Assembly: GCF_009914765.1 (NCBI RefSeq)
Contig: NZ_WYDS01000007.1
Span: 62,001-126,000 of the forward strand
Direction: 5' to 3'
DNA: 64,000 nt
Source: Halodesulfovibrio sp. MK-HDV
GTDB taxonomy: Bacteria; Desulfobacterota; Desulfovibrionia; Desulfovibrionales; Desulfovibrionaceae
Numbering within the stretch: the stretch's first letter is position 1; the number at the start of each line of letters is the position of its first letter. The notes beneath the pieces are model-generated. The model had not been told where the DNA came from, searched no databases, and saw only the letters and a list, made by a program, of their open reading frames with translations. The position numbers were made by a program, and so were the translations under genes. Shown here piece after piece: positions 1 to 64,000 of the stretch.

Positions 1-537
1 CCAGCGCGGCGTAACCATCACCGGCAAGCGATCCACCAGATATCGAAGCAATTCAAACGAAGCACTGCCTGCACCGATTATCTGCGCAGCACGCAGCACC
101 GTAACTGGCACTTCTGATAACGACAAGATTTGTGCGACCTCAGCTCGGGATACAAGGTGCTTACTGAGCTTTGGATCATCGGGTACTACGCCTGAAAGAT
201 ATATAATCCGGTTCACTTTGTTGATACGGCACGCCTGAACCATATTGTACGCAGCCTTACGGTCCGCATCACGGAAATCTTTTTGGGATGGATTCATGGA
301 ATGAATAAGGTAATAGGCAATCCCGCAGCCACGCGCAGCATCCATGGTGCCCTTTCCTGAAACCATGTCCCCTTCAACGACTTCAAGATTTTCATCTGAA
401 GCCCAAGGTCTGCTATCCAGCTTACGTTTGGAACGCACAAGCACACGAACCTTCTTCCCTTGCGCCAATAACAAAGGAACAAGCCTTCCGCCTATGTAGC
501 CTGTGGCTCCGGTAACTAGAATGGGTTTATCATGCAT
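1..537 (-). CDS. Atypical SDR NAD(P)H-binding protein, YbjT/DUF2867-like (3' part beyond window)
   Basis: The first 179 codons are visible; the C-terminus lies outside the window. The protein opens with a Rossmann dinucleotide-binding motif (TGATGYIGGRL, residues about 9-19), followed by a dipeptide-rich strand ending in an acidic residue. A YYLIHSM segment near residue 70 is typical of the YbjT-like family of atypical short-chain dehydrogenases, which often carry a C-terminal DUF2867 domain that would be outside this window. The substrate is unknown; related proteins are annotated as NAD-dependent epimerases or quinone-binding oxidoreductases. The start ATG at 537 directly precedes the nucleotide-binding strand. 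It is divergent from the flavoprotein gene at 709. Confidence 0.8.
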   Translation of the reverse strand, partial: MHDKPILVTGATGYIGGRLVPLLLAQGKKVRVLVRSKRKLDSRPWASDENLEVVEGDMVSGKGTMDAARGCGIAYYLIHSMNPSQKDFRDADRKAAYNMVQACRINKVNRIIYLSGVVPDDPKLSKHLVSRAEVAQILSLSEVPVTVLRAAQIIGAGSASFELLRYLVDRLPVMVTPRW

Positions 538-708
538 ATATTTCTCCGGTACAGTATGCCTAAATTTTCTTAAAACAAAACATATCGCACTTTGCCTTCT
601 CCCGCGTCTATTTTTTCACCTATCCCCATATTGCAGAACTTCCCAAGCGTGGTATTCTGAACCATTCCCTAATCCTGTCATATCGAAACGATTGTTCGTG
701 GAGGACGT

Positions 709-2412
709 ATGGTACCGCCGACCAAACCCAAAGACTCTTCAACCACACACGAAACTTCAAACGCGTCATCACAAAATGATGAAGAACTCTGGATTCTGCC
801 GGAAGAAGCGCGTGCAACACTCTCCGAAGTGTTTAAACAGCTCCAAAAAACCGTTGAGCTGCACATCGTAACGGACAATGACCCGCAGAACATGTTCAAC
901 GGTGTTACTCTGCAATTTGCGTATGACATGTCTAGACTCTCCGAACATATCACTCTTGTGAAGCACACTCTCGGTGACAAATTTTCAAAAAAGCACGAAG
1001 TGGAGTTCTCCCCATCTCTACTGTTCAATCCTGATGAATACGACATCCGCTTCACTGGCGCTCCATTAGGAGAAGAAGGAAAAGCCTTTGTGGAAACCGT
1101 CCTCCACGTTTCTTTCGGCGCAAGCTCACTCTCTGAAACATCAAAAGCTATTCTTGCAGAGCTTATAGAACCACGCCATGTCCGAATATTTTCCTCCCCC
1201 GGATGTCCATATTGTCCGGGACAGTTCATGAACGCAGTTAAAAGTGCTATTGAAAGACCAAAACTGATTCGCGCTGACTGCGTTGATTCTGACGAATTTC
1301 CCGAACTGTCAAAACAGTTCAGAGTCGGCTCAGTACCGCACACAGCGTTCAGTGAAACATATCACCGCATCGGACTGCTGCCGGAAGAACGCTTTTGTCT
1401 TGAATTACTCATGCTGCGCGATGCAGAAGCCGTACTTCGGGAACAGATGCAGGAAGCGGAACCTGAGGAAGAAGGAAAAATATACGATTTGCTCATTCTC
1501 GGTGCCGGTCCAGCCGGACTTACCGCAGCAATTTATGCAAAACGCTCCGGTCTCGATTCCATAGTGCTCGATAATTCAGTCATTGGCGGGCAGGTGATTG
1601 CAACGCCTACTGTTGAAAACTACCCGGGGTTCCAAAGTGTAGGCGGCACAGCACTTGTGGAGATACTCACCGCGCACACTCGAGAATATTCAAATATCCG
1701 CGAGAACCAGCTTATAGATGATGTCACAATAGGAGATGTTATCGAGGTGCATACCGCAGGGCGCACGTATGCCTCAAAAGCACTCATTTTTGCCACTGGT
1801 ACAGAATGGCGGTCACTTGATGTGGAAGGCGAAAAGAAATATTTCGGCACTGGGGTTACCCATTGTGCTTCCTGCGATGGCTATATGTTCCGCGGTAAGC
1901 ATGTCCTCATGGTCGGCGGCGGCAACAGCGCCCTCACAGACGCACTACATCTTAAAAATTTAGGCATCGACGTCACTGTTGTTCACCGGCGTGAGACCCT
2001 ACGCGCGGAAAAAGCATTGCAGGACGCACTTAAACGCGAAGAAATTCCTGTCATCTACAATACCGTCATTGAAAAGATATATGGCAATGACACAGAGGTT
2101 GAAGGGGTAACTTTCAAGAATATTAAATCTGGAGAAATTTCAGAACATCACTGCAACGGCGTATTCATTGCCATTGGCATGAACCCAAATTCTGCACTTG
2201 CAGAAAAGATTGGTGCACAGTTGAATCCGGACAAAACGATTCATGTGGATACTTCCATGCGTACCAACCTCCCCCGAATTTATGCTGCAGGTGACGTTAA
2301 CGGCGGTGTCCGGCAAATTGTTACCGCTGTAAGTGACGGGGCAGTTGCTGCCATGTCTGCCTTTGAAGATTTGCAGCACCCATACTGGGCTTCTGAAAAA
2401 AATAAACAGTAA
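709..2412 (+). CDS. Thioredoxin-reductase-like flavoprotein with N-terminal glutaredoxin/AhpF-type domain
   Basis: 567 aa. The N-terminal part (about 1-240) resembles a double-thioredoxin-fold domain as in AhpF or protein disulfide oxidoreductase and carries a CPYC redox pair at residues 166-169. From about residue 255 it is a thioredoxin reductase: FAD motif GAGPAG near 265, redox pair CASC at 386-389, NADPH motif GGGNSA near 403, and a C-terminal AAGD motif for FAD. It probably passes electrons from NAD(P)H through FAD and CASC to the attached CPYC domain, serving an unidentified disulfide or peroxide acceptor in the cytoplasm. A GGAGG ribosome site lies six bases before the ATG. No ahpC-like partner is adjacent. 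A strong hairpin terminator follows at 2549. Confidence 0.88.
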   Translation: MVPPTKPKDSSTTHETSNASSQNDEELWILPEEARATLSEVFKQLQKTVELHIVTDNDPQNMFNGVTLQFAYDMSRLSEHITLVKHTLGDKFSKKHEVEFSPSLLFNPDEYDIRFTGAPLGEEGKAFVETVLHVSFGASSLSETSKAILAELIEPRHVRIFSSPGCPYCPGQFMNAVKSAIERPKLIRADCVDSDEFPELSKQFRVGSVPHTAFSETYHRIGLLPEERFCLELLMLRDAEAVLREQMQEAEPEEEGKIYDLLILGAGPAGLTAAIYAKRSGLDSIVLDNSVIGGQVIATPTVENYPGFQSVGGTALVEILTAHTREYSNIRENQLIDDVTIGDVIEVHTAGRTYASKALIFATGTEWRSLDVEGEKKYFGTGVTHCASCDGYMFRGKHVLMVGGGNSALTDALHLKNLGIDVTVVHRRETLRAEKALQDALKREEIPVIYNTVIEKIYGNDTEVEGVTFKNIKSGEISEHHCNGVFIAIGMNPNSALAEKIGAQLNPDKTIHVDTSMRTNLPRIYAAGDVNGGVRQIVTAVSDGAVAAMSAFEDLQHPYWASEKNKQ

Positions 2413-2548
2413 CAAGATATCTTGAAATTTTATAAAAAGAGCAGCATCTAAATGCTAAATGACGCTAGAGTCCTAACATAGCCTCAAATGATTCTATGGG
2501 CGCAAGCCGAGTCGGAATAATCGCGGTATTCATAGGTACAAAAAATAT

Positions 2549-2587
2549 AAGGTCGATACATCCAACGATGTATCGACCTTACTTCTT
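2549..2587. terminator. Bidirectional intrinsic terminator
   Basis: Perfect 14-bp stem (2549-2562 with 2567-2580) and a CAAC loop, followed by a T-rich tract on the plus strand and preceded by an A-run, so it can also stop minus-strand transcripts. It separates the convergent flavoprotein and PilZ genes. Confidence 0.85.
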
Positions 2588-2621
2588 TTTTTAATCAACC
2601 GAGCTAAATTATCTATGAGTT

Positions 2622-3245
2622 CTATTGTTCGCGGGCAAACTCCACCAAATGTTGAACAGATTTGAGCTGGTCAGCATTCGGGCTCCTAAAACTGCCGCCA
2701 ACGCCAACAACCTGACTCGTCTGCAATAGGTGTTTAGGGATAAGCTCAATTTGTTGAATCGGGTTAGATTGAGGTGGCGCAACAGCTTCCTCATTCTCAT
2801 CCGTAGGCTTAGGAACAGGATTTTTGTAATACAAATACATCCTCTGTTCTGCCAATTCTTCAGCAGAGCTTGGAATTGCGCTCAAATTTCCCCCTTTGAG
2901 CTGCAAAAAAGCACCATAATGAGAAACATTGCGCATTACGCCCGTAATCTTTTTTCCATTAGGTTGAGACAGCGTAAGCACGACAGGCAAATTGATCGGA
3001 TACCGTGTGCTTATGCGCTGCGTATCACACGACATAACGCGCACAAGTTTATTGCTGTCCTGCACAATTTCATAAGTAAAAGTTGTGTTTCCACGTTCAT
3101 TCCACAAAACCAAGGCTTCATCTTCGCTCAAGGCTCGCGCACCGGTCATACCGCACTGATCACAAACTACGTAATAGTAGATGGCGTCAAAATAGAGAAG
3201 CGTCCTGCTCCCATTGCAGTTTGGACAAATTTTAGGAATCAGCAT
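2622..3245 (-). CDS. PilZ-domain protein with N-terminal zinc ribbon
   Basis: 207 aa from the ATG at 3245, preferred over an upstream GTG because a G-rich ribosome site precedes it. Residues 7-31 form a probable zinc ribbon (CPNC at 7-10, CDQC at 28-31). The middle carries both hallmarks of a c-di-GMP-binding PilZ domain: RxxxR at 77-81 and NxSxxG at 106-111. The C-terminal third is proline-rich and without a recognised domain. By family knowledge it should respond to cyclic di-GMP in the cytoplasm, perhaps tuning motility or surface functions; the ribbon might bind a nucleic acid or protein partner, which is inference. No adjacent operon partner. Confidence 0.75.
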   Translation of the reverse strand: MLIPKICPNCNGSRTLLYFDAIYYYVVCDQCGMTGARALSEDEALVLWNERGNTTFTYEIVQDSNKLVRVMSCDTQRISTRYPINLPVVLTLSQPNGKKITGVMRNVSHYGAFLQLKGGNLSAIPSSAEELAEQRMYLYYKNPVPKPTDENEEAVAPPQSNPIQQIELIPKHLLQTSQVVGVGGSFRSPNADQLKSVQHLVEFAREQ

Positions 3246-3441
3246 CCTCAGTCCCCCCAACACGATTTACGTACTTAACTTAGTGATAGTGCTATTATTA
3301 TACAATGTACGATATCTAATGTCTAAAAGAAGTTACACCTTCTCATAGGTTTTTTCTTGTAACTCTACTCTTTACTCTATGTAGAGCAAACGCTACCACA
3401 AATGCATCCCCGACACCAAGTAAGCAGATAACGAGTAAAAA

Positions 3442-4554
3442 ATGATTTCACCAGACCAATACCCCGCATTCTCTAAAAACCTTCTATCGTGGTTTTCCAG
3501 CAACAAGCGTGCCCTGCCATGGCGCGAGGATTATGCACCATACCGCGTATGGGTGTCCGAAATCATGTTGCAGCAAACTCAAATGGAACGCGGTGTTGCC
3601 TATTTCCATCGCTGGATGCAGGCATTACCCGACGTCACAGCTGTTGCAGAAGCACATGAAGATACTCTGCTAAAATTATGGGAAGGTCTGGGCTATTATT
3701 CCCGAGTTCGCAATCTGCATAAAGCTGCAAAAATTATTGCGGCAGAACATGACGGTGTTTTTCCAGAAGCTCATGCGGACATCCGCGCTCTCCCCGGTAT
3801 TGGAGATTACACAGCCGGTGCCATTGCTTCCATTGCATTTAATCAGGATGTTATCTGCGTTGATGCAAATGTTGAGCGGGTTTTCTCTCGAATTTTTGAT
3901 ATTGATACGCCCGTTAAACAAAAACACAACATGGCGTTCATTCGCGAAACTGTCGCAGCCATGCTCCCTTCCGGCCATGCACGAGAATTTAATCAGGCCA
4001 TTATGGAATTGGGTGCATTAGTTTGCAGCAAAAAGCCCCACTGCCACCGCTGTCCGCTTCAAACGTACTGTGAAGCTTACCACCTTGGGATTCCGCAAGA
4101 ACGCCCTGTTCCGACAGCAAAAAAGGGCATTCAACACATTGATGTTGCGACTGGCTTTTTGATGCATAAAGGAAAAATTTATATCCAGAAACGTCCGAAT
4201 TTCGGCGTATGGGCTGGTTTCTGGGAACTCCCCGGTGGCTCCGTTGAAGAAGGTGAAGCACCGGAAGAAGCAGTTGTTCGTGAATTCATGGAAGAAACAG
4301 AATTCCCTGTAAAAATTGAAGATAAAATTATTGTAGTAAAACATGGCTACACAACCTACCGTGTGACCATGCACTGCTACTTTCTTACCTTTACGGGGGA
4401 GCATACTCCAGAGCCTGTGCTCCATGCCGCCACAGCATACCAATGGGTAAACATGGACGAGCTGGACACTGTCACCCTACCGGCAGGACACCGTAAACTT
4501 CTTGATCATCTGCAGAACGACATGCGTTTAAAACCACTTTTAGAAAACAGCTAG
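3442..4554 (+). CDS. mutY: Adenine DNA glycosylase MutY
   Basis: 370 aa. Removes adenine mispaired with 8-oxoguanine (base-excision repair). The N-terminal helix-hairpin-helix glycosylase domain has the catalytic-Glu segment SEIMLQQTQ, the LPGIGDYTAGA hairpin and the catalytic-Asp segment VDANVERVF. Four iron-sulfur cysteines are C195, C201, C204 and C210; the first spacing is five residues where six is usual. The C-terminal 8-oxoG-recognition domain has a nearly complete Nudix box (G266, E272, R280, E281, E284, E285), which most MutY proteins have partly lost. It is followed 55 bp later by the M50 protease gene. Confidence 0.95.
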   Translation: MISPDQYPAFSKNLLSWFSSNKRALPWREDYAPYRVWVSEIMLQQTQMERGVAYFHRWMQALPDVTAVAEAHEDTLLKLWEGLGYYSRVRNLHKAAKIIAAEHDGVFPEAHADIRALPGIGDYTAGAIASIAFNQDVICVDANVERVFSRIFDIDTPVKQKHNMAFIRETVAAMLPSGHAREFNQAIMELGALVCSKKPHCHRCPLQTYCEAYHLGIPQERPVPTAKKGIQHIDVATGFLMHKGKIYIQKRPNFGVWAGFWELPGGSVEEGEAPEEAVVREFMEETEFPVKIEDKIIVVKHGYTTYRVTMHCYFLTFTGEHTPEPVLHAATAYQWVNMDELDTVTLPAGHRKLLDHLQNDMRLKPLLENS

Positions 4555-4609
4555 TTCACTAGCGTAAGACCTTCGGAACCGCGAATTTACTTGCTTCACA
4601 AAGGGGTTC

Positions 4610-5302
4610 GTGGTAGCCGCAAAAGTTATGCCTACTATCGATATAGCAACAAGTGTGACAAAGATCGCCATTGCGTTTATTCCCATTCTTCTTGGCATGG
4701 TATGCCACGAAGTTGCGCATGGCTGGGTAGCGTACAAACTTGGTGACCCTACTGCAAAAGCACAGGGCCGTCTTACGCTAAATCCTCTTCCGCATATTGA
4801 CCCTATGGGTACAGCAATGTTTGTACTCACAGCGCTCACCGCCCCTTTTGTTATTGGCTGGGCGAAACCTGTGCCTGTAGATAGCCGCTGGTTCAAAAAC
4901 CCAAGAAAGGGTATGATCCTTGTTTCAATAGCGGGACCTCTTACTAACTTTCTTCTTGCGGTTCTCTTTGGTGTCTTCCTTGTCATTGTGGCACAGAACC
5001 AACCAGTACCCGGCTCCATTTACGCATCTGTGTACGAATTCTTACGCAGTATGCTGAGCGCAGGCGTCATCATTAACCTAGCTCTCGGCTGGTTCAACCT
5101 GATGCCGTTCCCACCGCTGGATGGTAGTCATATAGTGGCAGGATTACTCCCGCCGCGTCTTGCATATAAATTTCAGGGAATTTCCCGTTATGGCTTTATT
5201 CTTATAGTTTTATTGTTGGCAACAGGCTTTCTGGGAAAAGTCATCGGCCCCCTCATCTTTGGGTCTGCTGACTTAATCATTCAAATGATTACCTTTTTTT
5301 AA
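4610..5302 (+). CDS. Site-2 protease family (M50) membrane metalloprotease
   Basis: 230 aa multi-pass membrane protein. A HEVAH zinc-binding motif (H33, E34, H37) lies in the first membrane segment, and the NLMPFPPLDG motif in a later one supplies the third zinc ligand, as in the compact rhomboid-independent S2P group. It has no PDZ domain. The substrate is unknown; relatives often sit beside trpS in Desulfovibrio-like genomes, as here (28 bp upstream of trpS), so co-transcription is likely. A GTG start at 4610 follows AAGGGG closely; the ATG at 4628 is an alternative that would shorten the protein by six residues. Confidence 0.88.
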   Translation: MVAAKVMPTIDIATSVTKIAIAFIPILLGMVCHEVAHGWVAYKLGDPTAKAQGRLTLNPLPHIDPMGTAMFVLTALTAPFVIGWAKPVPVDSRWFKNPRKGMILVSIAGPLTNFLLAVLFGVFLVIVAQNQPVPGSIYASVYEFLRSMLSAGVIINLALGWFNLMPFPPLDGSHIVAGLLPPRLAYKFQGISRYGFILIVLLLATGFLGKVIGPLIFGSADLIIQMITFF

Positions 5303-5329
5303 GCCTGATATTATATCCGGAGGAATGAA

Positions 5330-6322
5330 ATGACTCGTATACGTACCGTTTCCGGTATGCGTCCTACTGGCGCTCTACACCTTGGCCACTACTTTGGCGT
5401 TCTTAAGAACTGGGTTGAAATGCAGCATGAAATGGATTGCTACTTCTTCGTAGCAGACTGGCACGCGCTCACCAGTGATTTTGCAAACACAAGTGGCATA
5501 AAAACTCACGTTACGGAAATGGTTAAAGATTGGCTTGCCTCCGGTCTTGATCCTGAAAAATGTACAATCTTCCAGCAGTCCGCAGTGAAAGAACATGCAG
5601 AACTGCACCTGCTGCTGTCCATGATCACCCCACTTGGCTGGCTCGAACGTTGCCCTACATACAAAGAGCAGCGTGACCAGATCAGCAATAAGGACCTCGG
5701 CAACTACGGTTTCCTTGGCTACCCTGTGCTCATGGCTACTGATATTCTTATGTACCGCCCAACGTATGTACCTGTTGGTCAGGATCAGCTGCCGCATATC
5801 GAAATGACACGCGAAATCGCACGTCGTTTCAACCATATGTACGACTGTAACATCTTCCCTGAACCTGAAGGTAAGCTGACTCCTGAAGCAAAACTTCCGG
5901 GTCTTGATGGCCGTAAGATGTCAAAAAGCTACAACAACGGCATCTTCCTTCGCGAAGGTATGGACGACATCCAGCCTAAAGTTCGCGGTATGCTTACTGA
6001 TAAAAACCGCGTGCGTCGTAAAGATCCAGGCGATCCTGATATCTGTAACCTCTTCCCGTACCATGTACTCATGACTTCTGAAGAGAAACAGGCTGAAGTC
6101 CGCAAGGGATGTACCACTGCTGCGATTGGCTGTACTGACTGTAAGAAAATTCTCCTTGAATCCATGGAAGAATTCCTTGCTCCTCTTCAGGAACGTCGCA
6201 GAGTTATTGATGCAAATCCAAAGCTCGTTCAGGAAGTACTGGCACACGGTAACGAACGCGCCACTAAAATGGCTCGCGAAACCATGGAAAAGGTTCGTAG
6301 CGCTATTAACTTTGATTTTTAG
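5330..6322 (+). CDS. trpS: Tryptophanyl-tRNA synthetase
   Basis: 330 aa class I aminoacyl-tRNA synthetase that charges tRNA-Trp. It shows the HIGH-type signature (HLGHYFG near residue 17), the tryptophan-binding GYPVLMATDIL region and the KMSKS loop. The length is normal for bacterial TrpS. GGAGGAATGAAATG gives an excellent ribosome site. It follows the M50 gene closely; no leader peptide or T-box is evident. Confidence 0.97.
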   Translation: MTRIRTVSGMRPTGALHLGHYFGVLKNWVEMQHEMDCYFFVADWHALTSDFANTSGIKTHVTEMVKDWLASGLDPEKCTIFQQSAVKEHAELHLLLSMITPLGWLERCPTYKEQRDQISNKDLGNYGFLGYPVLMATDILMYRPTYVPVGQDQLPHIEMTREIARRFNHMYDCNIFPEPEGKLTPEAKLPGLDGRKMSKSYNNGIFLREGMDDIQPKVRGMLTDKNRVRRKDPGDPDICNLFPYHVLMTSEEKQAEVRKGCTTAAIGCTDCKKILLESMEEFLAPLQERRRVIDANPKLVQEVLAHGNERATKMARETMEKVRSAINFDF

Positions 6323-6347
6323 CATCTAAAACTTTTGATGACTTTAT

Positions 6348-6420
6348 GCCTCCGGCGGGCGGGTTTTGCCTCTGCTTCTGGCAAGAAGGGCAAACTCAGC
6401 CTTCCAGAGGAATTTGATGT
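6348..6420. repeat. REP-like palindromic element after trpS
   Basis: Contains GCCTCCGGCGGGC at 6348-6360 and further short inverted segments, in a form repeated elsewhere in the window (25587, 28028, 30231-30259, 53213, 53648, 58312-58332, 58385). An open frame runs through it, but I do not consider it coding. Confidence 0.5.
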
Positions 6421-6567
6421 CGTCACGTACAGGACGAACACATATTCGTTCTATGACGACTTCGCATTGCGTAAATTACGACTAATTTGTGGGGTGTTAG
6501 AGCCTACACTAGTCGTTCAGTTTTTTAGCAACAATGTGCGGGTCTGTCACAATTCAAGGGAAGTTTT

Positions 6568-7374
6568 ATGTTTGTAGATCCACATGATGCAGGTCCTGAT
6601 GATGACTCCGCGGTGCAAGACACTTTAGAATATCTTGAATCCTTGCCGCAGTTGGCAGACAGCGACACCTTTTCTTTTGCATGTCATCCCAAAGTATCCT
6701 GCTTTAACGCCTGCTGTCGCGACTTAAGCATGCCCCTCTCCCCATACGACGTATTGCGCTTGCGTCAGGGACTTGGCTTGGACAGCACAACTTTTATTAA
6801 AGAATACGCAGTCATTGAGCAGTACCCTAACTCCGGTTTTCCCGTACTGTTTCTTAAAATGACTGATAATATCGAACAGGAATGCCCGTTTCTTTGCGAA
6901 AAAGGCTGTACTGTTTATGAAGATCGCTCCGCAGCATGCCGCGCTTATCCATTAGGCCGCGCAACACATCTTGATGAAAACGGCGAAATTGTAGAACAGT
7001 TCGTTGTTGTTCAGGAAGATCACTGTAAAGGCTTTGCCGAGTCCAAAGAATGGACAGCAAAGGAATGGCTCAAAGATCAGGGACTGGAAGAGTACAACTA
7101 CTTTGCAGACCGCTACATGAGCATTATCTCCCGCTTTATCGACACAGATCTTGAACTGACGCAAAAACGTGTTCAGATGGCACTGCTCGCTTTCTACCAG
7201 CTTGATCACTTCAAAGGATTTATGGAAGACATGAATCTTATGGATAGAGTGAACGTGCCGGAAGGACGCCGCGAAAAAATTATGACTGACGAGAAGGAAC
7301 GCCTTCTTTTTGCCATGGAATGGATGGAACTCATCCTTTTTGGCACCAGCACAACCCTTTCACACCCTGCGTAA
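6568..7374 (+). CDS. YkgJ family cysteine-cluster protein
   Basis: 268 aa. Cysteines cluster as in the YkgJ family (metal- or Fe-S-binding, function unsettled): CHPKVSCFNACC near residues 33-44, then CPFLCEKGC and CRAYPLGR about 65 residues later, the usual order and spacing. The C-terminal half is helical and lineage-specific. Probably cytoplasmic. It lies 12 bp before rfaE2 and may share its transcript. The start ATG follows AAGGGAAGTTTT, an acceptable ribosome site. Confidence 0.82.
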   Translation: MFVDPHDAGPDDDSAVQDTLEYLESLPQLADSDTFSFACHPKVSCFNACCRDLSMPLSPYDVLRLRQGLGLDSTTFIKEYAVIEQYPNSGFPVLFLKMTDNIEQECPFLCEKGCTVYEDRSAACRAYPLGRATHLDENGEIVEQFVVVQEDHCKGFAESKEWTAKEWLKDQGLEEYNYFADRYMSIISRFIDTDLELTQKRVQMALLAFYQLDHFKGFMEDMNLMDRVNVPEGRREKIMTDEKERLLFAMEWMELILFGTSTTLSHPA

Positions 7375-7386
7375 TAACGTACTGAT

Positions 7387-7893
7387 ATGAGCATGAACAA
7401 CGGTATTCCAGCCCATCCGGCAATTTTCCGTGCAGACCAGTGGGACGACCTGCTTACCGCACTTGCAGACAAACGCGACAAGCGCATTGTTTTCACTAAC
7501 GGCTGTTACGACATCCTGCACCCTGGACACGTGGATATCCTTGCCCGCTGCAAAGCAGAGGGTGATATTCTTGTGCTTGGATTAAACAGTGATGCTTCTG
7601 TACGCTCGTTAGGCAAGGGTGATGACAGACCAGTAAATACATTTGCAGTTCGTGCATATGTGCTGGCTCACCTTACAAGTGTGGATTATGTTGTAGAATT
7701 CGATGAACCTACACCATTTGAGCTTATCGACGCAGTACGTCCAAACGTGCTCATCAAGGGTGGAGACTGGGGGATTGATTCTATTGTAGGGAAAGATATT
7801 GTAGAAAACGATGGCGGCGAAGTGCTTAGCCTTCCGCTGTTGCAGGGCTTTTCTACCACTTCACTCATAGAAAAGATTCGATCAGATTGCTAA
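7387..7893 (+). CDS. rfaE2: D-glycero-beta-D-manno-heptose 1-phosphate adenylyltransferase
   Basis: 168 aa. Cytidylyltransferase-fold enzyme equal to the C-terminal half of E. coli HldE: FTNGCYDILHPGHV (HxGH nucleotidyl-transfer motif), then a conserved GDDRPVN segment and VLIKGGDW. It should make ADP-heptose for lipopolysaccharide core synthesis. The kinase half (rfaE1) is not in the window, so the two activities are encoded apart. The ribosome site is weak; ATGs at 7387 and 7393 are both possible. A terminator follows at 7925. Confidence 0.9.
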   Translation: MSMNNGIPAHPAIFRADQWDDLLTALADKRDKRIVFTNGCYDILHPGHVDILARCKAEGDILVLGLNSDASVRSLGKGDDRPVNTFAVRAYVLAHLTSVDYVVEFDEPTPFELIDAVRPNVLIKGGDWGIDSIVGKDIVENDGGEVLSLPLLQGFSTTSLIEKIRSDC

Positions 7894-7924
7894 AGGCGCA
7901 AGTCCCTAGCTACTAAAAAATATA

Positions 7925-7966
7925 AGTCCGCCCTTGTCGTTCCTCAGACAGGGGCGGACTCCTTTT
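7925..7966 (+). terminator. Intrinsic terminator after rfaE2
   Basis: Stem AGTCCGCCC (7925-7933) with GGGCGGACT (7952-7960), extended by partly paired inner bases, followed by CCTTTTTG. Confidence 0.8.
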
Positions 7967-8552
7967 TGCGACATGCGTGTTCGGGCTAGAAACGCGGATT
8001 GTTGCGTAGCACGCCGCAAAAGAAAAGATCCCCTTAGCGCCAACAGAGGGGATCTTAGCCAAAAACTATCTTTCCGCACACCGCTTCCGGCACTGAAGCG
8101 GCTTACTCTGGACAGTCTGTCCTGCAAAAAAAAGCAGAACTCCTAAAAAACGTACATAGCATTAATCTGTTCACCAAAAACAGGTAGCAACCATGCAATA
8201 GTTCGCAAAGCGAACCTTGATGTTTAAGCATTCTATGCGGTGCGCCATATTCACGTCCGATACATGGGGGCATCAGGAACCGTGACCTAAAAAATTCTCT
8301 TTGCCTTGTCTGGAAGGCTGCAACTACTGCCCAAGAGCGGTTGCATCATAAGGAGCTCGAAGTATTTTTGGGTATGGCTAGCATTGGGAATGTCTTAAAA
8401 ACAAGCAACGCAATTCATATAAGCGAAAGTATTGCCTGTGTCCTAAAAAAAGTTCTCCCGCACGTTTCGACACCAACTTATTGTCAAACACCATCTTTTC
8501 TGTAAAGCTTTCGTAATCCACTGCTTTTACAATTCAAACGTCGGAGAGCCTT
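7967..8552. other. Structured intergenic region, possible non-coding RNA
   Basis: About 590 bp without a convincing gene. It holds several strong inverted repeats: AAGATCCCCT/AGGGGATCTT (8025-8056), CCGCTTC/GAAGCGG near 8083-8103, GGACA/TGTCC near 8110-8122, TTCGC/GCGAA near 8203-8215, and TGCAAC/GTTGCA near 8320-8346. The first has a T-rich 3' side only on the minus strand. I could not fit the region to tmRNA, SRP RNA or RNase P RNA by eye. Confidence 0.35.
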
Positions 8553-8753
8553 ATGTCATCATCAGAAATTCAAATCCCGCCGGAGATCCTTTCAGAGCTT
8601 CAAACCCTTGCTCATGAAAAAGACCCGAACACCAAAGCAACCACGCCAGAGGAGCTGCTGCACTTACTTCTGCCGCAAAATCCAAATGTACTTGTTGATA
8701 CTCCTTCTGCTCTTTTGGCGATTAAGGAAGCTATTTCATATCTCGGAAAATAA
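8553..8753 (+). CDS. Small hypothetical protein
   Basis: 66 aa, acidic, with no membrane segment and no known motif. It opens with a possible short helix (IPPEILSELQTL) and ends with a second one. The CGGAGAGCC ribosome site eight bases upstream and codon use like its neighbours support a real gene. It stands alone, with a structured intergenic stretch upstream and a weak terminator downstream (9021). I do not recognise it. Confidence 0.6.
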   Translation: MSSSEIQIPPEILSELQTLAHEKDPNTKATTPEELLHLLLPQNPNVLVDTPSALLAIKEAISYLGK

Positions 8754-9254
8754 TTTTTTTTTATCGAGCCGCTTTTTTAATCAAAATGCTGGAGTGATAA
8801 CCGGACACAGTTTCATAGAAAACTCCTACCCACATTTTGCCACTGACCCACGACACTTATTTCATAAGCCTCGAAGACTTTTTCATACCCAAAAAATACT
8901 GCGAACAAGTCATCTCCCTACACCTGCTACCTTTCGACTATTGATACTCCCGTTTGAACATCCCATGCTGGTTTCTCCGCACTCCATTACTTCGCTTTTC
9001 CCATCCTCTTGCCCAAAAATAAGGGCTACCCAACAATATTGCTGAACAGCCCTTTTTCGTTCACGAAAAGTAATGATACATAAGCCGCAACGATGCTCAA
9101 GCAACGTGCTGGCCTCGCTACTAATAATTTCGAGAGATTCCTCTGAACCCCCTGTAAATTTTAGCCAGTAACAAGTTTTCATACTCTACAGTCTGCGATA
9201 GCAGTGTGAAATACCACTGTAATCGCCATTGAAGAAACACAAAGTATTAACTCG
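8754..9254. other. Intergenic, mostly featureless, with a terminator-like hairpin
   Basis: The only clear structure is AAGGGCT (9021-9027) pairing with AGCCCTT (9048-9054), followed by TTTCG, a plausible terminator for the small gene at 8553. An open frame of about 90 codons on the minus strand overlaps the hairpin and has no ribosome site, so it is not called. Confidence 0.45.
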
Positions 9255-11633
9255 CTAGCATTTAGGTCCTTCTTTACGCTTACACTTGCGGGTATGCATA
9301 AACGCTGCGACGATTACAAAAAAGATAATCGCCAAAATGACTGCCGAGGCTGTAATAGCATCAATTTCATATTTACCAATAACCATAATCATGCCCTCCG
9401 TAACGCTGTATTCGGTTCGCATGCGGGCAAATGGATTCTGTTTTTCCATTATATCCCGCTGTGCATCCGAAAGCGGTGAACTCAACGCCCAATGAAATCC
9501 TACCTGTTGTAATGCCTTTCCACTTCTGGTCACAACCTGTGTATACGGAACCTGCTGTGCGGAGATATTGCTATTTCTTCGCGAAGGCATACGCCTTGCC
9601 CTGTCCCGTTCCAATATCTCCGTCTGGCTCCCGCTGCGTAGCGCGGCCTGTAACCACGATTCTTTTAACGGTGCAGCTGCAACGCCAAAACCGGAATCAT
9701 CACCATAGCCCAAAGCCTTCGGGTTAGCATGGCATGACTCGCATGGCCTTGCGTTCCGCGTTACCGTATGCGGTGCAAGCGGTGCCATAGTGAACGAGGC
9801 GGAGAGTAGATCATTCAATGGAACGTTTTGCGCCGCATATGCACCTGCTGAATCGTACACGGAAAGCACTGTTTCTTCTCTACTAGTATCCACACGATTG
9901 ACGAGTAGGTCTTCGATAGTTTTGTGCAGAGCATTATAGATTGTTGAGGAATTCTTTTGAGCGGTATGAGCGGTGAAAATATGTCTTCGCAGGAGAATAG
10001 CATCATCCGGTGTAACGAGAGTTACGTCTTGCTGTACTAACGGGGTCAACGGACTTATGCGTCCTTCTCCATTTACACCAAGGATAGGACTACGCCATTG
10101 CAGTTGCTCTGTACGCTGCGCTGTATAGAAGGTATCCGGTGTGTTGAAGTCTACCAGTAAATGCGTGCCGTACTCTTGCGGTACCCATGCACTATGACAA
10201 CTGTAGCATTCAAGGGATTCGAAATGTTTGGGGTGCTGTAGCTTTGCAGCCATTGCCCGCGCTGGATTCTTCCAAGCACGCCGTTGTGCAATTTTTTTAA
10301 GCACAGGTACCTCGTATGAAATGCCTGACGCAGAATGTACGACAACAGCCTGACCTCTCCGGACGACATTGCCGAAAGGATTCCCGCGAGCTGTCAGAAG
10401 ATACCCATCCTCCGGAACATACACGGTGCCGACCTGTTGCTCGAACGGGAGAATCTCCGCAGTGCCACGTGGGTCACCTTGTGCTGGCGTTGACTCAAAC
10501 TCATCCTGCCAGCCCAAAGGAAGCTCCCACGGGAAAAATTCTGTTGTGCCGTGGCAATCTGCGCATTCGACTTCAACATTTACCCGACCGGAAACAGCTA
10601 TATTCCCTGTTCCATGCATTGCCCGCGTGGAATGGCAATCTTGACAAAGCAAGCCCCCCGTAGGGTTCCCGTACCGATTCATCCCGTTATGATGCACATC
10701 GTCGCGCATGGCGCGATACGTCTGTGCTCCTGCCACACGCAAAAGCCCAGCGTAGGAGGTTGCTATCTTTTTACCTTCTGAATGACACTGCGCACAGTTC
10801 TCAAAAGCAATACCACTTGTGGCTTTCCCGTTAACTACGATCTTACTTTTAGCTGTTCCCTGAAGGGAATGCGTCAGCAATTTATTATCTTTTCCGTATC
10901 GTAAATGGCAGACGGCACAGCCGGAATCTTTGCCACCGCTGTGTATGGTGCCAATATGACATGACGTACATTTTGAACGAACATATTTATATCCTGCAAG
11001 CTCTGGACGCGCTTCTATCTCACTCCATTTTTTTTCAGGAACAGCGACAACGCGTTCCGCAAAAATACCATCCTGCTTACGATTCAAACGAACCATGTAT
11101 GCTTGATATTCCGGCGTCCCGACAGAAGGAAGAACACCGTCTAAATCTGTGATGGTTTTGATACCGACAGGCTGTTTCGGCTTGATACCCCATGCCTGCA
11201 AGGCAGCGGACATATGACCTGTTCCAGTAGCCATACCGGAACGCCGCAGGCTGTACACACGACCTGTATGGCATTGACCGCAGGTTTTATCGACAACCGA
11301 CATGGCAGCCGGACTTGTGGTAAATTCAGTAAGCAGACTCTCTTTTGGTGCTCCATGATGCAGACGACGTTCCCATAGTGCAACAGGATCACCACCATGA
11401 CAGACCACGCAGCCATTCGGATCACCCTGCGATGCGCCGAGCAAATAAATCTGCTTTGCCATGTCTGAATTATGCGAACGAATAGGCGCAATGTCGCTGT
11501 GACAGTGACCGGCAAGACATCCCGAACCTATTGCCGGATACCCTTCCGGAGACATGTCTGCCGGAACCGCACTCCAAACCGCTCCAGTCCATAGCAGAAG
11601 ACTGCACCATGTAATAAAAAGTCTGCGTAACAT
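9255..11633 (-). CDS. Decahaem c-type cytochrome with C-terminal membrane anchor
   Basis: 792 aa from the ATG at 11633, chosen because GGAG lies six bases upstream and a signal peptide follows (LRRLFITW, hydrophobic core, cleavage near AVWSA). Nine CxxCH haem sites are visible (CVVCH, CGQCH, CTSCH, CAVCH, CAQCH, CQDCH, CADCH, CYSCH, CESCH) plus an N-terminal CLAGHCH, the longer C-x4-CH form known from Desulfovibrio cytochromes. The C-terminus has one membrane helix (ITASAVILAIIFFVIVAAF) followed by lysines. It is probably periplasmic, tethered to the inner membrane and in electron transfer; the reaction is unknown. It is divergent from the P-type ATPase, with about 285 bp between. Confidence 0.87.
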   Translation of the reverse strand: MLRRLFITWCSLLLWTGAVWSAVPADMSPEGYPAIGSGCLAGHCHSDIAPIRSHNSDMAKQIYLLGASQGDPNGCVVCHGGDPVALWERRLHHGAPKESLLTEFTTSPAAMSVVDKTCGQCHTGRVYSLRRSGMATGTGHMSAALQAWGIKPKQPVGIKTITDLDGVLPSVGTPEYQAYMVRLNRKQDGIFAERVVAVPEKKWSEIEARPELAGYKYVRSKCTSCHIGTIHSGGKDSGCAVCHLRYGKDNKLLTHSLQGTAKSKIVVNGKATSGIAFENCAQCHSEGKKIATSYAGLLRVAGAQTYRAMRDDVHHNGMNRYGNPTGGLLCQDCHSTRAMHGTGNIAVSGRVNVEVECADCHGTTEFFPWELPLGWQDEFESTPAQGDPRGTAEILPFEQQVGTVYVPEDGYLLTARGNPFGNVVRRGQAVVVHSASGISYEVPVLKKIAQRRAWKNPARAMAAKLQHPKHFESLECYSCHSAWVPQEYGTHLLVDFNTPDTFYTAQRTEQLQWRSPILGVNGEGRISPLTPLVQQDVTLVTPDDAILLRRHIFTAHTAQKNSSTIYNALHKTIEDLLVNRVDTSREETVLSVYDSAGAYAAQNVPLNDLLSASFTMAPLAPHTVTRNARPCESCHANPKALGYGDDSGFGVAAAPLKESWLQAALRSGSQTEILERDRARRMPSRRNSNISAQQVPYTQVVTRSGKALQQVGFHWALSSPLSDAQRDIMEKQNPFARMRTEYSVTEGMIMVIGKYEIDAITASAVILAIIFFVIVAAFMHTRKCKRKEGPKC

Positions 11634-11918
11634 ACTTAACTCCTGTGCAATTCCATCTGGCACATGGGAATACACAACAGTACAACAAACACAAACCTCA
11701 TGCGACAATTGTTTGGAATATATCACTAAGTTAACTATACATCTTATCCCTACTCCACCGCACCACACGGAATACAACGCACTGGGGCAACGTCTTAATA
11801 CAACGCAGCATGATATTATCAAAGTTTAGCATCGTAACATGTCCATAGGTTTGCTACAGGTGGAGAGGTAACTCTAGTTGGATGCCCTCTTTCGCCATAT
11901 TCTAAACAGGACAACGCC

Positions 11919-13877
11919 ATGGAACCCATCACGCATCGCCACTCTACATTTGAAGACGCAGCAAACTGCGAGGTCTGCTCTGCACGCGCACGCCAACAAC
12001 GCAACAGCTTGTTTCTTAATGCTGATGCAATCATGCTCTATGTCGCAATTGTGCTTTTTATATGTGAGTTGTTTTTCGAAAATCTCTTCCATGAACACAA
12101 CTTGCAATCGTGGGAGTTTGCCTTTGTCCTCGTTGCGTACCTGCTTGCGGGCGGCACAGTCCTGACCAATGCGCTCAAAACGGTTCTGCGTGGTGACTTT
12201 TTTGATGAAAATGTCCTTATGGTCATTGCCACTGCGGGTGCTCTTGCTATCCATGCGTATTCTGAAGCCATCGGCATTATGATTTTCTTTAAGATAGGCG
12301 AATTGATGCAGTCGTTAGCGGTTGCCCGATCACGCCATTCAATAACAGCGCTGTTGGCATCAAAACCGGAAATGGCAAGGGTTCACACAAGCTCAGGAGT
12401 GGTTGAACGAGTACCGGAAGAGGTCGTAATTGGAGAAAAAGTAACAGTACGTCCCGGGGAAAAAATCCCTCTGGATGGTGTTGTGCTGGAAGGTAACTCA
12501 CAAATAAACACAGCTGCGATCACTGGCGAATCTGTGCCGATTTCTGCGCATAAAGGTGATGAGGTGATGGCAGGGCAAATCTGCATAGACGGCGCAATTA
12601 CACTTCGTGTTACCCGCCTGTTCAAAGAATCATCCATCGCCAAAATCATGGATCTGGTCGAAAACGCAACAGCGCGTAAGGCGAAAACAGAAAAGTTCAT
12701 TACGACATTTGCTAAATACTATACCCCGTATGTGGTGCTGATCGCCTTGGCTGTAGCATTCATCCCGTCACTTGTTATGGGGGGAGATTTGACCAAGTGG
12801 GTCTACAGAGCCCTTGTCCTGCTGGTTATCTCTTGCCCGTGTGCGTTGGTAATCAGTATCCCGTTAGGCTATTTTGGAGGCATAGGACGCGCTTCAAGCT
12901 CAGGAATCCTAATTAAGGGATCTAACTTCATCGATGCTCTTGCAGACGTTACAGCCGTTGCATTCGACAAAACAGGGACACTCACCCACGGCATATTTGT
13001 TGTTAACCATATCGATCCGGTAAACGGATTTACAAAAGAACAACTTATTGAAAGCGCAGCGGCAGCTGAGTTCAACTCCACCCACCCCATAGCGCGCTCA
13101 ATTCTCGAATACTACAAAGCGCACGATGGAAAACTGGATGAAACCGGACTGGAAGAAGCCAAAACTATTTCCGGCAGAGGTACCAGCGCTCATTATTTCG
13201 GGAAATATATTCTGGCAGGAAACGCCTCACTACTTACACAGCAGCGCATTAACTTCTCACAATCACGGCTGGAAGGAACAATCGTTTATGTTGCGGTTGA
13301 TCGTGTTTTCGCCGGTGCTATCAGCATAGGTGACGCCTTGCGTGATGATTCGGTTGAAGCCATCCGTCAACTTAATGAGCAAGGTATAGAAACAACCATG
13401 CTCACGGGTGACAATGAAAAAGCTGCCAGCGCCTTTGCAGAAGAACTCAATCTGGACACATTCCACGCAGGATTGTTGCCGGAAGAAAAAGTAGCGTTCT
13501 TTGAAGAACTACAAGCAAAGCAAGATAGAAAAGGCCGCATCGCGTTTGTAGGCGACGGCATTAATGATGCGCCAGTTATCGCTCGCGCAGATGTGGGAAT
13601 TGCAATGGGTGGATTAGGAAGCGATGCCGCCATTGAAACCGCGGATGTAGTGCTTATGACAGATGCACCGTCCAAAGTGCCGCAAGCCATAGCCATCGCA
13701 CGGCAAACCCGAACAATCGTCTGGCAGAATATTGTTTTCGCCTTTGTCGTTAAAGGTATTTTCATAACCCTCGGCATATTCGGCATCGCAACCATGTGGG
13801 AAGCCGTTTTCGCAGATGTAGGTACATCCTTGCTCGCACTTGCAAACTCAACTCGTATTTTTACGTTCAAACGATGA
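11919..13877 (+). CDS. P1B-type heavy-metal-exporting ATPase (Zn/Cd/Pb type)
   Basis: 652 aa membrane ATPase. The TGES actuator motif, CPC in the transport helix (C306-P-C308), phosphorylation site DKTGT (D350), the HP motif (STHPIA) and hinge GDGINDAP (near 545) are all present. The last helices carry DVGTSLLALANS, the pattern of the Zn2+/Cd2+/Pb2+ (P1B-2) group rather than copper pumps. The N-terminal extension is short, with only His and CEVC residues in place of a full HMA metal-binding domain. AGGA precedes the ATG. No metal-sensing regulator gene is adjacent. Confidence 0.93.
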   Translation: MEPITHRHSTFEDAANCEVCSARARQQRNSLFLNADAIMLYVAIVLFICELFFENLFHEHNLQSWEFAFVLVAYLLAGGTVLTNALKTVLRGDFFDENVLMVIATAGALAIHAYSEAIGIMIFFKIGELMQSLAVARSRHSITALLASKPEMARVHTSSGVVERVPEEVVIGEKVTVRPGEKIPLDGVVLEGNSQINTAAITGESVPISAHKGDEVMAGQICIDGAITLRVTRLFKESSIAKIMDLVENATARKAKTEKFITTFAKYYTPYVVLIALAVAFIPSLVMGGDLTKWVYRALVLLVISCPCALVISIPLGYFGGIGRASSSGILIKGSNFIDALADVTAVAFDKTGTLTHGIFVVNHIDPVNGFTKEQLIESAAAAEFNSTHPIARSILEYYKAHDGKLDETGLEEAKTISGRGTSAHYFGKYILAGNASLLTQQRINFSQSRLEGTIVYVAVDRVFAGAISIGDALRDDSVEAIRQLNEQGIETTMLTGDNEKAASAFAEELNLDTFHAGLLPEEKVAFFEELQAKQDRKGRIAFVGDGINDAPVIARADVGIAMGGLGSDAAIETADVVLMTDAPSKVPQAIAIARQTRTIVWQNIVFAFVVKGIFITLGIFGIATMWEAVFADVGTSLLALANSTRIFTFKR

Positions 13878-14353
13878 ACAAAACGCATCCGAACGCATGA
13901 TTGCTTTGAAGGCACTCTGCCAATTGTATCGGCATGACGTATGAGTGCCTTCATCCAAACAACCTGCGCGGCAACGCAAGACAACACTGTGTCTATAAGG
14001 AGTTATGGTACAAACAGACACAGAAAAACTACCTTACAGCGTTTTTCAAGCCGCTTCTATGCATCAAAGTATGTATCATCGCACAATTACACTATAACAA
14101 ACTATTACGTAATAATTTGAGAGCGTTGTTCAATATATACAAAAAAGATGCATAATATCATGAAACACTTTTTGCGATTTTAGAGCGAAACGTTGTAGAA
14201 TGGTACATGCCAAAGATTTTCTAAGACGGACAAAAGAAGAACTACTTCTTTTATTTTTATCTATTCTGTAGCTGGTATAGTCCGTTATTTTGCTCAATAC
14301 ACAAATGACAACACTATCCATTAGTTGAATAGTTGAGACTCACGGGGGAAAGT
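13878..14353. other. Intergenic with a long inverted repeat
   Basis: An 11-bp stem TGAAGGCACTC/GAGTGCCTTCA (13907-13917 with 13943-13953) with an inner TGCC/GGCA pair lies just after the ATPase gene; it lacks a T-tract, so it may be a weak terminator or RNA-processing signal. The rest is AT-rich and probably holds the promoter of the next gene. A 73-codon open frame here lacks a ribosome site and is not called. Confidence 0.5.
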
Positions 14354-15415
14354 ATGCGAATAGTAAGCAAAAATGTAACTACCACCGGAATCAAGGGATT
14401 TGAGAACATCGGCCGTAGTCCGAAAAAGGTAGGTCTTACAAAAGACGGAACACTTAAAGCGGGGAACACATGGAAGGGACGCCTTGTTTCTATGCTGGAG
14501 CCGTTTGGTCTTTTCAAAGAATACTGTGAAAAAACAAAACTGGAAATGGTAGAGGAAAATCGCCTTGCTGCGTGGACGCTCTGGAGCAGTCTTGTCAAAA
14601 AATACGGAATTGATAACGCTCGGGAAGCGCTCTCTACCACTAATCCTTCCATGCACGGCATGGACGGCATAAAAGTACGGCAAGGTCTACTTGGCCGTGC
14701 GACTGTGGGGAATTCCGGCACACTTACTTGCGGCGAAATTTCTTCGCTAATGAACAAGACAAAAAATGTTTCCCGTATGCGTGAGCAGCAGATACAGCAA
14801 CTGCATCATCATGTTCCAATGTCAGAACACGAAGCCTTGCTCTATGAACCAGAGCATCCACATACAGCCGAGCTGAGCAACGCAATCCAAAACCACCAGC
14901 GTGTCATCGATTTTGTCGGTAACAAAGCCAACCTGCAATTTTTATTAACTGAAATGAACGAAGACTCTGCGCGCCTTAAACGGTCACGCATTGAATACAT
15001 CACTGTTCGCCTGCTTAACGAAGTCGGCTCAGCAAAGCGCGAGGGAGTATTCTCCCGCAATCAGATTGTGCGCATGGCAGAACGGGCTCTGTATGAGTCT
15101 TTGCAACACAATGCCTCATGGTGCCGGATGCAAGTCATAAAAATGGAAGCAAGCAAACGGATGGATAAGCCGAGTAAATTTGTTCTGGATTTTGCAGTGC
15201 TCAAAGATTCCGTTACAGCGAATGCCAACGCGACTCTCAACCCTGAATACGTGCAGGATGTAGGACGAGAGCTTGGCATACCAGTACGCAAACTCCGCGC
15301 ACGAATGATCGCCACCAAAGTTCGCAGACAAGTGGAACGACGGGTCACAAATGAACGCATCGCGCTTAACACTGACGACTTCAAAAAAATGACGATGGAA
15401 GCTCTTCGTAGCTGA
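14354..15415 (+). CDS. Hypothetical protein (353 aa), lineage-specific
   Basis: 353 aa from the ATG at 14354, which has a GGGGGAAAG ribosome site. Soluble, basic, with no signal peptide or membrane helix. It contains a histidine run (QLHHHVP near residue 150), many Arg/Lys-rich helices, and a C-terminal part reminiscent of a helical nucleic-acid-binding region, which I cannot assign to a family. It stands alone between the ATPase gene and flgM, convergent with flgM across a strong terminator. Codon use matches core genes, so recent transfer is not suggested. Confidence 0.7.
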   Translation: MRIVSKNVTTTGIKGFENIGRSPKKVGLTKDGTLKAGNTWKGRLVSMLEPFGLFKEYCEKTKLEMVEENRLAAWTLWSSLVKKYGIDNAREALSTTNPSMHGMDGIKVRQGLLGRATVGNSGTLTCGEISSLMNKTKNVSRMREQQIQQLHHHVPMSEHEALLYEPEHPHTAELSNAIQNHQRVIDFVGNKANLQFLLTEMNEDSARLKRSRIEYITVRLLNEVGSAKREGVFSRNQIVRMAERALYESLQHNASWCRMQVIKMEASKRMDKPSKFVLDFAVLKDSVTANANATLNPEYVQDVGRELGIPVRKLRARMIATKVRRQVERRVTNERIALNTDDFKKMTMEALRS

Positions 15416-15451
15416 TCCTGCGATCAAACCACACGTTACAACAACGCATAA

Positions 15452-15480
15452 AAGCCGCTCTCACATGAGAGCGGCTTATT
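15452..15480. terminator. Bidirectional terminator between convergent genes
   Basis: Perfect 11-bp stem AAGCCGCTCTC/GAGAGCGGCTT (15452-15462, 15467-15477) with a short loop; A and T flanks allow use from both sides. Confidence 0.82.
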
Positions 15481-15500
15481 ACTTGTAACTGTTACAAAGA

Positions 15501-15818
15501 TTAGATGAAGAGATCGAGATCGTCGCGAAGAAGCCCTTCGGCAATCTTTTTGCTGTCGATCTCATATTCTCCGGAAGCAATCTGAGCTTTAATCTCAGCT
15601 ACTTTGTCTTTACGAACTTCCGGTGCGTTCATCGCTTCTTTATACGCTTCAGTGCGCAAGCGTCCTTCATCGGAGAAACTGACCCTATCGCCTTGGGGTT
15701 CAACATCTACAGAAGTTTGCTCGCGACCAACCTTTTCACGTCCAGCCTGATCGGCACGCTTCCCTTTGTTCAGCGTCGAACCGTAATCCAGCTTTGCGTT
15801 GTAATCATATACTTTCAT
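15501..15818 (-). CDS. flgM: Anti-sigma-28 factor FlgM
   Basis: 105 aa. The C-terminal half matches FlgM, which binds and inhibits the flagellar sigma factor FliA until it is exported: RKDKVAEIKAQIASGEYEID, then KIAEGLLRDDLDLF, the sigma-binding helices. The N-terminal half is the usual disordered, polar segment. AGGGAGGTAG sits before the ATG. The next gene upstream (15845) is likely co-transcribed. The other flagellar genes of the window lie 45 kb away, but FlgM links to them functionally. Confidence 0.9.
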   Translation of the reverse strand: MKVYDYNAKLDYGSTLNKGKRADQAGREKVGREQTSVDVEPQGDRVSFSDEGRLRTEAYKEAMNAPEVRKDKVAEIKAQIASGEYEIDSKKIAEGLLRDDLDLFI

Positions 15819-15844
15819 TCCCTACCTCCCGGTCAACGGCACGC

Positions 15845-16288
15845 TTATAACATGGTCGCATTGACTTTGTCTAAAGAGATTGCCCAGAGCTTGTTCATAA
15901 TGTCTTCTTTTTCATCCCTTGTAACCTTTATCGGCCCCAAATCAGTTTCTTTATATATTTGTAGAGAAAGATTTGGAAAAGGATTTCGAAAAAGCACGGC
16001 AAACCCTATATCAACTTCAAGTTGCGCCTTTATTTCTTCCACTATTGGGTTAGTGCTGCCGGAGAAAAGTAAGTTTTCGTAGACTTCTCTGGCAACTCGC
16101 TCCACAAGTCCCTGCCGCCGTGAATCCACAACGCGCTGGTCCATGTCAGATAATTGAGCGTCATCGTCCTGATAATTGAGATGCAGATTACGTGCCGAAT
16201 CAGCCGCCCGGGCAATATGCTGGGCAGATGTAATTTGCTTCTTATATTTACGAAGCATATTTTGTACATAAAATGATTTCATTGTCAT
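15845..16288 (-). CDS. Hypothetical protein upstream of flgM
   Basis: 147 aa, soluble, without signal peptide. The N-terminal half is basic and helical (RKYKKQITSAQHIARAADSA), the rest amphipathic; no domain recognised. It ends 26 bp before flgM on the same strand, so it is probably in the same transcript, and a flagellar role is a reasonable guess only. ATGs at 16288 and 16282 are both possible. Confidence 0.65.
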   Translation of the reverse strand: MTMKSFYVQNMLRKYKKQITSAQHIARAADSARNLHLNYQDDDAQLSDMDQRVVDSRRQGLVERVAREVYENLLFSGSTNPIVEEIKAQLEVDIGFAVLFRNPFPNLSLQIYKETDLGPIKVTRDEKEDIMNKLWAISLDKVNATML

Positions 16289-16554
16289 GACGCTATACTC
16301 TTAATAGTCGGTATCGACCTCCTAAAGATAAACTTTAGACTGATACTCATTAGAATCTGAGTAAACGCTATTTAACTGCAAAAAAATTTGTATTTGATAG
16401 ACAAATGACACGTTACAGTTACTCTGATGTCTGTAATTATAACGTCACAACTCTGTTGCACCACAACTCAATTCAATTTATTGACAAATACTCGACACAT
16501 ACAGCACAGTGCGGCAAACAATCACTACATTATAACCGGAACTACTATTAGTAT

Positions 16555-17169
16555 ATGAATAACCCCGTTTACTCTACAATGAAGCCAATTGTTCTAGCTT
16601 CCGGATCTCCGCGTCGCAGCCAGTTTCTTTCCGAACTCGGCATAGCCTTCACAGTTGAAACTCACGCCGGAGACGAACCACTGCCAGAGGCAGGAGAAGT
16701 ACCGGCTGCCTTTGCCTGTCGTTGTGCCCTTGCCAAAACAATGTCTGTACGTGGAGTCTCTAATCAGAGCGGCACTGCCTGCTTTATCGGCGCAGATACC
16801 ATTGTAGTGCTCGGTGACGAAATTATGGGAAAACCTGCCAATGATGCCCACGCGCTGGACATGCTAAGCAGACTTTCCGGCAATACCCACAAAGTAATCA
16901 CTGCAACTGCCCTTGTATACCCTGACGGCACTACAGACACCTATGCCGTTGAAACTGCAGTGACTATGAAGCAGTATGCAGAAGATGCGTTAAAAGCATA
17001 TATCCGCACCGGAGAACCGGCAGACAAAGCAGGAGCCTATGCGATTCAAGGAATTGGGTCGTTTCTTGTGGAATTGATCTGCGGCTCGTGGTCTAATGTT
17101 GTAGGGCTGCCAGTAACCGAGTTGCTGGAAAAATTACACACTGCCGGAGTCGTCACTCCATCAGTATAA
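16555..17169 (+). CDS. maf: Maf family nucleotide pyrophosphatase
   Basis: 204 aa. Maf proteins hydrolyse non-canonical or specific NTPs (dTTP/UTP type) to the monophosphates. Visible motifs are ASGSPRR near the N-terminus, the catalytic GADT, GKPANDAHALDML with SGNTHKV, and GAYAIQG. The first eight residues are an extension before the typical MKPIVLASGS start; the ATG at 16579 is an alternative, and neither has a strong ribosome site. It lies 36 bp upstream of pgpA, a likely operon. Confidence 0.92.
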   Translation: MNNPVYSTMKPIVLASGSPRRSQFLSELGIAFTVETHAGDEPLPEAGEVPAAFACRCALAKTMSVRGVSNQSGTACFIGADTIVVLGDEIMGKPANDAHALDMLSRLSGNTHKVITATALVYPDGTTDTYAVETAVTMKQYAEDALKAYIRTGEPADKAGAYAIQGIGSFLVELICGSWSNVVGLPVTELLEKLHTAGVVTPSV

Positions 17170-17205
17170 TAGTAGTCTCAGGGCTACCAATCTAGGGGCT
17201 GTTTT

Positions 17206-17685
17206 ATGAACACAGAACTTTCATTATGCGACAAAATTGCAGTTCACGCTTCACGTCTAGGACCTTCCGGTCTTTCGCCGTATGCTCCGGGCACAGTAGG
17301 CTCTGCTGTCGCCATCCTACTTGCGCCAATCTTTTTTATGCCGCTTCCAATGTGGATGCGTATTGTTGTTATTGTCGCCCTTTTTTGCTGGGGAAGCTTA
17401 CAAATCACACGGGCAGAAGAAATTTTAGGCAGTAAAGATCCGGGAGAAATTGTTCTGGATGAACTGGTGGGCCAGTGGATAACAATCCTGCCGTTCGCAG
17501 CATTATCATTCTGGTGGATGGTGATCGCATTCGTCTTGTTCCGGATTTTTGACATTGCAAAACCCTTCCCTGTTAAGGATTCCGAAACATGGTTTGAAGG
17601 CGGCTGGGGCGTTATGATTGATGATGTTCTGGCAGGACTCTACGCAATGGTATGCCTTGGTGTACTGAGATTTTTATTTGCATAA
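17206..17685 (+). CDS. pgpA: Phosphatidylglycerophosphatase A
   Basis: 159 aa. PgpA dephosphorylates phosphatidylglycerol phosphate in the inner membrane. The family motifs GTVGS, the metal-binding DELVGQWI, and RIFDIAKPFP with DDVLAGLYA are all present, with three to four membrane helices as expected. AGGGGC is the ribosome site. The terminator at 17740 ends the maf-pgpA unit. Confidence 0.93.
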   Translation: MNTELSLCDKIAVHASRLGPSGLSPYAPGTVGSAVAILLAPIFFMPLPMWMRIVVIVALFCWGSLQITRAEEILGSKDPGEIVLDELVGQWITILPFAALSFWWMVIAFVLFRIFDIAKPFPVKDSETWFEGGWGVMIDDVLAGLYAMVCLGVLRFLFA

Positions 17686-17700
17686 CAATCTATCGAGATA

Positions 17701-17774
17701 CGCTGCCAGCTAAACGGCAGCGGAAAATACATACAAAAAAAGGCTTCGTAAAAAATTACGAAGCCTTTTTTTTG
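17701..17774 (+). terminator. Terminator after pgpA, with preceding hairpin
   Basis: A first hairpin CGCTGCC/GGCAGCG (17701-17722) is followed by a 12-bp stem AAGGCTTCGTAA/TTACGAAGCCTT (17740-17751, 17756-17767) with a long T-tract; an A-run on the other side allows minus-strand use for the Usp gene. Confidence 0.87.
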
Positions 17775-17879
17775 TATGGAGCCCGACCATGCAGGAAGAT
17801 GGGCCTTCACTGCACGGCCGGGGGTGTCTAAGACTGAGGAGTTACCTTGAGGTGTTGCGAAGTTACCACTAACGGGTTC

Positions 17880-18887
17880 CTAACACGATAACCACAAGCA
17901 AGCGTTATCAAGCTTTTTCCACACGTGAGCTACAGAAGAGCCCATAAGCATGTGGCGCATAAAACTGTTTCCTGTACCGGAACGTCCCATAGCTACTACT
18001 GCAAAGTTACCTTGATCGGAGGTTTCCATGATCACAGAAGCTGGGTCGTTAGAATGCATCAACTGGGTTCTGATGACACTTTCTTCCACACCGTTTGCAA
18101 CGAGCAGGGCAACTGCATCGGCTACAACCTGGTGGCTGGTTTTTGAAATGAAACACTGCGCTTTGCGCTGATTGCGAGACTGTTTATTCAGAAACGCAAC
18201 ACTCGGAGAAGCGGTAGTATATTTTTTACCGGGAGCCACATGTAGTACAGTAATTGTGTGCATTGGGTTGCTCGCAACCACCTGCGCTACATGTTCAGTG
18301 ATGTTTCTGGAGGAACGAGAACCGTCCACACACAACAGCACATTCCTGCGGCCATGAATCGATGAAGGGGCAAGCCAAATCGGTCTTGCACAGGACTGCT
18401 CGATAACTTCTTTTGTAATATCGGTGGAGCCGTTAATCATGCTCTCAAACCATGACTTACCACGTTTGCCTAGAACGAGAGCGTCATGGTTACCGTTAGC
18501 TGCTTCATCCATCAGATCCCAAGCCTTAGAATGGGTCTGCAGTCTAGAAAGAAGTGCTAAGCGGTTGCTTGAAATCCCTACCTGTTTCAGGCTAGCCTGA
18601 GCAGTGACCAAGCATGACAGCTGTTCACCTGTTCGTGCTAAGAACTCTTCAGCAACGGTCTCTTTGGCGCTGGCAGACCGTTCATCCGTGCCGGGTAACT
18701 GAAGTGTTTTAGCGTTTTGCAGATGAAAAAGTGTAAATTTTGCTAGTTCATCCTGGCAGAAAAAATCACGTACAAAACGAATGCCGTATTGTTTGGTATG
18801 GTCGTTTCCGACCCCAATGAGCACGCTAGGTTGTGTTCTATTTTGGGACCAAACAGATGATTTCATCAGTGTTGCTTGCTGCATCAT
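17880..18887 (-). CDS. Universal stress protein, tandem UspA domains
   Basis: 335 aa with two UspA-like halves. The second is clear: VLLCVDGSRSS strand and turn, and the C-terminal GRSGTGNSFMRHMLMGS nucleotide-binding pattern (G-x2-G-x9-G-S). The first half is more diverged but has a similar GKRGKSWFESMINGS loop, so both halves may bind ATP. Cytoplasmic stress or survival role by family. The ATG at 18887 is preferred to an in-frame GTG at 18896. A single-gene unit with a long upstream region. Confidence 0.85.
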   Translation of the reverse strand: MMQQATLMKSSVWSQNRTQPSVLIGVGNDHTKQYGIRFVRDFFCQDELAKFTLFHLQNAKTLQLPGTDERSASAKETVAEEFLARTGEQLSCLVTAQASLKQVGISSNRLALLSRLQTHSKAWDLMDEAANGNHDALVLGKRGKSWFESMINGSTDITKEVIEQSCARPIWLAPSSIHGRRNVLLCVDGSRSSRNITEHVAQVVASNPMHTITVLHVAPGKKYTTASPSVAFLNKQSRNQRKAQCFISKTSHQVVADAVALLVANGVEESVIRTQLMHSNDPASVIMETSDQGNFAVVAMGRSGTGNSFMRHMLMGSSVAHVWKKLDNACLWLSC

Positions 18888-19541
18888 ACTGTTCACTCAC
18901 TACTATGTTAATTGTTTCTCTGTGTTGGCGCACAGACCTGACTTGTTAATCAGTTGAGTTATTGATAACCGAACGTACTTTTTTTCACAAGCCTTTTATT
19001 CCAACCTTCTGTATTACTTATTTATAACACGAAAGTTAGTCATTACTTTATGTTGATCACAATTTTTTTGTGTTTTTTTGCCATAATTGAGAAAAGAACA
19101 ACCCAAAATAATTGAACAAATCATCAAGTAAAATTGCGGATTGAATAGTCAATCCGCAATGCCATAGAAGAGGCAGCAAGCAATTTCTAATCTCTTCTCC
19201 AGAATGACTAAGCCGTACTAACATATGTGATTGTGTACACAAACAAATTTATGTAAAATTTTATCTCGAGAATGCCACTCTCAGGGGCTTTAGTCGTACT
19301 TTTTGTTTGCAATTAACGATTTTCAAATAATGAGCGGCTGACGTTTTCTGCACTTTTTCACCACACCTCATGAGAGTAACGTTTTTAACATTGTCTTTTC
19401 AGTTACTTAAGGAAATAGAAAATTGCACCATTCATCAACCTGCTGGAATAATGGTAGTACTATGTGCACTGTAGCAGGCTTACTAAAAAGCTGTTACACA
19501 TGCACAGCACCTGCGTTTTTCGCACAGTTTCAGGAGATCAT
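18888..19541. other. AT-rich divergent regulatory region
   Basis: About 650 bp between the divergent Usp gene and the gene at 19542. It contains a perfect 12-bp inverted repeat ATTGCGGATTGA/TCAATCCGCAAT (19133-19144, 19149-19160, loop ATAG) without a T-tract, which could be an operator or RNA element. No other gene is supported. Confidence 0.5.
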
Positions 19542-20348
19542 ATGAGTAGCCCGACATCAAAGAGCCTGTATTACGGAGCCAACCCGCTTAAGCGCCCATC
19601 CAAGGATGACCTCACCCGCGTGACGGGACGCCCTATGCCTCATTTGCAGCAAGCGCAGGAATTATTAAAGCCATATCTTGTGTTCTCAAACCTCCGTTCT
19701 GTGCAAGCACTCCGTATCTTTGCCAACCTTGTCGGGCGCGATTACGGCATATTCAAAACAACTCAGCTTGCATATCTTCTCGGCATGTCCAGCCGAATCG
19801 TTGAATACGATATTATCGACGAATTTCTCGAAATGGCTCTACAGGACATCAATGCAAACAGTGTATTCCACGTTGAGATCACACATGTATTCAACCATTC
19901 TGAAGAACGCGACAATGCAAAAGACGATGAAGATGTACTTCCAGACGAAGTAGCATTTCTTGTTGTAGAAAAAGAGCGGTACGAAGACTGCCCGAAGCAA
20001 CTTGCAGGCAACCTAGTACGCCTTGCAAACTTTAACTCTCTCGAAGCCCTTGAGTATGCCGTCCAAATGGAGACCCGCAATCTCACCAGTGACTTTGTAT
20101 CCGAACTCCGCGTTGCAGAGCAGCGAGCCGTGCATATGACACGAGGCGGCAAGCGCTTTTATTTGAAGCGTTGGATTAAAGGCAATATCGACAGAATTAA
20201 CGGCACGACTTCGCAAAAAAATAAAGCCGCAGGTAAAGCCGCTGCTCTGATGCAAGCCGAAGAGTGCTTCAAAGTTCGAGGAGAATACTGCACTCCTCGC
20301 GATTCATACGCATGTACAGTTTGTCAGCAGGTATTTAAGACTCAATAG
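19542..20348 (+). CDS. Hypothetical protein with C-terminal CxxC pair
   Basis: 268 aa from the ATG at 19542, preceded by CAGGAGATCAT; frames extending upstream have no ribosome site. Soluble. The middle has a helical region that could include a helix-turn-helix (TTQLAYLLGMSSRIVEYDI), suggesting a transcription or replication regulator, but this is weak. The C-terminus carries Cys residues (CFKVRGEYC and YACTVCQQVF) that could form a small metal site. A single-gene unit with a terminator behind. Not recognised. Confidence 0.7.
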   Translation: MSSPTSKSLYYGANPLKRPSKDDLTRVTGRPMPHLQQAQELLKPYLVFSNLRSVQALRIFANLVGRDYGIFKTTQLAYLLGMSSRIVEYDIIDEFLEMALQDINANSVFHVEITHVFNHSEERDNAKDDEDVLPDEVAFLVVEKERYEDCPKQLAGNLVRLANFNSLEALEYAVQMETRNLTSDFVSELRVAEQRAVHMTRGGKRFYLKRWIKGNIDRINGTTSQKNKAAGKAAALMQAEECFKVRGEYCTPRDSYACTVCQQVFKTQ

Positions 20349-20357
20349 ATACAAAAA

Positions 20358-20390
20358 AACCACCCATAAACATCATGAGTGGTCCTTTTA
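20358..20390. terminator. Terminator between convergent genes
   Basis: Imperfect stem ACCAC/GTGGT with A- and T-rich flanks (20351-20390); plausible on both strands. Confidence 0.6.
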
Positions 20391-20410
20391 GTCACTGAAC
20401 TAGCTACTGA

Positions 20411-20704
20411 CTAATCTACTTGCGTCATTTCATTAAGGGTAAACGTCTTTATTGCACCCTCTGTATTCTTCATGAATGCAGCAAGATTTTCATTCTTCAT
20501 GTGAACCTGCCACAACTCCCGATTCTCCCAAGTTTCATAAAAAACAAAGAACTCAGGTTTTTCATTGTCCTGATGCAAAGTATATTGCAAGCACCCATTT
20601 TCTTTACGGGTGGGCTCAATAAGCTTTATTAATTCTGCTTTCATCAAATCAACACTTTCTGGATTTGCTTCAATCTGAGCAAGAATGGTCAACGGCTTTT
20701 GCAT
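20411..20704 (-). CDS. Antibiotic biosynthesis monooxygenase (ABM/YgiN-like) domain protein
   Basis: 97 aa single-domain dimeric ferredoxin-like fold typical of putative quinol monooxygenases: PLTILAQIEANPE strand, ENGCLQYTLHQD, FVFYETWENRELWQVHM and the C-terminal strand. The start at 20704 has GGAGAG nearby. It lies 45 bp downstream of the nitroreductase gene on the same strand, and both diverge from the LysR gene, so this is probably a LysR-controlled redox/xenobiotic pair. The substrate is unknown. Confidence 0.87.
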   Translation of the reverse strand: MQKPLTILAQIEANPESVDLMKAELIKLIEPTRKENGCLQYTLHQDNEKPEFFVFYETWENRELWQVHMKNENLAAFMKNTEGAIKTFTLNEMTQVD

Positions 20705-20749
20705 ACTATTCTCTCCAATTTTCTCCACGTCAGTACTGAGTGGAGTGAC

Positions 20750-21295
20750 TTAAAATGTATCTACGTGCACAAAACTTTCTACGAGTTTGTGCTTAGGAGC
20801 TACACCCTTCTGATTGCGATATCCAAGCGGGATTAAAGACACTACTTCCACACCTTCCGGAGCGTTCACAATCCCTTCCGCCTTGTCAGGATCAAACCAG
20901 CCAACGACAACAGTACCAAGTCCAAGAGAATGAGCTGCAAGGCACAAGTTCTGAGTGGCAAGACCGAGATCATACATGTACCAGTCACCATGTTTGGTAG
21001 CCATTTCAGAAGTTCCAAGTGTTCCGGACTGCCCTCTTCGAGCGCACATAGCCAGAAGAACTGGTGCATTTACAATGGCTGTATACGCAGGGTTTTTAGT
21101 AGGAACAGTGCTCTGCAACGCCTTACGCAGTTCTGGATCTCGCACTTCTACGACTTCCCAGCATTGGGAGTTCGCCCATGACTGTGTGCTCTCAATAATT
21201 TTGAAAAGCTCCCTAAGAGTCTCTTCTGAAACTTCCTGATCTGTATATTTGCGGATAGTTCTTCTCTCATACATTGCTGTCATTACTTCGTTCAT
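20750..21295 (-). CDS. Nitroreductase family protein
   Basis: 181 aa flavin-dependent oxidoreductase. The RRTIRKY N-terminal FMN-binding segment, SWANSQCWEVVEV, DLGLATQNLCLAAHSLGLGT, and the C-terminal PLGYR are family signatures. The size fits the small NfnB-like group. GGAGAG is five bases before the ATG at 21295. The first gene of the pair with the monooxygenase; transcription is divergent from the LysR regulator. Confidence 0.92.
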   Translation of the reverse strand: MNEVMTAMYERRTIRKYTDQEVSEETLRELFKIIESTQSWANSQCWEVVEVRDPELRKALQSTVPTKNPAYTAIVNAPVLLAMCARRGQSGTLGTSEMATKHGDWYMYDLGLATQNLCLAAHSLGLGTVVVGWFDPDKAEGIVNAPEGVEVVSLIPLGYRNQKGVAPKHKLVESFVHVDTF

Positions 21296-21388
21296 GATTC
21301 TCTCCAAATAGTTTTAATTCTCTGATTTCACTTTAAAAAAGTGACAAGAACATTCTATATAGGCACAACCAAATCATTATGCAAATTA

Positions 21389-21404
21389 ATAGTTGTCATA
21401 CTAT
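21389..21404. promoter_or_regulatory. Candidate LysR-type operator
   Basis: Inverted repeat ATAGT-N6-ACTAT in the divergent promoter between the nitroreductase and LysR genes, the size and shape of LysR-family binding sites. The flanks contain AT-rich promoter-like stretches. Inference from position and symmetry. Confidence 0.5.
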
Positions 21405-21426
21405 CAATTGCAATACACAATAGATC

Positions 21427-22293
21427 ATGAACTCAACCATACTAGAAATTGATCTGCTTCAATGTTTCCTCGCTGTCGTCCAAACAGGAGGATTCACAAA
21501 AGCTGGTGACAAAATAGGTCTTACCCAATCTGGCGTAAGCATTAAAATTAAGCGACTTGAGGGACGGCTTGATACAAAATTATTCACTCGTACAAGCAAA
21601 AGCCTTGCCCTCACACCTGAAGGGGAACTGTTAAAGGGGTATGCACAACGCATCATCAACCTGCATAACGAAGCGCTGCAACGTTTTGTCACCCCAATGG
21701 CATCCGGAACACTGCGAATTGGTATCGAAGATTACTTCGTTCCCAGCTTGCTTTCCCCCCTTCTCAGCCAATTCCGCCAACATCATCCCAATATTCATCT
21801 CGAAGTGACTATGGGAAATGGAATAACCCTTATTCCGCTATATAAAGAAGGCGCGCTTGATCTTGTAGTTACTGGAGACTGTAGCACGACCCTCACAAAG
21901 CAAACCTTACTGAAAGCCCCGCTTGTCTGGATTTTTGGTCAAGATTACGAGCTACCAGACACGCCCTGCATCCCCTTAGCCGTTTTTTCTGCACCCTGCT
22001 GCTTTAGAACCCAAAGCACAGAAGCGTTAAACCGAGCAGGCAAAGAGTGGGTCGTAAAATTTACCGGAAACTCTGTTGTAAGCATACAGGCTGCTGTCGA
22101 AGCTGGTTTAGGAATTTCTGCTTTGCCAGTATGGGCGCTAACGGAAAAATTACGGAAAGCTCCTGCATCGTACAACTTACCGGATCTTCCCCAACACAAA
22201 CTTGTACTTTTTGCTGATGATAACGATATAAATCCCGCAAAAAGCCTGTTTATTGATTTCATTAAAGTTGAAATGGCAAAACTGCTTATGTAG
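21427..22293 (+). CDS. LysR family transcriptional regulator
   Basis: 288 aa. N-terminal winged helix-turn-helix (QCFLAVVQTGGFTKAGDKIG, then SGVSIKIKRLEG), followed by a periplasmic-binding-like effector domain (about 90-285). Probably controls the divergent nitroreductase/monooxygenase pair and itself. The effector is unknown. The ribosome site is weak. A strong terminator follows at 22399. Confidence 0.93.
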   Translation: MNSTILEIDLLQCFLAVVQTGGFTKAGDKIGLTQSGVSIKIKRLEGRLDTKLFTRTSKSLALTPEGELLKGYAQRIINLHNEALQRFVTPMASGTLRIGIEDYFVPSLLSPLLSQFRQHHPNIHLEVTMGNGITLIPLYKEGALDLVVTGDCSTTLTKQTLLKAPLVWIFGQDYELPDTPCIPLAVFSAPCCFRTQSTEALNRAGKEWVVKFTGNSVVSIQAAVEAGLGISALPVWALTEKLRKAPASYNLPDLPQHKLVLFADDNDINPAKSLFIDFIKVEMAKLLM

Positions 22294-22398
22294 CGTGCGC
22301 GTTATAATCTCTATCGAAGCGTACACATTCAACAGCACAAGTCCCGATGATATTTTTTGAAAACCGACGAAGCAAAAATTATAGTTTGAGCACAAAAA

Positions 22399-22427
22399 AG
22401 GGTGGCATTAAGCCACCCTTTTTTTAT
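22399..22427 (+). terminator. Intrinsic terminator after the LysR gene
   Basis: Stem AAGGGTGGC/GCCACCCTT (22399-22407, 22412-22420) and a run of T. The same stem recurs at 25444 and 27885. Confidence 0.87.
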
Positions 22428-22774
22428 TTGAAAGATATTTTTATCTCGACGAATTGATACGCCATTTCAATTCCCTATTCGCACCCACAATAGAACAAGA
22501 TGCTGACTTGAATTAGATTTTGCCCGTTTCACGTTCTTCCATGAAGGCAAGAAAAGAACAGGGCCCGACGAATCGTTATTCAATATACAATGGCTATTCA
22601 CCATTACCTATCCCTGCCAAGAAGCTTGCAGAGTATAACGCTGTCCTAATAAAATTCAATAAAGGAAGGAGGTATACGCGGAAATGATGATATTTCTAAA
22701 ACAATATCAAGAGGCTATGCATGGTCAATTTGAACAAGCTGTTTTTTGTAATTCAAAAAAATTGAAATAAAAAA
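22428..22774. other. Intergenic, no gene seen
   Basis: About 350 bp, AT-rich, between two terminators. I see no supported feature beyond short inverted segments near 22530-22565. Confidence 0.4.
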
Positions 22775-22796
22775 AAGCCCACCTAAAGGCGGGCTT
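22775..22796 (-). terminator. Terminator of the RRM gene
   Basis: AAGCCCACC with GGCGGGCTT (22775-22783, 22788-22796); the single mismatch is a G-U pair in the minus-strand RNA, followed there by a long U-run. Confidence 0.8.
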
Positions 22797-22823
22797 TTAA
22801 TAATCAAAATAAATTTCGATCGC

Positions 22824-23087
22824 TTAGTAACGAGGACGAGATTCGCGAGGCTGAGCTTCGTTAACCTTGAGGTTACGACCCTGGAACTCAGAACCATTGA
22901 GGGATTCAATAGCCTGTGCAGCACCAGCAGCTTCCATTTCAACAAAGCCGAAGCCACGGGAACGACCGGTTTCACGATCTTCGATTACGCGAGCAGAAGA
23001 AACTTCACCGAAGTCAGCAAAAAGAGTACGGAGATCCTGATCGCTACATTCCCAAGACAAGTTACCAACATAAATATTCTTATTCAA
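22824..23087 (-). CDS. Small RNA-binding protein with one RRM domain, TTG start
   Basis: 87 aa. A single RNA-recognition motif: RNP2 IYVGNL at residues about 5-10, RNP1 RGFGFVEM near 46-53, then a short Arg-rich tail. Such proteins in bacteria are often cold- or stress-induced RNA chaperones. No ATG or GTG is suitably placed; TTG at 23087 has GGAG eight bases upstream and matches the family N-terminus (NKNIYVGNL). The minus-strand leader is A/T-rich, with a possible hairpin just before the ribosome site. Confidence 0.9.
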   Translation of the reverse strand: MNKNIYVGNLSWECSDQDLRTLFADFGEVSSARVIEDRETGRSRGFGFVEMEAAGAAQAIESLNGSEFQGRNLKVNEAQPRESRPRY

Positions 23088-23629
23088 AATAAACTCCAAA
23101 AAAAAAGATATCCCCAAAAAAAGCAGGGACGCGGCGTGTATCAATTCTAAAAAAAATACACTTTGTTCAAATCAATCTTGGGAAATTACCTTGCATAAAT
23201 AGATAAGTCAACACCTATTTCAATAAATATTGAAGGATCGACCTATTTCATACATACATATCGCTTTGCGTGTCTGTCTTGATATCTAAATTAATGTAAT
23301 TAAGAAGGGTTGGCTGATAGCCGCCCTTTTTTTACATCCAAAATCTACGCTTGAAGAGCTATCACCATTCTCAACTAACTATCCAAACAATTTTTCTCTA
23401 TTGGGTAGGAGTTGATATCTCTTGTTACGATTAACAGCCTCAATGTCGTCAAGAGGTGTAACGCTATCTTTAGATCATCGTTACACCTAGCTAGCACCCT
23501 TCTACCATCGATTTAGGAGAATTCGTAATGATAGCATTTCTGGTGCGAAAACGTGTCGTGAGAATAAATTAAACACAAAATAGCAGCCATAGAAGAAAGA
23601 ACATGACTGTTATAAAGCTAGGAGGGGTA
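23088..23629. other. Leader region with terminator and start of a duplicated unit
   Basis: Includes the RRM promoter side, a terminator-like hairpin (23304-23333, AAGGGTTGGCT with AGCCGCCCTT and T-run), and from about 23340 a stretch clearly homologous to 26450-26714. Shared blocks include the segments ending CACCTAGCTA and CATCGATTTAG. The homologous leaders probably hold the promoter of the downstream modular genes. Confidence 0.6.
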
Positions 23630-23860
23630 ATGCCTAATTCACATCAAGCCATGACCACTAAATAATTTGTGAGTAAAGAAGTTTTCAAATCACATAACTC
23701 TCCTCAAAGGGACACCAGAACTCGCAGAAATGATTTGCAAACTGAATTTTGGAAAGTTATTCCAAACATAGGAGCCTGTGAAGCATGCCAAGCTATGGGC
23801 GAGGGAGTTCATTGGGAAAAACCAGAGCGTCCGCACCCTAATTGTAAGTGTGAAATCGTA
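23340..23860 (+). repeat. Copy 1 of a diverged tandem duplication (pairs with 26450-26938)
   Basis: About 300 bp of leader plus about 230 bp of the following coding module align by eye with 26450-26938. Homology stops abruptly after the codons for HPNCKCEI. Confidence 0.75.
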
Positions 23861-24157
23861 CTGGGGTCAATAAAGGTTGGTATAAATGGATATTTGCAAG
23901 GCATGAGAGATACTGCGTCAAAAAGCTTCCCTGCTGGCCAGTCCATTAATATTACCATTTACAACCGAGGGCTAGGCTTTGATGGTGTTTGGATTACAGT
24001 AGATGGTTCACAAACCAGAGGCACTGGCCATATGATGTGGGGCTCATCCAGAACTCTTAGCTTTTCTAAATTGCATGAAATTCCTGTACCGTGGAAAGTT
24101 CATTTAATGGCTGATGGTGCTGCAGAATGTTGCTTCGAATTCATAATCAGGAACTAA
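23630..24157 (+). pseudogene. Modular protein copy 1: N-terminal HPNCKC module plus unique C-terminal domain; nonsense codon at codon 12
   Basis: Compared with the intact paralogue at 26715, the proper start is the ATG at 23630 (AGGAGGGG ribosome site), but codon 12 is TAA (23663-23665) where the paralogue has a Glu codon. Translation might restart at GTG 23669, giving 162 aa. Residues after the restart share the module SKEVFKSH...DTRTR...QTE.WKV.P, C-x2-C, HWEKPERPHPNCKCEI with 26715 (47 of 62 identical by hand alignment). The following 95 residues are unrelated to that paralogue, beta-rich (INITIYNRGLGFDGVW) and cysteine-containing. HPNC-K/R-C resembles the end of Mu gpF/SPP1 gp7-type domains. 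A toxin-like role is inferred from layout only. Confidence 0.6.
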
Positions 24158-24160
24158 AAA

Positions 24161-24661
24161 ATGAAAAGTATCACTCTATTGTTACTATTAGCACTGTCGG
24201 CTTCTCTGGCATATGCGGAAAGCATCATCCCCATTTCATGCGATGATGTTGCCAGAACTTCTGTAAATCAAACTCTGTCATCAGACGCACCAATCCATGT
24301 GAAAGAATACCCATATATATATCTCACCGGTGTATCTTTAACACCCGAAGCTTATGACAAATTTCACCAGTTTTATAATCCAAACATAATTGAAATTACC
24401 CACCCTGACGGAACAAAAAGCGAACTAAACCCCATTCGCTTATCCACATCCACAGGAATCGTTGCTGTAGACAGTCCGTACAGAATGCACGTAAGTGGCA
24501 AAAGCCTTCTTCTTATTTTTAAAACAAGAGAAAAAGCTTTGGAAGCAGCACAGAAGATATGCCCGCAGATAAAACCGGAAGTTTTCTTTCTGTATGATTA
24601 TCTAGAAAAACAGCGCTTAAGAGAAAAAGCAGAATTAAGTTGGTTAGATAACGAGAACTAA
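24161..24661 (+). CDS. Exported protein, candidate immunity partner 1
   Basis: 166 aa with a signal peptide (LLLLLALSASLAYA, cleavage before ESII). The mature protein is periplasmic and about 145 aa, with two conserved cysteines (ISCDD and KICP). It is paralogous to the protein at 24850 along its whole length (ESIIP.SCD, EYPY.Y, PDGT, YR.HV, KPE.FF). The gene begins three bases after the stop of the modular gene, so the two are surely co-translated. The position directly behind a variable C-terminal domain, the export signal and the tandem duplication suggest an immunity protein; no known family is recognised. Confidence 0.8.
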   Translation: MKSITLLLLLALSASLAYAESIIPISCDDVARTSVNQTLSSDAPIHVKEYPYIYLTGVSLTPEAYDKFHQFYNPNIIEITHPDGTKSELNPIRLSTSTGIVAVDSPYRMHVSGKSLLLIFKTREKALEAAQKICPQIKPEVFFLYDYLEKQRLREKAELSWLDNEN

Positions 24662-24849
24662 CACCGGACTTGGCACTGATGGTGTAATGATTACAACTGA
24701 TGATTCTAACCACCACCCCACCAATCACCTACTGCGATGTTATCCCAATACGTTACACAATCTGTTAAAATGCCTCTTACATTATGAGTAGAATCAATGC
24801 TTGCTGGTGCTGATGAATGTACTTCTGTTATCAAATCTGGAATTAAAAA
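24662..24849 (+). pseudogene. Degraded copy of the variable C-terminal domain of the 23630 gene
   Basis: Between the two exported paralogues, the plus strand reads NTGLGTDGVMITTDDS just after the stop codon, matching NRGLGFDGVWITVDGS of the upstream protein. The last 45 bases (LAGADEC, then AATTAAAAAATG) match its end (MADGAAEC, then AACTAAAAAATG). The middle is shortened and contains stops. So a second domain-plus-partner cassette once stood here and only the partner survives intact. Confidence 0.65.
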
Positions 24850-25338
24850 ATGAAACTTTTCATCCCATTGCTGCTATTAACGCTATCAGCTTCTCTGACA
24901 TATGCAGAAAGTATCATTCCTGTTTCATGCGATGAGATTGCTAGAATTACTATTGTCCAAGCTAGGACATCAGACCCACCTGTCCTCACAGAAGAATATC
25001 CATACGTGTACCCCACCGTATTCTGGCTTAAGCCCGAAGACGCCTCAAAATATCAAGAATTTACTGACCCAAACAAAATCGCAACTATCTATCCTGACGG
25101 GACAAGAGTTGAGTACAGGCCCTTCCTTTTATCAACACCTGAAGGAATTATTGTTAGCAACACCCCATACCGAATACACGTCAACGAAAAACAAATTCTT
25201 ATTTATTTAAAAACCAAAGAAGAAGCATTTGATGCAGCACGGAAGGTGTGTCCAAAGATAAAACCAAAAGCATTTTTTGTGTATCACTACCTCCTAAAGC
25301 AACACTTAAGAGAAAAAGCTGAATTAATGGACAGATAA
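24850..25338 (+). CDS. Exported protein, candidate immunity partner 2
   Basis: 162 aa, full-length paralogue of 24161, with signal peptide (IPLLLLTLSASLTYA) and the same two cysteines. It is preceded by the remnant domain described at 24662, the same order as domain then partner in the first cassette. It is more diverged in the middle, as expected if it protects against a different variant. A terminator follows at 25444. Confidence 0.8.
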   Translation: MKLFIPLLLLTLSASLTYAESIIPVSCDEIARITIVQARTSDPPVLTEEYPYVYPTVFWLKPEDASKYQEFTDPNKIATIYPDGTRVEYRPFLLSTPEGIIVSNTPYRIHVNEKQILIYLKTKEEAFDAARKVCPKIKPKAFFVYHYLLKQHLREKAELMDR

Positions 25339-25443
25339 GCTTTCCATCTATCGGTTATTCAAAGAATGCGGAAAGTGGGAATAATTATGCGAAAGTCTTT
25401 TCTATACTCATAGCCTGAACAGTTAGCGGACATAAAAACAAAA

Positions 25444-25469
25444 AAGGATGGTCTAGAGCCACCCTTTTT
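25444..25469. terminator. Terminator, homologous to that at 27885
   Basis: AAGGATGGT with GCCACCCTT (one mismatch, one wobble) and a T-run. Part of the duplicated block 25436-25711/27880-28158. Confidence 0.7.
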
Positions 25470-25602
25470 CCATTTCTTAGAATAGATACATCGTACACAC
25501 GTTTTCAGCGCCATAAGCACTGCGCATACATAATTCGCAGTCAAGAGGGCGTCCCTCTTGCTCCCGCTGAGAAGCGCCCTCGGAGAGCCGCCGGAGGCAG
25601 CT

Positions 25603-25711
25603 TTACTTACTCACCATAATATCCAAGACAATCTTGTTAGTCTCACACATGCCTGCGCTTCCGAGGCGACCAAGGTTCTTGATGCAAATTTCAATATCAT
25701 CATCCACGATG
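25603..25711 (-). pseudogene. 3' fragment of cyuA
   Basis: Encodes only the C-terminal end (DDDIEICIKNLGRLGSAGMC, then ETNKIVLDIMVSK and stop), almost identical to the end of the intact gene at 28044. There is no start; homology begins abruptly at about 25711. A remnant of the duplication. Confidence 0.85.
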
Positions 25712-25760
25712 TAAGAATCAACACGATCAGACCATAAGACACTAAAGCATCTCATTTCAG

Positions 25761-26081
25761 CTATTGAACAACAGCTTTCATGACCCTGTATAGCAATCTT
25801 ATTTTCTCATCATCTGCTTCGCTGATCATCCGGCTAACTTCTTTTCGTAATTCCAGACAATCTGCTTCGTGAGCATTCTCAAAAAGTTCGCTTGTTGCCA
25901 CCCCAAGTCCCTCGGCTAGTTTACTGACTAAAGTAATAGTCACGTTTGCTTCACCACGCTCAAGCTCGCTAATATACTTTGCCCCAGAGTCAGCTGCAGT
26001 CGCTAGCTGTTCTTGAGTCATTTTCTTAGCTTTACGTAATGTACGTACTCTTTTTCCTAATCGTTCCAGTTCTGTAGACAT
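25761..26081 (-). CDS. XRE family transcriptional regulator
   Basis: 106 aa. Helix-turn-helix of the Cro/CI type in residues about 8-63 (RVRTLRKAKKMTQEQLATAA, then ISELERGEANVTI), followed by a short C-terminal helix pair that may dimerise. It lies between the two copies of the duplicated unit, on the opposite strand, like a control gene for the flanking modules; this is inference. GGAGGA precedes the ATG. Confidence 0.9.
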   Translation of the reverse strand: MSTELERLGKRVRTLRKAKKMTQEQLATAADSGAKYISELERGEANVTITLVSKLAEGLGVATSELFENAHEADCLELRKEVSRMISEADDEKIRLLYRVMKAVVQ

Positions 26082-26133
26082 GGAGTCCTCCTATAAGGGC
26101 ATCATGTCCTTTGAACGAGGACATCAAAACACT

Positions 26134-26233
26134 TTATAACAAGAATTTTACCAGAAAAAGTTCGTTATAGGTTCAATAGCTATTGACTTTTTCCTTTTAT
26201 CAAAAGAATAATATTAAAAAAGTTTGTTATAAG
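26134..26233. promoter_or_regulatory. Candidate XRE operator array and promoter
   Basis: Three related boxes upstream of the XRE gene: TTATAACAAG (26134-26143), TTCGTTATA (26161-26169) and TTTGTTATAA (26223-26232). The first is inverted relative to the others. A plus-strand promoter-like pair TTGACT/AATAAT lies between. Consistent with autoregulation. Confidence 0.5.
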
Positions 26234-26307
26234 ATGAAAAGCGAATTTTATTACTCTCATTCTTTTTCATAGAACTTTTTACGCCTCAACTCCCTACCTA
26301 GAGACTG

Positions 26308-26343
26308 CAACAGCCCGTATCAAACACTCAATACGGGCTGTTG
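26308..26343. other. Perfect 13-bp hairpin
   Basis: CAACAGCCCGTAT/ATACGGGCTGTTG with a 10-base loop (26308-26320, 26331-26343). No T-tract follows directly on either strand. Perhaps the end of a short transcript or a processing site. The rest of 26234-26420 shows nothing else. Confidence 0.5.
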
Positions 26344-26420
26344 CTACATCAATAAGCTGCTCATGTTAATCACCTATGGCATTCTATAAAATTCAATTTT
26401 ATATTCATATCAACTAAAAA

Positions 26421-26446
26421 AGATGGCACATGTGCCACCTTTTTTA
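26421..26446 (+). terminator. Terminator at the left edge of duplicated unit copy 2
   Basis: AGATGGCACA/TGTGCCACCT followed by TTTTTT, in the place corresponding to the terminator at 23304. Confidence 0.65.
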
Positions 26447-26449
26447 CAC

Positions 26450-26938
26450 CCAATCTCTAATTTCAAAGAAGGATACCAAGGCTCAACGAGCTACCCGAAA
26501 TCTCATTATTGAATAGAAGTTGATATTTCTTAGTACGACCAACAGCCCCAATGTCGCCAAGTGGTCTAACGCGACCTTAATACCATAGCGACACCTAGCT
26601 AACGCCTACCTCCCATCGATTTAGCATAATTATTAATGGTAGTATTTCTAGTGCGGGGAAACACTGTCAGATTAAATTGAAGAAAATATAGCAGCGAATA
26701 ACGCAGGAGAATCCATGCCCAAGTCCCATCAAGCCATGACCACTGAAGAATTTGTCAGCAAAGAAGTTTTCAAATCACATGATTCCTCTGGGGCAGACAC
26801 CAGAACACGCAAAGATGATTCACAAACTGAATATTGGAAAGTGCTGCCCAAAGCAGGATCTTGTGACTTATGCCAAGCCATGGGCGAGGGAATTCACTGG
26901 GAAAAACCAGAACGTCCGCACCCTAATTGTAAGTGTGA
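26450..26938 (+). repeat. Copy 2 of the tandem duplication (pairs with 23340-23860)
   Basis: Leader and N-terminal coding module homologous to copy 1; see that entry. Copy 2 keeps the full-length start region. Confidence 0.75.
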
Positions 26939-27152
26939 GATTGAAAAAAGATCGACAAAAGTCGATATAGAACCTGCAATAGAGAATGCTAGAAGATTTG
27001 GAAAAGAATTTAGCGATGTTACCTTACAGTTTTGGAAGTTGCTTGGGATAATTCCAGACCCTAGGCAGAAAGCTGCAGAAGGATTAGCTGATATAATTAA
27101 CGAGATAAATAAAGGGGCTAATGACAATTCCTCTTCAAATAAGAAAAAATAG
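26715..27152 (+). CDS. Modular protein copy 2: HPNCKC module plus different C-terminus
   Basis: 145 aa, intact, with GGAGAATCC before the ATG. Residues 1-76 are the shared module: two cysteines C50/C53 and C72/C74 in HPNCKC, a likely metal or disulfide cluster. Residues 77-145 are unique: a polar, helical segment (DIEPAIENARRFGKEF, then LADIINEINKG) and a Ser/Asn/Lys tail. No signal peptide. The function is unknown. The constant head with exchangeable tail, followed by a candidate partner gene (27290), is like polymorphic effectors. Resemblance of the cysteine pattern to phage head-morphogenesis (MuF) domains is weak. Confidence 0.7.
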   Translation: MPKSHQAMTTEEFVSKEVFKSHDSSGADTRTRKDDSQTEYWKVLPKAGSCDLCQAMGEGIHWEKPERPHPNCKCEIEKRSTKVDIEPAIENARRFGKEFSDVTLQFWKLLGIIPDPRQKAAEGLADIINEINKGANDNSSSNKKK

Positions 27153-27289
27153 TACCCTAGAGAGGGCAAACAGCCTTTGCATTGTGTAGCAACCTGAAAA
27201 GCAATGTTGACAACACTCTGTCATTAAACAATAAATATCGGGATTAAGTTTGAACAACAATAACAAGATGTGTTGTTCATAAAGGGGGA

Positions 27290-27850
27290 ATGGTGCAGTT
27301 TCTTATAGATTGTTTCCGAATTTATCCAGTTTACTTAGCGTTCGTTCTTTTACTTGCAAATATAGCGTGTTTGATTTTCTGTTTTGATTTACGACGTGCT
27401 GTTCCTTATTATTTTTTCCGCAAGGCTGGATTTCAAGGCCGTAAAAATGACATAAGCATTGTAACAAACAGAACAAGGTTTCCGTTTCTTCTCATGGGGC
27501 TTTTTTTTGCCTACCCAGCGTATTGGTTCTTGCAGCTTCCCCTCCAACTATATGGCATGATGAGTATTGTGATAATTTCCATCACATGTTTTTTGTACAT
27601 CACACCGCTGCTTATATTTATCAGTAGTTTTTTCCATGCAGTGGCAATAGAAGATGATATAGTGTACTTCATAGGTATTGTTCCACATTTTTTTACATGC
27701 AGGCAGAACGAAATAAACATTATTGGGGATCAACATGGTTCATGGGGAATCCCAATTTCTACGCTAACGTGTGGGCCAACTAGATACTCTGTAGCTATTT
27801 CTAATGTCCGATCTGTTGTTTTGGACGATCTCGGGAAAGACAAAGAATAA
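27290..27850 (+). CDS. Membrane protein, candidate partner of module 2
   Basis: 186 aa. Two clear hydrophobic regions: one helix at about 12-35 (VYLAFVLLLANIACLIF) and a long hydrophobic stretch at about 65-115 that could form two helices. The C-terminal 70 residues are soluble. AAAGGGGGA is a strong ribosome site. It occupies the place of the exported partners of copy 1 but is unrelated to them. If the upstream protein is a toxin, this would be a membrane-located immunity protein; otherwise unknown. Confidence 0.72.
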   Translation: MVQFLIDCFRIYPVYLAFVLLLANIACLIFCFDLRRAVPYYFFRKAGFQGRKNDISIVTNRTRFPFLLMGLFFAYPAYWFLQLPLQLYGMMSIVIISITCFLYITPLLIFISSFFHAVAIEDDIVYFIGIVPHFFTCRQNEINIIGDQHGSWGIPISTLTCGPTRYSVAISNVRSVVLDDLGKDKE

Positions 27851-27884
27851 CTTAGAGTAGTTACCCCAATCAATACCAACTAAA

Positions 27885-27912
27885 AAGGGTGGCCATTAGC
27901 CACCCTTTTTCT
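27885..27912. terminator. Bidirectional terminator
   Basis: AAGGGTGGC/GCCACCCTT (27885-27893, 27899-27907), A-run before and T-run after. Serves the plus-strand membrane gene and probably the minus-strand cyuA. Confidence 0.85.
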
Positions 27913-28043
27913 ATTTCTCATATTATATAGACCAAGTATACGTTCTCTACGCCAGAAGCACTGCGTATGCATAATTCGCAGTCAAGAGGGCGTCCCTCTT
28001 GCTCCCGCTGAGAAGCGCCCTCGGAGAGCCGCCGGAGGCAGCT

Positions 28044-29321
28044 TTACTTATTCACCATAATATCCAAGATAATCTTGTCAGTCTCGCACATGCCTGCGCT
28101 TCCGAGACGACCGAGGTTCTTAATGCAAATTTCAATGTCGTCATCCACAATACCGTCACCGCCCGGTACTGAAGTACCTTTCATAGCAAGTAACGCAGAG
28201 TTAATTGCAGCTTCTACGCTGGAAGCAACTTTTAGTGCGCATGATGTTTTTGCTCCATCGCAGATCATGCCGGCAATAGTGCCAACCATGTTCTTAATGG
28301 TTCGTTCAATTTCAATAAGCCCACCACCAAGCAGCATAACGATACCGCAACCGGAACCGGTAGCAGCGAGAATTGCACCGCATAATGCTGAAAGTCTACC
28401 GAGATGATGCTTCAAATGAATTGCCAGCAGGTGACTTAAAATAAGCGCACGAGTCATCTCTTCTTCGGACTTGCCCAATCTGCGAGCAAAAGCAGTTACT
28501 GGAATGGTCGCAGTAATACCTTGGTTTCCGCTACCTGAGTTACTCATTACAGGCTGCATAATGCCGTCCATGCGGGCATCTGACGCAGCTGCTGCGAGAC
28601 GGGTTGCAAATGATGTGATGTCATCAGAACGCAAGCCTAATGCAATGTCTTCATCCATGGAGCGGCCGACTTTGAGACCGAAGTCATGCTCGAGACCTTC
28701 CGCAGCAATGGAATCATTAAGACGAGCTGCTTCAAGGATAAATGAAATATCTTCAAACTCTGCTCCGAGAGCAAAGTCATAAATAGCTGACACAGAAAGT
28801 GGCCAAGAATCATCTGAAACTTCTTCATTCTCTAACGGAGTACTTTCGATGACTGCATCATCTTTAGTCACTTCGATGATTCCGGTATGTGTGCGGGCGA
28901 TGGTACAGGTTGCGGTATGGCCTTCTGCTGCAACAGTAGCTTTAGCGAACAGCACTTCTTCTGTTTCTGCTAAATCTACTCGTACCTTTCCATCCACAAT
29001 AAGCTGTTTGGCTGCTTCAACAACCTCTGGGGTCAAATCGCGCAGCACTTCAAGCTGTAATTCAGATTTACCGCCGAGAGCACCAACAGCTACAGCAATA
29101 TGAAGTCCTGTCATTCCGGTGCCCGGAACTCCTACTCCCATACCATTTTTAAGCAGGTTGCCACTTACCTGAACAAGAATACTCTCCGGCTCAACACCCA
29201 ACGCTTCTACCGCACGCGCTGCTGCCAAAGCCGCAGTTATTGGCTCAGTACAACCTAATGCCGGAACTACTTCCCGGTTCAAAATAGTTATAAATTCAAC
29301 CCATTCTTTCTTAATTGTCAT
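28044..29321 (-). CDS. cyuA: L-cysteine desulfidase / serine dehydratase alpha-like protein
   Basis: 425 aa. Member of the CyuA/YhaM (UPF0597) family, oxygen-labile Fe-S enzymes that break L-cysteine to pyruvate, ammonia and sulfide. The family marks PALGCTEPIT, SNSGSGNQGI and the late cysteines (LCGAI, GSGCGIVML, GMCETDKI) that hold the cluster are present. Cytoplasmic. GGTGAG precedes the ATG. Its 3' end is duplicated at 25603. No cyuP-type transporter gene is beside it. Confidence 0.9.
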   Translation of the reverse strand: MTIKKEWVEFITILNREVVPALGCTEPITAALAAARAVEALGVEPESILVQVSGNLLKNGMGVGVPGTGMTGLHIAVAVGALGGKSELQLEVLRDLTPEVVEAAKQLIVDGKVRVDLAETEEVLFAKATVAAEGHTATCTIARTHTGIIEVTKDDAVIESTPLENEEVSDDSWPLSVSAIYDFALGAEFEDISFILEAARLNDSIAAEGLEHDFGLKVGRSMDEDIALGLRSDDITSFATRLAAAASDARMDGIMQPVMSNSGSGNQGITATIPVTAFARRLGKSEEEMTRALILSHLLAIHLKHHLGRLSALCGAILAATGSGCGIVMLLGGGLIEIERTIKNMVGTIAGMICDGAKTSCALKVASSVEAAINSALLAMKGTSVPGGDGIVDDDIEICIKNLGRLGSAGMCETDKIILDIMVNK

Positions 29322-29770
29322 TGTGTCTCACCTAAATCTATTTAATTGGAATAACATTCATTATGTATAGTAAGCTGAAAGATCACTTCAAGCAATTTAT
29401 GTAACGCTCAATAAAATTGTAGCGACTCAGTAGGAAGAAATCCGCACGTCCGTCAAGAAGGTTTCACAAGCCCTCATTCTGGACACAAAGCGATCTTGTA
29501 TCACCCCATTCTACACCACTGCCATTGCATGCAGGATGCTTTTAGTTCTGTCGAGACTGTAAGGTACAGACAGACACCAACATCCTATCGAAGTCTTTAT
29601 GGCGTTCAAGCAATTCGCAACTAACATTCTACTATATAAGAAAGTTAAAGCCTGAAAAAAAGACTGCACACACATATTGTTCATGACTGGTACAGCACTT
29701 GTGCTGATGGTACAATAGGTACAGACATCAGATTTCTTAATTTAAGTGTTTTTACAAAATGGTGAAATCT
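29322..29770. promoter_or_regulatory. Divergent regulatory region with palindrome and sigma-54-like site
   Basis: About 450 bp between cyuA and the CesT-like gene. CAGCAC-TT-GTGCTG (29693-29706) is an inverted repeat, and the overlapping TGGTACAGCACTTGT fits GG-N10-GT, a weak form of the -24/-12 promoter. TACAAT (29711-29716) could instead be a -10 box. No gene seen. Confidence 0.35.
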
Positions 29771-30226
29771 ATGAATAATCACAAAAAGATACAGCAGATT
29801 CTAAAACAGTTCGGAGAACGCATTGCTCTTGAAACGCTGGAACTGAATGAAGACGGAAGCTGTAGGATAATTTTCGATAATCATCTCGAAGTAAATCTGG
29901 AAGTGGATGATGTGACTGACAGCCTATTACTCATCAGTCCTGTGGTGAAAGCAGATGAAGAACTTTTTGCAGACGCATTGGAGCTGAACCTATTTTGGGG
30001 ACAACTTCACGGTTGCAGATTCATCCTGCTCCGCAGTGCCGGTGTGCTGGCATTAATGCGCAGGCTTTCCATTAAAAAGCTCGATATGGCTACATTTGAA
30101 GAGACACTAGAAATGTTTCTAGAGACTGTCACTGTGTGGAGAACAGCATTTGAAGACAGTCCGCGTGAAAAAGAAAAAGCTGCGGCCTGTGGATGGAATG
30201 TACAGAGTTTTGTAGGCAGAGCCTAA
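29771..30226 (+). CDS. CesT/Tir-chaperone-like protein
   Basis: 151 aa from the ATG at 29771 (GGTGAA upstream; ATG 29759 is possible). It has the size, acidic charge and alpha-beta layout of class I type III secretion chaperones: N-terminal helix IQQILKQFGERIAL, strands with SCRIIFDNHLEVNLEV, SLLLISPV, the family-typical ADALELNLFWGQLHG, then a strand and long C-terminal helix. No type III apparatus or effector gene is nearby. It may serve another secreted protein. Single gene with a terminator. Confidence 0.65.
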   Translation: MNNHKKIQQILKQFGERIALETLELNEDGSCRIIFDNHLEVNLEVDDVTDSLLLISPVVKADEELFADALELNLFWGQLHGCRFILLRSAGVLALMRRLSIKKLDMATFEETLEMFLETVTVWRTAFEDSPREKEKAAACGWNVQSFVGRA

Positions 30227-30230
30227 AAAA

Positions 30231-30266
30231 GCCTCCGGAGAATCTAATCCGCCGGAGGCAAAATTT
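30231..30266. terminator. Terminator built from a GCCTCCGG palindrome
   Basis: GCCTCCGG (30231-30238) pairs with CCGGAGGC (30252-30259), with A-run before and AAAATTTTTAT after. The stem is the same motif found in the dispersed palindromes of this window. Confidence 0.7.
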
Positions 30267-30866
30267 TTATTGCGCTTTGATCTCGCACACGTCATCCAGA
30301 AGGACATTCGGCTCGTAGACCATTTCAGCGCCCTTAAAGATAACACCGCCGCATCCTGCACGTTTTGTCCAAGCCTTAATCCAGCGATCATACGCTTTTT
30401 GTGTTGAAAAAGAGCGAGAATGAAAATACTGAACTGGGCGCATATACATTGTCTGCTTATCCAAAAGCATAAATGCATCTGCCAATATGTTTATCTGCAT
30501 CCACAGTGTGAACGGGTTTTCAGCCTCCGGTGCGTACATATCGTAAATACGAAAATGCGGATTCCCTTTCTGCACCGGGATGAGAACACCATCTGCGTAA
30601 AAAGGGCCCTGCATTTTTTCGCCAAGCAGCTCACTAAGTTTTTCAAACTCTTCAACAAGATACTCCATTCCAGAGAGCACTACGCCTTCAGAATCAATAA
30701 CTTCTTTTGTTACGCCATCAATAAACACACGGCTACCAAGGTAACGGGCACAATGCATGGTACCCGCAAGGGAGCCATTGTGTGCTGCTGTAAATGCTTC
30801 AATATCCGCCCCGTACGTTGCACAACGGAACGAGCTTTTAGCCATTTTTGCGATTGAAAGGTCCAT
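30267..30866 (-). CDS. Hypothetical protein (199 aa)
   Basis: 199 aa, soluble, no signal peptide, with GGAGAG before the ATG. Conserved-looking stretches are DGVLIPVQKGN, RIYDMYAPEA and GCGGVIFKGAEMVYEPN. The last two faintly recall nucleotidyltransferase motifs of RNA-ligase-like proteins, but the KxDG motif is absent, so I assign no function. Monocistronic and convergent with the CesT-like gene. Codon use is like core genes. Confidence 0.68.
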   Translation of the reverse strand: MDLSIAKMAKSSFRCATYGADIEAFTAAHNGSLAGTMHCARYLGSRVFIDGVTKEVIDSEGVVLSGMEYLVEEFEKLSELLGEKMQGPFYADGVLIPVQKGNPHFRIYDMYAPEAENPFTLWMQINILADAFMLLDKQTMYMRPVQYFHSRSFSTQKAYDRWIKAWTKRAGCGGVIFKGAEMVYEPNVLLDDVCEIKAQ

Positions 30867-31204
30867 AGTCTCTCCAAAATATTATAAACCAGCTCGAAAT
30901 GTCCGGTACTGTTCTGGTTGGTGAAGACACAGTACACACAATCGCCATGCTCTATCAACAGGCAGAATTGCTCTTCGCAAACACGTTTTTCACTGTGAGT
31001 AAGCACTTAAAAAAGGTGTTACCGTTATTTTTTAGTGCGTTATCAATTCGGTTGCCAAAAAATATATTTTGGCAGTACAGTGACTCGTTTTGATTTAATT
31101 GTATGCTCAAACAGTTATTCCATTTCATGAAGCTATGGTGGTGCACTTTTGTGCAAGCTTCTAATGAGTATAACGGAAGCGCTGTTTGAAAATTGAGGAG
31201 TCTT
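30867..31204. promoter_or_regulatory. Divergent intergenic region with a long inverted repeat
   Basis: TGCCAAAA-N6-TTTTGGCA (31053-31074) is an 8-6-8 perfect inverted repeat, nearly the same as TGCCAAA...TTTTGGC upstream of hcp (47214-47232). TGCAC-TTTT-GTGCA near 31144-31157 is another. Probably regulatory; no gene seen. Confidence 0.45.
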
Positions 31205-31357
31205 ATGCTGACAACAACTCAAGCACCAGATGGTAAGCCGATTTACCAGTGCGACAAATGCGGAAGAGACGTTATGGCGCAGGATATTGTAGTTACCTTC
31301 AGTGGTGACTTCTGTCCTGACTGCTACGCCAAACAGCAACAGGATAAATCTTCCTAA
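31205..31357 (+). CDS. Zinc-ribbon microprotein (50 aa)
   Basis: 50 aa with two CxxC pairs (C16/C19 and C37/C40) around a 17-residue loop, a classic zinc ribbon. GAGGAG seven bases before the ATG and a near-perfect terminator directly after (31363) show a true single-gene transcript. Cytoplasmic; function unknown. The ribbon is like those of small regulators or rubredoxin-type folds. Confidence 0.85.
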   Translation: MLTTTQAPDGKPIYQCDKCGRDVMAQDIVVTFSGDFCPDCYAKQQQDKSS

Positions 31358-31362
31358 TGGTT

Positions 31363-31399
31363 GAGGCAGAAGATATTTGTATCTTCTGCCTCTTTTTTT
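31363..31399 (+). terminator. Strong intrinsic terminator
   Basis: Perfect 13-bp stem GAGGCAGAAGATA/TATCTTCTGCCTC (31363-31375, 31380-31392), TTTG loop, seven T. Confidence 0.93.
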
Positions 31400-31471
31400 A
31401 TCTTTCCTTCAGCTGTGCGTAACGCTACAAAACGCTTCAGACGTATATTTAACCTATATATTGGAGCACAC

Positions 31472-32125
31472 ATGAGCACTCCGCACTCTCATGCCAACGT
31501 AGTTGATCTTACACACACAATTACCGAAGACATGCCAGTATACCCCGGCACAGATGCTCCGATAATTGAACAGGGCACCACCGTCGCAAAAGAAGGATTT
31601 GCTGAAAAAAAACTGACCTTCTTTTCCCATGTGGGGACACACATGGATGCCCCTGCACATATTTTTGAAGGCAAAAAAACATTGGATGCCCTGCCTGCAT
31701 CTACATTCACCGGCCCAGCTTGTATTGTAGATGTCGCCAGTCTTACGCTCATTACATTAGATGTACTCAAGCAGTACGAAGATCAAATTGCGCAATGTGA
31801 TTTTGTTATCTTCTCCTCAGGCCACGAAAAGCTCTGGGGAACCGAAGCGTACTTCTCTCCATTCCCGACATTGAATGAAGAAGCCGCCAAGTGGCTTACA
31901 ACTCAAGATCTTAAAGGTCTGGGAATTGATGCCATCTCTTTCGATACCATGGACGTAACAAGACTTTTCATCCACGAAATCCTTCTAGGAAGTGGACTTG
32001 TGCTTATCGAAAACTTGAAGAATTTGGACACAATTACTCATCCAATATTCACATTTGTGGCGTTACCACTCAAAATTTTAGAAAGTGACGGCTCTCCTAT
32101 TCGCGCAATTGCTATGGTGCCTTAG
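31472..32125 (+). CDS. Cyclase family protein (kynurenine formamidase-like metal hydrolase)
   Basis: 217 aa from the ATG at 31472 (TTGGAGCACAC ribosome site). The metal-binding signature HVGTHMDAPAH and the N-terminal DLTHTITEDMPVYPG are characteristic of the cyclase/KynB fold. The true substrate in such anaerobes is usually unknown; kynurenine pathway genes are not seen. Cytoplasmic. Ends at a strong terminator. Confidence 0.88.
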   Translation: MSTPHSHANVVDLTHTITEDMPVYPGTDAPIIEQGTTVAKEGFAEKKLTFFSHVGTHMDAPAHIFEGKKTLDALPASTFTGPACIVDVASLTLITLDVLKQYEDQIAQCDFVIFSSGHEKLWGTEAYFSPFPTLNEEAAKWLTTQDLKGLGIDAISFDTMDVTRLFIHEILLGSGLVLIENLKNLDTITHPIFTFVALPLKILESDGSPIRAIAMVP

Positions 32126-32170
32126 GAAATCGTTCAGCAAAAGTACCAATAGATATCGCCATAAAAAAAC

Positions 32171-32203
32171 GCCCAGCAAGAAAATTTGCTGGGCATTTTT
32201 TTT
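32171..32203 (+). terminator. Intrinsic terminator
   Basis: GCCCAGCAA/TTGCTGGGC (32171-32179, 32186-32194) then eight T; A-run on the other side. Confidence 0.9.
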
Positions 32204-32244
32204 CAACTAAATATTTTCATTCCTAACAGGGTAGAAATTCCATT

Positions 32245-32826
32245 CTATTTTTGAGGAGCACAATGGGATACAACCTGATCTTTAATCCATTGCAGCCAGA
32301 AATGGTAAGCTTCTTCATGATAATTTTTCGATAATGGATTCATAAAGCCATGCTCAAAAGGCGTTATGTAACTCTGGGCTAACGGAATATCTTGAAGAGT
32401 GCGGGCAACTGATTCTACATCAAAAAGAGGTTCATTCTCTGAAAAAACCAGATCCACAGGAACCTTAGGAGAGTAATCCATCATATTGCGGATAGGCGAT
32501 CCGTAGAAACAAACCGCGCCCTTAGCCGCACCCACATTTTCTGCACAAACAGCAGACCATACAGCACCGGCACCAGCACTAAAGCCCACAAGACATGTCG
32601 GCTCAGTCGTCAACTGCAATGCATCCAAAACACGTTGCCCATACTGACTATGCCCACAGTCCGCAGTATATCGAGCATACGCGTCTTCTTCACTGCCAAA
32701 AGCAAGATCAGTTCCATTGTACGGATCAACGATTGTAATATCGCTCGCGATATCTTCAAACTTTGATGCCATCAAATCCACATGAGGCGTTTTTCCCCAT
32801 ATTTCTGTTGCGAAAATAATATGCAT
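32245..32826 (-). CDS. Alpha/beta hydrolase (dienelactone-hydrolase-like)
   Basis: 193 aa. Nucleophile elbow GFSAGAGAVW, FYGSPIR strand, acidic residue in DLVFSENEPLF, and EHGFMNP carrying the catalytic His, in the order and spacing of dienelactone hydrolase-like enzymes. No signal peptide. The substrate is unknown. AAGGGG precedes the ATG. Single gene. Confidence 0.83.
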   Translation of the reverse strand: MHIIFATEIWGKTPHVDLMASKFEDIASDITIVDPYNGTDLAFGSEEDAYARYTADCGHSQYGQRVLDALQLTTEPTCLVGFSAGAGAVWSAVCAENVGAAKGAVCFYGSPIRNMMDYSPKVPVDLVFSENEPLFDVESVARTLQDIPLAQSYITPFEHGFMNPLSKNYHEEAYHFWLQWIKDQVVSHCAPQK

Positions 32827-33059
32827 TATTATAGACCCCTTATAATAAAACCAATGCGAATATCACATGACTAATATGTTGCAAATACTACGCAGTTAGT
32901 TCCTGTATTATACGAATATTGTTTTGATTATTACAGCACACGGCACATTTCCAATCGTACCAACACTTCAGAGGTATTGAGGTGCATAGTTGGAGTTAAA
33001 AATCCGTCAGCATCTAGCAAGCATGACAACAAAAAATATGCACTTCGTACAGTAGTAGC
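32827..33059. other. Intergenic, nothing further seen
   Basis: AT-rich promoter side of the hydrolase gene and downstream side of the XRE-cupin gene. No clear terminator hairpin for the latter. Confidence 0.3.
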
Positions 33060-33620
33060 CTATAGCTCGGTGCTGCTGTCAGTATGTGGATAGTTAATAA
33101 TATTATGGAAAACACCTCTATCGCCTACAACTCGATATGCGTGAGGTTGATCTGCATAGAAACGTGTTTTTTCACCAACCACTAACGTATGCCATGTTCC
33201 ATCAAAATAAAATTCCAACGTTCCTTCAACCACAATTACATGCTCAATAACTCCCAATTGATGAGGAGAAGATTGTTGCTCGTGGTTGTCGCATAACGTT
33301 ATCTCAAAAACTTCCATTCTCGTATCTGACGAATAAGGAAAAATTGTATGAATCTGCATTGCTGGATCATTGGGAAATGTCACTGACGGTTCTTTTTTTT
33401 CGGATTGTTCTGAGAAAAAAGAAGAAAACGAACTTTCAAACCCGCTGGCTATTTTCCACAAGGTTCCAATCGTAGGACTGGATTCTCCACGTTCTACCTG
33501 GCCAAGCATTGCCTTGGAAACGCCTGTCTTTTTTGCTGCCGCATCAAGACTCCAGCCACGCGCTATTCGTAATTCTCTTAACCGTTGAGAAATCTGTGCA
33601 ACAAACGCCTTGGAATTCAT
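33060..33620 (-). CDS. XRE-cupin transcriptional regulator
   Basis: 186 aa from the ATG at 33620 (GGGAGAAATA before it). N-terminal Cro/CI helix-turn-helix (LRELRIARGWSLDAAAKKTG, residues about 13-65) and a C-terminal cupin (IEHVIVVEGTLEFYFDG, HTLVVGEKTRFYADQPHAYR) that may bind a small ligand. It is divergent from the BenE-like transporter, with two 18-bp palindromes between, so it very likely controls that gene and itself. Confidence 0.92.
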   Translation of the reverse strand: MNSKAFVAQISQRLRELRIARGWSLDAAAKKTGVSKAMLGQVERGESSPTIGTLWKIASGFESSFSSFFSEQSEKKEPSVTFPNDPAMQIHTIFPYSSDTRMEVFEITLCDNHEQQSSPHQLGVIEHVIVVEGTLEFYFDGTWHTLVVGEKTRFYADQPHAYRVVGDRGVFHNIINYPHTDSSTEL

Positions 33621-33641
33621 TATTTCTCCCAAAAAAAGTGT

Positions 33642-33659
33642 TGTGCGCTATAGCGCACA
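33642..33659. promoter_or_regulatory. Operator 1 (perfect palindrome)
   Basis: TGTGCGCTATAGCGCACA, an 18-bp perfect palindrome in the space between the XRE-cupin gene and benE. Confidence 0.75.
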
Positions 33660-33679
33660 GTAGTACATCAAAACAACCA

Positions 33680-33697
33680 TGTACGTTATAACGCACA
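33680..33697. promoter_or_regulatory. Operator 2 (near-palindrome)
   Basis: TGTACGTTATAACGCACA, same consensus as operator 1 (TGTRCGYTATARCGCACA), centred 38 bp from it, close to the benE start. Confidence 0.75.
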
Positions 33698-33727
33698 AAA
33701 CATGTACATCAAACGAAAGGAAAACGC

Positions 33728-34885
33728 ATGCTAAATAAATTGTCAATTAGCCACGTATCATCAGGATTAGCCGCTATCCTTGTAGGATATACCTGTTCAG
33801 TTGTACTTGTAATTGAGGCGGCCATGGGAGCAGGAGCAACACCTGTTCAGGTTGGTAGCTGGCTTTTTGCAATCGGTATTGCCTCTGGGCTTACCACCAT
33901 CATATTTTCACTCCGCTACAAAGTGCCTGTGCTCACGGCGTGGTCTACCCCCGGCGCAGCATTGCTTGCAAGTAGTGTTGCCGGATTTTCACTATCTGAA
34001 ACTATTGGCGCATGTATTGTCACAGCCCTGCTCATCATTCTTACAGGTGCCACAAAGTCCATCTCCACATTTATTCAAAAAATTCCTACATCGCTTACGA
34101 CTGCCATGCTTGCAGGAATTCTTATCCCGTTCGGCATCAAAACGTTCACCCCTTGGCAGAGCACACCTGTACTCTTTGGCTGCATGCTTGCGGCATACCT
34201 TATAGGCAAACGATTCTATCCTCGATACACAATGCTGCTTCTCATTCTCGTAGGCGGCTTTGTAGCGTACGTCCAAGGATCTCTTCCATTGGGAGACAGT
34301 CCACTTTCCATCACCGGCCCTGTATTCATGAGTCCGACGTGGAGCGTTGCTTCGGTTGTAAGTTTAAGTCTTCCACTTTTTCTCGTAACCATGGTATCTC
34401 AGAATATTCCAGGGATCGTCATGATTCAAAGTCATAACTATTCCGTTCCGTTTCCAAAAATTTTGCTAGGCACAGGATTTATGAACCTGCTGACAGCGCC
34501 GTTCGGTGGATTTACTTGTAACCTTGCGGCTATTTCTGCTGGAATTTGCATGGGTGAGGAAGCTGATCCAGATCCAAAAAAAAGATATCTGGCATCAACA
34601 AGTGCGGGGGTTTTCTATATTCTTGCGGGTCTCTTCAGCACCAGCCTTGTCGCACTCTTTGTTGCTATGCCTAAAGAGCTTACTCAAATGCTGGCAGGAT
34701 TCGCCCTACTGGGGATTATCCAGAGAAGCCTTTACCTTGCCATGGATGACGAAAAAACACGTGAAGGAGCGCTTATTACGTTGCTAATAACTGCCTCAGG
34801 AATCACATTCATCGGCATCAACGCACCAGTATGGGGTCTGCTCGCAGGGTACATCACCAACCGCTTCTTTAATCCAACCACGTAA
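33728..34885 (+). CDS. benE: BenE family transporter (benzoate/proton symporter-like)
   Basis: 385 aa with about 10-12 membrane helices. Family marks are the TAWSTPGAALLA segment near residue 75 and the repeat in the second half (APFGGFTCNLAAISAGICMG, LAGFALLGIIQRSL). BenE/YdcO proteins carry benzoate or related aromatic acids, but specificity here is unproven and no benzoate-degradation genes are adjacent. AAAGGA precedes the ATG. A long-loop terminator follows. Confidence 0.9.
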   Translation: MLNKLSISHVSSGLAAILVGYTCSVVLVIEAAMGAGATPVQVGSWLFAIGIASGLTTIIFSLRYKVPVLTAWSTPGAALLASSVAGFSLSETIGACIVTALLIILTGATKSISTFIQKIPTSLTTAMLAGILIPFGIKTFTPWQSTPVLFGCMLAAYLIGKRFYPRYTMLLLILVGGFVAYVQGSLPLGDSPLSITGPVFMSPTWSVASVVSLSLPLFLVTMVSQNIPGIVMIQSHNYSVPFPKILLGTGFMNLLTAPFGGFTCNLAAISAGICMGEEADPDPKKRYLASTSAGVFYILAGLFSTSLVALFVAMPKELTQMLAGFALLGIIQRSLYLAMDDEKTREGALITLLITASGITFIGINAPVWGLLAGYITNRFFNPTT

Positions 34886-34929
34886 CAACTAAATTTCATC
34901 AGCTACGATTTGCTACGTAGCCCCATAAT

Positions 34930-34979
34930 GCCCCTGTACGACACTGCGATAGTCCCATCCTGCGTACAGGGGCTTTTTT
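34930..34979 (+). terminator. Terminator after benE
   Basis: GCCCCTGTACG/CGTACAGGGGC (34930-34940, 34963-34973) with a 22-base loop, then TTTTTT. Confidence 0.8.
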
Positions 34980-35050
34980 GTTCTTAGCATATGGAAAACC
35001 TTTTTCAAAAAAAGCACTATGAATCGTCGCGAATTCACTGCGTATAAAAA

Positions 35051-35073
35051 AAAGCAGCTAACAAAGCTGCTTT
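35051..35073 (-). terminator. Terminator at the end of the T6SS cassette array
   Basis: AAAGCAGCT/AGCTGCTTT with A- and T-runs; related to AGCAGC...GCTGCT hairpins after the other PAAR copies. Confidence 0.78.
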
Positions 35074-35106
35074 TTAAACACAAAATTTTACTTAACCCAA
35101 ATATGT

Positions 35107-35392
35107 TTACCCAATAGTTACCGTACCACCGCCAACGAGGGCTCCTCCACAATTGACAGAGTCGCTAGAGCGTGCTGCGGGTTTTCCATCAAAGAAGACT
35201 GTACCGGACACCTGCCGCAATGGAACGTCCGTGTTTGGGTGAATTAGGCTTGTCATGTGGCTCCAGAGGGTCTCCAACTCGCGCTGCTGGCTTTCCATCA
35301 ATCGTTACCGTTGGAGAAGCGGCAATAATGGGTGTTGGCGGATAGCCATTATGATCTGTTCCTATGTCATTCAGTTTTGCTGCGTTGCCCAT
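35107..35392 (-). pseudogene. PAAR gene copy 1, frameshifted
   Basis: Near-identical in sequence to the three intact copies up to HGRSIAAG. Then one extra C (GGACACCTG instead of GGAACCTG, near 35208) shifts the frame; the C-terminal half (SGTVFFDGKPAARS...GTVTIG) continues in another frame. No functional PAAR spike tip would be made unless the shift is bypassed. Confidence 0.85.
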
Positions 35393-35406
35393 GGGTGTCT
35401 CCTTTT

Positions 35407-36348
35407 CTATCTGGCCACAACGAGTTTGCCGTCTATGAGTGAAAAATAGCAGTTGTAGTAGTATACCTCTCCATCTGGTCGCCTGTAATTAAGTGGAGGC
35501 AATTTATCTTGATCGGCAAGCCTTGCCAACCTGCCGCCTTTATAGAGCTTTAGTTTATAGTCGCTCCAATTTGTTGTGGGCACACTAGAGACACCCTTGG
35601 AAAATTCATCTGGAAAATCTGTGGTTTCAAAATAAAATTCAGGATCTAGGAGATCTGCCACTGCTAGTTCTTGCATGGCTAGCCAGACTGTTTTTTTAAA
35701 AGAGTCGTAGTCATTGTTTTTGAACATTAAACCCAGCTTTATATAGGCGTCCTGCAATTTCGCATAAGTTTTAGGAGAGTCTTGCAGAGAGGTTGCCTTC
35801 GTCCAAGCCCATTCTGGAAGATTCTGTAGTGTGATTTCGCGAGTCATCAGGAAGTCTAAACCTTCTTTGGTTTGATACCCGCCTTCTGTAATATGGGTAG
35901 TTCTATGTTTTTTGGGATATTCTTTAGATGTTTTGCTAGTGGGATAGCCTTTTGGATCAACAGTAGCTGAAATACTTGTCAATTCAAGTTGTTCATCTGG
36001 AAAGTTTGCTGTGAGTTTAATGTCACAAGAGGTTTTTTTATCATATTTAAACGGTGAGAAAAAAAGACCAATTTCGTTTTTGCCATTTTCTAAAAGTGCT
36101 GAGGCTAGGATGCTTGTTTTGACTGTTCCGGACTCATGAGCAAAGTTGTTAAAGACAGGAATTCCATTAACAGTAGCTTCACAAAAGGCTGAGTAACTTT
36201 GTATTTCTAAGAGATATTTGACTGTAACCATCTCCGGTGTGACTTTGCTGGCTACTGTTTCCATCTGATACTCTTTTGGATCTGTCTTACAGCTTACAAG
36301 AAAAAACAATGTAACTAGCAATAATACAATCTTCCCAGTTTTTTTCAT
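35407..36348 (-). CDS. Lipoprotein A, immunity-like paralogue of the T6SS array
   Basis: 313 aa. Signal II with lipobox LVSC (mature Cys near residue 20), so attached to the inner or outer membrane facing the periplasm. The N-terminal beta-rich half (CEATVNGIPVFNNF, ENGKNEIGLFFSPF) and the C-terminal end (YYYNCYFSLIDGKLVVAR) are shared with lipoproteins B and C and, more distantly, with the proteins at 40251 and 41297. Repetition behind a vgrG-effector unit suggests T6SS immunity proteins. It lies 14 bp upstream of PAAR copy 1 in transcription order. Part of a repeated unit of about 1.6 kb. Confidence 0.82.
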   Translation of the reverse strand: MKKTGKIVLLLVTLFFLVSCKTDPKEYQMETVASKVTPEMVTVKYLLEIQSYSAFCEATVNGIPVFNNFAHESGTVKTSILASALLENGKNEIGLFFSPFKYDKKTSCDIKLTANFPDEQLELTSISATVDPKGYPTSKTSKEYPKKHRTTHITEGGYQTKEGLDFLMTREITLQNLPEWAWTKATSLQDSPKTYAKLQDAYIKLGLMFKNNDYDSFKKTVWLAMQELAVADLLDPEFYFETTDFPDEFSKGVSSVPTTNWSDYKLKLYKGGRLARLADQDKLPPLNYRRPDGEVYYYNCYFSLIDGKLVVAR

Positions 36349-36367
36349 TCTACGTGCCTCCTAAACA

Positions 36368-36622
36368 CTATAAAGCCAGCAGGCGATTCGGGTCATTCCA
36401 ATACTCTTTATCAAAAGTTACTGGAGTTGAGTTAGGTAAAAAATGTACTCGACACTGTGGAAATACTTTATAGATTTGCCATCGCACATTTTTTGTGGTG
36501 CTAAATTCCGATATTTTTTTTGCCCACCTACATTTCGTTTTCTTCCTAACTTTTTAGGCTTGGCAACTTTTTTTATTACCCGCCATGGCTCCATCCACCT
36601 TTAAATTTACCTCAGCCCTCAT
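36368..36622 (-). pseudogene. Small ORF copy A, frameshifted
   Basis: DNA nearly identical to 39596-39850, but one extra T in a T-run near 36570 and one fewer near 36545 break the frame after MAGNK. See the entry at 39596. Confidence 0.6.
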
Positions 36623-36677
36623 CTCTTTATAGAATAAAACTAATCCTAACAGCCTATTTTATAGGGCTAATAAAAAA

Positions 36678-36697
36678 AGCAGCCTTTGCTAGCTGCT
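36678..36697 (-). terminator. Terminator after PAAR copy 2
   Basis: AGCAGC/GCTGCT with an eight-base loop; a U-run follows in the minus-strand RNA. The same hairpin occurs at 38294-38313 and 39906-39925. Confidence 0.7.
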
Positions 36698-36719
36698 CTT
36701 TTAAGACATAAAATTTTAC

Positions 36720-37004
36720 TTATCCAATGGTCACCGTCCCACCGCCGACTAGGACACCGCCGCAATTGACAGGGTCTCCGGACCGTGTGGCGGGTTTTCC
36801 ATCAAAGAAAACCGTGCCGGAACCTGCCGCAATGGCACGCCCGTGCTTGGGTGAATTAGGCTTATCATGAGGCTCCAAAGGATCTCCCACTCGAGCTGCT
36901 GGCTTTCCATCAATAGTTATCGTTGGAGAAGCCGCAATAATGGGTGTAGGTGGATAGCCATCATGGTCTGTTCCTATGTCATTCAGCTTTGCTGCATTTC
37001 CCAT
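36720..37004 (-). CDS. PAAR-domain protein copy 2
   Basis: 94 aa. PAAR proteins sharpen the VgrG spike of the type VI secretion system. Four P-A/x-A/T-R-x-G-D-type turns are visible (IDGKPAARVGDPLEPH, FDGKPATRSGDPVNCGG), with His and Cys suited to bind zinc at the tip. GGAGACTCC precedes the ATG. Almost identical to copies 3 and 4. No C-terminal toxin domain. Confidence 0.92.
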   Translation of the reverse strand: MGNAAKLNDIGTDHDGYPPTPIIAASPTITIDGKPAARVGDPLEPHDKPNSPKHGRAIAAGSGTVFFDGKPATRSGDPVNCGGVLVGGGTVTIG

Positions 37005-37019
37005 GGGAGTCTCCTTTTA

Positions 37020-37962
37020 CTATCTGGTCACAACGAGTTTGCCGTCTATAAGTGAAAAATAGCAGTTGTAGAAATACACCTCTCCATCTCGCCGTCTGTA
37101 ATCAAGAGGGGGTGCTCCATATTTATCGACAAGTCGTGCCAGTTTACCGTCTTTATAAAGTTTCAGCTTATAGTCGCTCCAGTTAGGTAGAGGTGCTCCA
37201 GAAACTCCTTTTGAAAACTCGTCTGGAAAGTCTGTCGTTTTAAAATAAAATTCAGGACCTAGAAGATCTGCAACAGCACGTTCTTGCATGGCTAACCATA
37301 CTGTTTTTTTAAATGATTCATAATCATTGTTCTTAAACATTAAGCCCATTTTTATGTAGGCGTCTTGCAGTCTGCTATATGTTCTAGCAGAATCAGGTAG
37401 TGGGGTTGCTTTTGTCCATGTCCATTCCGGAAGATTTTGTAATGTTATTTCACGAGTCATAAGAAAATCTAGCTCATCCTCCGTTTGATACCCACCCTCC
37501 TCTACATTAAGAGTTTTTATATCTTTGAGGATATTCTTTAGATGTTATACTAGTTGGATATCCTTTTTGGTCGACAGTGGCAGTAATACTTGTCAATTCA
37601 ATTGAGTCATCTGGAAAGTTGGCTGTAAGTGTAATGTCGCAAGATGTTTTTTTATCATATGTAAAAGGAGAAAAGAGAAGACCAATTTCATTTTTACCAT
37701 TTTCTAAAAATGCTGAAACCAAGATACTTGTTTTGACTGTGCCGGAATCAAATGAAAAATTGTCAAATACGGGAATTCCATTGACAGTTGCTTCGCAATA
37801 ACCAGCATGTGTTTGAATCGACAATATATATTTGGCAGTCACCATATCCGGGGTAATAGTCGGAGCTATTGTTTCCATCTGATACTCTTTTGAATCTGTC
37901 TTACAGCTTACAAGAAAAAACAAAGTAACTAGCAATAATATAAGCATCCCAGTTTGTTTCAT
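37020..37962 (-). pseudogene. Lipoprotein B, frameshifted immunity-like gene
   Basis: The first 151 codons (37962-37507, lipobox LVSC) match lipoproteins A and C. One extra A in a short A-run near 37521 then gives a stop; removing it restores the frame through VEEGGYQTE into MTREITLQNLPEW...LVVTR. Likely inactive unless slippage rescues it. Confidence 0.85.
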
Positions 37963-37981
37963 TCTACGTATCTCCTAAACA

Positions 37982-38235
37982 CTATAAAGCCAGCAGGCGA
38001 TTCGGGTCATTCCAATACTCTTTATCAAAAGTTACTGGAGTTGAGTTAGGTAAAAAATGTACTCGACACTGTGGAAATACTTTATAGATTTGCCATCGCT
38101 CATTTTTTGTAGTGCTAAATTCCGATATTTTTTTTGCCCACCTGCATTTCGTTTTCTTCCTAACTTTTTAGGCTTGGCAACTTTTTTATTACCCGCCATG
38201 GCTCCATCCACCTTTAAAGTTACCTCAGCCTCCAT
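37982..38235 (-). pseudogene. Small ORF copy B, frameshifted
   Basis: One base shorter than copy C in the T-run near 38153, so the frame changes after KKLGRK and ends early at LTQLQ. See 39596. Confidence 0.6.
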
Positions 38236-38293
38236 CTCTTTATGGAATAAAACTAATTCTAACTCGCCTGCTTTATACAGGGCTAATAAAAAA

Positions 38294-38313
38294 AGCAGCC
38301 TTTGCTAGCTGCT
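38294..38313 (-). terminator. Terminator after PAAR copy 3
   Basis: AGCAGC/GCTGCT hairpin as at 36678, with a T-run on each strand. Confidence 0.7.
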
Positions 38314-38335
38314 TTTTTAAGACATAAAATTTTAC

Positions 38336-38620
38336 TTATCCAATGGTCACCGTCCCACCGCCGACTAGGACACCGCCGCAATTGACAGGGTCTCCGGATC
38401 GTGTGGCGGGTTTTCCATCAAAAAAAACTGTACCGGAACCTGCCGCAATGGCACGCCCATGCTTAGGGGAGTTAGGCTTGTCATGTGGCTCCAAAGGGTC
38501 GCCTACTCGCGCTGCTGGCTTTCCATCAATGGTTATTGTTGGAGAAGCGGCAATAATGGGTGTTGGCGGATAACCATCATGGCCTGTACCTATGTCATTC
38601 AACTTTGCTGCGTTGCCCAT
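38336..38620 (-). CDS. PAAR-domain protein copy 3
   Basis: 94 aa, differs from copy 2 by only one or two residues (GTGHDGYPP in place of GTDHDGYPP). Same ribosome site and following hairpin. It stands 14 bp after lipoprotein C. Confidence 0.92.
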   Translation of the reverse strand: MGNAAKLNDIGTGHDGYPPTPIIAASPTITIDGKPAARVGDPLEPHDKPNSPKHGRAIAAGSGTVFFDGKPATRSGDPVNCGGVLVGGGTVTIG

Positions 38621-38634
38621 GGGTGTCTCCTTTT

Positions 38635-39576
38635 CTATCTGGCCACAACGAGTTTGCCGTCTATGAGTGAAAAATAGCAGTTGTAGTAGTATACCTCTCC
38701 ATCTGGTCGTCTGTAATTAAGCGGAGGGAGATCATATTGATCGACAAGTCTTGCCAGCCTACCACCTTTATAGAGCTTTAATTTATAGTCGCTCCAATTT
38801 GTTGTGGGCACACTAGAGACACCTTTGGAGAATTCATCTGGGAAATCTGTGGTTTCAAAATAAAATTCAGGGTCTAGGAGATCTGCCACTGCTCGTTCTT
38901 GCATGGCTAGCCAGATTGCTTTTTTAAAAGAGTCGTAGTCATTGTTTTTGAACATTAACCCCAGCTTTATGTAGGCGTCCTGCAATTTCGCATAAGTTTT
39001 AGAAGAGTCTTGCAAAGAGGTTGCCTTCGTCCAAGCCCATTCTGGAAGACTCTGCAGTGTAATTTCGCGAGTCATAATGAAGTCTACTTCATTTTCTTTT
39101 AGGTACTTCCCTTCTCGCACAGGTGAAGTTTTATATTTTTGGGGGTATTCCTCAGAGGTTCTGCTGGTTGGATACCCATTTTTATCCAAACTAGCTGTAA
39201 TACCAGTTAATTCAATGGATTTATCTGGAAAATTTGCAGAAAGTTGAATTTTACAGGATGCTTCCTTATTGTTTTCAAATGGAGTGAAAAGAATACTAAT
39301 TTCATTTTTACCATTTTCTAAAAAAGCTGACGCCAAAAGGCTTGTATTAATTGTCCCAAAATCATGAGCCAAGTTATCAATTATGGGGATTCCATTAACT
39401 GTAACTTCACAAAAGGCTGAATGGGTTTCAAATGATAAAATATATTTAGCAGTCACCATATCCGGGGTAATAGTTGGAGCTACTGTTTCCATCTGATACT
39501 CTTTTGGATCTGTCTTACAGCTAACAAGAAAAAACACCGTAACTAGCAATAATAAAATCTTCCCAGTTTTTTTCAT
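38635..39576 (-). CDS. Lipoprotein C, immunity-like paralogue
   Basis: 313 aa with lipobox LVSC and the same layout as lipoprotein A. The C-terminal 140 residues are nearly identical to A, while residues about 40-150 have clearly diverged (DKSIELTGITASLDKNGYPT). Such a mosaic of conserved end and variable middle fits either recombination or selection on a partner-binding face. In order: small ORF (39596), lipoprotein, PAAR. Confidence 0.82.
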   Translation of the reverse strand: MKKTGKILLLLVTVFFLVSCKTDPKEYQMETVAPTITPDMVTAKYILSFETHSAFCEVTVNGIPIIDNLAHDFGTINTSLLASAFLENGKNEISILFTPFENNKEASCKIQLSANFPDKSIELTGITASLDKNGYPTSRTSEEYPQKYKTSPVREGKYLKENEVDFIMTREITLQSLPEWAWTKATSLQDSSKTYAKLQDAYIKLGLMFKNNDYDSFKKAIWLAMQERAVADLLDPEFYFETTDFPDEFSKGVSSVPTTNWSDYKLKLYKGGRLARLVDQYDLPPLNYRRPDGEVYYYNCYFSLIDGKLVVAR

Positions 39577-39595
39577 TCTACGTGCCTCCTAAACA

Positions 39596-39850
39596 CTATA
39601 AAGCCAGCAGGCGATTCGGGTCATTCCAATACTCTTTATCAAAAGTTACTGGAGTTGAGTTAGGTAAAAAATGTACTCGACCCTGTGGAAATACTTTATA
39701 GATTTGCCATCGCTCATTTTTTGTGGTGCTAAATTCCGATATTTTTTTTGCCCATTTGCATTTCGTTTTTCTTTCTAACTTTTTAGGCTTGGCAACTCTT
39801 TTATTACCCGCCATGGCTCCATCCACCTTTAAATTTACCTCAGCCCTCAT
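39596..39850 (-). CDS. Small basic ORF upstream of lipoprotein C, best-preserved of three copies
   Basis: 84 aa, basic (NLKVDGAMAGNKRVAKPKKL), ending WNDPNRLLAL. It is the only copy whose frame is open to the shared stop; A and B are frameshifted. It ends 19 bp before lipoprotein C. The weak ribosome site and broken siblings suggest it may be a decaying remnant, perhaps of an effector C-terminus, rather than an active gene. Not recognised. Confidence 0.4.
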   Translation of the reverse strand: MRAEVNLKVDGAMAGNKRVAKPKKLERKTKCKWAKKISEFSTTKNERWQIYKVFPQGRVHFLPNSTPVTFDKEYWNDPNRLLAL

Positions 39851-39905
39851 CTCTTTATAGAATAAAACTAATCCTAACAGCCTGCTTTATAGGGCTAATA
39901 AAAAA

Positions 39906-39925
39906 AGCAGCCTTTGCTAGCTGCT
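39906..39925 (-). terminator. Terminator after PAAR copy 4
   Basis: AGCAGC/GCTGCT hairpin as at 36678. Confidence 0.7.
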
Positions 39926-39947
39926 CTTTTAAGACATAAAATTTTAC

Positions 39948-40232
39948 TTATCCAATGGTCACCGTCCCACCGCCGACTAGGACACCGCCGCAATTGACAG
40001 GGTCTCCGGATCGTGTGGCGGGTTTTCCATCAAAGAAAACTGTACCGGAACCTGCCGCAATGGCACGCCCGTGCTTGGGTGAATTAGGCTTGTCATGTGG
40101 TTCCAAAGGATCTCCCACTCGCGCTGCAGGCTTTCCATCAATGGTTACCGTTGGAGAAGCTGCAATAATGGGTGTTGGCGGATAGCCATCATGGCCCGTA
40201 CCTATGTCATCCAGCTTTGCTGCATTACCCAT
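39948..40232 (-). CDS. PAAR-domain protein copy 4
   Basis: 94 aa, with KLDDIG where the others have KLNDIG; otherwise as copy 3. It follows the frameshifted immunity-like gene by 18 bp and is the PAAR nearest the vgrG-effector genes, so likely the ancestral one from which the lipoprotein cassettes expanded. Confidence 0.92.
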   Translation of the reverse strand: MGNAAKLDDIGTGHDGYPPTPIIAASPTVTIDGKPAARVGDPLEPHDKPNSPKHGRAIAAGSGTVFFDGKPATRSGDPVNCGGVLVGGGTVTIG

Positions 40233-40250
40233 GAGGTGTCTCCATGCTTT

Positions 40251-41253
40251 TTATCGAGCTATTACAAATTGTTGACCATCAAATCTGAAACGAGGACGAT
40301 ACCCAATATAATCAGAGTCATCACCATTTTTAATAAAATGAATAAGGGGTACACCATCACTAAAAAGCTCAACAATTTTTCTGTTAAAGGAGTAATAGTA
40401 TCGAACATTATCAAATGAAAGAGGTGCTAACGATAGTTCTGGATTTTTCAAAAGCTCTTCAAAATCTAATGATTCAAGAATGACCTCTGGAGATGTCCCA
40501 CCTGCTTCTGCACTTTCAAAGAGAAATTCATGGTGCAATTCTTTCAATTTTTTTAAAATCTTTTCGATTAAATGCATCCCAAAGCTCTTTATATGCGGAA
40601 AATAACGGTGTGCTTCGCTGTTCGGAAAGCGAGGAGGAGTACCCATCTTTTTTTGATAAAACAGGAGAGTCGACCCAGTTCCAGCGACTGTAGTCTTGTG
40701 TTATATCAAAAAACTGCTCCAAGTGATAAACAATCCGACTTGGGTCTTCTCTAAGTTGCACATTCGTTTCCTTTACAATAGATCCAAAATCTGTGTTAAA
40801 TTCTGATGTCATCTTTATTGCTTGCATTGATGAATTAAACTTAACATCATCAGTTGGGTAATAGTTAACTCCTCCAAATATTTTTGTTTCATGGGTGACA
40901 CGGTTTCTCCCTGCAAGGGAAACCTTACAAAAACTATCAGGAACAAATTGGCCGTTACCGTTAAAAGGAGCAACAAAAACGTGTAACTCATTGTTAGTAG
41001 GTCTCAAGTACTCTCCTATGGAAAGCTCCATCTGAAAAGAATCATCCGAACTATCGCTTATTATATGAACGCCATTGATTTTGACTGTCATCTTACAGTT
41101 GCTTTTTTCAATTATCAGGTCATACGATATCTTTTGTGGAGTAAATTCTTTAGCGCGTCCCATAATTGCTATTCCAATAAAAAAAGAAATAAGTAATAAG
41201 AAAACAAAATTATTTCGTGTAAATATTCTTCGTAATGTTAATTTAAATTTCAT
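40251..41253 (-). pseudogene. Membrane-anchored immunity-like gene, frameshift in an A7 run
   Basis: About 333 codons if joined. The N-terminus has one membrane helix (NNFVFLLLISFFIGIAIMG), then a domain like 41297 (VKINGVHIISD, RPTNNELHVFVAPF, FCKVSLAGRNRVTHETKIF, HYLEQFFDITQDYSRWNW). At a run of seven A near 40550 the frame must lose one base to continue as KELHHEFLFESAEAGGTSPE to FVIAR. It is either a one-base insertion or a site of transcriptional slippage. Paralogue of 41297 and of the lipoproteins. Confidence 0.8.
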
Positions 41254-41296
41254 ATCTATGTCTCATTAATTGATAATTGTATGTATTTGGTGGGGA

Positions 41297-42187
41297 TTAG
41301 CGAGAGATAATAAATTTTTCATCGACAAGCCTAAAGTGAGGTACATATGATATGTAATCCGTTTCATCGCCATTCCGAATAAAACGGATTAATCCTCCCG
41401 CATTAGTTAATGTGACAAGTTTTTTGTCCAATGAATACGAATAGCACAAATCGCTAAAAGACAACGTCCCTAACGAGAGCTCTGGATCGTTAAAAAAAGA
41501 AGAAAAACTTAAAGATTCGAAGTAATCGTTAGGTGATATTCCACTTGCTTCTGCGGATTCAACAGAAAACTCTTCATGTAGCTTTTCAAGCCAATCCAAA
41601 TCTTTTTTATTAAAGGCATTCCACAACTGCTCATAACTATCAAACAATGCTGTCCGTAATTTATACGGAAGGGGGCTACTGTCACCATTTTGCCTAGAAA
41701 GTTCCAGAGAATTAGCCCAATTCCAGACTTTGTACTCTGAATTAATATCGAACCCTTGAACCGCGATGTAGTGATTAGAATCATCATTAAAAACAATATC
41801 CGTAGCGTTTCTTGGCTTTCCAAGATGCTGATTTATTAATGGCAATTGCTTGATAGCTGTTAATGAAGCGTTACGCTGATGATCTCTAGTTGGGAAATAA
41901 TGAATTCCAGCAAATGCACTAAGCTGCTCTGTTTCAAAGCGATCTCTGGCAGCAAGTGTTACCTTACAGTAGCAAGAATCATCGACAAATTCAGTCGCTC
42001 CTTCGATGGGATACATAACTAATCGTAATACATTATTTGTTGGCTTAAGATATTCACCCACGCCTATAAGACAGTAAATAGGACCATCCTCATCACAGCG
42101 AATGACACAAAAACCATTAATATAAATTTCAAACGCAACATTATTTGTATCAACATCAATACGATAATCGAGTTTTTGTAGAGTCAT
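41297..42187 (-). CDS. Immunity-like paralogue without export signal
   Basis: 296 aa from the ATG at 42187 (TAAGGATTC overlaps the effector stop, so translation is coupled). No signal peptide or membrane helix: MTLQKLDYRIDVDTNN. It shares with its neighbours the layout EIYINGFCVIRC, LKPTNNVLRLVMYP, CYCKVTLAARDR, YFPTRDHQRNASLTAI, and the C-terminal SLSFSSFFNDPELSLGTLSF and FRLVDEKFIISR. Directly behind the candidate effector, it is the best candidate for the cognate immunity or effector-binding protein. Family unknown to me. Confidence 0.78.
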   Translation of the reverse strand: MTLQKLDYRIDVDTNNVAFEIYINGFCVIRCDEDGPIYCLIGVGEYLKPTNNVLRLVMYPIEGATEFVDDSCYCKVTLAARDRFETEQLSAFAGIHYFPTRDHQRNASLTAIKQLPLINQHLGKPRNATDIVFNDDSNHYIAVQGFDINSEYKVWNWANSLELSRQNGDSSPLPYKLRTALFDSYEQLWNAFNKKDLDWLEKLHEEFSVESAEASGISPNDYFESLSFSSFFNDPELSLGTLSFSDLCYSYSLDKKLVTLTNAGGLIRFIRNGDETDYISYVPHFRLVDEKFIISR

Positions 42188-42200
42188 CAGTCTTGAATCC

Positions 42201-43736
42201 TTAAGCATCAATAATGTAGTGAGGTGGATTATCACTTTTTTCTGCCCAAACAACGTCAGCTGTTAGGAATTCATACCCTACATCACCAGAAACAGTCTCA
42301 CTCGCGAGCTCTTCTGAAAGATCTTCTTCAGACTTTTTGCTTGTGGTATATTTCCCAGCTTTAACACGAATAGAAAAATGAGAACGTATGCCTTCATGAT
42401 TGAACACGACACCAACACCTTTTTCATCAAAAACCAAACTACTTTTGACTGCTGTTTTTGTGTTTGCCTCGGCCATCAATTGTCCTTTTACACATAATAT
42501 TTTCACACCTGCTTCTACCCCAGCTCTTATTTGCAGGCTGAGCTTGCTTCCCATCTCTCCCTTAAACTCTTCTTCATTATTTTTACTGACTAGAGTCCCT
42601 TCACCATTAATCACTTCCCCCGTTAATACAACATCAATATAAAATAACCCGTACATGTCATTTTTTCTTGCGCCGCGCTCAACTCTTTCCTTCATCTCTT
42701 GTAACTGATCCCTTAATTCTTTCCATGCCTTGCCCCCTGCGGGACTTCCTAAGAGAGTAATTAAGACACCAATAACATCTATAACAATCTCAGCACCGAT
42801 AAGAGGAGCCATTTTTAACGCATAATTATACTCAAAATAAGGAGCATCATTTTGACATTTTAATTCCTTGAATCCTGACAGCTCAAGCTGAGGTGGAATT
42901 ATTGTGAGCTTTTTTATTAGCCCGCCCTCATTCTTATTCCCACCCAGTACATGGTTTCCTATTTTTTTAAAGAGTTCAGAAGTCTTATGTGTAAGAGATT
43001 TTTTATGTTTAAGCCTTGAATCAGATTGTACCAACGTACAATCACTTTTTTTTGTTTTATCTCCAATGGAAACTGTACTTTCGAATACTACATTAAAATC
43101 TTCTGGATAAATCTCTTTCCCAATATCTTTCCATTTCTTCTTATTGGCTTTTTTCTGTAACTTAAGAGCATCTTCTCTACTATATTCATGTCTCTTCTTT
43201 ATTCTTCCATTTGCCTCTGCATTTACCTTGCTTCCAAGTGTAATTTTTCCATCCAACTTGTACTTAGGGTACATCTTAAGAGTAGTTGTCTGAACAGTGC
43301 CAGAACAGTCAGTTGTTGTTGAAATAAATTCTTTTGGTAATATTTTTTCAGGAGATCTCTCTAAGGCTAGCTGTAGCCATTCCCATGGATCTAGCTCTCT
43401 TAAAAATTTTTCCCCATCGTATGACAGTTTATATGTCTCAGACAACTTAGCTGGAGTAAGCCGAGCAAGCTCCGTATCCCCCTCTTTATCATTTTTTTCT
43501 AAAATAATAGTCTCAGGACAATTCGCTAATACACAAACTCCGTTGGGAATAAGTACTGATGTTATGGAAACTTTTTCATTATCTAGAAAAGTAAGTTCTT
43601 TGTTAGCACCAGAGCTGTTCGGATAATCAATATTTGCCCCCTCAGGAAAACCCGACATTGTATACCCAGCTGTACAATGGGGTGGCTGATGACATGCAAA
43701 ACACATTATTTCATTACTTTTTTCTTTTTCTGCCAT
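42201..43736 (-). CDS. Candidate T6SS effector with a hydrophobic helix
   Basis: 511 aa. No signal peptide. The N-terminal 60 residues are cysteine-rich (CFACHQPPHC, GVCVLANC) and could form a small metal-bound cap. The middle is Lys-rich. One long hydrophobic segment (LIGAEIVIDVIGVLITLLG, about residues 315-335) and a Gly/Val-rich C-terminus follow. The place after the DUF4123 adaptor and before immunity-like genes is that of T6SS cargo effectors; the hydrophobic helix suggests a membrane-disrupting kind. No enzymatic motif found. AT-rich compared with core genes. Confidence 0.7.
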   Translation of the reverse strand: MAEKEKSNEIMCFACHQPPHCTAGYTMSGFPEGANIDYPNSSGANKELTFLDNEKVSITSVLIPNGVCVLANCPETIILEKNDKEGDTELARLTPAKLSETYKLSYDGEKFLRELDPWEWLQLALERSPEKILPKEFISTTTDCSGTVQTTTLKMYPKYKLDGKITLGSKVNAEANGRIKKRHEYSREDALKLQKKANKKKWKDIGKEIYPEDFNVVFESTVSIGDKTKKSDCTLVQSDSRLKHKKSLTHKTSELFKKIGNHVLGGNKNEGGLIKKLTIIPPQLELSGFKELKCQNDAPYFEYNYALKMAPLIGAEIVIDVIGVLITLLGSPAGGKAWKELRDQLQEMKERVERGARKNDMYGLFYIDVVLTGEVINGEGTLVSKNNEEEFKGEMGSKLSLQIRAGVEAGVKILCVKGQLMAEANTKTAVKSSLVFDEKGVGVVFNHEGIRSHFSIRVKAGKYTTSKKSEEDLSEELASETVSGDVGYEFLTADVVWAEKSDNPPHYIIDA

Positions 43737-43745
43737 AACGGTTGT

Positions 43746-44561
43746 CTATAATCCTATTAGTGACTGACATGCTTTCCCAGCTCGAACCCATCCGACAGTG
43801 CCGTCGTCCTCCGCTAGATCAAAAAAAGAACGAGGGATCTCATCAAAATCATAATATTCTTTTTCAATCAAACAGAGTGAGGTTTCCCTAACGGTCTTAG
43901 GCAAAGTGATATCCTGACTTTTAAAGTAGTCGAATAAACGGTGAGCATACTCTAGAAAATTAACATGAGGAACAGCTGCAGATGATGATGCCGCGTCCTC
44001 CATCAGTTGTGCCAATTTAATTACAAAATTCCTTTCGAACTCTTGGTTCATTATTTCAACCTGTTCTTCTGTAAGAGTAAGGGTTGAAACCGTTGACTGA
44101 GCATCCTGCGGATACTGTGCTCGTCGTTCAGCAAAGGTCTCAGCACGCTCGTTCCCTTCAAAGGAAATACCTATTTTTTCGATAGGTCCCATGAAAGAAT
44201 GTAGCTCCCAATCGGTAAGGGCAGACGTTAATAGCCAAAGATTCCTTGGATCATAGAATCTAAAAAATACAGGCTTGTCACTGTCTGGCAGTAATACATA
44301 TAAGTACTTACGTAAGTGACTACGGATGCTCTTCAAATCAGCATCAGTCGTGATATAGATACCCCATGGGGTTTCTCGGGTATTAAGCCATTCTTGAACT
44401 TCTTCTGTTACAAGAACAACATAAGGAGCAATATCAACTAAGTTCGGTTGCACTGGCGGGGCATAAAGGCACACAGCTGGTGGATCGAGTTCTGCGAGCA
44501 TAGGCATCAGCTCTTCTTCCGATGCCCCATCGATTATTGCATATAATTTTTCGTTACTCAC
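43746..44561 (-). CDS. DUF4123 T6SS effector adaptor/chaperone
   Basis: 271 aa. The N-terminal 130 residues match DUF4123 (Tap/TEC) adaptors: YAIIDGASEEELMPML, PYVVLV, the TPWGIYITTD strand, SHLRKYLYVLLPD and VFFRFYDPRNL. Such proteins load an effector onto VgrG. It overlaps the vgrG stop by eight bases and ends 10 bp before the effector gene, the usual vgrG-adaptor-effector order. Confidence 0.9.
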   Translation of the reverse strand: MSNEKLYAIIDGASEEELMPMLAELDPPAVCLYAPPVQPNLVDIAPYVVLVTEEVQEWLNTRETPWGIYITTDADLKSIRSHLRKYLYVLLPDSDKPVFFRFYDPRNLWLLTSALTDWELHSFMGPIEKIGISFEGNERAETFAERRAQYPQDAQSTVSTLTLTEEQVEIMNQEFERNFVIKLAQLMEDAASSSAAVPHVNFLEYAHRLFDYFKSQDITLPKTVRETSLCLIEKEYYDFDEIPRSFFDLAEDDGTVGWVRAGKACQSLIGL

Positions 44562-46524
44562 AATCCCCCTCCAATGGACAATGTTTTACAAACATGCTGC
44601 CTTCTCCTGCTGCGCTTTTCAGGATTTCAGGATTCGCTGGTAATGCAAGACTCCCCGCGCCCCCTCCAGAGTTCAAATTGATTGCTGCACCTTTAATATC
44701 AACACCACCCGGATGAATAACCACAAAGCTTCCGCCAACTTTTAACGTGATTTTTGTGTCACTCTGGAAGGTCATTTCACCATCAATTTTAACTCCGAGT
44801 GCGCCCTTAATATGCTGGGACTTATCACCCTTAACAGTTAACCCGCTATCACCCTCAATAAGTTCAATATAATTTCCGGTTGTCTTGTGGTCTTGTTTAC
44901 CATCGACCGTAACTTTCCTATCTTTAGCAACAACCAAATTTTCATTATTCCCCACACTTGTGGATCTATCGAAATCGACACGCTCGTTTTTTGAGTTAAG
45001 AACTTTTATATCCATGTTCTTTTGCGCATGAATGAATATTTCTTCTTTATCGGCCTCATCTTCAAAGCGAAGTTCGTTAAATCCTTCGCCCTTATGGGTG
45101 TCAGTTCTCAGAACCGTCATAGTTTTATGAGCCGGAAGAGGATACGGTGACTTGTTTCGTGCGTGGTAAGTACGGCCAGTAATAATTGGTTGATCGGGGT
45201 CACCTTCTAAGAAACTAACGATAACTTCGTGTCCAATACGAGGGATTGCAACTATACCGTACTGTCCACCTGCCCATCCTTGGGAGACTCGAATCCAACA
45301 ACTGCATGTTTCGTCGCTATTCGTATTATATCTATCCCATGGAAAATAAACCTTTACGCGGCCATGTTCATCACAAAAAATTTCCTCGCCTTCAGGGCCT
45401 ACAACAGTGGCTATCTGCGGCCCGTCTACGCGAGGTTTTGGGTTTGGCGTTGGTTTCCACTGACGATGATCTGGAATCACTACAAACTCATTATTATATG
45501 TTGTAGAACCCGATGTTCCGGCTTCTTCAAGAGCTTGAGGCTGAGTTCCAAAGTGGGAAACGCCAATAGTAAACCAATCGCGGTTACAAGAGTCGCTGGG
45601 GTGTTCTTTTAAGGAAAACTTAAAGCCAGAAATGAGCTCAGGGTAATTGCTTAACCCTTTAGCTGTAAGTGCTTCACTGCGAAGAGACTCAAGCCTGAAT
45701 TGAGTAAATTTTTGTCCAAGGCTGTCTTCTTTGAATCGGCCTGGATAGTCATAATGTTCGTATGTCGAACGCTGAAAGTCTAACTCGCTCCCAAAAAAGT
45801 CGTGTTGAAGACTATTTCTCGGGTTTAAAAAACTGTAGTCTTTCAACTCTGCAGAGGAAGAACAAATTTTAGCTTGCTGCGTGAAACCTCTGACAAATGC
45901 ACCTGTACTCATACCGCCAGATTGAGTGTTATACTCCAATTCGTTGGGCAACATCGGCGCTTGTTTGGTGTCGTCAGAAAAGATTATGATGTGAGAACTT
46001 TCAGAATGCTCAAAGTAGTAATACATTCCTTCTTCTGCTGCTAACCGCTGAACAAATTCGAGGTCAGATTCTCGATATTGCACGCAGTAATCACGGACTT
46101 TCGGTTCTTTCGTGAGACCAAAGGCAAGTTCCTGTATTCCCATTTCTTGTAAAATGAGCTGAATAATTTCTTGAGCAGGCTGCTGCTGAAACATTCTTGT
46201 ATTTTGGCGTAAAGCTAGACGGGCTATAGATGGCACCAACGTGACTTCATACATGGTATGATGATGCCCAGTGTCGCCCTGACGGAATTCGCTGATAATG
46301 CCGTGCCGCACCTGCACCATCTTACCGTTAATCCATATTCTCAAGATACCAAATCTATCCACTGTTTGCGTAGGAACAATATCTTCTAGCCGACTGGCAA
46401 GTTTAAGATGGAAATGGAACGGAGAAGAAAGAGTTTCCATTCCAGAAAACTCTAAAACACTGAACGTATCGTCCGCCAGCCCATCAACCTGAAAAGTGAA
46501 TTGCAATCCGGTATTTATCGCCAT
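44554..46524 (-). CDS. vgrG: Type VI secretion tip protein VgrG
   Basis: 656 aa. gp27-like N-terminal half (SGMETLSSPFHFHLKLASR, HHTMYEVTLVPSIARLALRQ), OB-fold and gp5-like needle (CWIRVSQGWAGGQYGIVAIP, EVIVSFLEGDPDQPIITGR) then a beta-helix (LNSKNERVDFDRS, TVKGDKSQHIKGALGVKIDG). No extra C-terminal toxin domain, so it carries cargo through the adaptor. Preceded by hcp; a hairpin lies between. Confidence 0.96.
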   Translation of the reverse strand: MAINTGLQFTFQVDGLADDTFSVLEFSGMETLSSPFHFHLKLASRLEDIVPTQTVDRFGILRIWINGKMVQVRHGIISEFRQGDTGHHHTMYEVTLVPSIARLALRQNTRMFQQQPAQEIIQLILQEMGIQELAFGLTKEPKVRDYCVQYRESDLEFVQRLAAEEGMYYYFEHSESSHIIIFSDDTKQAPMLPNELEYNTQSGGMSTGAFVRGFTQQAKICSSSAELKDYSFLNPRNSLQHDFFGSELDFQRSTYEHYDYPGRFKEDSLGQKFTQFRLESLRSEALTAKGLSNYPELISGFKFSLKEHPSDSCNRDWFTIGVSHFGTQPQALEEAGTSGSTTYNNEFVVIPDHRQWKPTPNPKPRVDGPQIATVVGPEGEEIFCDEHGRVKVYFPWDRYNTNSDETCSCWIRVSQGWAGGQYGIVAIPRIGHEVIVSFLEGDPDQPIITGRTYHARNKSPYPLPAHKTMTVLRTDTHKGEGFNELRFEDEADKEEIFIHAQKNMDIKVLNSKNERVDFDRSTSVGNNENLVVAKDRKVTVDGKQDHKTTGNYIELIEGDSGLTVKGDKSQHIKGALGVKIDGEMTFQSDTKITLKVGGSFVVIHPGGVDIKGAAINLNSGGGAGSLALPANPEILKSAAGEGSMFVKHCPLEGDCE

Positions 46525-46589
46525 GTGTGTACTCTTTTCTCTAAGGTTTCTAAATCTATGGGGCGAACAACCACGACCCGTTTACAGTA

Positions 46590-46622
46590 AGACCCGCACA
46601 ATCATAGAGAATGTGCGGGTCT
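46590..46622 (-). other. Hairpin between hcp and vgrG
   Basis: AGACCCGCACA/TGTGCGGGTCT (46590-46600, 46612-46622) without a T-tract. Perhaps partial termination or mRNA stabilisation giving more hcp than vgrG. Confidence 0.65.
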
Positions 46623-46644
46623 GTATAATTCGTATTCGATAAAA

Positions 46645-47160
46645 TTATGCTACAGGAGCACGCCAGTCATCAGAACCAGAAGTTCCAGCAACGGTGTGTT
46701 CCCAGTCAATTTTACGGTAAGCGAGAGCTACATTAATAAGCTGTGTAAATTCTTTACTCTGCGCATCCTGACAATGTGGCATGTCGAAGTTAACATCCAC
46801 GATTGTTGCGTCGGTGAGCGTGGTGGTGAAGAAGTGCTCCTGCTTACCTTCAATGGAAGTGCGGTACCATTTCAGAGTAACAGTCGGAAGCATTTCGCCG
46901 GAAGCAAGGGCGTTGTACATAAGCGGAACAGCTTTGTTGAGTGCTACAGTAAAGCGGAAAGGCTTATGCATACGCTGACCGGAAGGCTGACCGGACTGAG
47001 GATCGGTAGGAACAGTAACAATGTGTTTGAATTCCTGCACGAGCATTTCATCTTCATGACCTTCTACGTAGATGTTACCTACGGAGTCAGCAGTAAAAGC
47101 GCCTGCAGTAATGTTGCCCTGAGTTTTACCTTCGATAGCGATATAACAAGGAGTTGGCAT
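46645..47160 (-). CDS. hcp: Type VI secretion tube protein Hcp
   Basis: 171 aa. YIAIEGKTQGNI start, HKPFRFTVALNKAVPLMYNA, KWYRTSIEGKQEHFFTTTL and FTQLINVALAYRKIDWEH are standard Hcp sequence. It forms the hexameric tube and may chaperone small effectors. AAAAGGAAATATT precedes the ATG. First gene of the T6SS accessory run, behind a sigma-54-type promoter. Confidence 0.96.
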   Translation of the reverse strand: MPTPCYIAIEGKTQGNITAGAFTADSVGNIYVEGHEDEMLVQEFKHIVTVPTDPQSGQPSGQRMHKPFRFTVALNKAVPLMYNALASGEMLPTVTLKWYRTSIEGKQEHFFTTTLTDATIVDVNFDMPHCQDAQSKEFTQLINVALAYRKIDWEHTVAGTSGSDDWRAPVA

Positions 47161-47202
47161 AATATTTCCTTTTAAAAAAAGTTTTAGAATTACGCCTTCT
47201 CT

Positions 47203-47218
47203 ATCAAGTTATGTGCCA
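47203..47218 (-). promoter_or_regulatory. Sigma-54-type promoter of hcp
   Basis: The minus strand reads TGGCACATAACTTGAT: GG-N10-GA, with exact TGGCAC at -24 and TTGA at -12. It would start transcription about 30 bases before the hcp ATG. hcp operons of many bacteria use sigma-54, so the match is meaningful. Confidence 0.65.
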
Positions 47219-47270
47219 AAGTATATTTTGGCTCTATTGCTCTCTTTCAAAAGGAAACAAAAAGAGATGA

Positions 47271-47325
47271 GCAACTTGTTGCCAAAAAAATAGGCAACTT
47301 ATTGCCACATAAGCAACTTGTTGCC
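47271..47325. promoter_or_regulatory. Array of three inverted repeats, candidate enhancer sites
   Basis: GCAACTTGTTGC (47271-47282), GCAACTTATTGC (47294-47305) and GCAACTTGTTGC (47313-47324), centres 23 and 19 bp apart, lying about 55-120 bp upstream of the sigma-54-type promoter. This is where a sigma-54 activator would bind. A further TGCCAAA...TTTTGGC repeat (47214-47232) overlaps the promoter. Confidence 0.65.
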
Positions 47326-47484
47326 TATTTTAGTAATAACACTACCTTCATTTATTATGTCCTTCCAAAATTATGAGCCTGTAAATCAAGAATATCTGTG
47401 CCGTTAGGTACTATTCAGCGAATATTTAAAGAAGATATCTTTTTGCAAAAATGGGGACAAAGTGGAGATGATTTAACTGAAGGC
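47326..47484. other. Intergenic between enhancer sites and tRNA terminator
   Basis: About 160 bp, AT-rich; no feature supported. Confidence 0.3.
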
Positions 47485-47532
47485 ATAAAAAAAAGCGTTC
47501 ACAACAATTTATAAAAATCGTTGTAAACGCTT
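47485..47532 (-). terminator. Terminator after tRNA-Leu
   Basis: AAGCGTTCACAAC/GTTGTAAACGCTT (47493-47505, 47520-47532), one mismatch; a U-run of eight follows in the minus-strand RNA. Confidence 0.8.
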
Positions 47533-47542
47533 AATTTTCTTT

Positions 47543-47629
47543 TGGTACCCGGGGCCGGAATTGAACCGGCACGGCCGTGAGGCCGAGAGATTTTAAGTCT
47601 CTTGTGTCTACCTATTCCACCACCCGGGC
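47543..47629 (-). tRNA. tRNA-Leu (anticodon TAA)
   Basis: 87 nt including encoded CCA. Acceptor GCCCGGG with CCCGGGT, anticodon arm AGAGA-CTTAAAA-TCTCT giving TAA, a long variable arm (CGGCCTCACGGCCG region) and T-arm GCCGGTTCAATTCCGGC. The 3' end faces the T6SS island. Confidence 0.96.
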
Positions 47630-47712
47630 ACAGAAAAGGTGAGCACTTCTATACCGCTAAAGGCGATATCGTCAACCTCATTCATGCACTTTTTTTATTT
47701 TTTTTTCGTAAG

Positions 47713-48078
47713 CTATGCGCATGTTCCAGATGAAATATCAATTCCAGACTCTTTCCATGTCCCTTTTTCAAACTGGTAGAGATGGGATATTTCAAGATTC
47801 TTCTGGATGGCAAACAAACGAGCTAATGTCTGAACAGGAAAAAATGGAACAACAGCATCGCAGATAGTATGCAACACCCCTTCATCATAGTCAGTTAGAA
47901 CAAATTGAATTCGCAACCCATCATCAAGACCAAAAAAGTCTATATGATCTGCTCCGCATACGTGCAGAGTGTCCGCGAGCTTTTCTTTAAGCTCATCCTC
48001 ACACTCTATAAGTTCAGCATAACTCAGATCCGGATTGTATTGAACATAACCTAAAACTTCGCAATCAAATGTTGCCAT
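47713..48078 (-). CDS. Hypothetical protein (121 aa)
   Basis: 121 aa from the ATG at 48078 (GCAGGAGTC before it). Acidic, soluble, no signal peptide. Stretches ATFDCEVLGYVQYN, VCGADHIDFFGLDDG and FFPVQTLARLFAIQKNL suggest a compact alpha-beta protein of no known family. Monocistronic between the chemoreceptor gene and tRNA-Leu. Codon use is like core genes. Confidence 0.75.
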   Translation of the reverse strand: MATFDCEVLGYVQYNPDLSYAELIECEDELKEKLADTLHVCGADHIDFFGLDDGLRIQFVLTDYDEGVLHTICDAVVPFFPVQTLARLFAIQKNLEISHLYQFEKGTWKESGIDISSGTCA

Positions 48079-48210
48079 CAATGACTCCTGCTTTATGAAA
48101 TATCAAAACTATACAAGCCATCACATGAACGTTATGTCAACAGCATATATAACATTTACACAACAACGTACACTTTTTTGAATACTAAGTATTGTTGGCT
48201 GCACATAAAA

Positions 48211-48246
48211 AAGCTCTGTTCTCTCAACGAGAACAGAGCTTTTTCA
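48211..48246. terminator. Bidirectional terminator after the chemoreceptor gene
   Basis: Perfect 13-bp stem AAGCTCTGTTCTC/GAGAACAGAGCTT (48211-48223, 48229-48241), flanked by A- and T-runs. Confidence 0.9.
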
Positions 48247-48258
48247 TTCATATACTAA

Positions 48259-51200
48259 TTAACGCATTTCACTAATCAAACTATTCAACCGTTCTGCAAG
48301 GCTGGCAAGCTCTGTGACTGCACTTGTTGACTGCACCATTGCCTGAGATGTTTCAAATGAGATTTTATTAATCTCTTCGGTTGCGCGGGAAACCTCTTCA
48401 GCCGCAGCGGACTGTTCTTCTGCAGCTGTCGCAATAACTCGAACCTGATCGGCAGAATCATTCGCGTAGGAAAGAATACTGCCAAGCAGTTCACCTGAAC
48501 GATGAGCCTGCGCGGTGCTTCTTTCAACAGCTTCTACAGTACGCTGCGCCTCTTCCATATTCTGCTGTGTAACCTGCTGGATAGACGTAATCGCCGCACC
48601 AACCTGATCCGTTGCATTCATGGTGTTTTCAGCAAGCTTTCTCACTTCATCAGCAACCACGGCAAAGCCACGCCCTGCATCACCTGCACGGGCAGCTTCA
48701 ATTGCTGCGTTCAGTGCAAGCAGGTTGGTCTGATCCGCAATGTCATTGATGACATTCATTACTTCACCAATAGAAGCAACCTGCCCTGTCAGCTCTTCCA
48801 TACTTACAGTCAACTGGTGAGAGATTGTATCAACAGCGCCGATAGTCGCTAGAACTTCCTGCACTGCTTCCGCGCCGTCCTGCGCTGTCGCACGGGTCTG
48901 TTCAGAGTTTTCCGCAGCATGTGATGCATTTTGAGCCACTTCAAGCACTGTCGCATTCATTTCTTCCATAGAAGTGGCGGTTTCCGATGCGCGTTCACGC
49001 TGGATGTCCGCCCCTTTGCTGGATTGTTCAATCTGTGCAGACAGCTCCTCCGCTGCGGAAGAAAGCTGGCTGCTGATATCTACTGCGTTCTCTGCGAGAT
49101 CACGCATTTTGCGTTGCGCTTTTGTAATATCAGTCTGATCCACAATAATCTTGAGTGCACCGACAACTTCGCTTTCAACACGGATAGGAATAGCAGAGAA
49201 GATTGCGTGAGAACCTTCACCGTTGATCAACAGATCCGCCTCTGAAGCCTCTTCAACCCCACTCTCAATGGTTCGGTCACAAACACAGCGATCTGTACGG
49301 CAATCTGTGGAATTAAGCGTATCGAAACACTTGTTCCCTGCAACACGTTCTGGGACAACTCCTGCCCCGACATGCGTACCAAACTTGTTCATGAACAATA
49401 TATTCGAGTTTGTATCAACAGACATCAGTACCATCGGCATAACATCAAGGAACTCCACAAACACATCACACAAGGCGTTAGTGTTATGAATAAGCTCTTC
49501 ATACCCGCCTTTAAATTGTGTGGCGTCTCCACGCTCCCGTAGATTACCATGACTGATTGCCGCACTCACAGCTTCCACTGTTCCGGTTACTTCACGTAAC
49601 GTATGAGGGATTGCCTGTGCTGCCGCAGCAAGCTGTCCGAGTTCATCATTTTGATTAATACTCAATGATGCATCAAAATTGCCGCGGGCAATCTGTTTTG
49701 AAAATTCAACAACACGTCCTAACGGTCGAGTAATGCTGATCGCAATCAAATATGCAAACACAGCAACAATCAAACCGATTACTAACGAAACAATCCAAAC
49801 ATTTTTCTTCAGTAGTGCAACAGGCGTAGTGACTTCCGCTTGATCAATCTCAGCGATAAGTGCCCATGTAGAAGAACCGAACTCGACAGGAGTATACGCA
49901 GAAAGCACCGTTGACCCTTTGTAGCCAACAATCTCTTTCGTACCGCTCTTGCCGGACAAGGCGAGCTTAGTCGCTTCAGTATCCACACCGTTCTTTTTAA
50001 CAGATCCAGCAAAAGAAGCCGCTACGTTTCGCGTGTCAGGATCAAGAAAAGTTCGGGAGCGCATTTTGTTATCGCTACCCACAATATAACACTGGCCTGT
50101 TTTTCCCATGCCAGCGCGTTGCTTCATAATTTTATTGATGGAATCAAGAGACATCTGAAGTCCGACAATGAACTGCACTTCACCATCTTTCACGACAGGC
50201 TGCGCAAGGAACGCATACGGCAGTCCATTACTCGGCCCATACGGGGCAAAGTCACTGATGGCTGTCTGACCGGTTTCCAGTACTTTTTTGAACACTTCAC
50301 CAAATTTACTGTTGGAGAATTCACCGGTTTTAATATTGGTGTGATAATCTGCTTCGCGTAAGACGCTATAAAAAATATAGCCGTCTTTCTGAACAAGGAA
50401 TAGATCTGCGAAGCCACTCTCAGCTGCAAAATCTTTTAGCAAACTAGAGCCATCAGCACTTTCGTTTGCCAAAACTTCTTCAAGATTTGTTTTGATAACA
50501 AGTGCCCATTTCACACCGGTTATTAGCAGCGGCTTTACAAGCACCATGCAAAGAGTACCAACGCTATCCACATACAAGCCTTCTAGGGGTTCGCCTGTTT
50601 CTTTTACCGTGTTGAGATAATCTGTAGAAACTTCCTTTCCAATACCAAACTCGCCATCGCCCATGGTAAAAAGCGTACTACGTAAGGTAGGTATCTTACC
50701 TTCAAGCGAAATAAAGTATGCTTCACCAGTCTCACCAAGACCGGTTCTGTCCTGTGCGATATGGTTCATTGCAGAATCGGGGATAGCTGCCGCAATATAA
50801 CCACTCAGGTTACTTCGGGCATCAATAAGGCGGGTAATGACGAACGCCATAGGCGCGCCATCAGCAGGGGCATACGCTTCAAAATCTGCTAATTTGCTGC
50901 GATGAGACTGTGTGCTGATATCCTGAAACGCCTTGCCGAGTGCTGTGCTTTTCAGCTTACCTGTTGCAAGGCTTTCACCAAGGTCACTCCCCTTCTTAGA
51001 AGAATAGACAATCTCACCAGCTTCACTAATCAGCAGAACATCTTCCCAGCCATTCTTTCTGCACAAGTTGCGTATCCGCCAACCTGATGACATGTCCAGC
51101 TTGCTCCAGTCCTGAGAATCTCTGGAACCAGTATTAGAAAGCTGAGTAAACGAGTATGCAATTCTGTTTAAATCAGAATCACGACCAAGCATTGTAATCT

Positions 51201-51525
51201 TAGAGAACTGTTCTATAAAATATCTTTCTATTTCTTTGGCTCTCTGGCTTTCAATAATATGCATCTTATCAGAAGCAGAATCTTCTAAGTGACTAACAGT
51301 GCCTACAAGACCACGTAATGCACTTTTCCAATCTTCTTGAATTTCAAAAACGTTTAGCTTTTTTGATTCTTTAACCGTTTCCAGCTGTGCATAAGCCTGT
51401 TGCATTAATGCATCGGATGCGCTGTTACTAGATATCCACCCTATAACAACGAGTGGGAGAAGACCCACTGCGAGGAAATAACCAATTAATTTTGGTTTCA
51501 TTGAAATGTTAGACAATAGTTTCAT
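48259..51525 (-). CDS. Methyl-accepting chemotaxis protein, large Cache sensor plus HAMP-PAS
   Basis: 1088 aa. Membrane helix at about 12-30, then a periplasmic region of about 550 residues that appears to hold two Cache sensor domains: the DQAEVTTPVALLKK end resembles a dCache exit, and similar SSKKGSDLGESLATG / SVLREADYHTNIKTGEF loops occur twice. A second membrane helix near 580, HAMP, a PAS domain with four cysteines (CFDTLNSTDCRTDRCVCD) and the methyl-accepting signalling hairpin with QTNLLALNAAIEAARAGDAG. It senses an unknown ligand and signals to CheA. The GGGGGGTGAC ribosome site supports ATG 51525. Confidence 0.93.
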   Translation of the reverse strand: MKLLSNISMKPKLIGYFLAVGLLPLVVIGWISSNSASDALMQQAYAQLETVKESKKLNVFEIQEDWKSALRGLVGTVSHLEDSASDKMHIIESQRAKEIERYFIEQFSKITMLGRDSDLNRIAYSFTQLSNTGSRDSQDWSKLDMSSGWRIRNLCRKNGWEDVLLISEAGEIVYSSKKGSDLGESLATGKLKSTALGKAFQDISTQSHRSKLADFEAYAPADGAPMAFVITRLIDARSNLSGYIAAAIPDSAMNHIAQDRTGLGETGEAYFISLEGKIPTLRSTLFTMGDGEFGIGKEVSTDYLNTVKETGEPLEGLYVDSVGTLCMVLVKPLLITGVKWALVIKTNLEEVLANESADGSSLLKDFAAESGFADLFLVQKDGYIFYSVLREADYHTNIKTGEFSNSKFGEVFKKVLETGQTAISDFAPYGPSNGLPYAFLAQPVVKDGEVQFIVGLQMSLDSINKIMKQRAGMGKTGQCYIVGSDNKMRSRTFLDPDTRNVAASFAGSVKKNGVDTEATKLALSGKSGTKEIVGYKGSTVLSAYTPVEFGSSTWALIAEIDQAEVTTPVALLKKNVWIVSLVIGLIVAVFAYLIAISITRPLGRVVEFSKQIARGNFDASLSINQNDELGQLAAAAQAIPHTLREVTGTVEAVSAAISHGNLRERGDATQFKGGYEELIHNTNALCDVFVEFLDVMPMVLMSVDTNSNILFMNKFGTHVGAGVVPERVAGNKCFDTLNSTDCRTDRCVCDRTIESGVEEASEADLLINGEGSHAIFSAIPIRVESEVVGALKIIVDQTDITKAQRKMRDLAENAVDISSQLSSAAEELSAQIEQSSKGADIQRERASETATSMEEMNATVLEVAQNASHAAENSEQTRATAQDGAEAVQEVLATIGAVDTISHQLTVSMEELTGQVASIGEVMNVINDIADQTNLLALNAAIEAARAGDAGRGFAVVADEVRKLAENTMNATDQVGAAITSIQQVTQQNMEEAQRTVEAVERSTAQAHRSGELLGSILSYANDSADQVRVIATAAEEQSAAAEEVSRATEEINKISFETSQAMVQSTSAVTELASLAERLNSLISEMR

Positions 51526-51827
51526 GTCACCCCCCGAGGTTCTGTAAAAGAATGTGTCAAAAAGCGTAATAGTTGTATCGGCGCAATAATTGTAAAATTA
51601 AACTTTTACTTAGTGTTACATTATTACACGAGTACATTACTTTTTAATTTAAAAGCAACGTGCGATTCTGCACAGCCAATACTGACACCTATATTCATTC
51701 TCAAATATTCCACTTCAACTGTGACAACACCTCTCAACACCCTCTTCTCACAAGCAGCTTCTACAAATGCTACTCTGCAATCGTTATCTTCTAGCCCTGT
51801 GCATAGCCATCTGGTAAACACCTGCAC
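51526..51827. other. Divergent intergenic region
   Basis: About 300 bp, AT-rich at the chemoreceptor side. Two overlapping open frames of 67-75 codons on opposite strands lack ribosome sites and are not called. No repeat or terminator seen. Confidence 0.35.
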
Positions 51828-53141
51828 ATGTCATCGATAGAAAAAAATACCAACGCCAACGGAAAGCTTGTTGTTCTCGGGTTAGACGGTCTTCCACTGT
51901 CTCTAGCTAAACGCCTCGCTGCTTCAGGCCGATTCCCTGCCCTTGCACGGCTTACTGCAAGCGCAACAGAAATGCAGGCCGAGCTACCGGAACTCTCACC
52001 CGTAAACTGGACAAGCTTTTACACAGCAGCAGACCCCGGAGAACACGGAGTCTACGGATTTACCAGAATCCACAGCCGAGACTACACCATGGGGCTCTGC
52101 AACTTTGAGCAACCACAGCATCCGACTATCTTTGATAGGCTTGCAGAAAAAGGACTCCGCACGCGTAGTATTAACCTACCGAACACATATCCGGCGCGCC
52201 CAATCAAAGGGATGCTTATTTCAGGCTTTGTCGCGGATGAACTGTCACAAGCGGTTTACCCAAAATTTTTGCTCAACATGCTCGGCTCAGATTTTTTGCT
52301 CGAAGCAGACACAACAACAGGTGCTACTGACCCAGCGTTCCTGCTTGATCAACTACGCAAAACACTCACAGCAAGAAAACACGCCTTTTCTCTACTATGG
52401 AAAGACGGCGCATGGGATCTTTTCATATTTGTGCTCACAGAAACAGACCGCCTCTTCCATTTTCTCTACGATGCAGTGGAAGAAGCAGATCACCCGTGGC
52501 ACAAAGAGTGCCTAGGCTTACTGGAAGAATGGGATGCTCTGATTGGTGAATTTCTCGATGCCTACGACACACTGCCAGAGCCAAAACGGCTCATGTCACT
52601 AGCAGACCACGGCTTTACGCGGCTCATCACAGAAGTTGACGTTAACGCCTTACTGCGACAAATGGAGCTATTCAAAACGCATTTGCCACCAGAGGCATGC
52701 AGCGAGCTTGATCCTCAACAGATATCTGCGCACTGCAAAGCTTTTGCACTTGACCCGGGGCGTATTTACATCCACGCTGCCAGTCGATTTGCGAACGGCA
52801 GTGTTGCGGATTCAGACGTTTTTGCGCTAGAACAACACATCACAGAACGTCTCATGTCCGTGACCTACAACGGTCAGCCTGTGTTCAAGAAAATTCACAA
52901 AGGGCGCGAGCTCTATACCGGTAAAATGGCACAGTTTGCGCCTAACCTCGTATGTGAGTCCGTCGCTGGATTTGATCTCAAAGCCAAATTCAACAGACGC
53001 GAACCATTTGGATTTTTTGGACGTACCGGAACGCACACAGTGCAAGACACCTTCTTTTATGATAGCCAAAACGCACAGCCTCAACGCGTGCGAGATGTTG
53101 GCACTGAAATTTTACGACATTTTCAGCTTACTGAAAGGTAA
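51828..53141 (+). CDS. Alkaline-phosphatase-superfamily phosphodiesterase/nucleotide pyrophosphatase-like protein
   Basis: 437 aa. VVLGLDGLPLSLA near the N-terminus gives the first metal Asp; SPVNWTSFYTAADPGEHGVYGF supplies the nucleophile (Thr or Ser) and the following GxHG-like turn; MSLADHGFTRLITEVDVN carries the DHG metal ligands. Family members cleave phosphodiesters or transfer phosphate groups. No signal peptide, so cytoplasmic. The substrate is unknown. The ribosome site before ATG 51828 is poor. Confidence 0.85.
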   Translation: MSSIEKNTNANGKLVVLGLDGLPLSLAKRLAASGRFPALARLTASATEMQAELPELSPVNWTSFYTAADPGEHGVYGFTRIHSRDYTMGLCNFEQPQHPTIFDRLAEKGLRTRSINLPNTYPARPIKGMLISGFVADELSQAVYPKFLLNMLGSDFLLEADTTTGATDPAFLLDQLRKTLTARKHAFSLLWKDGAWDLFIFVLTETDRLFHFLYDAVEEADHPWHKECLGLLEEWDALIGEFLDAYDTLPEPKRLMSLADHGFTRLITEVDVNALLRQMELFKTHLPPEACSELDPQQISAHCKAFALDPGRIYIHAASRFANGSVADSDVFALEQHITERLMSVTYNGQPVFKKIHKGRELYTGKMAQFAPNLVCESVAGFDLKAKFNRREPFGFFGRTGTHTVQDTFFYDSQNAQPQRVRDVGTEILRHFQLTER

Positions 53142-53677
53142 CAACTTTGATGCTTCTTTTGTTTTTGTGAGATGCTGAGCAGCTAGATGCCTTCGGCGAA
53201 CCTACGGTGTTTGCCTCCGGCGGCTTAAGAACCCTGTTACACTGTCGCTATCTGTAATCTCTTATTCTTCGAGAACAGCTACCGCTTTGAAAAAGGGCTT
53301 CTTAAGAATCTCCTAAAACTTTTATCTGCGAGATTCGCCCGTTTTTTATGCAGCCTCGCGGCTTTTGCACCACCACCTTTTAGTTAACAAAAACATATTG
53401 TTATCAAACCTTCAGCCTCTCTAGTCTACAAGTTAGATTTTTAAGAAGGGGGCTGAAGGAGCTTCCCGTTACAACACTTCTGCCGTTCTTGAACAATACA
53501 AGTAGCGTGCAAAGGCGATTGAACAACGGAGTCTCATAATCGGCAAAGCCAAAAAAATTTTCATACGCTCTCGGCGCCCTTACCTTTTTCAGGAGGGGGA
53601 GTGCAGAGGGGGAACCTCGTTTTTTTGAAAAACGGGGTTCCCCCTCTGCCCGCCGGAGGCATAAAAAAAAGACCATC
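53142..53677. repeat. Intergenic region with REP-like palindromes and a very long hairpin
   Basis: Contains GCCTCCGGCGGC (53213-53224), GCCCGCCGGAGGC (53648-53660) and a hairpin of about 20 bp, GCAGAGGGGGAACC.../...GGTTCCCCCTCTGC (53603-53649), just before uvrD. The long hairpin could act as a terminator for upstream reading or a structural repeat. No gene seen. Confidence 0.6.
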
Positions 53678-55828
53678 ATGATCGATTACAAAAATGAATT
53701 GAACCCTGCCCAGTACGATGCGGCAACCACACTTGAAGGCCCTATGCTTGTTATTGCGGGCGCCGGTTCCGGCAAAACCCGTACGCTTGTGTACCGTCTT
53801 GCAAACATGATCGAGCAAGGCGTATCGCCTCACGAGATCTTACTGCTCACCTTTACCCGCAAAGCCTCGCAAGAGATGCTGCATCGCGCCACAGAATTGC
53901 TTGGACACTCTGTCGGCAACATTACCGGCGGCACTTTCCATGCTTTCGCGTACTCTGTTCTGCGTCAGAATCCTCCGGCAGAATATCAGGGATCGCTTTC
54001 CATTATGGATTCTGCGGACGCTAGTGGTGCGCTTAAATACTGCAAAGATATGCTTGCAGTAGGCAAAGGCGACAAGTCATTCCCTAAGATCAAGACTGTT
54101 ATGGGAATGCTCTCCAAGAGCCGTAACAAGGAAATTGAACTACACGACATCCTGCGCCGTGAAGCATTTCACCTTGCTGCATACCGTGACGACATTGCCA
54201 GCATTGGCTCAGAGTACGAACAGTACAAGTCACAGCATGGTCTACTCGATTATGATGATCTGCTTTTCAAACTTGAACAGCTTCTTACCGTGAATAAAGA
54301 TGTCCGCGAATACTACCAGAAGCGCTTCAAGTACATAATGGTAGACGAATATCAGGATACCAACCTCGTTCAGGCACGCATTGTTCGCCTCCTCGCAGGC
54401 GGTCACGGTAACATTATGGCTGTTGGCGATGATGCGCAGTCTATTTATGCATTCCGTGGCGCAAACGTGCAGAACATCCTTGATTTTCCAAAGCTGTTCA
54501 AAGGCTGCAACATGGTTAAGCTGGAAGAAAACTACCGTTCCATCCAGCCTATTCTCGATTTAACCAACGCCATTCTTGCAGATGCACCGCAGGCATTCCA
54601 AAAAAATCTGTTCTCAAACAAAAAAGATGGAAGAAAGCCGGAAGTGCTTATTCCTCTTTCTGACCTGACACAGGCTAAAATGGTTGTGGATAAAATCGGC
54701 AAGCTTCGCAAGAAGTACCAGAACAAGGAAATTGCAGTCTTGTTCCGCGCTGGCTACCAGTCCTACCATGTGGAAGTTCAGCTCAATAAACTAGGCTTGA
54801 AATTCCGTAAATTCGGTGGACTAAAATACTCCGATGCTGCGCACGTTAAGGACATCATGAGCTACGTACGTCTGCTCATGAACCCTCTCGACTTACCAGC
54901 ATTCCAGCGCCTTACTGCCAACATCAAGGGCGTAGGCCCAAAGACTTCTATTCGAATTTATGAAGCTACACAGGCTGAAGATCCGAGCAAACTGAAAAAA
55001 GCGCTCGTACGCTACCCCGATCTACGCGAAGACCTCGACCTGATCGATTCCTTACGCCGTCAACGCCTTGAGCCTGTTGAGCTACTTGAAGAAGTGCTTG
55101 AACATTACAAGCCGAAGCTCAAGCTTATCTATCCAGATGACTATCCACGTCGTGAACATGGTCTTGAACAGCTTGTGCAGATTGCGTCCGGCTATTCAGA
55201 CATCGACCTCTTCTTATCCGATATGTCTCTGGAAGATCCGACACAGAAGAAGGAAGACGAGGATCAAGATATCATCACCCTGTCCACAATCCATTCAGCA
55301 AAAGGTTTGGAATGGGACGCAGTACTCATTATCGATTTGGTAGAAGATCGCTTCCCATCTCGTCATGCGGTACAAAAAGCCGACGAGTTCGAAGAAGAAC
55401 GTCGCCTCATGTACGTTGCATGTACCCGCGCACGTAAATATCTCGGGCTGTTTGTTCCTTCTTCACTCTACGCACGTGGAACAGGTGGTAACGAGCCTGC
55501 AATCCCAAGTCCGTTTGTACGTGACATCCCAGCGTCCCTCTACGAAGAATGGCGCGAAAACTACGCAGGTACCGTAACGCAAACAGCACGCCCAACAAGT
55601 GCTGCGCCTCACCGTTCCCCACAAAAAAGTGGCTCAAGTGCACCAAAGCCATCGGCTGGCACTGCATCAAGCAGCGGACTCGGCGGCATTAAATTAGGGT
55701 ACTGCGCACACAAAATATTCGGTCGTGGCAAAATTATTCAGCATGTGCCACCGGACAAGTTCCGTGTAAACTTCCCCGGCTTCGGACTTAAGGTCATTAT
55801 GGAAGCTTATTTAGTTATGGAAGACTAA
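53678..55828 (+). CDS. uvrD: UvrD/PcrA-type DNA helicase
   Basis: 716 aa superfamily 1A helicase. Motifs in order: Q-motif LNPAQYDAA, Walker A GAGSGKTRTL (about 28-37), LLTFTRKAS, VDEYQDTN, GDDAQSIYAFRGA, TIHSAKGLEW, and motif VI YVACTRAR. The C-terminal tail ends in a Tudor-like region (CAHKIFGRGKIIQ). It unwinds DNA 3' to 5' in repair and replication-restart. The start at 53678 fits the family N-terminus but has a weak ribosome site. It lies 86 bp before thiL. Confidence 0.93.
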   Translation: MIDYKNELNPAQYDAATTLEGPMLVIAGAGSGKTRTLVYRLANMIEQGVSPHEILLLTFTRKASQEMLHRATELLGHSVGNITGGTFHAFAYSVLRQNPPAEYQGSLSIMDSADASGALKYCKDMLAVGKGDKSFPKIKTVMGMLSKSRNKEIELHDILRREAFHLAAYRDDIASIGSEYEQYKSQHGLLDYDDLLFKLEQLLTVNKDVREYYQKRFKYIMVDEYQDTNLVQARIVRLLAGGHGNIMAVGDDAQSIYAFRGANVQNILDFPKLFKGCNMVKLEENYRSIQPILDLTNAILADAPQAFQKNLFSNKKDGRKPEVLIPLSDLTQAKMVVDKIGKLRKKYQNKEIAVLFRAGYQSYHVEVQLNKLGLKFRKFGGLKYSDAAHVKDIMSYVRLLMNPLDLPAFQRLTANIKGVGPKTSIRIYEATQAEDPSKLKKALVRYPDLREDLDLIDSLRRQRLEPVELLEEVLEHYKPKLKLIYPDDYPRREHGLEQLVQIASGYSDIDLFLSDMSLEDPTQKKEDEDQDIITLSTIHSAKGLEWDAVLIIDLVEDRFPSRHAVQKADEFEEERRLMYVACTRARKYLGLFVPSSLYARGTGGNEPAIPSPFVRDIPASLYEEWRENYAGTVTQTARPTSAAPHRSPQKSGSSAPKPSAGTASSSGLGGIKLGYCAHKIFGRGKIIQHVPPDKFRVNFPGFGLKVIMEAYLVMED

Positions 55829-55914
55829 TCCAATATCCATGACGAAATCTGACAAACACGCTATCTTTACGGTCTGCGAGACTTTGTCAGGCGCCAACAC
55901 TCAGGAGCTTTTCC

Positions 55915-56922
55915 ATGACGCATAAAAAACTATCTTCCGAAGTTGCTTTTCTAGATTGCATTGACCGACATTTTCCAAACAGCCATGCGCACCTCATCAT
56001 AGGACGCGGTGACGACTGCGCTGTTCTTTCATGCCCTGAACGCATTTGTTTATCTTCAGACCTGTTTCTTGAAGATATCCATTTCCGTGAGCAATATTTT
56101 TCCCCCGCCGACATCGGCTATAAAGCGCTCGCGGTCAGCCTTAGTGATATTGCTGCATCCGGCGCAACACCGCTTGGGTTCTCTCTCGATCTTATGATTC
56201 CCGAAGGTCGGAACCAGATTTACTGGGATGAATTCTTCGGCGGTATGGCAAGTCTTGCCAAACAGCACAATGTGCCCCTCGCGGGTGGCGACCTGTCAAA
56301 ATCGCCTATTTTAGGAACATCCGTAACCATCTGGGGCGCACCAACTCGCACCGCAGGCGGAACTCCGGTATTCCTCAACCGCACAGGCTGTTCAGAAGGA
56401 GACATCATTTTCCTCATCGGACCACTCGGACTTGCTCGAACAGGGTTATCCGCGCTTGAGGCCATCGGTCGTAATGCCGTGGATGAATACCCCACAGCTA
56501 CCAACGCACATCTGCGACCAATACCGCAAATTGAAACCGGACAAATTCTGTCTGCCTACAGCGGTGTAACGCTCATGGATTTATCCGACGGGCTCGCACG
56601 CGATATTCCGCGGCTCCTCGGAGAAAAGACCAAAGCATCAGCAGACAAACCGTCAGCGAAAGGTGCCAGCATCAATATTACAACCGACATGCTGCACGCA
56701 GAACAAATATCCTACGCGCTGGAAAAAGATATCAATCCAATCTTCGAAGCATTTAAAGGTGGCGAAGATTATGCGCTGCTTGGAACATGCCCTGCTTCCA
56801 TATTTGCAAAACTAGGTGTAAAACTTCCTCAAATACAAAAACTTGGTGCCGTAACCAACAATGGAAAAATTGTTCTGAATGGACAAGAGGTCACTGAGCA
56901 TGGGTTTGATCATTTCGCGTAG
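55915..56922 (+). CDS. thiL: Thiamine-phosphate kinase
   Basis: 335 aa. Phosphorylates thiamine monophosphate to the diphosphate. Family motifs GRGDDCAVL (metal and substrate), SSDLFLEDIHF, KALAVSLSDIAASGA, DLSDGLARD and GGEDYALLGTCP. AGGAGC precedes the ATG. No thiamine riboswitch is visible upstream. Confidence 0.93.
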   Translation: MTHKKLSSEVAFLDCIDRHFPNSHAHLIIGRGDDCAVLSCPERICLSSDLFLEDIHFREQYFSPADIGYKALAVSLSDIAASGATPLGFSLDLMIPEGRNQIYWDEFFGGMASLAKQHNVPLAGGDLSKSPILGTSVTIWGAPTRTAGGTPVFLNRTGCSEGDIIFLIGPLGLARTGLSALEAIGRNAVDEYPTATNAHLRPIPQIETGQILSAYSGVTLMDLSDGLARDIPRLLGEKTKASADKPSAKGASINITTDMLHAEQISYALEKDINPIFEAFKGGEDYALLGTCPASIFAKLGVKLPQIQKLGAVTNNGKIVLNGQEVTEHGFDHFA

Positions 56923-57008
56923 CGATTTTCTTTTGACGGTTTGTGCCTTTGGCAGGTCTGCGACGCTTTTTTATTGAGTGTTTATGCCTCAGGGATAGCC
57001 CCTCCACC

Positions 57009-57027
57009 CCACAAGAGGTACGACCTC
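57009..57027. repeat. Palindromic element after thiL
   Basis: AAGAGGTACGACCTCTT, the same type as AAGAGGGCGTCCCTCTT at 25551 and about 27989, and AAGGGGGCGACCCCCTT near 58270. Sits in the 214-bp gap between thiL and the next gene. Confidence 0.55.
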
Positions 57028-57136
57028 TTGACTGCGTATATGTGCAGGAGAGACGTTGTCCGTAGACGATGCTCACTCTATTTAGCGCGAAATCTGGAAC
57101 CGGATGCCTAATTATTTCGTTTGATAGGAAAGTACC

Positions 57137-58120
57137 ATGACAGCTGAAGTTCAATTTATCGGTAGAGTTCGTACTCAATTTGATGACCTGAAAGAGTGTC
57201 CGAAACAGGGCAATGAAGGCGGTAAAGAAGCGTGGGTTGAAGTATCGCCGGAATTTGCTGAAGGCTTAGCCAATCTATGTGTTGGGCAAAGCATTGATCT
57301 GCTCACATGGTTTCATAAGGCGAAAAGAGACACTATGGCGGTTCATCCTCGTGGGGACAGATCCCGTCCTAAACGTGGTGTCTTTGCGACGCGTTCACCT
57401 TCCCGTCCGAATCCTATCGGCGTTCACACCGTAACAATTCTTGAAATTGCAGAGAATAAATTACGAGTTGAGCCGCTTGAAGCGTTGGACAAAACTCCGC
57501 TTATCGACATCAAAAAGACACCTACGCCCGATAATTTAATTACACCCGTCGGTATTCGATACGCAGACATCACCGAAATCACAAAAGTTTGCCACAGAGC
57601 ATGGACTCGTCGACTTTTTTCAGGATTCAACGGTAATGCGTCAATTCGCCTTGGTGATGCTTGTCTAATGACAGCAACAGGCTCCGCCAAAGGATGCCTT
57701 GAACCAAAAGATTTTGTTCTTGTAGAAATTTCCAGCGGTAAAATTCTGGCAGGCAGCAAACCTTCATCCGAAGGCGAAATGCATCTTGAGATTTATCGCA
57801 ATCAGCCTAAGGCGCGTGCAATTTTACATACACATCCACCAAAAATTCTTGGACTGGGTGTGCTTGTTGAACCCGCTAACATGCTGAAGCTTCCGATTTT
57901 TGAAACAGACTTGATTGGCTCCCGTATGACAACGGCACCTGCGTTTGAACCGGGTACCGTAGAGCTTGCAAAAGCAACGGGAAAAGCCGCCATGACACAC
58001 GATGCTGTGTACATGGAAAAACACGGACTTGTTTGCTGGGCAGACACACTAGGCCATGCTCTTTCCCTCAGCGAAGAGCTGGAACACCTTGCCTCTATCC
58101 ACGTGGACGTAGTCCGCTAA
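57137..58120 (+). CDS. Fusion: TrmO-like tRNA methyltransferase domain plus class II aldolase domain
   Basis: 327 aa. Residues 1 to about 145 are a TsaA/TrmO domain (family that N6-methylates t6A37 of tRNA using S-adenosylmethionine): VQFIGRVRT and the hallmark RGVFATRSPSRPNPIG. Residues about 150-327 are a class II aldolase/adducin domain: FSGFNGNASIRLGD, TATGSAKG, PSSEGEMHLEIYR, the metal-binding HTHPP and a later His in MEKHGLVCW. The two halves have no known joint role that I can name. Single-gene unit. Confidence 0.88.
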   Translation: MTAEVQFIGRVRTQFDDLKECPKQGNEGGKEAWVEVSPEFAEGLANLCVGQSIDLLTWFHKAKRDTMAVHPRGDRSRPKRGVFATRSPSRPNPIGVHTVTILEIAENKLRVEPLEALDKTPLIDIKKTPTPDNLITPVGIRYADITEITKVCHRAWTRRLFSGFNGNASIRLGDACLMTATGSAKGCLEPKDFVLVEISSGKILAGSKPSSEGEMHLEIYRNQPKARAILHTHPPKILGLGVLVEPANMLKLPIFETDLIGSRMTTAPAFEPGTVELAKATGKAAMTHDAVYMEKHGLVCWADTLGHALSLSEELEHLASIHVDVVR

Positions 58121-58562
58121 CTACATATAAATTTTACCTGATTATCTTGTCCGTTTGCAGAGATATTCACATACTGCATGCTTCAAAAAAGCTTAGTTAT
58201 CACCCAAAATAAACATAACGCCTAAAAATTATATTTATCCGCCCCAAAAAATACCCCACTAAAAGGGTCAAGGGGGCGACCCCCTTGCGGGTGCAGGGCA
58301 GAGCCCTTGCCCGTCGGAGGCCCGCCGGAGGCAAAAACTTAGAAAAAGCGTCGCAGACTCGCCAAAGGCACCCCACTGATAAGTGCCGCCGGAGGCTCAT
58401 CGAAGCGTAACGCTGGCTCAAAACATAAAAAAAAGCGGCGCAGCCCGCATGTTTTGTACCCTCTGGGTGTTGCCACCCGTTAAATTATTAGTTAGGCATA
58501 CAATTTACAAATTTGGAAATCTTTCTCGAAACATTATAACTAAGACTACCAAAGGGATTTAA
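58121..58562. repeat. Intergenic region rich in palindromes
   Basis: CAAGGGGGCGACCCCCTTG (58269-58287), an imperfect GGGCAGAGCCC-type hairpin (near 58296-58306), GTCGGAGGCCCGCCGGAGGC (58313-58332) and GCCGCCGGAGGC (58385-58396). BIME-like cluster. No gene or clear promoter except the A/T-rich stretch before hisI. Confidence 0.6.
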
Positions 58563-58946
58563 ATGACAGACTTTACCCCTGACTTTGCGAAAACAGGTGG
58601 TCTTGTTCCCGCTATCGCTCAAGACACAGCGACTGGCGAAGTGCTCATGATGGCCTATATGAATGAAGAAGCTTGGAACAAGACTCTTGAGACGGGCGAA
58701 GCCCATTACTTTAGCCGAAGCCGCAGTGCGCTTTGGCATAAAGGCAAAACGTCAGGACATACCCAGCATATCAAGGCCGTGCGCCTTGACTGCGACAGCG
58801 ATACAATTCTGCTGATCGTAGAGCAAAAAGGCGGCGCGGCCTGCCATAAAGGGTATAAAAGCTGTTTTTATCGTGAACGTAACAAAGAAGGCGACATTAC
58901 AATCTGCTCGCCGTTAGTTTTCGACCCTAAGGAGGTCTACTCATAA
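58563..58946 (+). CDS. hisI: Phosphoribosyl-AMP cyclohydrolase
   Basis: 127 aa. Third step of histidine synthesis. The family motifs are [26 protein letters not shown], the zinc/magnesium DCDSD, and [12 protein letters not shown]. HisE is not fused. The stop overlaps hisG by one base (TAATG), so the pair is translationally coupled. Confidence 0.95.
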
Positions 58947-59830
58947 TGTCTTCTACCAATCCGATTATCAAACTTGGTCTGCCTAAAGGCTCTCTTGAAA
59001 AACCAACCCTCAGCCTCTTCGAGCGTTCCGGTTGGAAAATTCACCAGCACAACAGAAACTACTTTCCAGAGATCAATGATCCGGAAATCACCGCGCGTCT
59101 TTGCCGTGTACAGGAAATCCCTTCATACATTGAAGACGGCATCCTTGATGTCGGCCTTACAGGTAAAGATTGGCTGCTGGAAACTGGTGCTGAAGTAAAA
59201 GTTGTATCAGACCTTATCTACTCCAAAGTTTCCAACCGTCCTGCCCGCTGGGTTCTGGCTGTTGCTGGTGACTCTCCGTACAAACGCCCGGAAGATCTTG
59301 CTGGCAAACGCATTGCAACCGAGCTGCTTGGCGTGACTAAGAAATATTTTGAAGATGCTAACATCGACGTTGATGTTCAGTACTCATGGGGTGCAACAGA
59401 AGCTAAAGTTGTTGAAGGACTTGCTGATGCGATTGTGGAAGTAACCGAAACAGGTACTACCATTCGCGCTCACGGCCTGCGTATTATCGCAGAAGTTCTC
59501 GTAACTAACACCCAGCTTGTTACAAGCGAAGCTGCATGGGCTGATCCTGAAAAACGCCGCAAAATCGAACAGATTGATCTGCTGCTTCAGGGCGCACTTC
59601 GTGCAGAGTCCCTCGTTGGTCTTAAAATGAACGTACCAAGCGATAGACTTCCTGAAATCCTCAACGAAATTCCATCGTTGAACTCTCCTACTATTGCAGA
59701 GCTCACAGATACTACATGGCACTCCGTTGAGATTGTTGTAAACCAGAGCATTGTTCGTGACCTTATTCCGCGTCTGAAAGCAGAAGGCGCAGAAGGTATT
59801 ATCGAATACGCACTGAACAAAGTTATCTAG
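58946..59830 (+). CDS. hisG: ATP phosphoribosyltransferase, long form
   Basis: 294 aa. First, feedback-regulated step of histidine synthesis. KLGLPKGSLEKPT start, GLTGKDW, the PRPP-binding ADAIVEVTETGTTIRAHGL, and a C-terminal HisG_C regulatory domain (LNEIPSLNSPTIAEL) that makes HisZ unnecessary. AAGGAGG in the end of hisI is the ribosome site. Ends at the terminator at 59979. Confidence 0.95.
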   Translation: MSSTNPIIKLGLPKGSLEKPTLSLFERSGWKIHQHNRNYFPEINDPEITARLCRVQEIPSYIEDGILDVGLTGKDWLLETGAEVKVVSDLIYSKVSNRPARWVLAVAGDSPYKRPEDLAGKRIATELLGVTKKYFEDANIDVDVQYSWGATEAKVVEGLADAIVEVTETGTTIRAHGLRIIAEVLVTNTQLVTSEAAWADPEKRRKIEQIDLLLQGALRAESLVGLKMNVPSDRLPEILNEIPSLNSPTIAELTDTTWHSVEIVVNQSIVRDLIPRLKAEGAEGIIEYALNKVI

Positions 59831-59978
59831 TTTTTGTTGAGCTGGCTGGCCTCAGGCTGAAGTCTTTAGTTTCTGGCTGACAATTTGGTTTCTGATCCAA
59901 TTGTCCAGTACTACGAACTAATTTCTTTGAATCCTGACCGTCGCTACCTCAATCTGAAGAATTAGAAGAGCACGCAAA

Positions 59979-60014
59979 AAGGGTGAGTTGATTACAATCA
60001 ACTCACCCTTTTTT
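59979..60014. terminator. Bidirectional terminator between hisG and fliW
   Basis: AAGGGTGAGTTGATT/AATCAACTCACCCTT (59979-59993, 59996-60010) with A- and T-runs on each side. Confidence 0.92.
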
Positions 60015-60044
60015 ATTTGCATCCTATTTTCGCAACAGCGAAAA

Positions 60045-60494
60045 TTATTTGCTCTCTATATTTAAATAGAGCTGGGTAGGCACGTTTTTATCAGTCAACG
60101 GCGTCTGCACACCACGACGACTTTTTCTGTTTACCAGAATCGGGCCTGTAAGGTTTAAAGCTGTATTTTCTGGTCTTCCATGCGGAATGGTCACTGTTAC
60201 CAACACGGCGACATCGGAGGGATCTTCAACCTGTAAGGTTTCTTCATCCACCGAATTAATGATGACAGGGTAGTCATCAATAAAGCTGTATGGGTCCGCC
60301 ACAAGAAAACCCAGACTCGGAGCATCCATACTTTGCAGAACAAGAAATGGAGAGGCATCGCGAAGCTGAAGCAACGTAAAGTTGTGATGATCCTCGAAAC
60401 CCAACAGTCCACGTGGGAACTCAATGACTTTATCTATTGAGACACTCTGTGTACCTATTCGGGTTTCGATTACTATTTCTTTTTGCTTTTCCAT
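60045..60494 (-). CDS. fliW: Flagellar assembly factor FliW
   Basis: 149 aa. FliW binds CsrA and flagellin and links filament assembly to translation. [41 protein letters not shown] and [17 protein letters not shown] are family segments. The start lies inside the last codons of csrA (22-base overlap), so the two are co-translated. Last gene of the minus-strand flagellar run. Confidence 0.95.
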
Positions 60495-60709
60495 AATTCT
60501 GTAGCCATTAAAAAGTCTGTGTCGAGCGTTTCACTTGCCTGACGGTTCTGTTCTTTAATTCGCAGGTAAACTTCTTCGCGGTATACTGGCATCCCATCCG
60601 GTATATCCAACCCAATTTTTACCTGCTTTCCTTGTACACTGAGGACTGTGACCTTTATGTTGTCCCCTATGCACAAGCTCTCCCCCGCGCGTCGGGTCAG
60701 GATAAGCAT
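60473..60709 (-). CDS. csrA: Carbon storage regulator CsrA
   Basis: 78 aa from the ATG at 60709 ([16 protein letters not shown]). RNA-binding dimer that represses or stabilises target mRNAs such as flagellin; activity is antagonised by FliW encoded next. Core residues [19 protein letters not shown] are present. The C-terminal tail of about 20 residues is longer than in E. coli, as is usual with FliW-regulated CsrA. An upstream in-frame GTG (60718) is less likely. Confidence 0.95.
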
Positions 60710-60804
60710 AGGCGTCACTACTCTTGCTGAGGTTTATGACAAAAACCTGCTGTCGCAGGAACAACTGCGACAAGCGGCATCCGCCATTTCACAGTGTTTT
60801 TCTG

Positions 60805-62895
60805 TTAATTCGGCATACCCGCGATAACCTGCATCATGTCTTCCGCAGATGTAATAAGCTTCGCTGCCGCCTTGTATGAATGCTGGAATTTCGTCATTTC
60901 GGAAATATCAGCATCAAAGTTGTTGCCATGTATTGTGGCATTCTGACGAGAAAGGTCAAGTAGCAGTGCTTCATTAAATTGCGTTTTGTATAATGCTTTT
61001 GTTGCATCGTCTTTTGCCTGTGCACTCAAAGTGGAGTAATAGTCCCGTACACTCACGGTTTTAGTTGCTTCACCCGGAGTGTTGAAAGAAAACGATGTGT
61101 CTTTCAATGCAGCAATAGATTTTGCAGTATCGCCACTTTCAGTTGCAACAGAGCCAGCATTGTTTACTACCCCTGCGTTAATAGCGACGGCGTTTTCACT
61201 GACGCGTTCGTGCACGTTCATATCGTTTGCTGAGGTTCCAGCAAAAAATGTGTTCATACCTAACGCAGAAAACAAACCGGAACTATCTTCACCAAAAGAA
61301 AGTGTATGGTCCTCAGCAGCGGTTATTTGCAGTGCATTGTTTTCAATGCTTGCAGTACCAAACTGTCCAAGGGAACTATTGATAGCATCACGCACGTTGT
61401 TCAAAGAATGAACTGCCGGATTAAAATCACGAACGTACGGCGCAACGCCGGAAAAATCGACAATACCGTAGGCTGTAGTTGGCGCAGGTTTGCCTGTTTC
61501 TGCATTAGAAGCAAACAGCGTCATTTTACCGGTAGATACTGTGTCGCCTGTAGCGAGACCGGAGCCATTGCTTGAAAGCGGAGCATCCGGATTTACCACT
61601 GCGTTTGTGGCAGAAATTTCTGTCTGAGGAACAACAGACGCGCCCTGCGCGTGCAGTTTGTTCACTTCAGTAATGATGGTAGAGGCAAGACCATCAAGCT
61701 TCTCTGTGTAGTTTCCAAGCTTATTGTCACGCAGCTGCATGAGGCCGGCAATTTGCCCGCCGGTAATACGCAGTTCGTTGTCACTACCGTCAAAGAAGCT
61801 CTGCGGTGTAAGGTTTACACGTCCGTGCGGCGTAAAACCTGTCACATGCTGCTTAGGAATAATGGAGAAAGTGTCTCCTGATGCAAGCATCCCTGAATTA
61901 GAGTTAAAACGAACATCCAGATTCTGTACGGAAGGCGCTGTTCCATTGGACGCTACCGCGAATTGAATATCGTTTCCTTCCGCATCGGAAAGCCATGAGC
62001 GTTTGCCATCTAAAGAAGCCCTGAAGCGCACTTCGCCTGTCCCTACAGCGCCACCTTGAGTTACTTCCAGAATAACCTCACGTGAGGAATTTCCGGAAAA
62101 ACTTACGGTACCGTCAAAGGTGGAAGCCGGAGTAAGGCGCGGCGTCAAAGAAGGTTCACTCAGCTGCAATGTATATGCTGAAGTAGAGTCCACCAATGTG
62201 AAGCCGGAGCGGGTTGAAACCTGCATCTGCTCACGGGTGTTTACGCTGGTTTCTATATCCAGCTTTTCAGAAATGGCATGTACAATTGCATTACGTTCAT
62301 GAATCAAATCACTACGGGCACCAACACCTTCCGGTGCGGCGAGCCGTGCATTCACATCCACCAACGCTTGTAATTTATCGTTCAGTTCAACCAGAGACTC
62401 ATGAGTAGCTTCTGAAAGTGCTTTTGATGTAGAATCAAGCATATTACGCTGTTCGCGAAGCATCTGAGACATTGAGTCTGCACTGGCGAGAACTTCCTGT
62501 CTGGCTGCTTCGTCCTGCGGGTTCTGGCTTAATGTTTTCCAGTTATCAAAGAAGCGGCTGATATTGTCCTGAGACCCGAGTGCATCTTCTGTGGCAAACA
62601 TAGAATCAACAGTAAGCAGCATATCCCGCTGACTGTCCCAGCGTGCAAAATCTGAGGTACGGGCAACAGTTTGCTGCTCTACCTGTTCCACAAACCGAGA
62701 TACTACCTCGTTACCAGTCGTACTGATATTCATAAGACCCGGTAAGTAATAAATACCGGAGGTCTTGCCAGACTGGTCTGGAGGCACAACTGTTCCTGAA
62801 TTGCGTACAGGAATGTTGCTATCAGTAGTATTGAGTTCCTTAGGAGGAGTATAGACGGAATTACCGCCTAAATTGAGTAACGAGGTTATAGCCAT
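60805..62895 (-). CDS. flgK: Flagellar hook-associated protein FlgK (HAP1)
   Basis: 696 aa. The first hook-filament junction protein. N-terminal helix (flagellar basal body type) with NISTTGNEVVSRFVEQV-like segment, long variable middle, and C-terminal NNFDADISEMTKFQHSYKAA. Longer than E. coli FlgK (about 547 aa), due to the middle. It starts directly after the flgN stop (TAAATG). No flgL follows; only 95 bp separate it from csrA. Confidence 0.93.
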   Translation of the reverse strand: MAITSLLNLGGNSVYTPPKELNTTDSNIPVRNSGTVVPPDQSGKTSGIYYLPGLMNISTTGNEVVSRFVEQVEQQTVARTSDFARWDSQRDMLLTVDSMFATEDALGSQDNISRFFDNWKTLSQNPQDEAARQEVLASADSMSQMLREQRNMLDSTSKALSEATHESLVELNDKLQALVDVNARLAAPEGVGARSDLIHERNAIVHAISEKLDIETSVNTREQMQVSTRSGFTLVDSTSAYTLQLSEPSLTPRLTPASTFDGTVSFSGNSSREVILEVTQGGAVGTGEVRFRASLDGKRSWLSDAEGNDIQFAVASNGTAPSVQNLDVRFNSNSGMLASGDTFSIIPKQHVTGFTPHGRVNLTPQSFFDGSDNELRITGGQIAGLMQLRDNKLGNYTEKLDGLASTIITEVNKLHAQGASVVPQTEISATNAVVNPDAPLSSNGSGLATGDTVSTGKMTLFASNAETGKPAPTTAYGIVDFSGVAPYVRDFNPAVHSLNNVRDAINSSLGQFGTASIENNALQITAAEDHTLSFGEDSSGLFSALGMNTFFAGTSANDMNVHERVSENAVAINAGVVNNAGSVATESGDTAKSIAALKDTSFSFNTPGEATKTVSVRDYYSTLSAQAKDDATKALYKTQFNEALLLDLSRQNATIHGNNFDADISEMTKFQHSYKAAAKLITSAEDMMQVIAGMPN

Positions 62896-63360
62896 TTACA
62901 GTCTCCCGTGTATCAGTACGGCCTCCGGACGACTTTGCGTGTATGCACCGGTTCTTCCGTAGGTAGCGTTGTTGCGAGGTTGAATTTGACTTTGCAAATG
63001 ATTGAGCAGAGCCTGACTCTGATCATGCAGCGCAAGTGCCAGTTCTGCGTTCATAGAAGCCTGACGGGAACAACGTTTTTCTAAAACATCTATGCGGCCA
63101 AGCAATCCATTGAGTTCTGCCTGTTCTTCTTCTGCAAGGATCTGGAGTACGTCAGCAAGACGTTGTCCGCCTAAAGAAGCTTTCAAATCTGTCCGTTCAT
63201 TTGCAATTTGGCGCATGAGTTCATGAATTGAGAACTCTATTCCGGTAATTGATTCCGGTTTGCGCTCGCGTAACTCGGCAAACTCTTCCGTAAGTAATGT
63301 CTCAAGCACCTCAAGTGCTTTTTCTTGACGATGTAAATTCTGGTAGGTTTCTGTATACAT
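62896..63360 (-). CDS. flgN: Flagellar export chaperone FlgN
   Basis: 154 aa, all helical, with EALEVLETLLTEEFAEL and a heptad-rich C-terminus, as in FlgN chaperones for FlgK and FlgL. It sits between the M23 peptidase gene and flgK with almost no gaps, an operon. Proline/Arg-rich tail after residue 125 (NNATYGRTGAYTQSRPEA). Confidence 0.83.
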   Translation of the reverse strand: MYTETYQNLHRQEKALEVLETLLTEEFAELRERKPESITGIEFSIHELMRQIANERTDLKASLGGQRLADVLQILAEEEQAELNGLLGRIDVLEKRCSRQASMNAELALALHDQSQALLNHLQSQIQPRNNATYGRTGAYTQSRPEAVLIHGRL

Positions 63361-63370
63361 GGTATGTCCT

Positions 63371-64000
63371 TTACGTTACCCGACCGATGGGAAGCCCCGC
63401 CATTAGGCGAGATCTGATCTGTTGAGGGTTCCATGCAAGTTCGCCTTGTCGCACTTCAAAGTGCAAATGCGGCCCTGTGGAGCGCCCTGTACTACCTACT
63501 TCAGCAATTTTCCTGCCAGCCGCGATCTTTTCGCCAACTTCAACGTTCAAATTACTGTTGTGACCGTAGTAGCTTCGCCATCCGTTAGGGTGTTCCAGAA
63601 CTACCAATTTGCCGTATCCTTTCTTTTCACCGGAATAGATGACTTTGCCATCCCATGCTGCGGCAACAGAATCACCAGTTTTACCAGCGATATCAACGCC
63701 ACTGTGCCATGCTTTTTTCCCGGTAAACGGATCTTTTCTCCATCCAAAGTTGGAAGAAATAGGTCCGGGAAGCGGCCAATTAATTGTCGCCATATCCGGG
63801 GAAGGCTCAAGCGGCCCGCCCATTCCCATAACTTGTGACACTGCGTTTGAAGCATCAAGAGTCGTCGGGTTTGTTAATTCTTCTTCAACGGCAAGCTGTT
63901 GCGCCGCTGGCGTTGCCATTGCCTGATTTACAGGCTCAGTTTCCGGAGGATCTGCCAGAATCCGATCCGGATCAGAGATGTAATCCATCACAAGCTGGCG
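63371..64000 (-). CDS. M23 peptidase in flagellar operon (5' end beyond window)
   Basis: At least 210 codons are visible, open to the window edge. C-terminal LytM/M23 domain: WHSGVDIAG (first zinc ligands H and D), YYGHNSNL, and HLHFEVR (HxH). It should cut peptidoglycan cross-links, perhaps letting the rod or hook pass, in place of FlgJ-type muramidase; this is inference from position upstream of flgN-flgK. The N-terminal part seen is polar and disordered. Confidence 0.88.
   Translation of the reverse strand, partial: RQLVMDYISDPDRILADPPETEPVNQAMATPAAQQLAVEEELTNPTTLDASNAVSQVMGMGGPLEPSPDMATINWPLPGPISSNFGWRKDPFTGKKAWHSGVDIAGKTGDSVAAAWDGKVIYSGEKKGYGKLVVLEHPNGWRSYYGHNSNLNVEVGEKIAAGRKIAEVGSTGRSTGPHLHFEVRQGELAWNPQQIRSRLMAGLPIGRVT

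Follow-up and report, generated by a model that had tools for sequence, protein, structure and literature searches.

Two tandem candidate toxin-immunity cassettes in Halodesulfovibrio combine a MuF-derived module with a leader similar to the C-terminal end of a phage-type scaffold-position protein

What kind of system is encoded by two neighbouring loci whose protein products begin alike and end differently, and where might these products be sent? Both loci sit amid host genes in the window, that is, the whole stretch of 64,000 nucleotides of Halodesulfovibrio sp. MK-HDV (query genome G000) that was analysed. A sequence-only reading had described two proteins with a common 62-residue stretch (SKEVF...HPNCKCEI), in which 47 of 62 residues are identical as counted by eye on the translations, and the genome search gave 76% identity between the copies over residues 1-76. 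The four cysteines reported for this head (C50, C53, C72 and C74 in copy 2 numbering) were found to be invariant, together with HPNC, in an alignment of 11 sequences. The proteins do differ wholly after the head, the 97-aa tail of copy 1 being unrelated to the 66-aa tail of copy 2. The partner types were also as described, with two exported paralogues (24161 and 24850) for copy 1 and a membrane partner (27290) for copy 2. That the partner follows at once is true of copy 1, where the gap before 24161 is 4 bases, but not of copy 2, where 138 bases precede 27290. The features are as follows.

23399..23629, + strand: upstream region of copy 1, a duplicated unit with 76% identity to the copy 2 upstream region over about 195 columns
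23630..23668, + strand: leader of copy 1, with a TAA interruption at 23663-23665 read in the sequence
23669..24157, + strand: copy 1 toxin-like protein, with a GTG start, the MuF-C cysteine module and then a 97-aa beta-sandwich tail
24161..24661, + strand: candidate immunity protein 1, with a conserved Cys seen in alignments and an N-terminus that is signal-peptide-like by eye
24850..25338, + strand: candidate immunity protein 2, a paralogue of 24161 (model pLDDT 84)
25437..25707, - strand: remnant that repeats the 3' end of gene 28044-29321 plus its downstream region (88% identity, 271 bases), the end of cassette 1
25761..26081, - strand: Xre-type regulator (HTH_3 in the Pfam domain scan), upstream of copy 2
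26715..27152, + strand: copy 2 toxin-like protein, an open frame with leader tag, linker, MuF-C module and 66-aa tail
26736..26774, + strand: copy 2 leader tag MTTEEFVSKEVFK, a match to the C-terminus of the scaffold-position protein
26817..26945, + strand: copy 2 MuF-C cysteine module, with the pattern W..P..C-x2-C..HPNCKC
27290..27850, + strand: candidate immunity protein for copy 2, of the membrane type, with hydrophobic windows at residues 4-38 and 80-125
28044..29321, - strand: intact SDH_alpha / cysteine-desulfidase-like flanking gene, source of the duplicated 3' end

The frame of copy 1 from ATG 23630, the start given in the sequence-only reading, is stopped by the in-frame TAA. With GTG 23669 as its next start, copy 1 is left without most of the N-terminal leader. 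The AlphaFold model of the copy 1 protein (23687-24154) has a pLDDT of 88. At the DNA level, the upstream regions (76%), the heads (84%) and the 3' remnant of the SDH_alpha-like gene (88%, 25437-25707 versus 27878-28148) are all duplicated between copies 1 and 2, which indicates a tandem duplication of the cassette together with its downstream flank. The region of the Xre-type regulator resembles a stretch upstream of the cassette in G002 (blastn, 25861-26344 against L033 110-584).

The head belongs to a wider family. A profile built from 11 sequences, including both window copies, matched these copies with E-values of about 1e-28 to 1e-30, and relatives were also recovered with the copy 2 head alone and in named genomes, which together exclude chance similarity. 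Searches of the query genome for further heads returned just the two window copies. The profile matched 56 of the 288 genomes of the family, and 82 of the 87 head ORFs had a tail of 30 aa or more. These tails fell into 14 clusters, so the head is not always found with the same tail; 8 of the clusters are singletons, some of them from short or truncated tails. Among the tails is the Pfam toxin domain Ntox44 (5e-7), and in other phyla the same head is followed by an M23 peptidase (3e-28, 1e-33) or a serum-amyloid-A (SAA)-like domain (7e-19), all above the cut-offs.

The partners are linked to particular tails. The exported family was located after all 38 of the 38 copy-1-type tails, and elsewhere in 7,060 ORFs it occurred just in L106 and L111, where the identical tail type follows a stop-interrupted head region. 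The membrane partner at 27290 has a 79% identical relative in G005, located after a headless remnant of tail 2, and at this syntenic locus the remnant and its partner adjoin an Rhs protein (RHS_repeat, 7e-14) with the same leader. A toxin-specific adjacent partner gene is thus a feature of these loci, its immunity role being putative. The architecture is that of a polymorphic toxin system, with toxicity predicted from the tail domains of relatives, and the toxin/immunity reading proposed from constant head, variable tail and partner gene is supported by the tail diversity and the tail-specific partner linkage. The probable site of action of the toxins is the periplasm or the membrane, since some of the tails of relatives are predicted to be wall- or lipid-acting and the inspected partners look exported or membrane-bound.

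The head had been considered undescribed and single. Its cysteine part proved to be the C-terminal half of MuF, a phage domain (Phage_Mu_F, PF04233), though matched below the curated cut-off, and a profile comparison gave a probability of 93 for its match to a MuF protein of a phage. The PF04233 matches were mostly confined to about positions 60-111 of 112; that of L210 spans positions 19-111, likewise below the curated cut-off, and a complete MuF domain was not found at the N-terminus of these proteins with the PF04233 profile. The head also consists of two pieces, a leader tag and the MuF-C module, and in some relatives these are separated by an Rhs core. Heads are often borne by Rhs proteins, and in many relatives the module lies behind the end of such a core. 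As with Rhs polymorphic toxins, displaced orphan cassettes keep their immunity genes; unlike them, the window proteins are without an Rhs core (a Pfam scan of these proteins matched zero families and no RHS repeats or core) and resemble "mini" versions with the same leader.

Through the homology of their cysteine module to the C-terminal half of PF04233, the window proteins resemble the MuF polymorphic toxins encoded by temperate phages (Jamet 2017, PMC5576092; Bxa, PMC11699363), which, in the accounts cited, likewise have a variable C-terminal toxin, an adjoining immunity gene and a proposed capsid delivery. In contrast to these, just about the last 50 of the 112 MuF positions are matched here, a scaffold-tail-like tag or an Rhs core precedes the module, and the window loci are surrounded by host genes, neither following a portal gene nor forming part of a phage head module.

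Rhs proteins and tails directed against the wall are typical cargo of the type VI secretion system (T6SS), and such proteins and tails among the relatives would fit delivery of cargo effectors by the T6SS of the strain, the leader then being a sorting signal like MIX, FIX or RIX. Effectors of this kind share with our proteins a short conserved N-terminus, a polymorphic C-terminus and neighbouring immunity, and G000 has two VipA loci, with Hcp, VgrG and DUF4123 genes in the window. However, presence of the head was not associated with that of the sheath gene of the T6SS (14 of 56 head-positive genomes versus 61 of 232 others, Fisher p=1), a count that rests on one family model by which divergent systems can be missed. 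G005 and G008, with an estimated completeness of 99%, have leader-tagged effectors and no sheath match, a PAAR match was obtained in only 6 of the 42 sheath-negative head-positive genomes, and the leader instead matches the tail of a phage scaffold-position protein. A T6SS route is therefore considered unlikely.

The leader, AMTTEEFVSKEVFK, was found to match a scaffold-position protein at its C-terminus, SMSTEDFLRNEVFK; the gene of this protein immediately precedes a phage-type capsid gene on a putative carrier element (G000:C18). This capsid gene, so labelled from a weak PHROG match (7e-4) and its gene position, is present in 9 of the 10 Halodesulfovibrio genomes, G000 included, and in 2 of the 53 other head-positive genomes (G302 and G082); it is absent from 51 of the 56 head-positive genomes. 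The carrier element, viewed over about 29 kb in G000 and 20 kb in G008, has a structural set by PHROGs in a library scan of 10 ORFs, and in both genomes a similar symporter-like gene, named by eye, lies between terminase and portal. An integrase or replication gene was not recognised by eye among the listed ORFs of the element.

The first match between tag and tail came from a weak search of 10 genomes, with per-genome E-values of 0.026 and 0.049, and it is the later tests that carry weight. In shuffle tests, 0 of 5000 shuffles reached the score for four Halodesulfovibrio toxins, which are related and not independent, against the G000 tail; this tail was used for all four, its last 16 residues being identical in G002, G005 and G008. 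The pair in G005, for example, is AMSTEEFMKNEVFR in the toxin and SMSTEDFLRNEVFK in the scaffold tail. In G302, the MAG UBA6814, tag and scaffold tail are altered jointly (ISTEEFYRRLFA / ISTEEFYRQLFA), and the score was reached by 0 of 5000 shuffles for one of its two toxins and by 25 of 5000 for the other; this second covarying lineage is one MAG, 84% complete. The own-lineage scaffold tail gave the best score for 6 of 7 toxins, and Halodesulfovibrio leaders scored 32-45 with the G302 tail versus 47-56 with the Halodesulfovibrio tail, so that the covariation is graded and not absolute. The toxin of G082 did not match its own tail significantly (676 of 5000 shuffles), scoring 34 with the G302 tail versus 28 with its own. 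The motif was found in only 4 of 83 head loci (L032, L033, L094 and L096), each from a capsid-positive genome, and in its strict form it was absent elsewhere, beyond leader and scaffold tail, in 2.24 million six-frame residues of the loci. In the viral contig collection, a DNA pattern for the motif matched 4 contigs, all 4 at this scaffold tail. Head-positive genomes without the capsid gene, where inspected, have different leaders, such as QHIGDDQLVYGMPKHM and RSELTTGLVLYGETEP among Pseudodesulfovibrio and the other genera.

By its resemblance to the scaffold tail and its covariation in G302, the leader appears to be a capsid- or scaffold-like sequence, and the tail would have a targeting role. 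The earlier suggestion of an adaptor for phage-like particles thus gains support, the leader being similar to a phage scaffold-position C-terminus of the same genus and covarying in a second lineage. The MuF domain has itself been proposed as a capsid-targeting domain (PMC11699363), and the PF04233 half and the phage MuF match would also suit ordinary MuF-type toxins, in which the module alone leads to resident prophage capsids and the leader is a functionless recombination relic of the scaffold gene. We regard this as quite improbable, since these proteins lack the first half of the MuF domain, the window loci are placed amid host genes outside any phage head module, and the joint change in G302, together with the three tags of an Rhs gene near its capsid gene (a location unlike that of the window loci), suggests selection on the tag.

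It is also conceivable that the leader and the scaffold tail share a different recognition partner, for example a protease of the phage, a chaperone or a site on the membrane, in which case the motif would not mean packaging. The motif is short, and the best PHROG of the scaffold-position protein is named "protease", so the tail could have another purpose. Against this, the motif occupies the extreme C-terminus of a protein whose gene stands immediately ahead of the capsid gene, and scaffold C-termini are known to bind the capsid protein in P22- and T7-like phages. Such recognition by another partner seems very improbable to us.

We therefore favour, with some confidence, a reading in which two tandem toxin-immunity cassettes encode toxins that are docked by their tag on the capsid protein, packaged in a phage-like particle and delivered to the recipient envelope. 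A toxin of this kind is built of an N-terminal leader tag, an optional Rhs core, the small MuF-derived cysteine module and an exchangeable tail, its gene being followed by one or two putative exported or membrane immunity genes. The Halodesulfovibrio leader may be a copy of the C-terminal tail of the scaffold-position protein, and docking would take place during assembly of a particle that is possibly gene-transfer-agent-like. The particle would release its toxin at the recipient envelope, and the immunity proteins would protect kin. Copy 2 represents the complete version; copy 1, its leader lost to the stop codon, may persist mainly for its immunity genes.

Short peptides also direct cargo into the HK97-type shell of encapsulins; compared with these, the tag here is N-terminal and scaffold-tail-like, the cargo is toxin-like with immunity genes, and loading is proposed. 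Gene transfer agents appear similar in that a phage-type structural cluster is kept across the genus, host-like genes being shared in the interval from terminase to portal, whereas toxin loading, as proposed here, is not part of the descriptions of such agents that we met.

The idea of capsid-borne polymorphic toxins was prompted by MuF toxins, which are fused to a capsid component. If the reading favoured here is true, a short tag covarying with a scaffold tail would be a simple, testable loading code, Rhs toxins would be linked to capsids, and leaders elsewhere could be decoded by comparison with scaffold C-termini of the same genome. There is about an even chance, in our judgement, that Halodesulfovibrio has a domesticated phage-derived particle armed with exchangeable toxins, in which any cassette gaining the tag would be packaged and delivered and tag and scaffold tail would evolve in step; in other genera, different tags may serve different capsids. 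This would suggest a benefit for hosts of keeping phage-like clusters, namely the delivery of toxins among relatives.

The two toxin-like genes of the window, copy 1 (from 23630) and copy 2 (from 26715), were found in tandem cassettes, in which a head composed of an N-terminal leader and a MuF-C cysteine module is followed by unrelated C-terminal tails and adjacent candidate immunity genes.

23.4-28.0 kb of the window: two tandem cassettes

Translations and a genome search confirmed the shared head described in the sequence-only reading, with 47 of 62 residues in common and four cysteines. The repeated unit exceeds the head: upstream DNA is 76% and head DNA 84% identical between the copies, and the flanking SDH_alpha gene has its 3' end repeated too, as a remnant of 271 bases (88% identity). 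An in-frame TAA is located within the copy 1 leader (23663-23665), and a stop inside the head match was also observed in relatives, such as the loci L103, L104, L106, L111 and L133.

A head profile built from 11 heads was searched in 288 genomes of the family and matched 56 of them, in 10 of 44 genera. The exchange of tails behind a constant head, which had been proposed from the sequence, was borne out by a survey of 83 fetched loci and the window. Among 87 head ORFs (E<1e-3), the 82 whose tails reached 30 aa or more (five were dropped) fell into 14 clusters, the true number of families being somewhat lower because short or truncated tails account for some of the singletons (L135, for example, resembles a shortened version of the second-cluster tail). 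These were the copy 1 beta-sandwich tail (n=38), a tail mostly on Rhs proteins (n=17), an Ntox44-type tail (n=12), an LD-transpeptidase-like tail (n=3), two pairs and eight singletons, one of them the copy 2 tail. Pfam matches included Ntox44 in L034 (5e-7, over the cut-off) and YkuD in L110 (0.004, below the cut-off). A scan of named genomes gave 66 pattern matches, of which 60 were relatives, 20 of them with Gastranaerophilales or Gastranaerophilus in the title; in such genomes an M23 peptidase (3e-28, 1e-33) or a serum-amyloid-A-like domain (7e-19) was C-terminal to the head, and a CHAP-like domain (2e-4, below the cut-off) took this place in a single alphaproteobacterial MAG. The lipocone paper counts SAA of prokaryotes among the tips of polymorphic toxins and also refers to MuF domains (PMC12419801). 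In the MAG locus L193 (2710-3666), a head with a serum-amyloid-A-like tail lies near amidase-like and capsid-like ORFs (all by eye), an arrangement that recalls a prophage MuF toxin.

All 38 copy-1-type tails were followed by members of a single exported family, one branch of which is diverged. The partner profiles were derived from downstream ORFs, and the informative part is the absence of the family elsewhere: among the 7,060 ORFs of the loci, it was otherwise found only in L106 and L111, where the same copy-1-type tail is preceded by a head region that contains a stop codon. Among the partner sequences seen, a membrane-type partner followed 8 of the 12 Ntox44-type tails and an exported partner 4 of the 17 Rhs-type tails; three M23 tails and the CHAP-like tail had an exported partner adjoining on the opposite strand. 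Signal peptides and membrane segments were assessed by eye, except for a hydropathy scan of 27290. The copy 2 partner matched in 4/288 genomes, all Halodesulfovibrio, namely itself, G005 (79%), G002 (48%) and, weakly, G007 (22%, E 2e-4). By its architecture, the locus is very probably a polymorphic toxin-immunity locus.

The cysteine module matches the end of Phage_Mu_F, at about positions 60-111 of 112. The best match was in L186 (2e-6; 29.0 bits, under the cut-off of 29.6), and 12 of 33 copy-1-type proteins matched at E<=0.1, a threshold at which the domain search gave no Phage_Mu_F match for the window proteins themselves. Profile comparison gave a probability of 93 with a Leuconostoc phage MuF protein and no match with Mu gpF relatives.

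At the syntenic locus of G005, an Rhs protein (RHS_repeat 7e-14) with the same leader (MHNPHQAMSTEEFMKNEVF) is followed by a small membrane-type ORF, a headless remnant of the copy 2 tail, its membrane partner (79% identical) and the flanking gene. In genus g8, one leader of ~170 aa (LTTGLVLYGETEPAEMQIENLWKIV and variants, by eye) is common to Rhs proteins (L088, L091, L121, L122) and Rhs-less leader-head-tail proteins (L035, L041, L083, L093). These shared leaders indicate a general plan of leader, optional Rhs core, cysteine module, tail and immunity.

When the 34-aa leader was searched in the 10 Halodesulfovibrio genomes, there were, toxins aside, two weak matches (E 0.026 and 0.049), which alone are about chance expectation. 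Both were at the extreme end of what is here called the scaffold-position protein, which is 267-280 aa long and whose gene immediately precedes one for a phage-type major capsid protein. The capsid gene was found in 9/10 of these genomes (78-95% identity, the query itself aside), and the protein upstream ended in the motif in 9/9, as SMSTEDFLRNEVFKTR in G000 (the genome carrying the window), G001, G002, G005, G008 and G009 and as related forms in G003, G006 and G007. The leaders of four toxins, aligned to the G000 tail, each gave a score reached by 0/5000 shuffles. In 2.24 million six-frame residues of the collected loci, with overlapping loci counted more than once, the strict motif occurred only in toxin leaders and scaffold-position tails, and its DNA pattern found four viral-collection contigs, 4/4 with this tail before the capsid gene.

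Phage-type capsid clusters of G000:
L282/L288 (G000:C18:91689): cluster on contig 18
L285 (G000:C1:111448): second copy, 56% identity; the upstream protein ends DEEMSTEDWLKEAMN, a partial motif form

Ten ORFs of the contig 18 element were scanned against PHROGs, two without a match. Matches among the others included terminase (4e-63) and portal-type head-tail adaptor (7e-148), together with tail proteins (7e-48 and 6e-204) and internal virion protein (2e-12); the best PHROG of the scaffold-position protein is named protease (6e-13). The capsid protein matched weakly (7e-4), and a search for it in 50,697 phage records found nothing. Between terminase and portal, G000 and G008 carry a similar gene, symporter-like as judged by eye. 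The element looks like a domesticated and possibly GTA-like one.

Of the other 53 head-positive genomes, just two had the capsid gene (E<=1e-5), namely G082 and G302 (MAG UBA6814). The scaffold-position protein of G302 ends in AISTEEFYRQLFAKKHN; a toxin on another contig carries EISTEEFYRRLFANE near its start (0/5000 shuffles) and a second toxin SLEDYYHDLFA (25/5000). On the capsid contig itself, the second gene after the capsid gene encodes an Rhs-like protein with three motif copies at its start.

L290 5211-5966: Rhs-like protein with three scaffold-tail motifs, near the UBA6814 capsid gene, cut by the contig end

The G082 toxin was not significant against its own tail (676/5000 shuffles), scoring 28 with it versus 34 with the G302 tail. 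Halodesulfovibrio leaders scored 32-45 with the G302 tail versus 47-56 with the Halodesulfovibrio tail, and for 6/7 toxins the top-scoring tail was that of their own lineage. Motif-bearing loci among the 83 fetched head loci were only L032, L033, L094 and L096, all from capsid-positive genomes. Owing to the relatedness within Halodesulfovibrio, the tag evidence amounts to two lineages.

A minus-strand T6SS effector module is also present in the window (35407-47160).

46645-47160, minus strand: Hcp
44554-46524, minus strand: VgrG
43746-44561, minus strand: DUF4123
42201-43736, minus strand: 511-aa cargo, no Pfam match
35407, 37020/37507 (split), 38635, 40251/40528 and 41297, minus strand: similar-looking exported or lipoprotein-like ORFs, which may be an immunity array

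Since G000 has a T6SS, and the window itself contains Hcp, VgrG and DUF4123 genes, the toxin-like proteins of the window might be delivered by this system. The sheath gene was found in 75/288 genomes, in 14 of 56 head-positive versus 61 of 232 head-negative ones, and G005 and G008 have leader-tagged effectors but no sheath match. Loading into phage- or GTA-like capsids is slightly favoured for the leader, whose likeness to the scaffold-position tail suggests that it would act as a capsid-loading tag for these putative toxins.
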